Shown: positions 1 through 64,000 of the stretch, in pieces
Position numbering within the stretch: position 1 is the first letter of the stretch
Layout: every line of letters begins with the position of its first letter
Origin: Tubiluchus corallicola
Taxonomy: Eukaryota; Priapulida; Priapulimorpha; Priapulimorphida; Tubiluchidae
Length of the DNA stretch: 64,000 nucleotides
Direction of reading: 5' to 3'
Assembly (NCBI GenBank): GCA_030141605.1
Contig: JAQGDQ010000073.1
Span: 248,001 to 312,000 of the forward strand
Made by a program: the position numbers and the translations under genes
The notes under the pieces: generated by a model
The model's input: the letters and a program-made list of their open reading frames with translations, nothing else
What the model was told of the DNA's origin: nothing
Databases searched by the model: none

Positions 1-2030
1 GTTGTTTAATGTTGTAGTGTGGCAGGAGCTGATGGTGAGCTAAAGTACCACACAAAGGGAGTTTAGAGGCTGCTTAATCATTTAAGTAAATGTAGTTTTT
101 TCACACATTTCTGTGCATATCACATTACACTGAAGAGACTTAATTTCTTGCTAAGCGTTACTACTAATGTATTGTAGCCAGATGTGTCAAATTATGCTTG
201 CCATAGAAAATGTATAAGGCAGAACCCAAAAATCAAATGTTTTATGAGTTTTATGCCACTATGTTGTTTAATTTTCATCAAAGGTCAAATTAACTGTTCA
301 TTGTAATGTTATTGCTGTTACTAGCTGCACAATTTGCTTGAATTTGCAGGTACAATGGCTTTTGTAGCCGTTTTAACACAAATTGCATTTGAAACTTGTT
401 GATTTTCTTGGTAATGGTATTAGTGAAGTTAGCCTAAGCTGTTGTTACATTTTTGTCAATTGTTTTACTTCTGTTTGAGATTAGTTACCTTACCTTAGAC
501 CTTAGTCCTTCCTACGCATTGATGCACATTGGGCAGACAGCATTTTCCACTGAGTTCTATCGGCGGCTTCGTTCTCTACGTTTTCCCAACGTCTGTTGAC
601 AGCTCGAAGGTCTTCTTTGAAGGATCTGCGCCACGTTGTTTTTGGCCGACCTCTTTTTCGTTTCCCACCAGGTGGTTCCCACTGTACTGCTGTTTTGGCG
701 TAGCGACTTTCTGATAGATGGAGAATATGTCCAGCCAGTTTCATTCTTCTCTCTGTAACTATATCTTGTAACCGCAATGACTGCGCTCGTTGAAGAACTT
801 CTACATTGGTGACATGGTCGCGGTAGGAGATTTTTAGTATCTTTCGAAGGCATTTTTGGTGGAAGACGTTCAGTTTCTTTGATAACTCCGCTGTGACTTT
901 CCAGGTTTCGCTGGCATAGAGAGCCGTTGGCAGCACAATGGCGTTGTACAGACGAAGTTTGATTTTCATGTCAATTTTCTTGCTTGTCCAGATTTTTCCC
1001 ATCTTCCTAAATACTGCTGTTGCTTTGCCGATTCTCCCCCTGATGTCATTTTCTGTACCTCCATTACAGGTCATCACACTGCCCAGATATGAAAAACTGG
1101 TAACGTTCTTAACCATTTGGCCTCCCACTGTTATATGTACATCATTCTGTTGGTTTGACCACACTTTCAAAACTTTGGTCTTTTCTTGACTAATTCTCAA
1201 TCCAATTTTTCCCGCTACTTCTTCCATACTTGTGGTCAGTTGTTGCAGGCTTTCTTTTGATGTTTCCAGAAGAGCTATATCGTCGGCAAAGTCCAGATCT
1301 GCCAATCGTTCTTGTTGTTTCCATTGCATTCCTAGATCTTTACCATCAACCGCCTTGTTCATGATGAAATCAATCGTCAGTAGGAACAGGAATGGCGACA
1401 TAATGCAACCCTGCTTAACTCCAGTTTTGAGATTAGTTACAGTGTTCTTTTTCCCAACACGTAAATGCAAAGAAAGCGGCTGATTAATGCAACTTAATGC
1501 AGGAGTTTTATTAGATTTTTTAGGATTTATCTTAAGTACCACTAAAAGAAATCAGCGTAAAATAATGTGAATTGATCTGATAGCTAGCTGTGTACCAGTA
1601 GGATCAATATTTACCTATTAGTGTTTATTTATGTTAGCAGTAGCTGTTTATACAAGCCAAGCAAGCAAAACGAAACATTTGTTATTAAGTGGAAAACGGG
1701 TAGCAAAAGTTCAACTAATTTATCCTTGAATTAATAATTGTTAAGTAAGACTTACTATATCGCTTTTGGCTATTTAGAAATTATTTTGAATTAATTTAGT
1801 ATGTTTATTGCATTCAGTTCTGATGAGTTTAATGGCTAATGGCTTCACTTCAAAGGGAAACAAAAAAATTGCCTTTCAAATCGTTGTAGGCTGAGACAAA
1901 AGTTTTTCGATGTCTTTTCACTTACTCCTGTGTTAGCTTCTCATTCAGAATTGGGAAGACACAGGCTGGTTGAATAAATGTTGGAGTTATTTATTCTAAG
2001 TTACCATGTTATGTACTCACTGTTTTTTAG
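1..2030 (+). other. intronic sequence of NCOA4 upstream of its first visible exon
   Basis: Apart from the LINE at 474-1440 I see no exon here. The stretch ends in a polypyrimidine tract and AG at 2029-2030, the acceptor of the first visible NCOA4 exon. The N-terminal coiled-coil exons expected from human NCOA4 are not recognisable, so they probably lie left of the window. Confidence 0.6.
474..1440 (-). mobile_element. 5'-truncated LINE insertion (copy 1) with perfect target-site duplication
   Basis: This is the 3' part of a non-LTR retrotransposon, inserted antisense to NCOA4. Read on the minus strand it encodes the end of a reverse transcriptase: motif B (GVKQGCIMSPF), motif C (FADDIALL), then a tail ending in a GRPKTTWRR segment and a W/DR-rich end. 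The element body spans about 489-1425. It is flanked by the same 15 bases, TTTGAGATTAGTTAC, at 474-488 and 1426-1440, which marks target-primed insertion. Its 3' end is a short tandem tail of TAAGG-like units and no poly(A). It is almost identical to the longer copy at 28181-29480; I count about nine base differences over some 940 shared bases. The reading frame continues past the 5' truncation into flanking DNA only by chance. The clade is uncertain, RTE-like being my best guess. Confidence 0.9.
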
Positions 2031-3748
2031 GCTTGATGAACTTTGCAATGAAATCGATGAACATCAAGTCGTGCTAAAAGCCGACACCCATTCTCTGCGG
2101 GACGCAATTCGCGGGTTCGGATCCATAGAGAGCCTCACAACCGGAGCGAAGTTTAATCACGACATGGTATTTGCAAATCCCGAGCTGAAATCTTGCTGCC
2201 TTCCCTCAAGATTTGAAGATTATGGAGATGGAGAACAGCAGTTATTGCACAAGCCCGTGTCTGATCCTTGCAATGTATGTTTACTATGACAAAGGCAAAG
2301 ATAACATAAAAATAGATTAAACTACTAGAAGTGATAACTTATCCCATTATTGGAATAAGTGGATTTTCTAAAGTTCTTATTGCAGTAACACCACACAATC
2401 ATATCACATATTATATGTAAAAAGGTATGTTAGCCCGTTTTTTATAACGACGTGTATGTGCATGTGTGCGTGCCTATTATCGTCTTTTCCTGTCACTTTC
2501 CATCATACTTCCTTTTGCTGCAATTTAATTATTGTTTCTTATGTTTCATATATCAGGGGGCTTAAGTTAATCATTAGTCCACTGCAGTACAAATTATTGC
2601 TTTTATAACGCATTTTTTCTTCTGTTTTGCAGTGATTATACTAATGTGCTGCCTGAACTAATAATAATAAACTTCAAACTAAACTTTAAGTGTGAAACTT
2701 GGTAACTACTAAATCTAAAGATTCATTTCTTTGCAAAGAAGAATCGAGTTAAAAAATTTGGCGGAACTTGAGATTCAAACTTGTTTCTTCAGACTAAGTG
2801 ATCATTAAACTAATGCAAATTCATCACACAGAGGTGGTGTCATTCCAAGATAACGATTTTTTGTGTCTGACTGCAAGGTGGAATTCAGCTCTCCAGGGTA
2901 GAGCCTATTCAACAAGATGTTTGTGGCATCTGAGCCTGGCTTATCAATCAGTCTGCTGTGTCAAATGGCAGAAGTGTCTCGGTCCACATTTGCATCAATA
3001 TATATCCTCTATGAAGTTTACAAATGATACCGCCTAAAGCAAGTATTGAACCAACAGTGCTGCATGCACTCGTGTAAGACACTCGCACTCATCCACGTGT
3101 TTGCTTTCAGATTAAGATATCGTTTCCGAAATTGTCTGCGCGTAAAGAGGACTGGCTGCTGCCGTCAACTGTTAGTAACAATATTCCTATGGATGAGTCA
3201 CCCATGCATCATCAGTCTTTGTGTGAGTATTTTCATTCCTAAACACTAAGAACACATCACATATTGAGCACAGATTTCACAGTAAATAAACCACAAAAGG
3301 AAAGACATGAAAAGTATTAGTCACAGCAACACAGTAGCGAAAAGTACAAAATGTCACAAAAGCATTGGGGTAGAGGTGCAAGAATATATATAAATCATGC
3401 GACTGCAGATATTGCAATTAGAAATTTCATTGTTGTGCCAGATTAACTTGCTGGTCATTGAGAAATTTCACTTTTATAAAATATTCTTTAATTTTATTAC
3501 AATGAACATTTGCACGTACAAACAGCCAGGGCATCTATTGAGAGGGATTCTTAAGCTTTGTAATCACATTTTTATGTTAAGATCTTTTTTGTGTTTTGGG
3601 CGTTTTGAGTAAATTTATTAATTGTTTTATGTTGTTTTGTACAGTAAAATGAGTAAATAAAGCATTTCTCACAGGACATTTATAGATTTTCCTGAAATAG
3701 ATTAATTACTTGAATACTTGAACAAAAAAGGCCAATGGCTAATGAGGC

Positions 3749-3780
<32 letters not shown>

Positions 3781-6700
3781 TTAAGTGATTTATTTATATC
3801 TTTATATAATATTTGTATATTTTAAGTGGATTAACATACACTAATATTACTGATCAAAGTATTTCCATTGTAAAAGTGGAATTTATAAAATCAGTTTACA
3901 AAGTCCCTGTTGTATTTTGCTCTCGGACAAAGAAAGAAATCAAAAATGATACCTCATATTTCAGCTGGTAGGATGTCACCTGCTAGCCTGCTCAGCGAGG
4001 ACTCCGGTCTTAGCATTCAGCAATGGCTTCGTCAAATTAAACGTGAACCCGAACCTGAACCCATGGATGACATCGAGATGATGTCAACTATTGGCAGAGA
4101 ACTGACCATGCCACACCGCAAAGAAAGACAGTATACAGAGACTACGGATGATTTTGAGGTTATCCCCTTTAGCAGTTCTGAGACAAGCTGTTCTGTTGCT
4201 TCATCCTGTGCACCAACTTACTTCAAGGTATTATTCATCATGATAAATAGTATTTCTTTATATCACGCAATAGCATACAAAATATTTTGTTATTTGTTGT
4301 AAAGTGTCATTACTGGATGCATGGAAGTGTTTTCTATTATTTGCATTATTTTAAGTATTATTACCATGCCATTGTTATGGTACAGTAGGCGCCGCTTAAT
4401 AGAGTACATCAAGTACTTCACAATAGCAAGCAGGAGCTTAGGCGAAACTACAGACGAAGCTACTTGCGGGGAAACATAAGCACCACCAACAGTTTAAGCA
4501 CTTACACTGTAGTTTGGAAAAGTGTAGAAAAGTATACTTTTTAATTTATTGGTAATTCACTTATATAAATTAATATCTTGAAATATTTTTTTTTCTAATT
4601 TTTAACTGCACAAAGGAATTTAGGCATTACTTCTTTCCTAAAATTGATTAAAAACTTTTGTAATACATATTGAGCTGGTGACTCATACTTCTGTACCATT
4701 AATACTATACCCAACGGTTGATAGGTTCAGTCGGTTAATTGGATCAAAACACTTCGGTCCCAAAGTGAGTCTATTAAGCGGCGCCTACTGCATTACGAAA
4801 AAGTTCAGTTTCCAAATTTCACAGTTTCAGTCGTGTAATTAAATATTCAACGGTGACATTCTGATTGCATATCTGGATGGCAGTAATCGCTTATAACTAT
4901 AACCATTTGAAACAGGATATTGAATTTTTACTTGATTTTAGAACCCAAGCCCTTTTAGAACTACAGTGCCGTTATTTCAAACGAGTGCTTATTCAAAGAG
5001 TGGCGCTTGTTAGTTTTTGACTTATGTTGTTGTAGCACTGTATCAATCACTATGATACATTAAAACATTTTTTCAAGATGCATAATGCCTGAGTGTAATC
5101 TGTGCATGGGGCACTCCTCACAGCCATGCAAGTGAGTGAAGCACACTAGGTGGCCAAAAGTAGGAAGGATGTAGTAGATTTTGCATAATGTGCTGAAACA
5201 TTGTCAATACCCCTTGTCAGTACAATGCTTGCTCTCCCATCTGTCTGTCAGCTGAAAATTTTTTTATGCTACATTTCTTTATAGGTTGATATATTATGGC
5301 ATCTAATGAACACCTGTTATCTCTATTCATTAACCGTGTTTAATAAAGATGTATTTTTGCGTGTTAATCTGATTGCAGAAACCAATAAAGTGATTCCAGA
5401 ATGAGTAACAGTAAAATTTCACAGGTGTGCTGATACTGACACGTAACATTTTTCCACACATCGACTTACACCCGGATGGCTGGCGCTTATTATTTTTTCA
5501 TTCTGTTTTCTTGGGTGCTTTTCGCGCAGGTTTTCAAGCACAAGCCCTAAAACAAGTAAATGTGGCAGTTTGACAAAAAATGTGTGGGCAGCTTTGCAAG
5601 TTGCTGAGCAGTCACAAAAGCTTGCTTTCTTAAAAGGATTACCTTTGTAGAAATGTGGTTTTTATTTTGTTTTAACGTGTAATGCAATGTAACGTCTTGG
5701 TTAACACCAGAGCACACAATTACAGTCACTGATGAGGTAGGCAAAGCCAGATAAAATGCGCAGCATAAATCCTTACCTAATCAAATATTTACAACCTACA
5801 TTGGCAGCTTTGATGGGACATTCGTCAGCCATGAACTCTAAGCTGTACATACCAGTTGAATATTTTTAGTTACTTCTTCTATGACCATTTGCACTTACAA
5901 ATTAGGATGTTTGTAAGTTACAGAAACATATTTATAAATAATCATAATAGTATATTTACCTTATACACTGTAAGGATTTGATCTTGCTCAATTACCTATA
6001 CTTAAAATTCGTCCGAAATTCATTAATTTTTATGTTTTACTATCAATTTAATTCATATTCTTTTTTTACAGGTTTACTTATCAAAAGACTTGCACATCTT
6101 TGCCAAAAACAATGTATAATTGCATGTACTTGAATATTAGTGTAAATTAATGCCAATCAAAAGGCATTAATTTATAATCATTTTGCAGGAAGTGTTGTCT
6201 TCTCCAATCAGCAAATGGTTGGTTCAGGCTCATAACCTGAATCCCACGGTATCATTTCAGCGGCTGCAGTATTTTCAGAAAGCTGGTGAGAACTGGGAAC
6301 GATGGCTGCCCAAAAATCAAGTAAGTTATCAGCACTTCAGTAAACCTACCTTTCTAACTTTGTTCAATGTGAGTAGTTTATGGTGTCATTTTACAGTAGC
6401 CGAGATGTCAGTAGCCAAAAGCTGAACAATGCCAAACCTGGTCAGCAAATGGATGGGTGATTGTTGGGAAAAATTCTAATAAAATATAATTGGTGTGGGG
6501 GCAGTTGTGCCATTGTTAAGGTCGGTGTAATAGTTCTCGTATTATTAGAAGATTTAAAATGCTGAAAGCTGTTATTTCTATTGAGCTCCTTTCAAACTTT
6601 TTTCTAGGTTATCAAGGAAGATGATGAAACATGCGAGCGCAATGTCATTGGTGGAATTTCGGATAGAACAAATGAAAACAAGTTTCCTTATTTTCAGCAG

Positions 6701-7974
6701 ATAATCTCTGGAGACGTTAACATGTGGCTTCATCATTCAAATGTAAGGAAAAATACTTTTCAAAATTTATCTGTAAAGAATGCGATCGCCACAGTAAAGG
6801 CTGAGGAAAGACTTATGTCCCAATGCCCCTATTAGCGCATTAGGATAAACAGCTGCGGCATCTAATGTATGAGTCCTTAGTACACAAGGAGGTGATGTGG
6901 CTAAGCGAGGTTGCAACCCAAGACCTCTAAGTTAGCAACCCAGAGCTGGTAACTGCTCGACTGCCTCAGCTTCATGTTTTCCATAAATACCTCCATAAAG
7001 GCATAGTAATTGCAAAATTAGCACAATATGGGCATAAAAACATTTTTTTTAAAAACAGTGAAATGACAGGCAAGAGACGTTCTTGTATTTGGTAGTTCAA
7101 CAAAGTTACTTGTGCAAGTCTATCTAGCATATTTTAAAAGAAAACATCTAACATTAAATTCGTCATAATTGAGCACTAACTGTAGATTGTTATTATTCAA
7201 CACAGATTGTAGTTGGTGAATTCTCACAGACATCATAACTTAACAGCATTTTTTGCTTGATGTATTAGTATGTAGTAATTGCTGCTTATTTTCTTAATAA
7301 TGCACTACCACTTTCATGTGTTTTAGATGGAAACTGACACTATCACTAATTCGCTTGGCAGTCGTGTGCCAATGCCTATGTCGGATGACATGGATAGGTT
7401 TGCACCACCATCTACAGGACAAGAAGAGAAGCAACTGACGGCATTTTTGGAAAAGCTTTCCCTGTGTGGGAATGATGCAAGCAAGTTTCATTCGGCTTTT
7501 GTGGAAATTGCCAATTCACCTCTTTCTGATTGGCTGCATGCTAAGTCCATGCAGGTGGGTAAGTTAGCCACTACTTCTGATGGTTCTGACACTTTCATGT
7601 TAGTTGAGAATGGCGACTGCAAAAGAGATGCAAAAATGGTGCTTACGCTTCTACACATGCGTAATATTTTAGAATCTAAAGCGTCTGATTGGTTGTTGGG
7701 CGAAGATGAAGATAGAAATATGCCTACTGATACCTGTCAAGTTCTGCCATCGGAATGCGATGCTGCTGAAGCTGGGTTACCTTTGCATAAGATGACATCT
7801 AGTACTCAGTCGGAAGATAGTGGTGTCATTGATGCTTGGTCAACCATCTCTAAGTCATCTGCCGATATCTGGCTTCCTAAATATAGCGTCGACACCAGTG
7901 TGGGAGTGAGCCCTTTTAAGCTCCCTTTTAAGGTTAATGACTGGTACAGAAGCAAAACCATAGCTGAATACTAA
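2031..7974 (+). CDS. NCOA4: NCOA4 (nuclear receptor coactivator 4), ferritinophagy receptor, 5'-partial
   Basis: Six exons with matching phases: 2031-2274, 3111-3222, 3965-4227, 6189-6320, 6608-6742 and 7327-7974 (TAA 7972-7974). They give about 510 residues; human NCOA4 has 614, and the missing N-terminal coiled coil must lie upstream. The first exon carries KADTHSLRDAIRGFGS, close to human EADTITLRQTITTFGS. The rest is low-complexity linker with repeated tryptophan modules: DWLLPS, QWLRQ, KWLVQ, RWLPK, MWLHH, two SDWL, IWLPK and a final DWYRSK. An acidic-proline run (KREPEPEPMDD) also resembles the human protein. In humans NCOA4 binds ferritin heavy chain through I489 and W497 and delivers ferritin to lysosomes; the matching motif is in the last exon (IANSPLSDW, 7507-7533), with a second version (VLSSPISKW, 6192-6218). 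Introns hold a pogo-like MITE and a tRNA-derived repeat. The identification is firm; exact splice sites are inferred. Confidence 0.9.
3753..3781. repeat. (TA)n microsatellite
   Basis: About 14 uninterrupted TA units in an NCOA4 intron, just upstream of the exon that starts at 3965. Confidence 0.9.
4383..4790. mobile_element. pogo/Tigger-like MITE with 20-bp terminal inverted repeats
   Basis: The ends are perfect inverted repeats: CAGTAGGCGCCGCTTAATAG at 4383-4402 and its reverse complement at 4771-4790. The 408-bp element has no coding capacity. TIRs that start CAGT with a TA target duplication are typical of pogo/Tigger elements. The left flank is TA and the right flank is CA, so one copy of the duplication would have mutated. 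It lies in the NCOA4 intron between 4228 and 6188. Confidence 0.8.
6880..6975 (-). repeat. tRNA-derived SINE relic or tRNA pseudogene
   Basis: Read on the minus strand, this stretch has an A-box-like segment (GGCAGTCGAGCAGTTA, near 6949-6964) and, after about 35 bases, a B-box-like GGTTGCAACC (6909-6918, consensus GGTTCRANNCC). The order and spacing match a Leu/Ser-type tRNA, but the stems are imperfect. It lies in an NCOA4 intron, antisense to the gene, so a SINE head or pseudogene is more likely than a working tRNA. Confidence 0.4.
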
Positions 7975-10580
7975 AGCAGAAGCAAACCTGTCATTATGTA
8001 CAACTGGCGCATGTATTTTGAATTTTGCTTTGTTAGCAGTAAGCAAATGTTTTTTTTACTAATTTTGATGTCAAAATGACATCTTTGGCTGAACTAATTA
8101 TTTAGCTAGGGATTAATACCTACAGATATTAAAAGGCTTAAAAAGGATAAAAGTGTTGCAAGGTTTTTGTGAAATGTAAATAGTTGATAGAATTTTAAAA
8201 TTGACTGTTTCATTCGTTATCATGACAAATCATAATTTTGTGCAGGTTCAGTTATTAAAATAATTTTACTATAGTATTTTTTACACTGTATATTATATTG
8301 ATATTCAAAACGCGTTTAATATGCTTTCAACTTTAATGGCCTGCTTGATCGAGAGTGTACTGTTTTTAGCAAAAGAATTGTGCTAATTAAATGCAGTATT
8401 ACAATTGAAAACAGAAAATGTAGTAGATGAAATTACTTTTGACAGCGTGCCAGAAATGGTCAAAATAGCTAATATAATAGATATAAACCAATCAAATACG
8501 TTTTTGATGCACTTTTAACCGCGTAAGTGTTAATTTCTAGCTATCACATTGTTCTGCGAAGTTTGGTGGACAAGTGACCACATCAATTTGGTGAATCTTG
8601 TTGGTGTTAATAGAATAGAAGTTAACGAGTTTGTTGGTCTCTTTAATTAACAGTATGTTTTATAATCTAACAATAAGTTTGAACTGCAAACTAGCAAGTG
8701 GGTTGGCACCAAGCTGCAGGAAAAATTTTAATTATACCTGGAAGACCTGCTTTTGGGGTTATTTGTTTAAAATTTGGCCATGAACAGAGATTCGTGCCAT
8801 AATTATAGTCATAATATATAGTCAATCATTTATGCTGCATTTTGTAATGGCTGTGTTTAAAGTTTCTACGTGGCTGGGTAATTTAACATACCATAGATAT
8901 ATGCTGGCCATAGACAGGGATCTATGCTAGACTGTGATAATGCATGCAAAGTTTATTAGTGAAGTGCAGCTACCGCTTTACCATAGTTGTTGTAATGCAA
9001 ATATTTTATTGAATTTCATAATAAATATTAACGCAATGCAAAATTGCTTCTGTCTTATCCATTTTAAAAACACATTTTTGAATGGAGTCTTGAGAGTGCT
9101 GATTATAAAACCCCACTGCTCTTGCCATTCACTCTTAGGAACAGCAACTACCAAAGAAAAAAGTTAAGGAATGAGTCACTGACGTCATGATACGGTATGA
9201 TAGTGATACTTCACATAGATACGTTTTATTTCGACTTTAAAAATTTCAAATAACTGACTGAAATGCAAGTGACAATGGCATTATTATCTATTAGACATGT
9301 ACGTGTGGGAAAATATTGCAGTACAGGCGAAGTGAATGGTGCTCCACACATATATTCACAGTAATTTAAAAACTTTATATGCAAATAAGGTTAAAATGGT
9401 TTAAATTTACAGATAATTCACGAAAAATTTTGACAACAGAATCTAATTGATCATAAAATAACTCTTCAGTCATCACTTATTTGGCATCTATTTATCGAGT
9501 TTAACTTTTATTATACTCAAGGATGATTGTAGAGTTTTATTTCATCCGAAGATCATCTCATAAATGATATTTTGCTATATCACGACATCAAGGGCTTATT
9601 CACTGAGGTATTTTTCTTTGTTAGTCCTTGTTTCTAACAGAGTGGATAAGTGAAAGTCAACAGTTACAGAAGCAGAGTGTGAAAATCAGCTAATCGGTAA
9701 TCATAGAATATTGGGATACAGAAATGCAAACATGTAATTTTGAGTCTTTAAGCGATTTAATGAAATACTGACTCATATCAACCAAAAACTACTGCACTAA
9801 CAAAAAGTGTCCAAAGCGTCGGGTTATTTGAAGAGCGTTAATCTAAGTGGTTCTTGGCAGGAAGTCAGGCATCTGGGTCCAATGAATCATAACTAAAACT
9901 GGCAATGTTGGACCAGGATTGGAGTTGTCCAAAAAGCAGCCAATTTGTCCACAATCAATAATCGATAATTAATAATATAAGCAGCTAAAAATTTCAAGAG
10001 ACAGTGACAGTAAATTTAAAATCTCACAGCAATTTCAAGTGGCAGCTGTTAAATTACAAAGCTTGTACCATTTTAAGATAGACATTGACATATTTAATAA
10101 ATCGATTATTTGTTAAGTTATCACATCTCTGTTTACATTTGTATTTAACAAGAAAATAGTTTCTACCGCCAAGTATTACAGTTTAATTCTAAATACCATT
10201 TGACAGAGAAGCAAACAGTCAGCTGGTAGAAAAGAATGAAAAGTAATTTTTAATCAGGATTGAACTGCAAAAATACTCAAATGCTTTAAGTTAAATTGGT
10301 TTGGTCAAAAATGGCTTTGGACAATTTTATCTGCCCAATTGTACTAGCTGCTTCTCTCATTTAAAAAACATGCATACAGTGCTGTTTCAACATCTTGTCT
10401 GAAAAACGAGCCTGTTCTAGCCTTAAGCCACAACTCTTAGTAGTCACTAACTTTGTTTTAGTTGATTTACACAAAAAAACTGTGCTACCACCAACCAAAC
10501 GATTAAAAAAGTAGAAAAAATTCAAAATGTACAAAAACTGACTCTAAAATAACACCACAGTCTTGCGAGTCGGGTCTGTT
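7975..10580. other. intergenic DNA between convergent NCOA4 and NUBP1
   Basis: No exon-like reading frame is supported. The left part should contain the NCOA4 3' UTR; an ATTAAA at 8254-8259 is a possible poly(A) signal. Two loosely similar segments near 8755-8800 and 8885-8930 suggest an old short repeat. Nothing else is recognisable. Confidence 0.5.
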
Positions 10581-10586
10581 TTTATT
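10581..10586 (-). terminator. candidate NUBP1 poly(A) signal (AATAAA)
   Basis: TTTATT on the plus strand reads AATAAA on the NUBP1 strand, about 300 bases beyond its stop codon. A 3' UTR ending just after this would contain both copies of the 129-bp duplication. Confidence 0.45.
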
Positions 10587-10622
10587 GCAAGGGTGACCCA
10601 CTATAGATTTCTTCAAAAATGT

Positions 10623-10880
10623 ATATTAAACTGCTGCAGATTATGAGTGATAAATGGAGCTATCTCCAAAGATAACAAAATGGTACACCCAACTATGGTC
10701 TATGACAAAAACAAAAACAACAGTGTTAAATAGGTTTTCCTGAACAATATCATATTAAACTGCTTACGATTAATGAGCGATAAATGGAGCTATCTCCAAG
10801 GATAACAAAATGGCACATCCAACTATGATCTATGACAAAAACAAAAACAACAGTGTTAAATAGGTTTTACTGAACAATAT
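10623..10880. repeat. 129-bp tandem duplication in the NUBP1 3' UTR
   Basis: Two adjacent copies, 10623-10751 and 10752-10880, differ at only a small number of positions. Both contain GATAAATGGAGCTATCTCCAA and a run of AAAAACAAAAACAACAG. The second copy ends 10 bases before the NUBP1 stop codon, so both copies would be transcribed in its 3' UTR. Confidence 0.9.
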
Positions 10881-10889
10881 CATCATTTA

Positions 10890-13637
10890 CTATGCACTAG
10901 TACATTTCAATATGTTCTCAATTATAGTCTTATAAGAAACAGCAGCAGGGGCATCTGGACATTCAGACAGAAATGATTTTCCTTCATCAGAGCATCGTCC
11001 TATTCTCGGATCAAGTGGCAGTTTTCCGAGAAACGGTACTTTCATATCAGTAGCCATCTTAACAGCACCTCCAGTAGTTGGAGGAAAGATGTTCGATTCG
11101 TTCTTGCACTTTGGACACACGAAACCGCTCATGTTCTCGATAACGCCGACTATGGGTAGTGACACCTTGTAACAAAAATTTATTTCTTTGCGAACATCCA
11201 ACAATGCCACTTCTTGAGGAGTAGTAACGATTATAGCACCATCAATGTTTGAGGTAGAAAGATATTGAACAATAGAAATGTGCTCATCTGAAGTGCCTAG
11301 AAGACAAAATCTTTTAGTTTAATCACAGTAACATAAAACTATAGCAAGAAAAAAGATGCAAGAAAAGTGCTTATGAATATTTACTTTTTATAAACAATAC
11401 ACTCCAAATCTACAAAATAAACAACCTGGCCAAGAACATGCAAACTACTAGATCATTCCACTAGCCCCTCCACATTTCTCAAAAACCTTATTCCACAACG
11501 TTAGTTGACATGGTCCACCTCTTAAGAATCTGCCCACCTGGATTAATCACAAATAAATGTACCACTGTAAGAATGCAAAGTTAATCTATAAACCTAGAAA
11601 CTTATGGAATAACTGGAGATTTAATTCATTGGATTTCTGCCTTTCTCTCTAATTGGTCAACAGTTTTCTGATTATATTCATGTTATATCTGGAACAAATC
11701 AAGGATCGGTATTAGGTATAATTTTGTTTTTGTTGAAAACAAATTACCCAAGATACTTAGTCCATTCCGTAATCTATTTCCATTCTACATTACTGCAGAG
11801 TTACTTAAGTTAATTCCACAAACTTACCAGGTGGAGTGTCAATAATAAGGTAATCCACTTCACCCCAATCCACATCTCTCAAGAATTGCTTGATCAACCC
11901 GTTCTTTTTAGGGCCTCGCCAAATAACGGCATCATCCGGACTAGATAACAGAAATCCTAGAAAACATTATTTAATTTAAATAAACAGCTTTTATTATTAT
12001 TACACAAATTTGTACCGTGCCATTAATTACAAATAGTATTCTATGGTACCTGACAACAGAATCAGCACAGAGTTAAAATTTAAACAGATCATATTAAAAC
12101 CCAGTGAATTTAAACTAGACACTGTAAAGTATAGACACAACATGAAATTGTACAATGTTTGTAACAAATTAGTTTGAAAAGTTTAAAATGAGCAGACGTG
12201 TCTTGAGTTTTCTCCTGAACACATCAAATTTAGTGCAACAATGCAAATCAAGTGGAAGTTTGTTTTATTCTTTGGGGCCCGCTATGGAAAAAGATCTGTC
12301 TGCAAAAGTTTTACAACGATTAAAGGTACTTCTCGAACGGTACCCCTGTTCAGCTTGAAACGTGTCCGAACTGAGGAAATCCTGCAAAATTTAATAACAG
12401 TTGACAAATAACCTGGAGCCACGTTGTGTAAACATTTGTACATATATAAAAATACATATATTTAAAATTATAAGTGAAAAAACCTCCAGCAATGTAAAAG
12501 AAAGAATAAATGTAAGCTAATGACAGACTGAAGTCATGAAGGGTGGTCTACAAAAAACCTGATGTAAAACGTGAACCATTACTGTAAAATGCGTGAATAC
12601 AGCTAATAAAAATAATTGTGCTTAATGATTACGACATTTTGATCAAATGCAGATTATGCGATCAGAATGGGTCACATGGAGAATTTGGGCCATGAGGTAA
12701 GAAAGTTCCAGAACCAGTGTAAAAATACAAATGCTATAGGGTCAGAGTTTACTCGGTTTACAGAGTTAAAACAGACTACTTTCTTTGATCTTGACATAAA
12801 GAATTTCCATAGATAACATCTAAGTAACAGGTATAGAACAACGACTAACTAAAAAAACTGAATTCTGCTCTAAATAAAAGGCTCACTAAAACTTATCAAC
12901 CGATACTTAATCAGGAAGTGCACAATAAATTAAACTACCAAACAGACTTAATGATCACTGAAAACTATCGTGAATCATTACCATATAATTACTCATTACT
13001 TGAAATCTAGAGCTAGTACTTAGTAACTCACCCACAGACATTACAGCAAGATTTTCCTCCACAAAAACAGGTGACCATCCAGAACCACTATGATGGACAG
13101 TCTCTCCTTCCAAGCCTAACAAACGAGGGATGGATGGTCCACAAATGTCAATGTCCAACAAAGCCACCTGAAGGAGAAATGAAAAGCAGTAAATATACAA
13201 AATACTATAGAGTATAGAACATGTAAATCAAATTTAGCTTGCAAATACTAAAACATTTTCAAGGCATTCCTTTTGATATGACAGGAGATAAAAATACCAA
13301 TGTGAATTAGTACATTAAAAAGATTTTGTAACATACTAACTTGTTTATTTTCATCCTGTGCAATGCCATAGGCAAGCTGAGCTGACACTGTACTTTTCCC
13401 CACACCACCTTTTCCAGACAACACCAAAATCTTATGCTTAACCTTGGTGAGTCTTTCTGCTATTATGTTCAAGTCTGGATCTGGAGCTTTAGGTGCACCA
13501 GAAGCACATATTGACTGGTTAGGGCAACCTTGGCAAGGTGCTGCTTTGCCGGCTGAATTGCTTTTTGTTCCTGGACAATGTTCTGGTGCATCCTTTGGAA
13601 CATCACTTGCATCTTCACTTGGCATGTCAGCCATCAT
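10890..13637 (-). CDS. NUBP1: NUBP1, cytosolic Fe-S cluster assembly P-loop ATPase
   Basis: Four exons with agreeing phases: 13637-13341, 13167-13032, 11956-11828 and 11296-10890, giving 322 residues (human 320). The N-terminus has Cys21, Cys35, Cys38 and Cys44, the same C-x13-C-x2-C-x5-C spacing as the N-terminal [4Fe-4S] site of human NUBP1. A deviant Walker A (GKGGVGKST) follows in exon 1, then [10 protein letters not shown] and [13 protein letters not shown], then IIDTPPGTSDEH (Walker B region). The last exon has the CPKC motif that binds the bridging cluster in the NUBP1/NUBP2 scaffold. The protein works in the cytosol, assembling Fe-S clusters for cytosolic and nuclear enzymes. ATG 13637-13635 is chosen because it is first and directly precedes the Cys region; Met2 is also possible. 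A LINE relic lies in intron 2. The gene is complete and appears intact. Confidence 0.96.
12181..12440 (-). mobile_element. LINE reverse-transcriptase C-terminal relic
   Basis: On the minus strand, in two frames, this reads [12 protein letters not shown] followed by [13 protein letters not shown] and then KLKTRLL, the pattern typical of the C-terminal end of CR1/L2-like LINE polyproteins (AP-YLS, DR-FS-AGP, FK--LKTHLF). A frameshift and stops show that it is dead. It sits in NUBP1 intron 2 on the same strand as the gene. Confidence 0.65.
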
Positions 13638-13925
13638 GCAATTTTTAGCCCAAATAACAGTTTAATGTGTGAAATGTCCTTGAACAGAGACTTCTTAGGA
13701 ATTATAACAGTACAGTACGACAAACTGGTCTTGATAAAGCAGTCAAATCAGTAAAACACGCGTCAAATCACAATTTTGGCTTAATTATTGTTTTTTCGTT
13801 AAACTCTAGTAAAATTTAAGCACCTCACGGCCAAAACTCTCTTATTTTGCCCCTTTTTTCCACTAGTATTTAAATAAAACTTTCAGTGGCTTTATATTCT
13901 CCAACCATATAGTCTTTGTTGTGAT

Positions 13926-15110
13926 TCAGTTTTTCTGCTGAATTCCTATGAGTTTTTCAGGAGGTGTGTATTTCCAGTCATCTAATGTGATCTCGTCCAG
14001 CTTCTGTCTCAGTCGGTTCATTCGTTGCTCGTGCAAATCTGAGAAAAGTAAAAAAAGAATGTGGAATGCAAAGATCAGCAACCGTTCTTACTAGTGTAGT
14101 TTAAACAGCAGAATAAGCAAGATTTGCCAATGCTACAACGGGCACAGGTTTGTGAAATTATTATGCACTGTAGCCGTTGGCCAGCAGAATTAAACTAGTC
14201 AGGTAAAGTGACTGCGGCAAATACTGAAAACACATTGAAGCGAAGCTGGAAAATAATGATCCAGACCATAATATGATAAGAACTGTGTAAATAAGAAAAA
14301 GGAATAAAACCTCTTTGCATAGCACGTCGACTTGCTTCTATTTCATGGTCAAGTTGCAACTTGTTCATTAATAAATCAACGCTGCCTGCAAAATATAAAT
14401 TCTAAGTCAATGTTCAATTTATTCATTTTAGTTCATGAACCTAATCTGCTACATATGGCTTTAAAAATAAGCAGTCCAGAGCAATTTTGATGCTTACAGT
14501 GATCATGTCATGTCATGGGGTTCTTGGAAAGAATTAAACAAAATGTCGAATGCTGCTTCTGAAATTTCACAACTGCAATATGTCCCAATATGGTTTGCGG
14601 CACCTTTCTTTTTGCCGTTGATTCACATATTAAGCTATCATCTCGTTTATAGTCTGGACACCAAGACGCAAGTGAAAAATGGGGAAAAACACAACAGCTG
14701 AAAACACGGCTTGACTGGCTTATTCATCGCAATCATTTTGTGTTTCAGTGTCTACCAAATTCTCGTCTAAATCATGTTGCTTCCATGGCCATCATTTACA
14801 CTACTGAGCAGGCAAGCTGCAAGCGAGCAATTAAGTTTATTGAGTAACAATATAAATTGTCTATCCAATTGAGCAACTGTTGGATGAAACAAAATATACA
14901 GCTAAGATAAGGATATTTACTTAACGGTCAAACAGGCTTGTAAGAATGTATAACTCCCTTCGTATGTAGGCGCAAACGTCAAAAACGAAAAATGACATTA
15001 AAAACGAAAATGGGACACGTACTTTGATCTTGATCATCTTCTACATTTGGAGACCTGAACAAAACCTTCCTTACAGCTGTTAGCTCATCCTTTTGTGCAG
15101 ATACTGCCAT
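13926..15110 (-). CDS. small coiled-coil protein of unknown function (91 aa)
   Basis: Three exons with agreeing phases: 15110-15023 (29 codons plus 1 base), 14385-14311 and 14038-13926 (TGA 13928-13926). The predicted 91-residue protein starts MAVSAQKDELTAVRK. A charged Leu/Arg/Glu/Gln middle of about 40 residues (MNKLQLDHEIEASRRAMQRD, then HEQRMNRLRQKLDEI) looks like a helical coiled coil, and a conserved-looking tail LDDWKYTPPEKLIG ends the protein. There is no signal peptide or membrane segment. I do not recognise the family. The gene ends 288 bases upstream of the NUBP1 start on the same strand, close enough for shared regulation, though nothing proves co-transcription. The donor of exon 2 (GTTTTA) is weak, so that boundary is less certain. 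Confidence 0.7.
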
Positions 15111-15254
15111 GTGTCAAATCATGTCATGGACAAAAAGTCTGCAACAGATCAACAAAATCAGCAACTTATTTAATCTGAAAAGGAGAACCTCAATTATTCA
15201 TAATCTAGCTTAGTAAAAAGAGGTAAATTGCAAATGTCACAATACAGCGGATAT

Positions 15255-16440
15255 CTAAGATTTAGATTTATTTATTCATCCATTTAGCGCAATACAACAC
15301 GATACAAGTTAGACAATTACAAATTAACAAGGCATTGCAGTGCTATGAGAATAGCAGAAGAAATTAACTTATAAGCTACTCTTAACATATAAGACTTAAT
15401 GTCATGATTAAGATTAAGATTAGGTATATTAAGTATATCAATGAGATCCACTTTCCATGAGATCATGGGCTCAATTCCACAGCTGACTACTGAGTCAAAC
15501 TAAAAATCAAAAAAATTATTTGACCAAGCAGGTAAATTTAGCAAAGTAATGTAGGTTTTGTTTTTGGCATTGCACTGAAAACCTACTAAAGTTACAAGAA
15601 AAGATTTTCACATCATTAAATAACTTTAACTTTCAACAATTTCGTTAAGAAACTCTTTGTTATTTATGTAACAAGCTTTTATATATATAAAACTCAAGAT
15701 TTTGTTAACTATACAGCTATAAACTACAGAGCATTTGTAAGTTCTACTAAACTATTAGTGAACTTTGTTGCAGACTTGCTTGCAAAGAATAAGAGAGAAA
15801 AAGACCTAATGAAAAAGTAACAATAAGTTGGTTTCTCCTCAACGATTTAAGAAATTGACACAGGTTTGGTACTTCTAACAGTTCCATTAGTAAGTGATTT
15901 CCAGAGGCCTACAACCTGAGAAGAGAAGTAAGCTCGAATATTAATGCAAAAGTACAATGTACAAATAAGTTAGAGTTGTGTCCATGTAATTCACATAGCG
16001 GTCTAAAAAATGAATTTGTTACTATGTAAAATAGAATTACCAGTGGTGATTTTATAAGAGTTAATAAGATCTACAGTATGATGGCATTGTTGAAGAGAAG
16101 ATATAGAATCTGGATAAATGTAAAATAGAGAGATCAGATTAATACAACTCAATTGAGGTTTTCAAAAGCACTTTTTAAAGTCACATGATTTACTAAAACC
16201 AATTTATACAGAACATCAGTAAGTAGAAGAGAGAAGTCCACAAAAAATTAGGACCAGTCATTTAGGCGTTGAAGAAGATTTCCTAAAGTTGAACTTTATT
16301 GTAACTGGTAATCAACCGTGTTGATTGTCGTTAAATTGAACAGAAAATAACGGAAATTCAATATCTCATCCAGCAACAGTGATTCAAGACACTTAGAAAC
16401 AATAGAAGACACAGCTTAATTTATCACATTTTAAATTGGT
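15255..16440 (-). mobile_element. degenerate LINE 3' portion
   Basis: On the minus strand, around 16130-16020, it reads DSISSLQQCHHTVDLINSYK, matching ASISTLEQGCETVDLVNCFK of the relic at 21637-22560. Further on comes a SSQVVGLWKSL segment typical of LINE C-termini. The minus-strand 3' end, near 15260-15275, is an AATAAATAAATC-type tail. Stops and frameshifts are many. The outer boundaries are approximate. Confidence 0.6.
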
Positions 16441-16668
16441 TCCTGGGTTTTTCTAGGAATTGGGGTTACATTGCAATAGGAAGTGCTCAAAACCCTTTAC
16501 TATCCTTAGTTAGATAACTTTTAGAGTAGACAACAAACAATCCAGCAAAAAAACTGCTAATAATAATAATTAAAGGTAAATTTGAAAAGTAAAGATAAAT
16601 AATAATATTAATAATAAAAACAATTTAGTGGAACACACACTCTTAAAGCGCAATTTAACGATTTATAC

Positions 16669-17588
16669 TGTTGGGAGCCGAGTGGACCACTGCGCCCAGT
16701 AGACCACTTGATGCGCTAAAAGTAGTGTCCTACATGGGCAGCCCAAGTAGGACACTAGCGATAAATGTAGGTGTTAGATATAGGATTGTTTAGCTGTAGA
16801 CTTAAATATTAAGTGAGAATATTTCAGTGTTTATGAACTTTTGTCAAGTTTTGCCTTTTGTCAAGTTTTGGTTTATTGTGTTACTAGTAATAACTTTTTT
16901 GAGTCCCAACCAAAATGTTATTTTGTAATATTGTTGTAGCTTAGCCTGTTATTTACTTTGCTCGTATTTATTATTGTTTCCATAGTCATATTTATTTTTA
17001 TTTTGTATTGCATTCTGTGAAAGTGCATTGCTAATTCAGTCAAATATTTTCCTACTTGAATTGCATAAACATGTTTATAAAAATGCAGCTGATAAATTTT
17101 TCTAACATTAATTCCAAATCCTCAGTGTGGATGAAAAATATTGGTTTGTTATAGCGATGTTGCCCTATGAACAAGCTGATATTTTCAAAACAAAACGAAA
17201 ATTGATTTTGAACTGAAATAGCAATCACTGTGTGTATGTATGAGTGGGCATAAACTGATTGCTTCAAAGGCAAGGTAGCCATCAAAAAAAATTTTGCTGA
17301 GCTAATTAAGTTCAACCTCTCGACCTCCTCGCGGTGCTTCTACCAACTCAGAATAAAATTCTTTTATTTTATTAGATGTATAATAAATTATTCAACGTGT
17401 ACTAACGTTTTTAATTATTATTATTACATAAACAAGCACAACGGACGGTGTCAGTAGACTTAACGACTCAATTCGCGACCTGTCTCTAGTGTCCTACTTG
17501 GGCAGCCCAAGTAGACCGCGGTCTATTTGGGCTAGCCCAAGTAGACCAATTGGTCTACTTGGTGCAGTGGTCCACTCGGCTCCCAACA
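16669..17588. mobile_element. palindrome-rich terminal-inverted-repeat element (920 bp, non-autonomous)
   Basis: The ends are inverted repeats beginning TGTTGGGAGCCGAGTGGACC at 16669 and mirrored at 17588; they match for 25 bases and then imperfectly for about 15 more. Both flanks carry ATAC (16665-16668 and 17589-17592), a likely 4-bp target duplication. Just inside each end are further palindromes on the theme GTCCTACTTGGGC/GCCCAAGTAGGAC, including a perfect AAGTAGACCAATTGGTCTACTT type arm near 17540. No transposase is encoded; the interior is AT-rich. The superfamily is not recognised. Confidence 0.85.
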
Positions 17589-18705
17589 ATACGACACCCT
17601 AAACTTTGTGATTTGATTCAAATAAAAATAAAATACGTTTTCTCAACGACTGATTGACTGTTAATTTCGAGTGACCACTAGTAACCAGCAAAAGGAACCG
17701 GCCGTTATTGCCCGTTAACCGTAATGTAATTTTCATCATTATCGCCGCTACTATCATCATGCCATCACCACTGTCATCCTTGTTGTCTCCATCGGCAATG
17801 TATTTTAAGTCTATCAGTTATGTTTGCTAACTGACACTGACAGCTTAAACTAAATGGGTACGTGGCATTTGGGCACAAATAAAACTTAGTATTTTATCTA
17901 ATTTCCTGTTCATTTTTCACTAGTTTTTAATGACTCACTATATCTCTCTCACAATATTATTCAAAGATCGTTTCACTAAAATTAAACTACTCAAAAACGT
18001 ATGCAATTATAATTATATTGCTACGCGGGTGAATTGCCATTTATTTTTGACCCCCTCTACTTTGTAATGGTTCGATCCATTACGAAGCCATTGCATACCA
18101 GCATTGCATAGCAGCTACTAGTAGCTGATGTGGAATGGCATCGTCAGTTCAGTTTACAAGCGAACAGGTGCGTTTACCACCTAAGCACCTGTTGCATAGT
18201 CATGATAAGTGTGAGGAACGCAGGAAAAGATTCTGGCTACTTTTCCTCTTAATTTTGTTTAAATTTCTGTAGTTCTTCTCTATTTTCACATCTACAATAT
18301 TTGCCTGCAGCATGGTTTGGCTGATCCAGATTTGATTCACAGTCCTCTTGCATGGCTTCCATAACAATATGATATTATAATTAAAAGTATCTAAAAAATA
18401 CCAAGAAACTCTGCAGGTTCTGGTTCTCTGCAATTAGTTCTTAAAATGAACGAAGCAGATCGAAGAAGACCATGCAAATTTAGATTAACATTTTCTTAAA
18501 ATATAAGATAGCATTTTATTTCAAAAATACTTAGTGCTTAGTAAAATACTTAGTGCCTTTTTGACTCAGCATATGTTGTGCTTAAAAACCATGTACATTA
18601 TTCTTGAATGAAATTATAGAGTGTAGAATTAGATTAATCATGACCGCTTTGCATTCCCAAGAAATAAGTTCTGTGACTGCAGATGAACTACACAATATCA
18701 AAAAA

Positions 18706-18770
18706 TGGTAAAAATTTTCTGAAGCAGCACCCCCCTCCCCTTAATCTTAGCTGCGATCCAGCCACCACTG
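18706..18770 (-). repeat. short hAT-like repeat end, shared with 41740-41794
   Basis: On the minus strand it begins CAGTGGTGGCTGGATCGCAG and runs into GGGGGGTGCTGCTTCAGAAAAT. The segment at 41740-41794 (+) has the same layout and shares GGGTGCTGCTTCAGAAAAT exactly. A CAGTGG start followed by a G-rich run is common at the ends of hAT elements. The far ends were not found. Confidence 0.4.
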
Positions 18771-19982
18771 CTACGCATACACAAACACACATATAAAATA
18801 CTATCTCGAATAATAACAACAACAACAAAATTAAAAGCTACCCACATCAAATAAAATGGACCTTCATAATTAAAAAAAATTGAAAGTCTACTTGTTTTGT
18901 CCACAAACAGGCACGTACTGTCACAACATAGCAAAGTTATGTTTGACCACTGGTATGATTACTCGTATGGATATTACATGTACAGTATTATGTAATTAGG
19001 TATATTGCTAAACTCTGCTTAATGCCAGGAACAGGCAAATACCTTAGGTTATATGGCTTTTTGAGAAATTGCGAATGTCATATGCCTTGAAAAGAATCAA
19101 TTCTGTTAGCTTTTAATGGTTGCAAGCAGAATTGTGATTTTGCCAGGAAAGGAAAAGATAGCATGGTTTTACATAGTAAATGTTAGAGGAAAACGTGGTA
19201 TCTGCAAGCATTATTCCTAGAGCTAAGTAACCGATTTACCTCATGTTTGTGCCAGACCGTTTTACTGCAATGTAGCACGACAAAGCTAACACATGCTTCA
19301 CTGTGACAGTTAGTAAAGCACTTAAAGTCTTGTCCACATAGAAAACAGTGTCACTGGATGAAATACTGGAACATACTAAAATGGGTTGCGCATCAGGCAA
19401 AAGTGTTTGGACCAGTCATTCATCCCTGAACATACAGCAGTAGTAATCAAAACTAACGACACTGATATTTGCAGCTACTAGTTGAAGTAAAGTTCAATTG
19501 TTTTTTCTTTGTAGGGAGAGTACCATTACTGCCACGTTAGAAAAGACTACAACAGTTCCAAAAGTTTCGTATAAAATCAGTAAAGTCTTTACTTTCCCAC
19601 TGTTAATTCCAAAAGTGTTAAACTGGAATGGTGCCTGACGTCAACATCAAAGACAGTGTTGTACGTTCACCAAACTATATTACTGCACGAATTAAGTACG
19701 ATAAATTGGCGGTTTAGATATTCTACTTTGTTAGTTTTCATAACAAAAATTTTCTATTATTCTGTCACACTGGTATAAATTGCCTCAGATTTTGCACTGT
19801 TTAATAATCTTTTTATTGAAATGCTGCTTACTCTATGGCACACTTTTATCTTGTTGCTTATACACTAGATTGCAGCTCTGTAAAACACTGCAAGATCTGG
19901 TTATCTCGGTTATACGGTGTGCATTGTATTAAAATAATTATTTTGTTTTATTTTTTATCGTGTCAGAAAACTGCCATCAGTT

Positions 19983-20288
19983 TTAATGCTGCTTTTGTAA
20001 CAATTCATCAATAATAACATTTTCACTACTACTGCTTGGCATATCAGTTTTGTTCTCTATACACAGATTTCGATTCTCTGTACCAGTTCTCTGACACAAC
20101 AGCTCTCCTGATCTTCTGCCCACAGTAACTTTGCTATTACATTTTGTGATACTTGGTTGACATGTTTTCTCTGATACGTGAATGACAGTTTGTGATACTG
20201 AATGCTGGAGACAAAAAGTACGAGACTTAGTGACCATTACATTGACGATGCTATCATGAGCGTCTAATGGGGATTGCAAACAAGTCAA
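19983..20288 (-). other. unassigned 101-codon open frame
   Basis: An open frame on the minus strand with a balanced, polar composition (Ser/Thr/Lys/Glu-rich, ending in ENVIIDELLQKQH and a stop). Its first codon is not ATG and it stays open further upstream. A weak acceptor-like AG inside it suggests it could be a last exon, but no partner exon was found on either side. It may be chance or an old pseudogene. No family is recognised. Confidence 0.2.
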
Positions 20289-21636
20289 GGCCTCCCCCTC
20301 TCCCCGATCAGGCCTTTAAACTTGGAATGAGGGGGTTTGAATGTTGGAACCCTATAATTAATTCCCTAAGCTGTGTCAGAAATTTCTATTCTCTGTCTCA
20401 CTAAGTAGTACGGCACTTACATGATATAAGCTATTGTCACTCTTGGTTTAAGAGGCCTGGCCCATGGATCAAGCAGTCACTATAGAACAGTGACAGTTTA
20501 GAACGAATCACAGCCGCGGAAATAAAGGGACGGGATTAACAGCAGCACCAAAAACATGCAGTCTCAGGTCATATAAGTTCACGTTTATCTGAACTTTTTT
20601 CTTTTTCTTTTGTATTTCCTTATTTTTATATCATTATTTGCTCACGAGAACTTATCCTCTCAAGTCTTAACCTAGGAAAAACGATGGAGAACTCTGCTCA
20701 TGAATGTTACTTCTACCATTAATTTTAAATATGGCAGAGCTCTTTTCATTTAAACCCCAGAATCAGTTAGATGTCGGCATGTCTTGATCACTATATCAAT
20801 TTATGTATCATTTAGTTCATCTGCTTTTAATAGCTGTGTGTTATCTTTTATAGATTATTTTTAATTCAAGGTTTCCACACTCCACCCTGTTTTGTATATC
20901 TATATGCATTGTAAATAATATTGTGATCAATAATCAGTATTACATGTAGCTAGAGTGCCCAAACCCAACCCCTAGCTGTAGGGGCTCACTACATTCCCCT
21001 CACCTACCCCAACTACACCATATGAGGGCCCAGAGGTAAGATAATTTTAAGCAATAATTGTGATAGTAGGAGTATATATTCTTTTCCCCTTCCTTAAAGT
21101 TGTAGCGAACACCCTTGGATGCTATTATAAAGGAAAAGAAAAACATAATTATGAAAATGATACCTATCATAACAGTGTATGTGTCTCACATAGGAGGTTG
21201 CCTTTATAGTGCACTGTCTGACACATAGACAGACATTTTTTTTTTATTTATCTCCTCATTTACACCATAGTATACAAATTCACTATTATTTTTATAGTTA
21301 TTGATTAAAAAGGATAAATTAAACATAAAGGAAAGAGTTAGGGGGTGCAGGAGAATTGTTACTGTCTAGAGTCTAGACTGTCTAGTCTAGTATCTGAAAC
21401 TGTTTATCATTACTGAATAAAACGAAAGCAGCAATAAACTATTTTGAGGTGAAATAACGCTGACTAAAGAGCTTTCATATTGCTGTTAGAAATTACGTAC
21501 GAAAATTTTTGAAAGTACTACTATATTTGGTCTCTTCGCTTAAAATTTAAAAAAATACGCACAGAAAATTATTAATTTCTTCCGTACGACTGCACTTTGT
21601 GCGTGCCGTGCAAAGTAATTGTCGAATTGCTTCAAG

Positions 21637-22560
21637 TACTGGTATAAGAGATAAGCTTCTTAAGTGGTTCCGTTCTTTTCTTACTCATCGTTTCCGACTT
21701 TTTGTTAACGGTTTAACCACTGAATAGGCGCCTCGTTATAAGTGGTATCACTCAAGGAATCTTGAGTGGCCCATACTGCTACCTTATTTTTATAAGTGAT
21801 GTTACCGATTGTATTTCCCCAGGGACTAGCATGCCATTATTTGTTGATGATTTAAAGCCCTTTCGTCCAATTTGGGGCCGTCTTGATCGTTATATTTTAC
21901 AACATGACATGGATGAAATTTTAGACTGGTGCAATAAATGGTTGATGACACTTAAACCCAGTAAATGTGCTTTACTTAGAATATGCCCTAAATCAGTTAC
22001 ACCTTACTTTCTAAATAATGCTCAAATAGCTGAAAAAAGTTGTATCAGAGACTTGGGATTAATGATTTCTAATGACCTCAAATGGAATTCCCATGTGAAT
22101 CGTATCATTATTACTAAAGCAAACCGTTGTATTGGCATGATTGAGCGGTGTGTGATATCGAGAAATGCAGCAGTAATTATTCCTCTCTATAAAGCTGTTG
22201 TTCAACCCATTCTGGAATACGTGTTGGTTGTATGGTCACCCCAATATGCTACTCTCAAGAATGCTCTTGAAAGAACTCAAGATAGATGTACTCGTCTTGC
22301 TATTGATTTGGATCCCGCTTCAATTTCTACTCTTGAGCAAGGGTGTGAGACTGTAGACCTTGTGAACTGCTTCAAAATAATTAGTGGAAATACTATTCTG
22401 ACTGAGGCAGACTTTTGAGCAGACGTTTTTCCAGGCCTCACAGAGTTCTTCGAAAAAAATTTGTTTCTGTCTTACCTCATGAGCTCAAAAGATATCAGAA
22501 AGAAGGGAGGAAATATTTTTCTGCAATTTTTTTCTTTAAATCTTTGTGAGCGTTTAAAGC
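21637..22560 (+). mobile_element. LINE reverse-transcriptase relic (CR1/jockey-like)
   Basis: The relic starts with GIRDKLLKWFRSFLTHRFRL and VNGLTTE, then a stop and a frameshift, then the degraded motif B GITQGILSGPYCYLIFISDV. Motif C is reduced to LFVDDLK. The connection domain (LDWCNKWLMTLKPSKC, IRDLGLMISNDLKWNSHV) and C-terminal part (ALERTQDRCTRLAIDLDP) follow in one 218-codon frame. Standard LINE reverse transcriptases have QGSVLGP and YADD here, so this copy is inactive. About 150 bases of 3' sequence are shared with 48184-48330. Confidence 0.85.
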
Positions 22561-23396
22561 TGGATTGTAAAATGTTTAAAATCAGTTGACATCAAAGGTT
22601 GTTTAAAATCAGTTGTTTATTTCCCACTAATTAATGTCATTAAAACATGGCAGTAATGTTTTTGATTTTTCCATTGCACATTTTTTCCCGCTTTGCTTTT
22701 TAATTTTTTGTTTCAAGTTGTCGTTATAATTACCGACTATTGTATAGTCTTTTTTTGCATGGTATGAACATGCATTATTTTATGAGCTGCAAAACTACTC
22801 GATCGTTTGGTGGAATTGGTGGAAAATACTATACTTTTTAGCCTCCAATACGATATTCAGCATTAGGCAACCCTGGCCGAGAGTTAACTGTATAAAAACA
22901 TAGCTACATCCTTGTCCAAACTACAGTGTTATAACAATTATTGTGTTTTATGTTTTAAATTAAAAAATGCTTTTATATGACTAAGGTCAAATAAGTATAT
23001 GAACGTACAAATAAATTATAAAATTTCCAGCCGGGTGTACGACAAAAAAATATTGCCCGAGTTTCTAGATTGAGCCAAAAGTATTTTTATTGTCGGCCTA
23101 AAATAATTCTTTTTCATTAAAAGAATCAATATTTTTCCGACCAGATCTTCATTACTAAATTTTTTATTCTATTTTTTCAATTATTTTATGGGCTATTAGA
23201 TGTTACTACCTAAAAATAGTGGTGGCCCCTGTATTGAAAAGCATACAAATTTTAATGATAGCTGGCACTCACCAATTTGGCATGAGTATTTCATACATTT
23301 CATATATATATATATAAGATGAGTTACATCCAAAAATCAGCCTGCTGTAAATACTTCATGCTGTTCTTTTTTGTTTTAGTTTTCTCACACAAGATG

Positions 23397-23469
23397 TCAG
23401 TAAGTTCTCATCCTGGATTGTGACTCCTTCAAGTTTTCTTGTGCCTGGAAAAGTGTGTCTGTGATTTCA
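23397..23469 (+). promoter_or_regulatory. probable ZDHHC6 5' leader
   Basis: The frame of exon 1 is open from a TAA at 23401 to the ATG at 23470. An upstream ATGTCA followed by GTAAGT (about 23394-23405) could be a separate first exon or leader splice donor. No TATA box or other core promoter is evident. Confidence 0.3.
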
Positions 23470-26400
23470 ATGGCATCTACTTTTGGAACATGGCGACAAT
23501 TACTGCACTGGGGGCCTCTTTTAGCACTTTCAGTTATCACCATGATATCAATAATGACAATACACTGCACGCTAATGTACTGGCCACCTTTGCAGTCTTT
23601 GGGTGGTTTTGTTCACATGACTGTGTTTCTTGGTTGGAATTTCTTGACATTGTTTAATTTTTTCAAAGCAGTGTATGCTGGACCAGGATTTCTTCATCTG
23701 GGCTGGAAACCAGTAAGTATTTTTTCAATGTTAATTTTTCAGTTGTCCATGCCAACATCATACCTGTTAGGCGGGTGTCCACATAGAAGTGGACATAATC
23801 TGTAATACTTAAGCTATGAGGAGAAAAAGCCACTTATTGAAAATTGAATCAATGGTCTCTATCACACAGATAATCCATTTGCCATCTTTCACCTGCCGCA
23901 GTCAGTCATAACCCACAGTAGGCTCCTCATAGGAATGGTCCATAAGGCAACTTATTGTGAAATGAATTTGCCCATTAATTTCATTTGCCGTAAGGCAATT
24001 TAGGTCATCGCTATAATGCAGCAAATAGTATGTTTGTGGTTTTTACAGTGAATTCATTTGTGTCATAAGAATTCGTAACAGAATGGTCTGATAAACATTA
24101 AAAAGCAATTTTTAAGCACTATACTTCACTAATAATGCAATTAGGTACGTCATTGTGAAAATGGATAATAGCAAAATGCCTTACTATTTACACAGGGTAA
24201 GGAGCATATCGCTGATTATTACATATGCGTTATGGAAGATGTAAGACACTTTATGGGTTATGGATTGTGGCTTGCTCATTATGCCTTTCTCTGTGTGACA
24301 CAGACCTTATATGTACATTATGGAGAAGTAGACATGCATGCTTTTATCAAGTTGGCAAAACACTTAAAAAGTTATAAAGGAAAATTAAGATTTGTTGATT
24401 GTTTTTGCTCAGCTCTAGTAAGCAGAATGAAAAATTTTAATGGTAAATAATCTAGATTTTTTGTGCATTTCCAAGAAATGTAGACAGGTCGTTGAGCAAG
24501 ATTCTTATTTTTGATGTTGTATATACTTCTAAATAGAAAATTTTTTCCATTGTAGTTTGTCGGGATCAGTAAAATGTACAATAATAGTGAAATGTAGGAT
24601 AAAAGAGATAGCTAAAATTATGTATTAACAAAAACGGAAGTTTAGTACTTTCGATATCCTTAAATGAGGTCATAGTCAATACCCTTTTGAACTTGCATTG
24701 ATAATTATCTCGTCTAAGGATCCATGTGAAAGTATATGACATTGAACTTTAGTTTTTGAGAACACTTTTCCTCTATGCTTAATTTGTAAGGTGTTGGCAT
24801 TCATACTAAACATAGTTGTCAAATTTATTTTAACAGGATGATGACAATAATTGTAAGTTTCTTCAGTATTGCAAAATATGTGAAGGGTACAAAGCTCCAC
24901 GATCTCATCACTGCAGGAAGTGTGATAGGTAACATGGTATTCGTATATAATGAAGACTGACATTTATTAGAATTGTGTAATGCTTGTGATTGTGTTGTGA
25001 TTCCATTTCTTCAGCTCCTCCAGACGCTGGTAAAATTAGGAGTTTTTAAGGTGTCAAAAGTAATTTATTAACAGAAGTAAAATAAAAAATATTCCATTAA
25101 GTATAACAGAATTTATAAATTATTAAGCAGAATATCGCGGACATCTGACATTAACTAAGATTATCGAGGTAATGACCAAGTACATGTAAATCTACTGCTC
25201 TTAAAGTTCTTGAAAAAAGAAATATGTGATTGAAAATTCCAAATATGATATTGTTGAAATTGCATTTAGTTATGGCTCTCTTCCTTTTTCGTCCATGTAA
25301 AAATTACAATTGCAGGTTCATTTATCTCTAATTGATATTTCTGAATTTAAGATTATATGTTATCTGTTATTTCTTATCTGTTATCTTAGGCCACATTTGA
25401 TTATAAAGTTAATTGAATTAAGTTTGTCAATTTCTCAATTGTAAGTTAACTGTAAGTCTGAAGCTTAGAAATGCTATATGGGCTAGTAAGCATAGAATTA
25501 GGGCAACATTAGGAACTGTATTTTTAGCAATTAAATTTTAGGTTTGAAGTTTGAAAGTTCCTGGTTGAACTTTACTTTTTTGTTGACAAAGATTGAAAGT
25601 AATTAATATGCTTTATTAAAGTGTGTTTCTAAGCTACGTAGCAGAGTATTTCCCTTTTTCGTTTTTAATTTTTTCGATGGATTTTACTTAAGAAGGAAAT
25701 TTTTTTGTAATAATAGTTTGTTATTGATTCCTAGAAGATTTGTAATTATTAGAAGTATTTTGTTCTTATGAAGAAAAATGAATACCGTGCCTCTATATGT
25801 TGTTTCATTTTCAAGTTAATCTTTCATGAATTTATAGATCTATTCATTGTGCAGGTGTGTAATGAAAATGGACCATCATTGCCCATGGATTAACACGTGT
25901 GTGGGACATTTTAATCATGGATATTTCACATATTTTTTATTCTGGGCCGTTGTTGGATGCCTGCACGCAGTGTCTATATTATGCATGTGCTTGTACCGAG
26001 CATTAAATAGAGTAAGCATTGCTGAGCAAGCTCGTTAACGTAAACTTTATGTGTGCTGCTTCAAAATGTTTGTTTGGAACTCAGACATTTGATTTATTAT
26101 ATTTGTTATTTGTGCCTGGAATTGATACATTTCACATGAGTGTAAACTATATTGTCACTTAATCATCCTGTTTTTGCTTTCATTATGTTTAGACTTTTTT
26201 GTACCTAATGTATATATGGTTTTATGTTTTTTTATATATAGCTTTTTGCAGTATTGTAATGGTCACAATCACTATCATAATCAACTCTGTGATCGTACAA
26301 AAGATTGCGATCGTTTTCTCAGAATGTGATAGTTGACTGCATCATCATTCTAGGCGATCATTTTTATGACCATTTCTTTCTAATTTGTATAGAATTTTTC

Positions 26401-29400
26401 AAAATTCTTATTCAGTTTTTTTGTTATATTTTATTTTGCCTAATATAAAATAAATATTTACCAAACATTTATGTATTATACATTGTCAGAATTGCAATGG
26501 GAAAATCTCTGATGCTATATTAGGCTATACATAGTGTATCATTGTACATGTAAAGACTACATTTATTTTAATTTGTGAATTTATGTACATTAAGTGTGAA
26601 TTATTTGATTGTAATCGTGATTGTGCATAAATCAGCTTCTCATGGCAACTAACAACACTGTTTTATTTATATAATGTTAACTGGATAATTCTAGTTTTCT
26701 TTAACCATGTGTATATTTTATTGTAAGGTATTTTACTTCAGTATGGGAAAAACTGTAGAAATTTCCAACAAATGGTTTTAGATAACTGTTATGTAGCATT
26801 TGTATTTGGTGTAACATTTTTCATGTTTTATTCTGTTTTGTTTAACAGCTTGTGTTTATTTTAGTCTTATTATATATTCTATCATCGTGGGGAACCTCTG
26901 GTCTCACTTACACTCTATGCTTTTATGGGTTCCATGTTTGCAGCTGGCTTGGCTATTGGGGTCATCATTGCAGTGGGAATACTATTATTTATACAGGTAT
27001 GATGTTTTTTTATTTGCTTTAGTCGTACATTGATAATTACCATAATTACCATATTGATAATTGACAAAGTTTACCATGGCCTTTTTATCCCATTAGTAAA
27101 AGAATATCTATTTTTCATTTCTTTTTAATAATTAGACAATAGACTTTATTCAAAAGTAAATTTTTTCAGTTCTTGTCATGCATTCGGGTTATTATTTTTT
27201 ATGGTCCTTTCTTGTATTTATCCAAAAGCTATTTTGCTTTTGTAATTGTTTTTCGTCTATTACACTTTTTATAATAGAAATGGTCACAATGTCCATTTTT
27301 TTGATAGCCACTTTGTGTTTTTTGTGTATCAGCAGGATTACTGCTGCTTCTTTAGACTAGTGATTTTTGATGTCTAAAATTTACTTTGCATTTTCTTACA
27401 TGACAATGTGCATATGAGCATATTTTGTAGGCATGTAATTCTTCTTATTTACATGCAAATACAGATGTCAAAAACATACATAATATAATATTATAGCTTT
27501 TTTGTGTTTTAAATGAATTATTGTTTTCAGTAAGTGTTTTTTTAAGTACAATAACATTTAATTCAAAAATCTCACAGCAAAAGTTTTTAGTGGTAATAAT
27601 ACTCTTGCAGTAATGGTAACAATCAGTTAACTCATTTATCTTTCTAGCTAAAGTCTGTGATAACAAACAAGACTGGCATTGAACAGTGGATAACGGAAAA
27701 AGCACAAAGATTTGATTCCAAGGAGCCAGAATTCATATATCCTTATGATCTTGGCTGGCATGCGAATATCAGCCAAGTGTTAGGTGTTCTAAGCTCACTA
27801 TGTGTGGAGTCTGGTATGCCGGATGGTGATGGCATCTGGTGGCCAATCCGAGATGGTTGCACACAATTTACTTTAACTGTAAGAATTATGTGCGTTAATA
27901 CGCTGTACCTTCCCGTGCACAACATTGTTTTCGTATGCACTGTAGATTTATCTACCTAAAGTATAGTAAATATAATAACATAAGATAAGATAAAATAAGA
28001 ATTTTTATTCCTTTTGGTGATCACTTATCACAATTTCATTTGGCTCATTAAAAATACAATACTGAAATAAACATATGAAAAAATACAAATGTACCCAAGT
28101 TCAAAACAATCATGAAATGAACTAAACAGTCACCTGTGGTTTCACAAGCTTTGCTTCTTACCACCATGAGCATATTTGCCAATACCTTACCTTAGACCTT
28201 AGTCCTTCCTGCGCATTGATGCACATTGGGCAGACAGCATTTTCCACTGAGTTCTATCGGCGGCTTCGTTCTCTACGTTTTCCCAACGTCTGTTGACAGC
28301 TCGAAGGTCTTCTTTGAAGGATCTGCGCCACGTTGTTTTTGGCCGACCTCTTTTTCGTTTCCCACCAGGTGGTTCCCACTGTACTGCTGTTTTGGCGAAG
28401 CGACTTTCTGATAGACGGAGAATATGTCCAGCCAGTTTCATTCTTCTCTCTGTAACTATATCTTTTAACCGCAATGACTGCGCTCGTTGAAGAACTTCTA
28501 CATTGGTGACATGGTCGCGGTAGGAGATTTTTAGTATCTTTCGAAGGCATTTTTGGTGGAAGACGTTCAGTTTCTTTGATAACTCCGCTGTGACTTTCCA
28601 GGTTTCGCTGGCATAGAGAGCCGTTGGCAGCACAATGGCGTTGTACAGACGAAGTTTGATTTTCATGTCAATTTTCTTGCTTGTCCAGATTTTTCCCATC
28701 TTCCTAATTACTGCTGTTGCTTTGCCGATTCTCCCCCTGATGTCATTTTCTGTACCTCCATTACAGGTCATCACACTGCCTAGATATGAAAAACTGGTAA
28801 CGTTCTTAACCATTTGGCCTCCCACTGTTATATGTACATCATTCTGTTGGTTTGTCCACACTTTCAAAACTTTGGTCTTTTCTTGACTAATTCTCAATCC
28901 AATTTTTCCCGCTACTTCTTCCATACTTGTGGTCAGTTGTTGCAGGCTTTCTTTTGATGTTTCCAGAAGAGCTATATCGTCAGCAAAGTCCAGATCTGCC
29001 AATCGTTGTTGTTGTTTCCATTGCATTCCTAGATCTTTACCATCAACCGCCTTGTTCATGATGAAATCAATCGTCAGTAGGAACAGGAATGGCGACATAA
29101 TGCAACCCTGCTTAACTCCAGTTTCGATGGCGAAATACTCGGTGTTTCCCTCTTGTGTTCTTATACAACAGCCGCTGTTTTGGTAAAAGTTCTGGATGGT
29201 TGAAATGAATTTCTGTGGGATACCATACAGAGAAGCAATTTTCCATAGAGACTGCCTGTGAACAGAGTCAAAAGCCTTCTTGAAATCAATAAAATTGATT
29301 AATAAGGGCTGTTGGAATTCCATACATTGCTCAATGATGTTTCTGAGAGTGAATATCTGTTCACAGCATGATCTTCCTTTTCTAAATCCAGCTTGTTGTT

Positions 29401-31046
29401 CTCTTAGTCTTATATCAACAGCATCTCTCAACCGATCTAGCAGCACTATACTCAGGACTTTTCCAGGTATAATACCAGTAGAGTATAATTAAACGACACA
29501 TCGTAGAAACTAGGAAACTGATTGTCACTTGAAGTTAGCATTGAATTGTCTTACTGCACTTGGAATGAGAGTTCAGAAATCTATTTGTTTTACAAATAAG
29601 GATTTTATACTTGCCAGAATTCAGATTTTCAAAATGATGCAAGAGGGTGAGTTGGGTCATTTATCAAACACTTTCACTTTTGGTTGTTTTTCCCTTAAGG
29701 TACGTTTAGTGTAGGTCCTGGAGTACCGCAGGGCTTTCCAGCAATACCAATAATTTTATTTAAAAGATGGCATCATTACTAAAATTCTGGTTCCACACAA
29801 TAATTACTATGTATTTGCTTTTTAGGCTGGTACATTAAATGATGTCATTTGTATACAACTTCTTGTAGGGTTAAATGTATATTTCATCGAACATTAGGTT
29901 AGTGTTTGTTACAATCATCAAAACATGCAGTTCTGAGTTAGATTTTTTTATTACATTTGGCATTTTGCAGTTTTTAGTACAGTTCATTGCTAATCTTTAT
30001 CCTACAGATCGAACAAAAAGCACAAAAAGAAGAGAAGCGAGAACGCTCAATCACCTACACGATCGTAGAACCCTACAGCGGTGCCTTTTTACCTGTTTCC
30101 AAGGGGTGTCGAATTGTTTGTAGCATTCCATATACAGATGAACCACGTATTCCACTGAAACCTGGGGACGAGGTGTCTGTTACACGATGGAGAAGGTTTG
30201 TTTGTTATTTATCTGGTAAGGGGATAAAAGGATAGCTAAGTGGTGATGGTGTATATTTAGTGATTGAAGTTAAGAAATGTCAACCTGATTGGATTGGTAA
30301 ATGGATAGGTGACTACCAGAAAAACTATCTAGGTTATTTCAACTTCCACACTGCCACGTGTATGTATTTTATGAAGGGCAGTTAAATACCTATTCAAATG
30401 TGAATAAGGCACGGCTGTCAATTCACTGTTTTACCTTAGAGCAATATCTTTGATAACCAAAGTGTAGTTTCCTGTCTTGTCAAACCGTTTACATTAATCA
30501 TGCTCTGGCATTAAATGTTCGATCCTAGCTTAAGCGGTAATAAATGAGCTGACTGGTTATTTCTGATCAACTAATCAGTTAATTACTGGGTAGTTGTAGG
30601 CGTCACCTCTCCGTTTAGTCATTACCGAACGTACTGAAACTACCCAGCTTTATTAAAATTGCAGAATTCCTTTCTATTCCAAAATTTAAAGTAATCTGCT
30701 CAGTCTTTAGCAATATTTAATGGCCCATTTTTGCCTTCTAGTACAAATTACAACTGTGTCCTTGTCATCTAGCTTTTCTTTGCTGGTTTTTCTCATTGAA
30801 CAAAAATCGTAAATATAGTACACGTATCCAAAAAACCTGTTTTCATTATTATTACTAGTCGTTATTGTAATCTTTATCTTATTGCCTCGCTTTTACAGAC
30901 ACTGGCTGTACGGTGAGAAAAGGGTGAAGACAGACAATTCTGTTCTACCTCCAAAAGGCTGGTTTCCACGGCGATGCGCTGTAGAGCTAACTGCTGATGA
31001 CTGTGATCTTTCAAAACTGTCCAAGAAGTACAAAAAAATTAATTAA
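23470..31046 (+). CDS. ZDHHC6: ZDHHC6, ER-resident DHHC palmitoyltransferase with SH3-like domain
   Basis: Seven exons, phases agreeing: 23470-23712, 24837-24928, 25855-26011, 26865-26996, 27648-27878, 30008-30195 and 30899-31046; 396 residues (human 413). Order: two N-terminal membrane helices (LLHWGPLLALSVITM and GFVHMTVFLGWNFLTLF), then the Cys-rich domain (YCKICEGYKAPRSHHC to RKCDRC), DHHCPW at residues 118-123 with catalytic Cys121, then two more helices (residues about 139-160 and 190-208) and a cytosolic SH3-like C-terminal domain ending WLYGEKRVK and KGWFPRRCAVEL. The last four residues KKIN are a KKxx ER-retrieval signal, as in human (KKNR). The enzyme S-acylates ER proteins in vertebrates, for example calnexin and the IP3 receptor. 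The three cysteines that human ZDHHC6 uses for regulation are replaced. Met 23470 is the first ATG in frame; upstream splicing could add residues. A 1.3-kb LINE sits antisense in intron 5. Confidence 0.95.
27975..28140 (-). repeat. probable LINE or SINE 3' tail
   Basis: On the minus strand this ends in GGAATAAAAATTC followed by TTATTTTATCTTATCTTATG, a simple-sequence tail of the kind that closes CR1/L2-like LINE 3' ends. Coding remains are too poor to classify. It is next to LINE copy 2, in ZDHHC6 intron 5. Confidence 0.3.
28181..29480 (-). mobile_element. LINE copy 2: long open reverse-transcriptase frame
   Basis: The element is antisense to ZDHHC6 in intron 5. Its frame is open for 415 codons from the first ATG (29446-28199) and stays open upstream through a PGKVLS motif to about 29480, where it is truncated. 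Visible reverse-transcriptase motifs are AGFRKGRSC, motif A FIDFKKAFDSV, motif B GVKQGCIMSPF and motif C FADDIALL. The C-terminal part ends GRPKTTWRRSFKEDLRAVNR and a W/DR-rich tail. There is no endonuclease domain in the copy, so it cannot move by itself. The 3' end has the same TAAGG-type tail as copy 1. The absence of stops and the near-identity to copy 1 mean both inserted recently. No clear target duplication was found. I place it as RTE-like with low confidence. Confidence 0.92.
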
Positions 31047-33830
31047 ATAAAATTTTTTACAATTTATTGTACTCTATGCTTTCTGTTAGTTGAAACACTG
31101 GGCTAAGTCAAAAGTAATGATTTTTATTGTGCAATTTCCATGGTTTTCACTCATAAAAAATTTGCCAATTATTGAAGAAAATGTTTAAGTTTGTTTTAGT
31201 TGCCGCTTTTCCAAATTTGATTTAACATAGGGTAACCAAAATAAAAAATTTAATTAACTGTGATTTTGTTCTTGATATATTGTGTTAGCTTGTTTCTTTA
31301 CATTTGAAATTTAAATATTTTAGATTTAAACCATCCTATGCATTGCCAGTTTTTCATAGTAAACATGTTTGCTTTTGTGAAAAATATTATTATTCTTGAA
31401 AAATTATTTTCCTAACTGTTGATTAGAATTGGATTATATTACAAGAAAACCGAAATTTAATTTGCTTGGCTTCTTTGTTTTGATTGTTTCTAGGAAGATT
31501 TGTTTATTAAATGATACCTGTCTTGATTTTTTAAGGTATACTGGATACTTTGTAACAAACTTATGAAAATGTATCATTAGTTTTGATGTAACCAATATTT
31601 CTGTGCAACGTTTTATTCCGCAATGGTGCTGTTAAGTTCATGTTTTACTATTTATGTGGCAGCTGCACTATATTGAATGAAATTGTTATTTAATTACTAT
31701 GTAGGACATTTTATTTAATTATTTATTTAGACAGACTTATTAATGGGCATTTACTATCGTCTTCTGTGAGATCATTTGTGTTTTGCTTTTTTGGACATTT
31801 TGTGTAGCAGTTAAAGTCGTAGTTGCTGCAATTGCAATCCGGGAACTTGGTATATTGGTTCCCATACTCAAATATTCTGAAGTAGCCATTTCTGATGATA
31901 GTGGGGAAGGGAAAACTTGTGTTTTTGTCTGTTCATTCCTTTACATAGTGGCACATGGACTCATTGTAAAGTAAAATATAGTAGTTGTGTTGCAGTGTGG
32001 CCTTAGTGAGTCTGTGCCTCTGTGATTGTTTTGGTCATTCATCCCCTAATTATCGCAGAAATTAAGACTAATTTACTTTTGCAAATTATTTATCTTTGGC
32101 AACTCAAAAGAGACATGTATGTTTATTAAACACGACTTTACTCCTAAATTTTTTTTAAAAGGAAGTGCTGCATGTACTGTTTTCCTGTCTCCAGTCACAC
32201 ATTTACTTCTGCTAGCAGGCAGTTATGAGCTTTGTTTAGTCTTGATATGTGTTTGGGAACTAGCCAATAGTGACCATCTTGTCTTAAATCAAAATTAAAA
32301 ACCTCTAACAGCCTTTCAATCAAAGTTTTTGTGCACTTATCATTTCTGCTTTGTGGTTTTTAATATGTAAAAAATCATATTATGGAAAGTCCAGAATAGT
32401 ACACTGTAATTTTTGAAGTTGTTAGGAATGATACGTCTACGTATATTTTTTGTAAAACTTTTGCTCATAGTTTTATATTCCTTTGAGTATTCACTTATGC
32501 AAATCTTGAAAGTTAGGACTAAGACACTTGTCCTGATTCAGTGTTTTATTTGAAGAATATCCTTGACAATTAAATAGATTCCAGTCCTTCTACAACCATC
32601 AGCACCTGCTGCAAAGTACCAAAGTGTATAGATACACAACTTTCCATTTGAATAGTTAGTCTCAGACAGCATTCCTTTGGAGAGTAAATGGCACTCCTAC
32701 AGAGATTTAGTTCGTGGTTCATTATGCTTTTCTCAATTTTCTGAAAATGATAAAGCTGAAAAAAATTATTGTAACTCCAAGTTATCTGGAGAAAAAACAG
32801 AAATGCAGAATTTGGCATATTGCATGTATCGTGCTGTTTTTTTCTGGCAAAACTATAAAAAAATAATTAATTTTAACTATGTACATTCATTTTTGATTTG
32901 ACAATAAGAACTACAGGTAAGCTACCTAATACAAAGTTTAATATACAATACTTTAATTTCTTATAAATATAGGGTGTTAGAAGTGTATACAGCTTAATTG
33001 AAAAACTGTTGTACTGGCAGATACTGATTATTGTAGAATGTTTAAATTTTGTTGGCCCATGCTTTCCACAAAACCTTCAGAACTAATAACCAAGCAAATA
33101 AGTAATTATAAATGTCGAATTTTTGGTATATTTGTGGAATTTCTGAAAGCATGCGAGTAGGTAGTTTTCATTAGTTCTGTGCCAATCAGGAAGTTGTTGC
33201 CAAAGAGGCAGATCGGATACATTACTAATGTAATCAGTGAAACTGCCTTACTGGAAATGAAATTGACTTACATTTTTACAAAGTGAACTTGATTTAAATG
33301 AATTTCGTTTTTTATTAAGTGGACTAGGACAGCTTGTTAAAACCTTTTTGGTCTTTCGCTGAATTTTCAATAGACTATACTTAGCCTTGTCAGCAAAATA
33401 TTGTAAGTGACCCTAAATATCCAGTTGAGCCAGCATTTATCATGGTAATCTACTATGTCATACGAAAATGTTCATATTGAATGAGAACCTTTAAATTTTG
33501 TAATTGTCTTATGTTGGTGTGAAGTCATTCCAAGAATAAAATTTAATTTTAGTAATCTAAATATGGCTTAATTGTACATCAGTGGTGTTTGAGTGACTGT
33601 TTGAAAACTACCAGATTATTGAAAATGTAATTGTCATTTAAATATCTCATCACTGAGGAACGTCTATGACACCTATTAGTACATTATCTTTGCACTTGTT
33701 CACTCATGTTGAAATTGATCAACATCTTAAACAAAATGTTTGCGGGCTAGCCCCTTCAAGTCAATGTAAAATTCCTAATTTGTTGAGTGACTTTTTTGTT
33801 TGTTATTTAATAAAGCAATGCTGTAACTGT
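31047..33830 (+). other. ZDHHC6 3' flank, probable long 3' UTR
   Basis: No exon is supported. The plus strand is T-rich throughout. AATAAA occurs at 31046-31051, overlapping the stop codon, again near 33534, and near 33809. The last lies just before the strand-composition switch and may be the distal poly(A) signal. Usage cannot be decided from sequence. Confidence 0.4.
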
Positions 33831-33859
33831 ATACCATAACAAAATAACCAAGCAACAAA

Positions 33860-36800
33860 TCGCATATTAAAATTTTTTTTACAAGAATTTATTTTTTTTC
33901 CACAAAAAACAACTTTACACTTTTACTTTTAACATAAGGGTAGATTTTTTAGACTAGTGTCACCCCCAGTTATGTCATATTTGTGAAAAATTTATGGCAG
34001 TGGCACCAGTCTAAAAGTGGTTTGAAAGATTATGTCAATCAATATTATTATCATTATATTATTACTGATCTCAACAACTAGCAGCACAAAAATTCTGTAT
34101 AAAATGTCAGCTCAAGAAATGGGGACAAAATGAGTTTTACAGAATGAGGGGAAAAGATTGCACTCTTTGTAAGCAACTAGACTAGAAAACTGTGCAAACA
34201 AATACAGTTCACCACAATTTTAAGCTAATTTCTGTGTGTGCTACACAAAACTAACCAATGAGATTGGATAAATCATAAAGAGGGCTATAAATCATAAATG
34301 CAGTGCAATGAAGAAAATGTGTTAACAACAACAACTGAATCAGCGGACAAAAGATTTTTACGTTATGTTCAACGTGAGGATAGAATTGCCTAATAACTGA
34401 TATACATTACATTTTGCTATAATATTACACACCAGGAGTAACTAATCCAGAAAAATCGTTATGGCTTAGTTATGCCTGTCACACGAAACTGAAAAAACAC
34501 TGGTATGAAAACAAACTAGTATATAAATATGTAATTTCTTCTTGCTTAACTTTCACAAGAACCAAATATTTACAGCACCACCTGGTGGCCAGTGTACACA
34601 TTAAATTGCTCCATTAAACCAGCTCAGTACAATGACCAACGTGGCAGTCGCTCGAGGACTCTCAATAGTGGCAAAAACCACTTAATACTGACAACCCTCT
34701 TTTTTCTCTCGCGCATGTCAAATATGGCACAGGACGTAACAAGACAATCAAACTTCTGGTACAACTGCCTCCCCTTACAAATGCCGTGCGAAAACAACTT
34801 CAAGACAAAACACGACAAGAGATACAAAAACGACACAAGACACATAACTGTAAATAATTATATGAAAACTATAATTGACCATAAATACTAACAAGCAATG
34901 ACGAACTCAATGGACAGCACGGCTAACGTAATTACAAGACAGCTACCACCAGTTATTCAATCGAGTGTAATCACATCCTGGCACTTTTTTAAAAAACACC
35001 CATACTTAAATTTGCACTTCAACTTATCCTTCTAGAGTGAGTGACACCAAAACGGACCAAGATCCACGAGTGCCTCAGCCTCTCTCTCTCGTTTTTTTTA
35101 AGTTTAAATGAAAAAGACACACATCACACGCACAAAGTACAAGCCAATAAAAACGAGAAAACCATTTTAATGACAAAAAGACAGCTTACAGAAACACTGT
35201 GATACAAATAAAACATAAAATAAAAAGGCTTGGTGAGCTTAGTTGCAAAATGTTTTGAAGTTAACGAGAAATGGCATAATACAGGGTCTCAGGTTTCTCA
35301 TAATCAGCAGTAGCAATTGAAGTGTTGTTTTTCCTCTTTGATGGCTTGATTAAAATTTAAAATTATTATATCACTGCACGCTGAGGCATGCTATAGAATT
35401 ATATGTATCACGAATTAATGCTATTTAAGAGGCCAAAGCCTACAAGGTTCATCTATATCAAGACATTAACTGCTGTATTACTGAAACACTCATCAAACCA
35501 ACAAAAATTGACAAGCGTTTTACTTAGACTGAGAGGCACGAAATATGCACTAACACGCACTACATTCAAGTTCACAGGTTTTGGCACGAATGCTCAAAAG
35601 GCTCCGAATTTTACATATAAACAACTTGTGTAATAATCATACTTTGTATAAAAATATCGCAAAGAAAAACCCATAAAAGCATAATAATAAGCGGCGGGGG
35701 CACTATGACCGATCTAAAAACCTACAAAAATACGAGCCTAGCAGCAAAGTCATGTGAATGGTACTAAATTGAGTATGCAGAGTTGTAGTTGGATGGATGG
35801 CATAGAGCTGCAAGGAATAGCAGAATATAGACAAAAAATCAGATATTCAGAGAAAAGCACAGTAGACAACTACACAACAAGTTAATAATTCATCATCACA
35901 GTCGGCCATATCATAAGTTAAAGCTAGAACACTAATAAGTTATTATACCGATAGAAACATTTTGTCTCGTAAACCGAAAAATGGTGAAAAATGAATGAAC
36001 TACATGTCCAGATGTAGTTTACTAAACAAACTTCCATATCTAGCAGCATGTCTCTTCATGAACACTTGTCTAATTGTAGATGTGCCAAATTTACATGTAT
36101 AAGCATCTGAAGCTGCACATGTGCAGCTCTAAGTAACAGTTTTGGCCTTTGTAACTGACCAGAACAGAAAGAAAGCAAATGACATTCAATGAAACCACAT
36201 TCGATATCAATTATTAGCAATTTTGTTCATGAAGGGAAAAAATTAGCCTAATGCTGCATTAAATGATAATGCATGCAACTTTTTAAACGTATTAGCAGAA
36301 ATATTATTAAATATGGTTTACGTAACATGTATTTCCTATCCTTGCATCTTCTATTTTAAACTCAAAGGAAAGGGCAAGCCTTTCGGGAAGACAAATTTCT
36401 TTCAATGTCAGCAAAAAATATTTATCACGAAGTCTACCAGTTACATCATAATTTTCAGGTGAATGGCGACTACCATTACGTCTGAAAATTTCCGTACAGT
36501 AGTAGTAGTATAGATAGACTTACTTTACAGACGTTTTTTTTGCAAAATTTCATTGTTTTATTTTTCTAAGTTTAAGTGATAGCAGCAAAATAAACCCATG
36601 CAAAATGACATGTCCTTTCCTTTAAAGTGATGGTAAAACTGTGAATTGCAAAACATTAAAGTAGCTACGCTACTGATAGAGAAGTAGAAGTTCATAGAAA
36701 TATCAACTGGTTTTTATATTCTAATTACAACACTATCTAATAACTTAAAATTTAACTATAAACAAATGCAGATAAACTACTTCTATACAGGGATGAAAAA

Positions 36801-37303
36801 TGTGCAGTTTATCACAAATAAAATCAAAAAACATTTAGAAAAAGCTATTCAAATTACATTTTTCGCTGTGCATTCTGAATATCGCTTAAACTAAAACTAT
36901 AACAAATGGTCACTGTTTACACTATCAAAACTTAACACCGTGGAAAAGACAACACACGTAAAATGTTGAAGTGAAGCGTAAACTGCACAATTTTCGTAAT
37001 TATTAAAGCACCATTTGAGCCCCCAGCTTAGATATTGTTTAATATTAATGTGTAGAAAATTATTATTTCTGTAATCACGAATAAAATATTTGTTGAAACC
37101 TACACGTTGCTTTTCTGGTTACTATGGTAACTGAAAATCAAAATCTGGCGCACAAGCACACATTATGTAACATACGTCTACGCATTACCTAAAACTTGCG
37201 CACTTTGTTTTAATTTCTGATCAACAGAAAACAAAAAGTGTTTCTTATCTATAGTAACCAGAAAAACAAACTGAAGTCTAAAGATGATAATTGATAGTGA
37301 ATA
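33860..37303 (-). other. G3BP 3' flank, probable long 3' UTR
   Basis: No exon is supported; short frames here look random. The plus strand is A-rich, so the G3BP strand is T-rich, as in the G3BP introns. TTTATT at about 33886-33891 reads AATAAA on the minus strand and would give a 3' UTR of about 3.4 kb. Inference only. Confidence 0.4.
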
Positions 37304-40300
37304 CTAGCGGCCCCTAGCTTGATAAGTACCCCTCCCGCCACCGCGCCCATCTCTGGAAATTCCACCCCGACCACGACCGCCCATCATGCCCCTGGGGGGG
37401 CCCATACGTATACCACTTCCGGGTCTTTGATCACCAGCTCCACGACGGTCGTCCATCCGCGGCGGCATTCGTGACTTTTTCTCTTCAATGTTAAGACGAT
37501 GATTTCCACGAAAAAACTTAGGTGGCCTCTCTGACAAAGCCTTCTGCACGGCCGCCTCATCTTCAAAGATTACAAACCCATAGTTCTAGAAAAACATAAT
37601 TATTTAAAAAGACTGTGAATCTTACAGTGCTAATTCAACAATCTACTTCAGACAGAACAGATTCTACTATAAAGGATTCAGACATCGTTACTGTGAATAA
37701 TTATTGCCCGCTTTATGAAACAAACACAGAATGTGCGATCACACATACAAGTGTAAAGCTGTCAGCAAGTTACACAGCTTAACAGTACCAGAACTAAACT
37801 TTAAACTTGGATAAACTTAAAATTATCTAAGATTGGATAATTCCATGATTAGGGTGAATGAGGAACCTCAGGTTTCTTTTCAACAATCGTGACTTTTCAA
37901 CAATAGTTAAAGTACACAAAGAACATGGAACATAATAATTTACTCCTGTTGAATTTAACACAAACAAAAAAACAGACAGAAAAAGTTAAGTACATGGACA
38001 CAAACGAGCCAACTAATTAGCTTACAATCACTAAAATATAGGTGCAGAGTGACTCAAACATAGAGATTTGGATACATTATATCACAGTGTATATAGCAAC
38101 ATTGTTCTAAAATAATCACATATGATAGTACTACTGCACTATTAAACTCACAGAACAAAACTTTCGAAGAGTAATAACTTTAAAATTAAGTATTAAACTA
38201 CAAAATTGTAATACAACAAGCTGTTTGGTCACCAAAAAAGATTTTTTACAAATAGTTTTGACGCTCCTAAATTAGCTAACTACTATAAAAACAACCACCT
38301 AACTTAAACCTGCAATCAATGTTCTTTAATCCTTATAAATACACATTGCATAGCTATGAGCTATTTGCTCTGAACTTACCGGTACTGTAGGCCGCCCTTG
38401 TCCAGTTTTTGTATTTATTTTGATGTCAATAACTTTACCATAATCTAAAACATAGAAACACTGTGCGATAACTATCTAATTTCCATAAAGAGTTATAATT
38501 AATTAATTAATTAATGAAACTAATATAAATTAGCAACTTCACACTGATTTTAAGCTCCAAAATCTGCTTTAAAACAGATATTTTAATTAAAAATCAAACC
38601 AGTGAAAGTGAGAAAATCTTCAACTTGCTAAATAAATAAATACAAAAGTGCATTCAAATTTTATCGGGGATTTTATTTCATTCTTTTCACACAATTTGTA
38701 ACTGTCACAAATTTGATGAAATCGAGAAATTCACACTATAGAACACAATTTCACAGACAAGCACACAAAACGTAACGCACACTATCAAAGCACTGTTTTA
38801 CCTTCCCAGGTATAAGAAAAGCTCATTTGGTTGTTGCGACTGGTATTATGTAAGCCAAGCTAACCTATATTATTTTTTCACAAGAGAAGCTGCACTATTT
38901 GCACTCTCGAATTATTTATGCATTTCTGCCTGTGATGCACAAATGATAATGAAATCTCGGGAAGGAGTATACAATTCCCCACACAATTTAACTACCCTAC
39001 CCTAAATCTAATCACAATCTGCTTCTGGGGGGAACCACAATTACCCTACCCTAACCCTAATCCACTTCTGGAACTAATTCCTTATGTGTGGGGAATTGTA
39101 AACTTTAGCCAAATACTGCACTGTTCATTACCTGAGCAATCTACTCTAGCAGTTGTACAAGTGCAGTTCCGGAAACACTAATCAATTAAACTCAATTTCA
39201 GAACACTTGCAAGTTCTTTGAAATTAATTACATTCCCATGTAATTGTCTTAGTATGAACTGACTGCAAATTCATTTTGCAGGCATGTGGCTTTCCGCATT
39301 TGTGTTTGATCCTGCGATTCTATGATTAATCAAACCCTGATCTGTGTAGTTTGTGCTCCCTGGTTTTATACTTGTAACTTAACAACACTCACAAAGTTAT
39401 CAAGCTTACAGCCAGCATGCAAACAGGGTGCAATGAACACACATTTTCATCATCCAAACTGAACTCAATTTTTTTAAGCTTAAGAGCCACCGAACCGAAT
39501 CTTAACAGAATGATCGGCAATGTTGCTGAACCGAACAATTAATCAAAACTGAACCAAATTTTTTGGTAATTCGAATCGAGAATAATCACAAACTCTGTAA
39601 CGATCTATCATTTTAAGTTAGTGGTGTTTGGTGAACAGTGTAAAATTTTTCTGATTACTACGGAAAGGATTATTCAGGGAAAAAAATTGTTGAGCTGAAT
39701 ATTCAATGCATTCCTTAGTACATCCTAACATGGCTCCACAAGTATTGAATTTTGGGCAGCTGCAATAGGAAATTCATTAACAAAGTAGAGGTAAAACGTT
39801 ATTACGCTGTAAGCGATGTGTATGAAATTTAAGATTCGGCAAACTAAATCCACAACATTGATACAAATTTAAATACAATTGAAGTGACGTTAAAGGGACT
39901 AACTTACATTCAAAATGCTGTTTCAGTTCATCATCCTTCACTTCTTGTGGTAAGTTGCCGACGAACAACTGCTGTGTGTCCGGGTACCGAGAAATAGCGC
40001 TCATACCTCCACCACCAGGTGGTTGACCTCCCACAGTACTGGCAGGCACACCGATACCTGCGCGTTTCTCTACACTGCCGCCTGGAGTGCCATCACCGTC
40101 TCCTCCTGTGAAGCTACCGGCCCGCGAACTCGGTCCTGAGGATGAAGCAGTTACAGGACCAGCCATGCCGCCTCCAGCCATACCTGCAGAAAAAATGTGT
40201 AGTATTAATCGAAAACAAAGAAAGATAGCCTTACTGTTATCGCAAACTAATTATTAAGAAAGTACAGAGCTCCAAAGTTTTATGTAAACCCAATAGACAT

Positions 40301-43300
40301 TCAGTATATTATCAGTCATTTCAAAAAAATCATAAAGCAACCAAGCGCTGTGGAGCAATGGACTAAGAAATAATAATTACAGAGTAGAGGAGAAGTGTTA
40401 GTGTTCAGCACTAATAATAACTAAACAGTCAGCATAGCACTAAATGAGCTGTTTAAAATGGACGAGTGAAAACAGGAAAATGCCTCTAGACCATTTTATC
40501 TGTCATATTGCCTCCAGCATGGTGGGTCAATGTTCGAATGTGGCTAAGATACAACAGCCAACTACATATCTCATCTTAAATATAAAGACAAACCTTTTCT
40601 TGCTAAATATATATGTTCCCGTCCTGCAAACAACAGTCAACAACATAATTATGTAGTTCCTGCAAAATGCATTCTAAAATCTCACAGCAATGATGCTTCT
40701 TGGACCAATGAAAGTGTATTTCAAATTTAGCCGATGGTTGTTCCCAGACCAAATATGCCTAGGCGGAACAGCTACAAAATGCTTATGGTATAAAATCAAG
40801 TCGGTATTCCCTATAAATTTCATATACAACCGTTAAGCTTCCACTTTTCATCTCTTTTAAAGCAAAAACTACCAAACCATGCCTAACTTATGCTATGGAT
40901 TATGGATTGAACAGGCCATGCAAAAGCGGGCAGAACATTCCAACTACTGAATTTACTACCAGCAGTGAAATATAGCTCGACTCACATTCAAATAGAATCT
41001 AAAAGGTCTGAAGCATAAGAAGTAGAACTTTCTGGAGGTCTCAAAATAGCTCATTTAGAAATGGAAAATTAATGCGAACTGTACAGTTTGAAAACCACTA
41101 ACATGTTTGTAATGACATAAAGACTAAGAATCTTCTATTTGGCATTATAATGCCATGAATACATACCTCCTCGCTGACCGTAATTCATTGGGCCACTAAC
41201 TCTGCCTGATCCACGCATTGAACGTGGTGCCCTCTGTGGTTGCGGGGCAGAACTAAATGTAGCAGCGTCCTTCACCAGGTCAGGCTGGGGTTTGGTCGTC
41301 GCAGAAGCAGGGACTGATGGCTGCTGGATCGTAGATGGTACTGTGAAGTTCATGGACTTCGTGCTCGCCATTTTAGCATATGTCTTCGGCCCCTGGTCTT
41401 CACCTGCAAAACAATCAAACAAAAGTTATAAACTAGCAGTAAGGCTGTCAAAAAGGAATCCAAGACCAGAGAAAGTAAAGCCACTACAATTGTAGAAAAA
41501 TATTTTTTACCAAACTGAACGCCTTAGCTGACAAACTAGAATACTTCATTAAACATATGAACACAACTCAGAGTTCAAACGCCAAGGTTTTTCACTGCAT
41601 TGTAAAAGAGTGTGAAGTTTCAGACCCAGCAAAAGTCTAGGTATATTCTACATTGGATTTCAGAGCTAATAGCAGGAACTTAATCAACCAGGTAATTTGG
41701 ACAAAGCCATCCAATCAAAGCTGAAAAACCACAGCAAACCAGTGGTTGCTCATAGCTAAAATTACTGGGGGTGCTGCTTCAGAAAATCTTTAGCCATTGT
41801 TTTAATTTTGTGTAAACAAACAAACATATGTAATTTTAATATTGTAATTGTAATTTTAGACAAAGAAACAAACATACTAAAGTTTGTACATAAACTTGAT
41901 AAACTCCTAAACAAAAAAATATTTTTTGCTTACTAATAGCCTAAATTGTCGCAGTCCAATCTGTTCACGGTAAGCACGTGACAACTGACAACAAACTGTG
42001 CGAGCAATAGCACTTTCTCTACCTGGGCTCAGACATGTGAGCATGGCCGCATGTGCACAACAGCCAAACACCACATTCTGGAGCGCACTGGGCTGAGCTG
42101 TGAAGCAAACAGTACTACCCTCACATACTCTGGTTCCGTACAAGTATAAAGAAAGAACCAAAGAAAAGACTCATTTCATTGAATATTATCGATAACATCG
42201 AGTGAAAATACGGGGTGTTGTAGTTCTATAGTACTTATACACAAGCCACCAGTGCTGCAAATTTTCAAAGTTTCAAGGCTTTTTTATAACATTCTACAGA
42301 ATTCAGGTGCACATAATCTTCACCTGTTGGCTCAGACTGCATTTCCCCAGTAGCATCTTCCATTGGAGGCACCTCTTGCTCAGCCTCTGGCTCTGACGAC
42401 ACCACGTCGTCCATGGTTTCCGTGGGCTCAGCCTCCTCAACCAGCTGCTCAGGTTCAGCATCATCCAACCCTGCAGTACCATTAGTCGTTGGCACAAGCT
42501 CATCATGCTGATAGTACTGAGCCGGAGCTACAACTTGATTTTGTAAGTTGTTTTCAGTTAGGCCTTCCATATCCGTCTCGGCTGAAAATGAAAACTCAAA
42601 TCATTGCAAACAAATAAATCAAGAAAGCACAAATTGCTGATAACAGATAAAACGAGTAAGCACCTTGGGCCAACAAAATTACAAAACAATATAGAATACG
42701 ATCACTTCAAAAAAGCATAAAATCTGAGATATCTGTACAAATTTTCGTGCTTAAACCATGCACCAGTATGGTTAAACTTTGCTTACCAATTAACTGCTGA
42801 TACAGTGAAACAACTTCAGAGAAAAGTTTACAGTGTGATCTTTAGCTTAAGTTTTTCAGTAAGGACTGCAGCTGTTAAGCATGCTTGCAAAGTTTCACAA
42901 AGCAATTTAGATATAATTTCCAGAATACTTCTTAATTAAGGCCTTAAATTCGTATATTTTCAGACGAAAGTAAAATGTAAATCAAAAAGTTTTACAAACT
43001 GTGTAAGAACAGCAAGTCTAGAGATATAAAAGTCAAAACAGGAAAAACACACCAGAGCATAAAGTTATGTCAGAATTTTTAGATCTCTTTTCCATTTAAG
43101 TTTGGCAATATAAAATTGTAAGTAAAAAAATATGTATAAAAATGAGAATTTAAATGTCCATGTTAAAAGCATTTAGACAGCAACACAAAAAAACTTTAAA
43201 AATCAGGTATTTTTCACTAAAGTGCAAGCAATAACAAACTGAAGATGATGTTTGAGTAGAACGATATTCCAGTATCATGTAAAAGTGCATGTACAAATAC

Positions 43301-46300
43301 CAAAGTCTGTGAACATGTGGTCCTTACCTGTTACAGTGCCAACATCATCAACTTCACTCTCGTTATCATTGAAAACTTCGTCTTGGTACCGAAAGATGTC
43401 ATTGTGCACATAATACTTTTTCGGGGATTGCGGCGCCAAGACAAAGGTTTGCATAAACCGTCTCATAGGCTGTCCGTTGTTCGACAGCTCACCAGTCACC
43501 TGTATGCAGGAAAACTTTCTTATAAAAACCAACCTTATAAAAAAAGAAAGTTTGGTATTTCTTTCCTGCATTAAACATTGCTGAATGTAGAAATAAATCA
43601 TTTTTGAGATTTCGCTATTATTAGCAACACAAAATCTACTCTAAGCTATACTGTCTTATCACTAAAAAGTTCACTAAACCACTGCAAAGAAATTACAAGT
43701 GCCACAAACTGAGACACCAAAGCAAATGTTGTGCAGGTGTTATGGCTATTTTAAGCTATTACTGGGCTGATGTAATGATGCTCAAGGGACAATTTTTTTC
43801 ATACTACATTTCCAGCTTCTACCGTTACTACTTGAACTGTGAAAACTGTTTGGCTCTTTTGTTTGCAACTGATAAAAAGGGCACCAATTTTACTTTGATT
43901 TATCTTTGAACAGCTCTGACCCACTTCACTTTTTATCGGATTTATGGAGCTATTTAAAATAATTACCTTTGACAAGCTTTGTCCAGAAACTTCTTTATTT
44001 GCTGTAGGAGTGCCATATCAGTACTCGCAATATGCGAAAAAGATGTAATTTGAACGCAATAACATTTCATTCACTAACTTAAGACCTGGACACATCTTAT
44101 AAATAATTAGCAACTTTAGTATATACAAAACCTGGATGTTTCACATTACAGGCAAAAAACTAACAATTTTTAGCACCATATGAAACCCGAGTAACTGCTG
44201 TGTACCTGCACCACAACACCATTGCTAAGTGTAGCGTGACTGTCCACCTGGCGGATTTTGGCGTGGCAGTCTCGAAAGTTCAACTGCATGATTTTCTTGT
44301 GAATTTCCTAAATCCGAAGAAAAAAGAAATAATAAAAAATCGGTAAAATCTTGTAAATTAATATGTGTTAAATTCAATACACACATGGTTAAAGTTTAAT
44401 CAATTGAGCAAGATAATGTAAGTCAAGCAGCTGCTGAAATTAAAAGTTTCCATTTGGAGTCGAAATGAAGTTAATGAAGTTGTAGTTAACAGGAAACAAT
44501 TTCCAGGTAAAGAATTTCACAGAATTATAAGGGGAAAAAAAGAAGCATCAAGAAAGCTTTATGTCACAGCAGACTTTGATAAGAAAGATTGCAGGGTTGA
44601 TCTCCAAAACAGAGCTGATGATAGCATTTTGCAATTTACCAAATTGGTATAAATAAGGGACTGGGGCATCAGCATATGTGCAGCTGCAGTACTCCAAGGA
44701 AGAATAAATGATAAAATAGAGTATGGTACGATATGCAAAAGATCTGATTTTGCACTAGGCTTTAGATGCTGTAGTAAGTGAGCTAATTTATGATTCGTAC
44801 CTGCTGCCCTTGTACTGGTTCCTCCTCCTTTCCTCCTTCATCAATGCTTCCATGAAGAAATAATGAGTTGTGACTATAAAACCTAAAAACAAAAGACAAG
44901 CATCCATAAACACTAATGGTCTAAGGATCAGTTCTAACTACTTATCAAGCTTCTGTCACCAATACTTCTAATAAACAATTTTACAAATTTGGTTAACACT
45001 GACGTGTACAGAATCAAAGAAGAATATAAAAATACTACAACAAAATCTCAGCATGAATTCCTGTAAACAAACTTGAAAATCAAAAATTAAGACTGACAGT
45101 ATACTTCTACATTCACACCCCATCAAAATGTGTGTGAAACAATCTTGAAACAAATTTAATCTGTGTGGCAGAATTTTGGAAAAGTCTCATTTGAACCAAT
45201 CAAGTTTATGTTCAGTCAATCGGAAGGATATTAATTTTACTGTTTCTTATAATGTTAATAAAAGGGCACGTCAATGCTTTTTATTATAATATACCAGCAC
45301 AAGCTGAAATAATAATATACAAAATTTGTCCTCACATATCCCAATTCTAACACATAAAAATTTGTTCTTTAGTGATTCAGTTCTAATTTAAAGAATTGGT
45401 TGAAACAGACCATATTTAAAGCTCAGGTTAAAGCGTCGTCATTCCATCATGTGCAGTATAATGACAGCAGGCATCTGTCGCTGACACACGAGTTTCAGAC
45501 GCAAATTATATCATCATAGCAAAAAAGTAGTTGTGAAATAAAAAAGATGCAATGATAGGGAAAGTATAGAACTGCTCAATGGTATGATTAATCATTGAAT
45601 ACTGGCAACATGTAAAGTTGAAAACATTAATAATGTAAGGTAGATGATAATTATTAGCCCATACGACAAAACTGTGCAAGCAGAAAAAAATTGATTTTGT
45701 AGATATAGGAGAGGTGAACCTAGTTGGACATCTGAAGGGTTAGAAACATCTCTAAATGAACATTTGTGGATAAGTAAAAATGAAAGTTTTGTTTTTACTA
45801 AATAATGTGAACTAATTGACACTTAATAGGTTCATGTGTGGTAATAACAAACCTCTTGTATAAAGAAGGCCTACATTAGGACACACTAATTAAGACAATT
45901 AAGAAAAACTATAAATTTTAATGTTTTTTGCAGTACCTCAAGTACTTTATATAAATTATTATCAACATGCGTATTGACAGCTTATTTAACCTGTAAAACT
46001 ATCTTACTACCTAAGCTATGACATCAATTTTATAGAAGATCTGGTGATTTATTCGATAAGCTATTACTGTTAAATTAATCAGTAATTGTGATGGTCAACA
46101 ACAAAAAGCTGAGGCAAGTAAACAGCTATCAATTACGTACTGCAATTAAACAGAGTCACAAGCTTTTTCCTTATATAATTCCATTCATTTCAGCTTTCGA
46201 AGAAAAACCGATATAATTTATGCCGAAATTTCCTTCACCACTAATTAAAATTCAGATCTAAGCTATTTTTCAGAGAAAGTTATTGTCCTTTTTAACTCAT

Positions 46301-47137
46301 TCAAGAATGCAACTTTACTATGACACATAACAGGCAAATTTATTGCACATATTCAGTGCCTTTAGTTTTGATAAGAGGCCTGCTGTACAGCACAGCTAAG
46401 TGTTTACATGCTGTGTCAATAATGATCCTAGTGATGCAATCGTATTTCACAGTTAACATGTAAAGAGCAGGGACCTCGCATGTAAACAACCCAGTTACTG
46501 TACTGACACAGCCACACTTCCTACAAGTACAAGATAATTTCTAGACAGCTAACTACAACGTTTAAAATAACTAAATTTACACCACAATAATTAATAGATT
46601 CAATCAACCACTTTGTGAAATAACCAAACTTATAAATTGCAAACCATTACACGATTATATTAGTTATAATGGATTTATTTTAAATACTGAACAGCTCTCA
46701 ATTTGTAAATTTAATCCTGCCTTGACAATCTGAGTTTACGACAATTATAAATTTTTAAATCTTGGGTTCACATGAAAAGACTACTACCTTAAATTTCAGT
46801 TTTCTTAAGAAGATTGACATTTTATCACAAAATCAATTAAACAGGCTCAACACAAAACCAAACTTGAAATCTGTCTTTCGGCTAGCATAACGCACTCAAA
46901 TACAATGTACTGTACTTGTGATAAATCACAAATGATTTTGTTGCAAAAACTATTACTCTGGGATTTATTGGATAAACTAAGAAAAACAAAACCGTGCAAA
47001 GATTAAATGAATACTGAGAGCTTTAAATGTTACCTGTGTAGATGAAGAGGTGCCTCATGTAGCAAGGTATAGTACTGGCGTACAAATTCTCGTCCGACAC
47101 ACTGCGGACTTGGTACATCATTGCTAGCCATCACCAT
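37304..47137 (-). CDS. G3BP: G3BP, stress-granule assembly factor (NTF2-like, RRM and RGG domains)
   Basis: Nine exons, phases agreeing: 47137-47034, 44882-44801, 44307-44206, 43499-43328, 42581-42324, 41403-41167, 40183-39908, 38444-38380 and 37585-37304; 525 residues (human G3BP1 466, G3BP2 482). Exons 1-4 encode the NTF2-like dimerisation domain: [35 protein letters not shown] and [15 protein letters not shown]. Exon 5 is acidic ([13 protein letters not shown]). Exons 6-7 are a proline/glycine/serine linker. Exons 7-9 hold the RRM, with RNP2 LFVGNL and RNP1 NYGFVIFED, then an RGG tail rich in RGRGG and GRGG. In animals G3BP binds RNA and nucleates cytoplasmic stress granules. Start MVMASND matches the human start MVMEKPS. 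A 5' leader exon portion continues to 47185, where an acceptor shows an upstream non-coding exon. Confidence 0.95.
38498..38515. repeat. (TTAA)n microsatellite
   Basis: Four TTAA-type units in tandem, in a G3BP intron. Confidence 0.7.
38971..39099. mobile_element. short inverted-repeat element with telomere-like CCCTAA units
   Basis: A perfect 15-bp inverted repeat, ACAATTCCCCACACA at 38971-38985 and its complement at 39085-39099, encloses about 100 bp. Inside are two stretches built on CCCTACCCTAA/CCCTAACCCTAA and two CTTCTGG units, as if an inner segment was duplicated. It looks like a miniature DNA transposon in the G3BP intron between 38445 and 39907. No clear target duplication is seen. 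Confidence 0.6.
41740..41794 (+). repeat. short hAT-like repeat end, shared with 18706-18770
   Basis: It starts CAGTGGTTGCTCATAGCTAA and ends GGGTGCTGCTTCAGAAAAT, the same order as the segment near 18.7 kb on the opposite strand. It lies in the G3BP intron between exons 5 and 6. Confidence 0.4.
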
Positions 47138-47185
47138 GACCTCTGACACGAGTTTATTTACAATAAACTACAAATTTACAAGAAC
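47138..47185 (-). other. G3BP 5' UTR part of coding exon 1
   Basis: Upstream of the start codon on the minus strand there is a good acceptor (polypyrimidine tract then TAG, ending at 47186). The 48 bases between it and the ATG would be 5' leader, so transcription starts further to the right; no first exon could be fixed. Confidence 0.55.
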
Positions 47186-50100
47186 CTAAAAAAGAGTGAG
47201 ATTCTGTGTAAACAATGCAACCAGTTGCACATCTTACCAAAAAATGCAATGTTTTAAAAAAAGGATAAAACTTACATAAGTGAAAATACCAATGAATATA
47301 AGAAAAATCTGCTCAAATCACTGTAACAAAGTTAAGATCCACAATAGCATTTAAATACTAACACATTGCCTAACATACTTTTGGCAGAAATACTTTTTCA
47401 TTGAACAAAACCCAAGCTCGATACAACACAGGTAAACTGTTTTTTGGATATATAAATTTACAGAAGTTCACAACAATATATTTATAACAGAAAGATACAA
47501 ATCTTTAATAATAATGTAAAGCTAAATTTTGATTACTTAAAACACAAATAATTTTTTTATTTTTCAAGACTCATTTTTACAAACAAAGAATTGTCAAAAC
47601 AAGGCATGATACTGGTGAATGAGTCACAGACTCAAGATATTGGGGACAACAAAAATAACATGCAAGTAGGAACACATTAGATTTGTTAAGCAAAGTTCAA
47701 AAGGATATGCTATGTAGGTTTTATCTATATGGAGCAATTGATGCAGGGTCAGTTGTATTAACTGTTCAGTTAGTGTCATCAATCATCTAAAACTGTCCGC
47801 AAGCCAGAGCGACAATAAAAATACTTTTATTTGCGCCCAATTGCCCGGGTAACACTTTTATCGTACACCCAGCCAGGAATTCTATACTTTTTGTACATTC
47901 ACATTTTTTAAATTTAATTGTAACAGCTAAGTTTAGGCGAGGACATAGCCATGTTTTTCTTCGGCTAACCTTCGACAAAGGTTGCCGTAATGGGCGCTAA
48001 AAAGTAAGAAGTATCGTATTTGCCATCAAATCAGAGTATTAATGGCTGAGTAGTGTTGCCGTTTATATGATAATTATCAGAACATACGTTCCTACAATAT
48101 GAAAAAGAGACTATAGGATAATCAATATTTAGTAAACTAAACAAACAACATGTGAAAAAACTTGCATTAAAAAAATTTAAAACGTTAGTGCTAACAAGTG
48201 GGAAATAAACAAACTTTTAACTGATTTTAAATATTGCACGATTCAGCTTAAAACACATTCAAAAAGCTTTAGAAATATTTAAAAAAAACATTTTTGCCTC
48301 TCCCCACTGAGCTCATGAGGTAAGACAATTTTTTTATGTAGTTTGCCCCAGTCAAGGGATCTTTAGATGACATCTATAATGCTGCAGAGTTAAATGTCAT
48401 CACTCATTGTTACCATTACATAGTAGTCAATATCAGTTGAGGCATCAGTGCACTACACAAAATTTCTTCAGATTCTCTCTATAAAATGAAACTCTAATCA
48501 AGGTAGTGGATAAGGGGTGTTACAAGTACCTAAGTGCACAAAAATGATTATAACACATAATTCTATTACTGATAATGTTTCTCCTTATTTTTCCGTTGGG
48601 ATTATAAGGAAAAGGAAAACAATGGTAGAAGCAACATCATAAAAACGGAGATTGATACTCAGGCACATTCCTAAGATCAGGTACAACAACCAATTTATCA
48701 AAACTGAGAAAGATGAAGGCCTTTTAAAAATGTCACCTATTTGTAAAAATTGTATTAATAGGCTGTTTCTTGCATGTAACTGAAAACACAATCAAGCTAT
48801 TAAACTGCGATAGTCACATCACTCATTAGAATGAAGCAACAAAAAATAAAAGGCAGTTTTTCAATTCTTTCGCTATCAAGTGCAGCTTCATGTATATAAG
48901 ATGTAATTCCTGTAAGTTTTATGCAATAGTTAACAAAGCTGTTATTGGCACTTTAATTTATAAAGTTGAGCTTTCAGTGTGAACACGGTCATATCAGTTT
49001 CCTTTTCCAAACGCTGTTTTGAGGGAAAATATGTCTGCCTCCATGTGAACTTCGACAAGAACTTTATCTGACCTCACAGGAAAAACTACGAATCAGGCCA
49101 AATTTGTGGTTAGAGCACGTAAATAACTACACAAAAGAAACTGCTAGTACTTTTCCTGCAAATATGGGTACAGGTCGCACCTCGCCGAAGATAAATAAGT
49201 AGCGAGCTCGGTTTTTCTTTCTCGAAAAACCGCAAGAACAGTCCGTAACACGCAAACAAATGGCGGGACATGCGGACAAAAATAACAAGTTTTTACTACA
49301 CTCTTGAGAAAGAATAGTAAACAACTGCTTACCTAAAACACGTATACTGGTTGCCTAAAGACAAGACGTTATACATACATCAGAACACAAGTAATGTGCG
49401 CCTCACAGACATATAATTTAAAAAAAATTTAAGAGAAATATCGGTATTGTTACACATGCAGAGTTAGGTGGTAGTCACTAAAGTACGCATGTGTGGTTTG
49501 TGAACACCCCTGCGCCAAGCTATGAAGACCCCAAAGTTGCATTGGTTCCGACCATAGAGCCGTCCAAATGTTGATCACATTGGCAATTTAAGCATAAGTT
49601 TTGATTTTTTACAGTGTTACTTTACAATGTAATAACTGCAGTACTGAAGCGAGCTAGCAAATGGATTAATAGTTACAAGAAAAACTATATGTATAGGCAG
49701 TTGTAATATGAGTGCTTCTTGAGCCTGTCATCACTAAGATTAATAACATGAATAAAAATTTCAGTGTTATAACATGAAAGACATAAATAATCTATTTTGA
49801 GATCATAAGGAGCATTCAACACTTTATTCAGGTTACAGGCAGTTTTATTTGCCAAACTGCATCCAGCATCCTTACGAGAATATGTAATATTTATCATTAA
49901 GACTCTCTGCCAAAATGTTCAGGACATGTTTCCTATTACGAGAATTGTATTTGATAGTGAGTTAGATTCCTGTCCCGTCACAACTACTCAGCATTAATAT
50001 TAGGCCCTATTTTTTAATACTAGATGCTTGCCGTATGAAGTACGAGTATGAAACTTTATAGACATGCTGACAAATTACACATGCACACTTGAGTTACTGT

Positions 50101-52813
50101 ACACCACATAAACTGCATGAAAATTAAAGTAAGTTAAGCATAAAGTAGCAATGGAAAGTCTTTGCCTGATGCTCTTGTTTTTATTCTAAGTTTTGAAGCC
50201 TGCGAGGAGATTTTCAGACATTCAATACCAATTAATGTTATAGCACTATATTCTAAATACAATGTTGCTCTGATTTTGCTTGAAACTGGCAAAGTTACTA
50301 TCCAAAGATGCAAGTTAATTGATATTAATTGTTAATAAGATGTTAATTAATACCCACTGATGCAAATTCCATAAAATCATTTTTCATAAAATCTAGTTTT
50401 TTAAATACACGATATAAAAAAGATTAATAAAATTAAATTTCTAAATATGATGTAAAATTAGCTGTAGAGTGTATTGTCATTTGCAATTTGAATTTTATAT
50501 ATTTTTTAATTTCTTCTGTGTAGAGCTACCCCTTATTTTGTCGGGATTTATTCTCGTTGTTTGTTTAACTAGAGCAGCCGATCTTTTTGCATAGCTGTCT
50601 GAAGTAACTCAGTCATAAAAAACCCAAAAAACGTTGAAAGCATTAATTGCCTTTTCCATCAAATTTGACATTGTGTGACACTTTTTATTTGCATCGTCAT
50701 TAAAAATGTATATGTATGTATATTATATAGCTCCCATGAGCAAATTAAAAATGTTATTAAATAAAGATATATTTTAAATAAATACCATGACGGTCAATTT
50801 TCAATCTTCAAACATTACTTCTGCTATATAACAGGAACAATGTTAACTCCAAATGCTCATTATATGCTTAATATGCCTTGTGAGCTTACCAAACAATGTC
50901 ATTATAACGTTAAACTCGATCATTTATCATAAAAGAACAAATGTGCCGAATGACTGTGGTTATAAGTGTGCATGTAAAAACATCTTGCCTACAGCACACA
51001 TTTACAATTCCCATTCATGCAGATGGCATTCATGATTCTGATAGCACTGGGTGTCATTTGCCGCAATATCTCAGAACTAGCCAGTGTTTACTATTTTGGC
51101 TGCTTGGGTGAAAGTCTTGCAGTTCCAAATCCTTATTGTTTGAGAATGGAAGGAATATGTGTAGGAGAGTACGTCAATGTAAGGTAAACTAGAAATCTCA
51201 TTCTTAAAAATGCTGAACTAACTTGCAGGTCTTTCCACCTGTGTTTTAGAAGGACATCAACAGTGTCACTTGAAGTTAATCATTACCAATGCTGATTTTA
51301 CTACTAAACAAAACAGTAAATCAAGAGAGCTTAGTTAAAGTTAGCTGACTTAGTTAAAAAGGGTAACTCTTTAATATAGAAGCAATTCCATTACTGAGAG
51401 GTAGTAAACACCCAGTAGGAAAACGTTTTTCAAAGCATTCACTTACACTGTATGTAAGTTAAAATTATATCTGTTAGAAAAAAGTTGTGAAAGTTTAGCA
51501 TAGAATTATGATTTTAACAAAAATGATTCTGTCCTCCAAAGTAATTCAAATTATTTCGTTTAACCTAAAAAAGGAAAAAGGTTTATTCCTGCCAAATGTT
51601 TTATTAGCCTTATTTGCAAAAGCAATCTTTTATTGTTAAAGGCACTTAAAGCACATTTTTATTTTCTTTTAACAACAATATTTATTCGAAATAATCAGTC
51701 CTGTAAGTGTTTGTTAATTTTCATATTGAATGAACAAAGTTCACAATTAGTTGTTTGTACAATAATTAATAATACACTTGATAGTAAAATTGTAACTTAT
51801 TAAAATGTCGGTTTGTGGATCGTTTCTCAAAAAACAGCAACAGAACTTTTTTGCTGCTCAGGGTTTTCAAGTCCAAAATTTATCAAAAGTACAATCAGTT
51901 TAATTGATTGTGTGAGCAGTTTAATATAGGAAATGCTAAATAGGAACATGGTAATTATGGCAGCCACTGGGTAAGCAGAAAGTCTCTGGATCAACTCCAG
52001 TCTATCTAACTTTTTACCTTTTCTGTTTTTAAGTTTAACTTCAATTTTCAAATGTTGGGAGCTTTGCTAATTTATTGCTAACAATAATCTTGATATTAAG
52101 ATCATAAATAACTAACCAATTACCCACTTGAATCTTAAATTAGACTCAAAATTCACAAATCAAAATTTATCTAACTAATTAGTAAGAATGATTTCAGTAT
52201 GAATGACTTAAGCTTGGAAATGCTGAACCGGTTGGTCACTTATGACTAACCCAACTTTGGACTGTCATGATTGCTTGCAAGAAATGTTAGTCGACTGGCT
52301 AGTCCTAGCGGTTATGGTCCTAGTCTTACCTTGCAAATGAGATTCGTGGAAGGTGTTTAGTTTAAATACAGGTTAGCTGTTTTCCAACTTTTCAATTTTG
52401 GCTTTAAACTTTGGTCAGAAGTGAGTTTATAACGTCAGTTGTGGATCACGTCATAAAAATTACTTGATCTTGCGAAATTACTCTGGCTTAAGGTCGTTGA
52501 TTACTTTTTTAATTTTTTTTCACTTGATTACTAGTATTTACTACATCCTTGTTGGTACTCAGTAACGTGGCACTATATTTACCTTGCTTTTTTCATGCAC
52601 ACATACACAAGCTTGGAATTTTTTGTTGAAGTCGTCAACATGCATGTGTAGTTTGTGCAGAGAAAGAGAGCGCACACGTTGCCAACTGGTCACATTGATC
52701 ATGTGCATCTGGAACTGATACTTAAACAGAGTTGGTGCAATAAAGTTAAAATGAAATTAAAGTTACATTATTCCGGTGTGTTTTACATTAGCGAATATCT
52801 GGCAGCATTAAGT
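47186..52813. other. region between divergent G3BP and SLC35F6 coding starts
   Basis: No coding exon is supported except the LINE fragment at 48184-48330. A slightly GC-richer patch near 49130-49330 with a minus-strand GTAAGC donor could be the non-coding first exon of G3BP. The rest is AT-rich and featureless. Confidence 0.35.
48184..48330 (-). mobile_element. 3' fragment of the 22-kb LINE family
   Basis: On the minus strand it begins TGTCTTACCTCATGAGCTCA, the same 20 bases found at about 22469-22488, and later has TTAAAATCAGTT and GTTTATTTCCCACT as at 22600-22628. It is a short 3' fragment of the same retrotransposon family. Confidence 0.6.
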
Positions 52814-55800
52814 ATGGCGCTCTGTCGAAAGGAATTTTGGTTAACTTTAGGGCAATTAACTTGCGGAAGTTTAAAATTGCTGACTAAAAAAGGCCAAAAT
52901 GATTGCAGGTGAATGTACTCATGTATATTAGTATTTTATTTAGTAATTTGTTAGGGGGGCACCACTGAGAAGTTAGGTTTATGCATAAATCTGTTACGTT
53001 AGACTTATTATGTTAGAGCCAGGATCGGTTTGACATTGACAGTGAGAACAGCAAAAAGAAATTTTGAACGGAATATCTGCTACGAATCGAAAAGTAACCG
53101 CAAAGCTTTCTGGGCCTACATAAGCGCCCATATGATCAAAAAGGAGGGAGTGCGACCACTAAATGGAGCAGATAATAATACGGAACAAGAAAGGGCTAAT
53201 GAATTACAGATTTTTTTCTTCTGTTTTTACACATGAAGACGTAACTAACATTACTCAATTGCCACCAATTACGGAACGTATGCTTGATGTGCTTTAATTG
53301 GAATTACGTACTAAAATCAAATGCATGAATTTAAACACTGCAGAGGGACCAGATGGCATACATGCTAGTGTTATAAAGAAGAACAAACACTGTCTAATTT
53401 ATCTTATGCTAGTATATATATATTATAAATCTAAGTTTGGCAGTGGGTATTTTACCAGCAAGCTGGAACTGTGCATATGTGTCTTCTATTTTTAAAAAAA
53501 GGGGATCGGCAACTTGCAAAAAATTATATACCTGTAAGCCTGACTTCGGTTGTCTGCAAACTGTTGGAAGGAATATTAAGGGACAAGATTTGCGACTATC
53601 TTACAAAATACAACAATAAGCGGCATGGATTCTGGTCAGGAAGATCATGCATAACCAATATTTTGCAATCACTAAAAGAATGGGTAGGTATACTTGAATT
53701 ACCATGGCGAAGTCGATGTAATTTACTACGATTTGCGTAAAGCATTTAATACAGTTCCCCTTTTAAGACTACTTAGTAAGCTAGAGGCATATGGCATTGA
53801 AGGACAATGGATTTATTAACATGGATTGGAGCTTTTCACTGTGTGAGGAAACAATGTGTTATAGTAAATGGTCAAAAATCAGACTGGGCGGATGTCATCA
53901 ATGATAAACCTCAGGGCAGTGTTTTAGGACCTGTGCTATTCACGATGTACATTAAAGGTTTTCCTGATATCTTTACCTGTGGTAATAGGTAACCTCAACT
54001 TAACCTCTATCCTTCGACGATAACGGTAACGGTAATAAAATCGCACAATTATATGAATAAAAAAATTTCTTGTAAATGATTATGTTTCGAAAACACACTA
54101 GTTTTGATCTTCAGGTTATCATAACATAATAATCTAAGAATTCCAAAATTCAAATTCAAATTAAATCTCAACATTTGGTAATGTGGAAAACCTTTTTAGA
54201 CAAGAGTTAATAATTAGATGCATGCATGTGGTCATTATTTAGACTTGATTAATTCTTAATTATTCAGTTATTGTCAAAGAAACTTAACAAATAAAGGCTT
54301 TTGCAGAACGATTGAAATGTTCTGGATTAATATTATAATTTCATCTCTACACCACACTCAATATTAGAATTACCTGCAGCATACATTTAAGTGTGTAAAC
54401 TGCAAATGAAACAAGTAAGGGCATATTTAAACTTTTGTATTTCTAGGATTAAGACCGTATTGTCCATGCAATTAATTTTTGTATGAAACTGTCTCGCAGT
54501 TGCTTTTCTAAGCTACTGTTTCGATTCGTTAGTCAACTGATAACTGAGTGTGTTTGTATGGTTGTTATTTATTATCATTTAGATGCCTGTTGAAGACCTT
54601 TAAGGTTGTCACCTTTTTCAGAAACAAAAATCAAGAAATTTAAACCACAAAGTAGTACAAATTTCTTGATTTTAGATTCTAAAAAAGGCCTAAAACCCTA
54701 AAATTTACAAAAGTGCAAACCGTGTACATCAATTTTTTGGAATTTCTTCCCAGTCCCACTACATTTCTTACGTTTTTGAGATTTCTGGAGATAGATGGTT
54801 AATGTTAAAAGAATTAAAATTAAACCGGAAGAATAGCTGCATTGCAGTACTTGCCGCTGCAGCAAAAGTTTGGCGAAAAATGTAGACAGCATTAAATGAT
54901 GAAGCCACATAAGTTTACTATTTTACCTTTCTGCTGTTTTAGCTTGGCTGTAATGGTTTAATAACATGCAAAATGTATTTCCATGTTTTCCACTTGAATT
55001 TTAAAGTGATGGTCAAAATCAGGCAAAATTTCCGAATTTTACAAAAATCCGCCTGAACTACGCATGTATGGCTATATTTTAGGAGACTCCACATCAAATC
55101 AGGAGCGGTGGCAACCATAAAGACCCTGTGTGGGTAGAAAACTAGGCTGTTTTTTATTTCGTACTGTGCTGGTAGACTTTACTGTGCTGTAAAGTTTACT
55201 ATAATAGTAGTATACTTAGCTGCAAGCGGGTTTGGAAATTATAACACGAGTCTTCTATGAATGTACCACAGAATAGTTTTTATGAAGAAGAGATATGGTA
55301 GAAATTATTCCTTTCCGTCTGAATGTATGGGTGGCTGAATAATGTCACAATTATCTGTTATCCTTAGCGCTTCATTTACTGTGTGAAATTGCAAAACTTT
55401 TATGGCTTGCTTACTTTTATTTCAGTTGATTTGTTAAAATACTTATTGATTGTAAAATGATCAAAATTTTGCATAGTAGTGGATTTCTGTTATAAAATTT
55501 TTCAAGTCAAATTACTTCAGTACTAAGCATATATAGTGTTGCATGTGTTGCACAATATTAAAATGATTATACACTATGCAGTTTTTACAGTTAACTTTTT
55601 TTGGGTGGTAATTTCCACTATAATTGTCATTTTGGTGCCAAAAGAAAAGTCAAAGCAAAAATTCATTCAACTAAAGGGAGTTTTCAATTGTTTCTTTTTC
55701 ACTGAGCTGCACTATCCTTGGAAACTTTGTTCTTAAAAACATGCAGCAGAATAAAAGCAATCAATGATTTATGGTTACTTATAGAGCGCCTGGTGTTGGA

Positions 55801-58800
55801 AATGACACAGCTTATGGAATAGCTACTGTACATGATTTTAATCATCCCTGGTTTCAAACGCTTCTTATGTTCACAGGTAAATTGTTCCTTTTACATTTGT
55901 TTCTTTAAGTAAACAGTGACATTGCTTTTAAAATATGATGGAACAGGATTAGCATTACTTCACAATTTAAGTGGGATTACTAGTACAAGATTTTGCATCA
56001 CTTGAAGGGTGAAATTGCTTTACTATTTGTTTAACATGTATTATCTGTTAGTTAATCATCAATTATCTGCAGCTTGCTAAACCATCTATCAGATTCGTTA
56101 GAAATAAACTGTTATACAAGCAATAATTTATGTAGTTTGTGCTACTTTAAAAGTCTGCACAATTTGCTTGGGTCACCTTGTGGCCTGTCAATTTTTTTAA
56201 GGACTTAAAGGGAGACATGAACATTTTTCATGTACTACCCCATTTTCAAGTATGATCAAAAGTATACTATAACACCAATTTAACTTTAAAAGTGTTTTCT
56301 AATAGTTAGCATTTTTCATGTACTACCTGATTTTCAAGTATGATCAAAAGTATACTATAACACCACTTTAACTTTAAAAGTGTTTCTAATAGTTAACATT
56401 TTTCATGTACTACCCCATTTTCAAGTATGATCAAAAGTATACTATAACACAAATTTAACTTTAAAAGCATTTCTAATAGTTAACTAATAGATTAAAGCAG
56501 TGGTTTTTCAACCTTTCTCTGATGGGGACCCAATTGCCTCAACTGCCCATGCTGCACGACCTCAACTATTATTCGCTCAGGGTAATCGCCCAAGCACAGC
56601 AGAATAATTCAACCATTCAAAACTAACTTTGATACTAATTAAGGAGACCACTGACAAATATTTACTTTAAAATGTCTTACAAAAGTTGTTTAAATAATAA
56701 CAGTTGGTTAAAAGCAAGATTCTGTGCAGTTTTATGCAGTAGAGAAGGTTGAGTTTGCTTTTCAGAGACCAACTTCCTAATTCGAGGTGAGGTAGCTACC
56801 AGTGCCAGAATCATATCGTGTTCCAATTGTAATTGATTTCTGTATTTGTTTTTGACAACTACCATAGTAGGTAATGACTGTTCGCATAAGTAAGATGAAG
56901 GATGAATCATCAAAACTTTGATGAAATGTCTTGCCAAGGTTGGGTATGAAGGGAACATTTTAAGCCAGAATCATGGCAGTGAAAGGGACTGTGCAAGAAC
57001 CTTCGCTCCTTTATCTTGCTGCAGCTGGACAAGCTCTTCCGAGCGATATCCTTCTCAGCAGAAAGTGGGTTATGTGGAGCTTTGAAAGGGTCATGTTACA
57101 CTACAAAAAACTGCACATCCAGCTCAGGAAAGTACAGTATTCAAACTTGTTATTTTGCAAGAAAATTGGCAACTTCACTATGTTTGCATTGCGAGATTTC
57201 TGAATGCTCTTTTGGACAAGCAACAGGGTGAAACGTTTAGCAGCCACTTTTTCTTTTAGTAATTTTAAGGTTGCCAGACATTCACTCACTTTATCTTTTG
57301 AGTGTAGGGAAGTTACTGAAATAGTACAATTTTTTTTTACATAACAAACAAATGCCCCACAAAATTCCCTTTCGGGGTTCGTGACCCTAAGGTTGAAAAA
57401 CCACTAATTAAAATCTTAATTAACGTTGAGCCCAACTGCTGATGATAAACATAATTTTCAACAGCAAAAGTATTCCATGAGTGTGTTTCACATGTTTGTG
57501 GCAGCGAAGATTGAAGTACGGTGGTACTGTAAGAGATTCAGTGTGTTCTACTAAAACTTGGCAAGTTTTAAGATAAATTTTAAATTTACTGCCGTGCTCA
57601 CGCATGAACTTTCAAACGTGTGTACCACAAACAAACACCTAAATTGAGAGGTGCAGCACCTGTTTTTTGTGTTCCTAAATACAGGGGCTAGTGCCCATCT
57701 AACTAACAAATGGCAAAATACACGTAACAGCAAAAAACTAGTGGTGTGAACTCGAAATTGCATTTGCGTTGTACTAATTCGTTCACATAAATCATTTTTG
57801 GAAAAAATGCTGTTTTCCCTTTCAATATTTTAAAGAGTAGATTATTTTGACCTACAGTTTAATATTGTTTAAATTATTTTATAGGAGAGATGCTGTGTCT
57901 GTTCGGTTTATTCTTTGTTAAGCCTTACCGTCAACGAGTGCCCACCAAACAGATAAATGTAAGTTCTTTGCTTTCTCCTGTTATTTGTAATATAGTTAAA
58001 GCTGATGTCATATTTGTTTTACACTAGAAACAGCTGCATCACTCAATGCCTTTATGGTATAAAGATTGTCCGTAAGACCCAAACTGCCCTTTGTTCGCTT
58101 TCTTGTTGATATCAAACTGTTAGTTTGGCATATTAAATTTGGCGTATTTATACTACTGAATTTTATGTAGCAGAACTGTTATTTACTATAGGACGGATAT
58201 TATAGTTACTATATTAACTTTGTGTGGCTAATATTGTTAATAATAGAATTAGCTGTTTCTGAGAAATACGAATAGCTAATGAGCAACTAATAGTGTTTAG
58301 TTAGCCCAAATATTTTGCTTTTTAGAAATATGGAGCAACGTCAAATTCATCAGTTGATAAACCACTACCTGTACAGCATAATACCAGGTAAAAACAATAA
58401 TTAACTATACAGTCTTTGATAGGGCTTGTGCAATGACACTAACATATGTGCACATAGAACAATGAGAATGAACTTTTCACAAGATCACATTCTTAAGGTA
58501 GGATTCCATGAGCAGGCTATGCGTATGTGATCCGTTGCGCATGACACATATTGACGGTGAATATTGTGAATTTCCACTTCTGTGTACTAACAAAGCTCAT
58601 GCCAATCTTTCTGCCATTTTTGATTGCTGTTCGTAAAAAATGGAAATAATTATTTTGGAAGCCATGTCTTTATCAACATTTTAATGCAACTGTGATCAAG
58701 AAATAATAAACTGTGATCAAGAAATAATCACTTTAGTGGCATTAGCTATCATTGTACTTCCAAATGGAAAAATTTGAAAGAAAGCACGGATTTTTGGGTG

Positions 58801-61800
58801 CATAACGTTTTGCAGCAGGGAGAACAATACAGCATGCATCACTACTTAGTGAAGGAATTACACAGGGTATAGGTTAGGAAGTTACCAAAACTCACATGAC
58901 CAGGAAGCCAGTCGTCATCAAAATTGGTAACCAGAAACTAGAAAACTCGCTAAATCACGTAGGCAATGACAGTTTCCCATCTGCGTAGCTGCGTGATGGG
59001 TACTTCGGTTTATAGCAATCACACATCCATCAGTACTTTGTGCAGTACATGGAAACACTTCCACATATTTAAATACAAACTGTTTTATATGTACAGTACA
59101 TCGTGGATCACGCATTATACATTATGCATACATGGAGTTCTACCTTTAAACTAGCATTTTTATTTTGCGTTCACTGACTTGGCACCCTTGTCAAGACATG
59201 TGCAGTGACAGCATGCATTTAGCTGCTGAATTAATCACTTTCATACTAAGAAAGATTTTCATAAAAGCATGTGAATAATGCCTGTGTTTGTTTTTAACGA
59301 ATCAATGGGCATGGCTGAATGAATGGCTTTTTGATGAATGAAGCCTTAATTGGATAAAACTGTTCTTGAGTCTCTCCATTCTGCATTTCGGTAAGGGGTA
59401 TTTGAGCACTTAGCATGTGAAATACCCTTTACCTAAATGCAGAACAGAGAGGTTCAAGACAGTTTTATCGCATACTGCTTATTAAATTTTCAGTCATTGA
59501 TTCAAACTCATAACATATATGAATACAATGTGACTGGAAATAACCCCAAATTCTGTTCCCAAACCTTAAATAAGCAAAAAATCAAACATCATAACGTGAT
59601 CTAGTATTCTCAATTTGTTTTTTAAATGGTTTCCAAAATCATAGATTAAAGATAAAACATCTTTACATAGACCATGTTGCTGTTTTATGGCTGTCTATTA
59701 CTCCAGGCCCTTTTCCTTGCCTCGTTTATTTTGCCACTGTGCCTGAGCTCATGGTACCAATTCAAACACAATAGCCCTGTGCTGAAAAATTAACTTTAGT
59801 AAGCTAAATTTTGAATGCTAAATATTAAGTTCTGATTGTTAGATGTGTCCCATTTTACGAGGTCTTTCAATTTTATTTAAAACCAATTATTATTAGTTGT
59901 GTGGTAATGATTAATTAGCAATTGTTTATCAAGTGATCAATAAAAGTTCAGCATTGCTAGTACTGTCCTATGTCTTTCACATCATCTGTCGGGAAAATCT
60001 CCAAAGGTTTCCCACTCTATTAGCAAGTGATCCACTTTTTTGGTCCACTTACTAATTTTATCACGTAATTGTTGATTTGTGCAATTGATTGCACAATATC
60101 CATCAAGGTTTTTTCCGTTAAGACACATTTACTAATGGCTAGAAATATTTTTTTGTTCTGATACAAAGAAAGGATTATGGCACTTTCGTTAGCATAGACT
60201 TTGTTTCAGAATAATTCAACTTATTCTACTTTTACCCACCATTTGTGACTTAATTGCGACGTCGTTTAGTGGAATTGCGCTGGTTTATCTGAACTTGTCT
60301 GTGAAGCAGATATTGAGAGGCTCCAATATTATTTTCACGGGTATTTTATCTGTAAGTGTTTTGCCTATTGTTTAGAAATGGCTATTTCATTTATAGGTTT
60401 TTTCTTATTGTATTAAAGTGGTTAGATCTACCAACTGTTCATTTATTTAACTGAGTATTATTTCAGAATAATTCAGCTTGTTCTAGTTTTGCCCACCATG
60501 TGTGATTTAATTGCAACCTCTTTCTCCGGAATTGCATTGGTTTTTCTCAACGTGTCTGTGACTCAGATAATAAGGGGCTCCAATATTGTCTTCACGGGTA
60601 TTTTATCTGTAAGTTTTTGGTTTGTTTCTCGTTATTTGGGTAATTTTGTTTTCAGCAAATTTGTCAGTAATTGTTTAATTAACTGGTAACAGAACACTGT
60701 AAAATTTTGGTACAGAGCAGTAGTGCCCATGGTGGAGGGATATTCTAAAATTTACTGGGAAGATTTTGCAGAACTTTAATACAGGAACCTTTATTGTATG
60801 GCTACCTGGAGACATTTTTCTAATTATAATCTAAGAAAACTAAAAGTGGTTAGCAATGTTTCAATCAGGAAATTTCTTGGGTGCTCCTATGACAGCAGTG
60901 CGAGACTAATAAGAACCAACCTTAATCTAATATTTTTTGACATGATACACTGTAAACATGCGTGAAACTTGTTTGTTAGAATGGAACAAAGTGATAACTA
61001 TGTTTGTAAAGATATTGCTAAAAGTGATGCATGATTTACTTCAGAAATTAGATGCATGTGGCGCAAGACTCAGTTCAGTTATATATTTTTTAGGAATGTG
61101 CAGCTATAGCTTTTCTTATAGCATATAATCTCATTATGTTAGAGATTTATATTTTTTGCATGTGTGTGTTTATTTATTTATTTATTTATTATTGTCCTTA
61201 ATTTTTTGTATTCTTTGTGTGTTTGTATTTGTAATTTATGTTGTCTTTTTTGCCATGAACTTATGTTTGAAATAAAGTATTAAATCAAATCAAATGCAAG
61301 ACTACTAATAAGTTTTATAAAATGTTACTAAGGAATATAAATACAAATGTAACAAGACTAGTAAATGTGCCAACATAATTTACTTGCAAAGTGTTTACTT
61401 TGAAGTCCAGTATCTATGTTTCAAAGAATAAATAATCTGTGTTATTATTAAAATTTCTTGATATCTTGTGTATGTTTTTCTCTACATCATTAGAAACAAT
61501 AAGCACTAGTATTTGTGTTTTGATTTTTTTCATAGACTTTTTTGAACACGTACATGATGTTACTTTAATTTTGTTTCTTAGAGGATATTTCTCAAACGTC
61601 AACTGCATTGGTTCCATTGGCTTGGCATGTTACTGGCTGTACTCGGAATAGCTGTGGTTGGGTTATCTAGTATTTTTAATGTAACCAACATGCACAGGTC
61701 TTCTGAAACTGCCATAGGTATATAATTACGTGCAAGTTACAATTAATATCATATACAATAAAGTTTTGTTCTCACGTGTTAATTGTTAGACATGAGGCGT

Positions 61801-63305
61801 ACTTTGTGAAATTGTGAGACCAGGGTCTCTTCTACCATTAGGCAAACTAGACGGTTACTCGGAGTGCCAATATCTGGAAGTATTTCTTTAATTTATAATT
61901 TAGCCTAAGTAATAACATAGTGCACACTAATTATTTAAAGTAAACTAGTTACATTATTTTCCCATCAAAATTTATGATTCATGGATGCTAGGAGTGTCTT
62001 TCTGCAACAAAACACTTTCAACTTTTGCTTTGTCTGGTTTTCGAAGATTACATCATTTCATGCAAACATTAATTACTGAAGAGTTTCTCTGTTTTTGCCT
62101 ACAATTTCTATTGTATTCATATAGAGCAGCAAAGCTATGTAAGTGTTTATAGTAATGGGCCTTCCATTAATAAAAAAAATTCTTATGCTAGCATTTAATT
62201 AATTATGTTAGATAAGCCCATAAGAATCGAAGTCTTCGAGAGCGGAACACAGGAAAAAAAACGTAAAAAGGGTGTGGCAACAATGAACAGCAAAAAGATT
62301 TGCCAGTGGAGTATTTACAACTAGGACAAAGTTACGGATGAATCTAGTGAAATGGATGTTGTTAGGGTTTCAAAAATTTTGTGATGGAAAAGCTAAGGGA
62401 AAATCTAGATAAGAATAACTATGTTCTTGAAGACCCATGACATACAACCGTGGTCATAAATTCAATCAACACAATCTGTAGATAGGTAATTGACTACACT
62501 TAATTATTAGTGTATAATGCATGTACATGTATCATAAGCCTCACACACAGGTACTATTTATACTTTATTATGTGATTATTTATTATTTTTAATAATACTA
62601 TTAAATAATAATACTACTAAAGTATTATTAATAATACTTTATTATTACAATTGAATGTTATTGCCTGGTGCCTATTACACATTTCTGCCTATTGCGTAAA
62701 ATTACTTAGAGGCGGCCCTGTGTAAGATATCTTACTTAGAGGTGTGAAACTTAAACTGGCCTTGCTGTTTGTGTCAGCCTATTCAAAGTTAGTTGTGATT
62801 TTTGTGCTAAAATTCGAGCTGAAATATTAGTCAAAATGAGAAAAAATAATAATTATCCTCCTAAGCTACTTTAAATTTCATCTGTAATGTTGTTATGATG
62901 TTTTTTCATTTTATTCTGCAGATTAAATGCCACAGTTCTATGTACAAATTCTTTCATTATAGTTTCCGTTAGTTTTTTGTGGAAAATGTTTCCTTTAAAC
63001 AGATCATTTCCGTAAGTCAATTACTGACTGGTATTATAATTTTATACCTGCCTTTGGCAATTTTGATGATAAAAATAATAGTAATTTTTTGCCGAAGGTA
63101 ATTTACATTTTCACCTAAAAACCTCTTTCTATTTTTTTAAAGACAAGTTTTCTTCTTGTTTTCAGGTATTTTGTTTGCTCTCATGAGTAACGTTATAAGT
63201 GCTTCACAGCAGATAATAGAGGAGACTTTTTTGAAAAAGAGGTGCCTTCACCCTTTACATGTTGTGGGAATGGAAGGATTCTTCGGTGTTCTCTTGATGA
63301 GCCTG
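52814..63305 (+). CDS. SLC35F6: SLC35F6-like membrane transporter, 3'-partial, with an alternative exon pair
   Basis: Exons with agreeing phases: 52814-52908, 55785-55876, 57885-57958, 58326-58387, then either 60210-60351 or 60467-60608, then 61582-61717 and 63166-63305. This gives 247 residues; human SLC35F6 has 371, and the rest lies beyond the right edge. The start [20 protein letters not shown] aligns with the human first helix, but it is the least certain exon and is supported mainly by phase and pattern. Later parts are clear: [52 protein letters not shown], and [16 protein letters not shown], then [19 protein letters not shown]35F6 belongs to the drug/metabolite transporter superfamily; human SLC35F6 is reported in lysosomes and mitochondria. 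The substrate is unknown. The donor after 63305 (GTGTGT) is weak. Introns hold a LINE relic, a hAT relic and a minisatellite. Confidence 0.88.
53025..53996 (+). mobile_element. LINE reverse-transcriptase relic (CR1/jockey-like)
   Basis: Across several frames it reads [52 protein letters not shown], then [21 protein letters not shown] (motif A) and [12 protein letters not shown] (motif B). These are standard blocks, in order, of a LINE reverse transcriptase. Many frameshifts and in-frame stops make it a pseudogene. The catalytic YADD block is not seen, so it is 3'-truncated or decayed. It lies in SLC35F6 intron 1, sense to the gene. Confidence 0.88.
56223..56485. repeat. 88-bp minisatellite, three copies
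   Basis: Three direct copies begin at 56223, 56311 and 56398, each starting ATTTTTCATGTACTACC and containing AAGTATGATCAAAAGTATAC. The copies differ at few bases and by one-base length changes. It is in SLC35F6 intron 2, immediately before the hAT relic. Confidence 0.9.
56498..57406 (-). mobile_element. decayed hAT element with transposase dimerisation domain
   Basis: The ends are inverted repeats: CAGTGGTTTTTCAACCTT at 56498 and AAGGTTGAAAAACCACT ending at 57405. Eight flanking bases agree at six of eight (GATTAAAG left, AATTAAAA right), a decayed 8-bp duplication. On the minus strand, 56958-56677 reads [20 protein letters not shown], then [10 protein letters not shown], then NKYRNQL and [12 protein letters not shown]. 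This is the C-terminal dimerisation region of Charlie/ZBED5-type hAT transposases (CE-F/L-M, K-R--L). Upstream parts to about 57289 are broken by stops. About 900 bp remain, so most of the transposase is deleted. Confidence 0.85.
60210..60351 (+). other. SLC35F6: SLC35F6 alternative exon 5a
   Basis: 142 bp: one base completing a codon, then 47 codons ending FTGILS. It is bounded by TTTCAG and GTAAGT. It encodes the helix pair that corresponds to human LPPALCDMTGTSLMYVALNM and following residues. This version carries Tyr and Lys ([13 protein letters not shown]). Confidence 0.9.
60467..60608 (+). other. SLC35F6: SLC35F6 alternative exon 5b
   Basis: Same length, phase, TTTCAG acceptor and GTAAGT donor as 5a, from which it is separated by 115 bp. 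39 of 47 residues are identical. This version carries Phe and Thr where 5a has Tyr and Lys ([13 protein letters not shown]). Confidence 0.9.
60830..61305 (+). mobile_element. LINE C-terminal and 3'-tail relic
   Basis: In one interrupted frame it reads [20 protein letters not shown], then [20 protein letters not shown] and SEIRCMWRK, the pattern of the C-terminal end of a LINE protein (RKLLG---SA, R---SDN-I---I-SD, W). It ends with AT-rich 3' sequence and the tail AATAAAGTATTAAATCAAATC. It is sense to SLC35F6, in the intron after the alternative exons. Confidence 0.65.
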
Positions 63306-64000
63306 GTGTGTTAGAGGATTATTGAGTTCCTCTTTCTTTTATTGAGTTATTTTGCAACAGAATGTCCAAAAGACTTTTTTAATGAAATAATTTTCTTTAT
63401 ATGCTGTTCGCATTTGATTAAAATGTTCCAGTGGGACACAACAAAGAGCTCTGAAGAAATTATTAGTGGACATAAACAGACTGTCACTTCAGAAAAACAT
63501 ACATGTTTTAATAGCATGTTATCAGGTTCTAAATCTTAAGTGGTTGGTAATTGTAGACAACTAAGCCTTTATGCACAGTGTTGTATTCTGAATTGCATTT
63601 TTAGTTGCTTTGAGTTATGCATCACTTTTCTTAATAACTATCTTCCATTTTCTGTAAAATGTGTTTATAAGCTGAAGTATTGTCAGCAGTTTACTTCTTT
63701 TTGGGCTAACACTACTTACCACTTTCTGTAAAATGTGTTTATACTATGAGCTACTGTCAGCAGTTTACTGGTTTTCTGGCTTACCTGGATACCCCTTATA
63801 GTGCAGTTCCAGACAAAAATGCTAAATATAATTCTTGATCCAGTTACCACTGTTGTTCTATCAGCATATTTAATCATCTCCTTGCCATTAGAATACAAAA
63901 AAACAGTGTCACTTACAATCAAGCTTGAAATGGTGCTCAAACTTGGAGTTACGATCGTATCAGAACGATTTTATATGCATGTGTATATAAAAAAGAAAAC
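63306..64000 (+). other. intron of SLC35F6 running off the window
   Basis: No further SLC35F6 exon is recognised up to the right edge. The segment contains the tandem duplication at 63648-63783 and nothing else I can assign. Confidence 0.45.
63648..63783. repeat. tandem duplication of about 70 bp
   Basis: Two adjacent copies, about 63648-63717 and 63718-63783, share TTTCTGTAAAATGTGTTTATA and TGTCAGCAGTTTACT with a few substitutions and indels. They lie in the last visible SLC35F6 intron. Confidence 0.8.

Follow-up and report, generated by a model that had tools for sequence, protein, structure and literature searches.

A candidate pair of mutually exclusive exons in an SLC35F6-like transporter gene of Tubiluchus corallicola

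The transporter gene, its relatives and its surroundings

The window, by which we mean the entire stretch of 64,000 nucleotides analyzed, lies on contig C1897 of a 343.5-Mb genome. On the basis of homology and an open reading frame, a transporter gene was rebuilt on the plus strand from the sequence of the window together with the 10 kb that follow it on the contig (L003). As predicted, this gene has 11 coding exons per transcript and 432 codons, and its frame stays open to the stop codon with either of two alternative fifth exons, 5a or 5b. The introns are, in order, 2876, 2008, 367, 1822, (115), 973, 1448, 798, 796, 690 and 330 bases long, the bracketed value being the spacer between 5a and 5b. 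The exons were compared with those of a sister gene, which lies in the opposite orientation some 96 kb downstream: coding exon 2 (55785..55876, 92 nt) is 70% identical to its counterpart, exon 3 (57885..57958, 74 nt) 59% identical over 17 residues, exon 6 (61582..61717, 136 nt) 66% and exon 7 (63166..63305, 140 nt) 74%. Coding exon 1 (52814..52908, 95 nt), which begins with the putative ATG start codon, has an open frame and weakly resembles its counterpart in the sister gene (36%, E 0.023). The sister gene yielded no convincing match to exon 4 (58326..58387, 62 nt), which ends after the second base of a codon and preserves the reading frame from exon 3 into exon 5. Past the end of the window lie the remaining four coding exons, at L003 104-284, 1081-1163, 1854-1896 and 2227-2477.

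The predicted protein scores 45 bits against the Pfam TPT profile, which has a cut-off of 30, placing it in the SLC35/drug-metabolite transporter superfamily; its scores against the EamA, CRT-like and SLC35F profiles are below the respective cut-offs. The nearest solved relative by sequence is the CMP-sialic acid transporter 6i1r (E 6.4e-5, residues 110-311), and the seven other chains among the matches listed have E values of at least 0.13. Although they are the best solved relatives, the CMP-sialic acid transporters (6i1r and mouse SLC35A1) are distant ones, and the gene described here would be expected to carry a different cargo.

A search of the same genome with the whole protein, in which the best candidates were scored, listed 20 matches at E values up to 0.1, all of them on C1897 or C664. 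With the 5a peptide as the query, the matches listed at E values up to 10 were 5a itself, 5b (83%), the sister gene (C1897:404376-404513, 72%) and C664 (40%, E 0.64). In the exon 5 region, C664 and the window gene are 39% identical in a gapless alignment over 38 residues, 15 of them identical; a rougher stretch that runs into a C664 intron is about 32% identical. Given the gapless alignment, we rejected the notion that the window exon is three residues shorter than that of canonical SLC35F6. C664 reads ALCDM...SSFQMLRG, with AVIVFTG in the next exon, where the window gene reads TICDL..., and we take the C664 reading to be the canonical SLC35F6 pattern. Because C664 carries this pattern, it would be a canonical-looking SLC35F6, closer to that protein than the window gene is, and the window gene appears to be a diverged SLC35F6-like paralogue. 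The initial annotation had named the window gene SLC35F6, but a gene that appears closer to canonical SLC35F6 lies at C664. Both SLC35F6 and C664 belong by sequence to the same family as the window gene, which differs from them in being diverged and in carrying the exon pair. SLC35F6 itself is a little-understood lysosomal transporter.

Two observations concern the structure of these relatives. For exon 1 of the sister gene (C1897:397001-407000, minus strand), the donor appears to be of the GC type (GCAAGT), and in C664 (C664:9001-27000) an intron follows QMLRG, inside a segment that the window gene keeps in one exon.

Reverse-transcriptase-like frames, probably of the non-LTR type, were recognized by eye on the minus strand of the window at 505-1551 and 28202-29488, which have near-identical stretches in common, and on the plus strand at 21717-22415 and, inside intron 1 of the transporter gene, at 53000-53992. 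Intron 2 holds, again by eye, about three imperfect copies of an 85–90-base unit (56210-56480) that start near 'catttttcatgtactacc'. Three further frames may represent NUBP1 (10893-13661, minus), a ZDHHC6-type palmitoyltransferase (23404-23802, plus) and G3BP (39780-43640, minus). Past the window, degenerate CCCTAA repeats form a short interstitial tract, as judged by eye, at L003:9780-9900.

Anatomy and divergence of the exon 5 pair

Exons 5a (60210..60351) and 5b (60467..60608), both on the plus strand and 142 nt long, flank a spacer intron of 115 bp (60352..60466) and are alternatives to one another for residues 109-155, with Lys at residue 140 in 5a and Thr in 5b. They have the same phase, acceptors ending in TTTCAG and donors in which TCT at the exon end is followed by GTAAGT. 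After one split codon each, their peptides are identical at 39 of 47 residues, and the 25 base differences between the exons fall into 12 silent and eight residue-changing codons. Coordinates, lengths, signals and codon counts all reproduce those of the initial annotation, which had, however, described the pair as versions of one transmembrane segment; the alignment to 6i1r assigns to the exon parts of two helices, TM3 and TM4.

The two exon copies are 82% identical, as compared with 42% for their intron flanks (ungapped, 60 bases on each side). They are adjacent homologues of equal length and the same phase with compatible splice sites, the sequence features by which mutually exclusive exons are recognized. 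For the fly X chromosome, a match to a neighbor in length, frame and homology is reported for only 0.56% of the exons that are not exclusive (90 of 16,180 in a per-transcript count; PMC3228551). Judging from the sequence, we consider it quite probable that the pair represents a tandem exon duplication within an intact SLC35F6-like transporter gene that uses one copy or the other, and the pair is probably a real case of a familiar kind of alternative splicing. Human SLC25A3, the mitochondrial phosphate carrier, is likewise described as a solute carrier with one-for-one alternative exons (PMC5740500); it differs in belonging to another carrier family and in that its switch was shown with RNA, whereas the present one is predicted from sequence. 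A literature search, with supplementary tables outside its reach, returned no report of an exclusive exon pair in SLC35F6 and none of exon duplication with mutually exclusive splicing in nucleotide sugar transporters. A table of genes on splicing in human macrophages includes SLC35F6, with the type of event not visible there (PMC5352146).

The possibility that 5b is an assembly duplicate was considered and rejected, as a DNA search of the genome with 5a listed two matches, 5a itself and 5b. A nucleotide search of introns 4, 5 and 6 for a third or decayed copy of the exon gave only 10- and 11-base matches, and the best exon-5 frame match had an E value of 0.25, was located on the minus strand and contained a stop. 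Within intron 5, a 24-residue frame (60727-60798) is similar to the region around the exon 2-3 junction of this gene, with an E value of 0.02 in a tiny search; the likeness is probably due to chance.

Exon 5 occurs once within the 17 kb examined at the sister locus. The sister exon is 70% identical to 5a and 60% to 5b, and since each of the two copies is closer to the other than to the sister exon, the exon duplication is probably younger than the split of the two genes, provided that the signal has not been blurred by conversion or loss.

Between 5a and 5b, the method of Nei and Gojobori gives a dS of 0.556, a dN of 0.112 and a dN/dS of 0.20, and this ratio points to constrained divergence. 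Silent sites are saturated in comparisons with the sister exon. In none of 20,000 neutral simulations, each placing 25 substitutions at random on 5a under uniform substitution, were there eight or fewer replacements and no stop; the simulated copies had a mean of 16.6 replacements, and 58.5% of them carried a stop. Furthermore, 11 of the 25 observed changes are nonsynonymous, where about 75% would be expected (p = 0.001). When differences were assigned to lineages with the sister exon as the outgroup, those in silent and replaced codons numbered six and three for 5a, five and four for 5b, and three and four for the unassigned class. The binomial probability of so few changes in replaced codons is 0.011 for 5a (three of nine) and 0.051 for 5b (four of nine). 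Selection on both copies, which the codon counts had first been taken to indicate, is therefore upheld for the pair and for 5a, but is borderline for 5b alone.

The weaker result for 5b is what one might see if a single exon were used in practice, the other looking intact by chance or through low-level use while being lost. A local difference in divergence could be read in the same way: the last 33 bases of the copies (60319-60351 and 60576-60608) differ at two of 33 positions, as opposed to 23 of the 108 before them (Fisher p = 0.066), and conversion could be keeping one copy intact, although this pattern is suggestive only, whether of gene conversion or of a common splicing signal. We nevertheless regard the use of a single exon as unlikely, given a dS of 0.56 with the low dN/dS, the lack of stops in either copy, the matching splice signals, the failure of any neutral simulation to be as constrained, and the scarcity of nonsynonymous changes along the 5a branch and, to a lesser degree, the 5b branch.

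Reading frame, spacer and exclusive use

The exon length is of the form 3n+1, and an early stop is therefore encountered in any message that contains both copies or lacks both. Consistent with the earlier proposal that the frame enforces the choice, we computed that inclusion of 5a and 5b together makes codon 13 of 5b a TGA, at codon 168 of the protein, and that skipping of both leads to a stop at codon 131; in the two misjoined forms, the stop precedes several later exon junctions. Such messages should be degraded, and only messages with a single copy would yield protein. Because the single exon 5 of the sister gene is also 142 nt long, in the same phase, the frame rule seems to have been inherited and to be older than the exon duplication. 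A 3n+1 exon would become exclusive at once upon its duplication, the frame rule needing no further evolution.

The stops could also be put to regulatory use, with the joining of 5a to 5b or double skipping acting as an off switch that sets output through decay of unproductive messages. The early stops with several junctions downstream in both misjoined forms would suit such a switch, and so would a spacer that is probably spliceable, given a 100-bp intron elsewhere in the genome. However, a frame property that seems older than the duplication would not have evolved for decay, and eight replacements under constraint point to the use of both proteins; we therefore hold an off switch to be highly unlikely.

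The frame, the logic of which was computed, together with decay, which we infer, is the best-supported filter for the exclusive use of 5a and 5b. Among human clusters, 377 (60%) are reported to have exons not divisible by three, and joining reads are given for only 83 (22%) of these frame-breaking clusters (PMC5740500). Since joining reads occur in so few of them, an additional barrier at the level of splicing is, by analogy, likely enough here.

An alternative is that exclusion arises at splicing itself, from a branch point too near the 5a donor or from competing pairing of intron RNA. The spacer is near in size to the intron between the likewise duplicated OGDH exons 4a and 4b (118-131 nt in birds and mammals), where exclusion is reported to be enforced by branch points that in humans lie 25-41 nt past the donor (PMC7969005). 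The spacer has yUnAy matches at positions 38, 42, 56, 90, 94 and 99, counted from the 5a donor. The first two fall below the steric threshold of PMC7969005 and PMC5740500, which put the minimum distance between upstream donor and branch point at about 50 nt. Three or four AGs separate the matches at 38, 42 and 56 from the acceptor (four in the case of 38 and 42), as against one for those at 90-99. As the latter have one AG and then the acceptor, and as the AG-free stretch before the 5b acceptor is only 9 nt, 5b branch points at positions 90-99 are predicted to be likelier than those at 38 and 42, which would place them, in contrast to OGDH, near the 5b acceptor.

Myosin introns in the same genome, read from homology, measure 100, 128 and 141 bases. 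In light of the 100-bp intron and of likelier branch points at a distance of about 90 nt from the donor of 5a, joining of 5a to 5b is probably not prevented by the 115-bp spacer; the suggestion that it is short enough to hinder this step was thus not supported, and steric hindrance by a short spacer is not favored as the main cause. The AG-free stretches before 5a (10 nt, within 60180-60209) and 5b (9 nt, within 60437-60466) are the shortest among the 11 acceptors of the gene, the others being 16-44 nt, and may weaken both acceptors, an observation made after the fact.

Pairing of the spacer with intron 4 is somewhat above that of most shuffles, four of 60 being as strong, but its pairing with intron 5 is ordinary (36 of 60). 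The longest perfect complements of the spacer, 9 nt in intron 4 and 11 nt in intron 5, were equaled or surpassed in 83 and 13 of 100 shuffles, respectively. The signal for competing RNA pairing is thus borderline with intron 4 and ordinary with intron 5, and the perfect complements are not unusual. Although most human frame-breaking clusters are without joining reads, as cited above, exclusion imposed at splicing by the short spacer or by RNA pairing seems to us very unlikely, and we continue to favor a frame-based filter acting on a duplicated exon.

Consequences of the exon exchange for the protein

The helices were placed by alignment to 6i1r and by hydropathy, which is clear for TM3 and weak for TM4. 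In the alignment, residues 121, 125 and 147 lie opposite Tyr82, Asn86 and Lys108, and residue 140 lies opposite Tyr101. In PMC8411240, maize Tyr82, Asn86 and Lys108 are equated with mouse Tyr98, Asn102 and Lys124; since residues 82, 86 and 108 of 6i1r agree with this numbering, we take 6i1r to be the maize transporter. The offset of 16 between the maize and mouse numbering would then make Tyr101 the equivalent of Tyr117 in mouse SLC35A1, which is listed among the residues in polar contact with CMP-sialic acid (PMC8411240). A text search of the mouse structure paper PMC6508934 found zero occurrences of Tyr117.

Among positions 121, 125, 140 and 147, the isoforms differ at 140 only. The exchange of Lys for Thr at this position is, as initially noted, the single non-conservative change, the other seven of the eight replacements being conservative. 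The two proteins would thus differ at eight of 47 residues in TM3-TM4, one of them at a predicted substrate-contact position of the CMP-sialic acid transporter, and it is plausible that Lys140 and Thr140 tune substrate choice. In mouse, however, the double mutant Y117A+Y121A is reported to have stayed active, and the SLC35A2 counterpart to be dispensable (PMC8411240); by analogy, the counterpart of position 140 would tolerate mutation, which argues against a large effect of the swap. The likeliest role of the pair may be a modest tuning of substrate affinity or choice across tissues or stages.

SLC35F6 is described as lysosomal (PMC13382097, PMC11203873), and its reported ligand is UDP-GlcNAc (PMC13382097). 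A more specific reading, possible but doubtful, is that a lysosomal transporter of the nucleotide-sugar type toggles between a Lys140-positive and a Thr140-neutral pocket by splicing of TM3-TM4, thereby altering anionic cargo or rate by tissue or stage. The pair is a sound further example of a known exon class, with a functional hint that is better than usual: a natural pair of proteins with eight differences around a predicted substrate site, one of them strong, amounts to a ready-made experiment on recognition at that site.

At the equivalent of position 140, the sister gene has Trp and C664 has Phe, and both exon copies therefore seem to have left an aromatic residue at this position.
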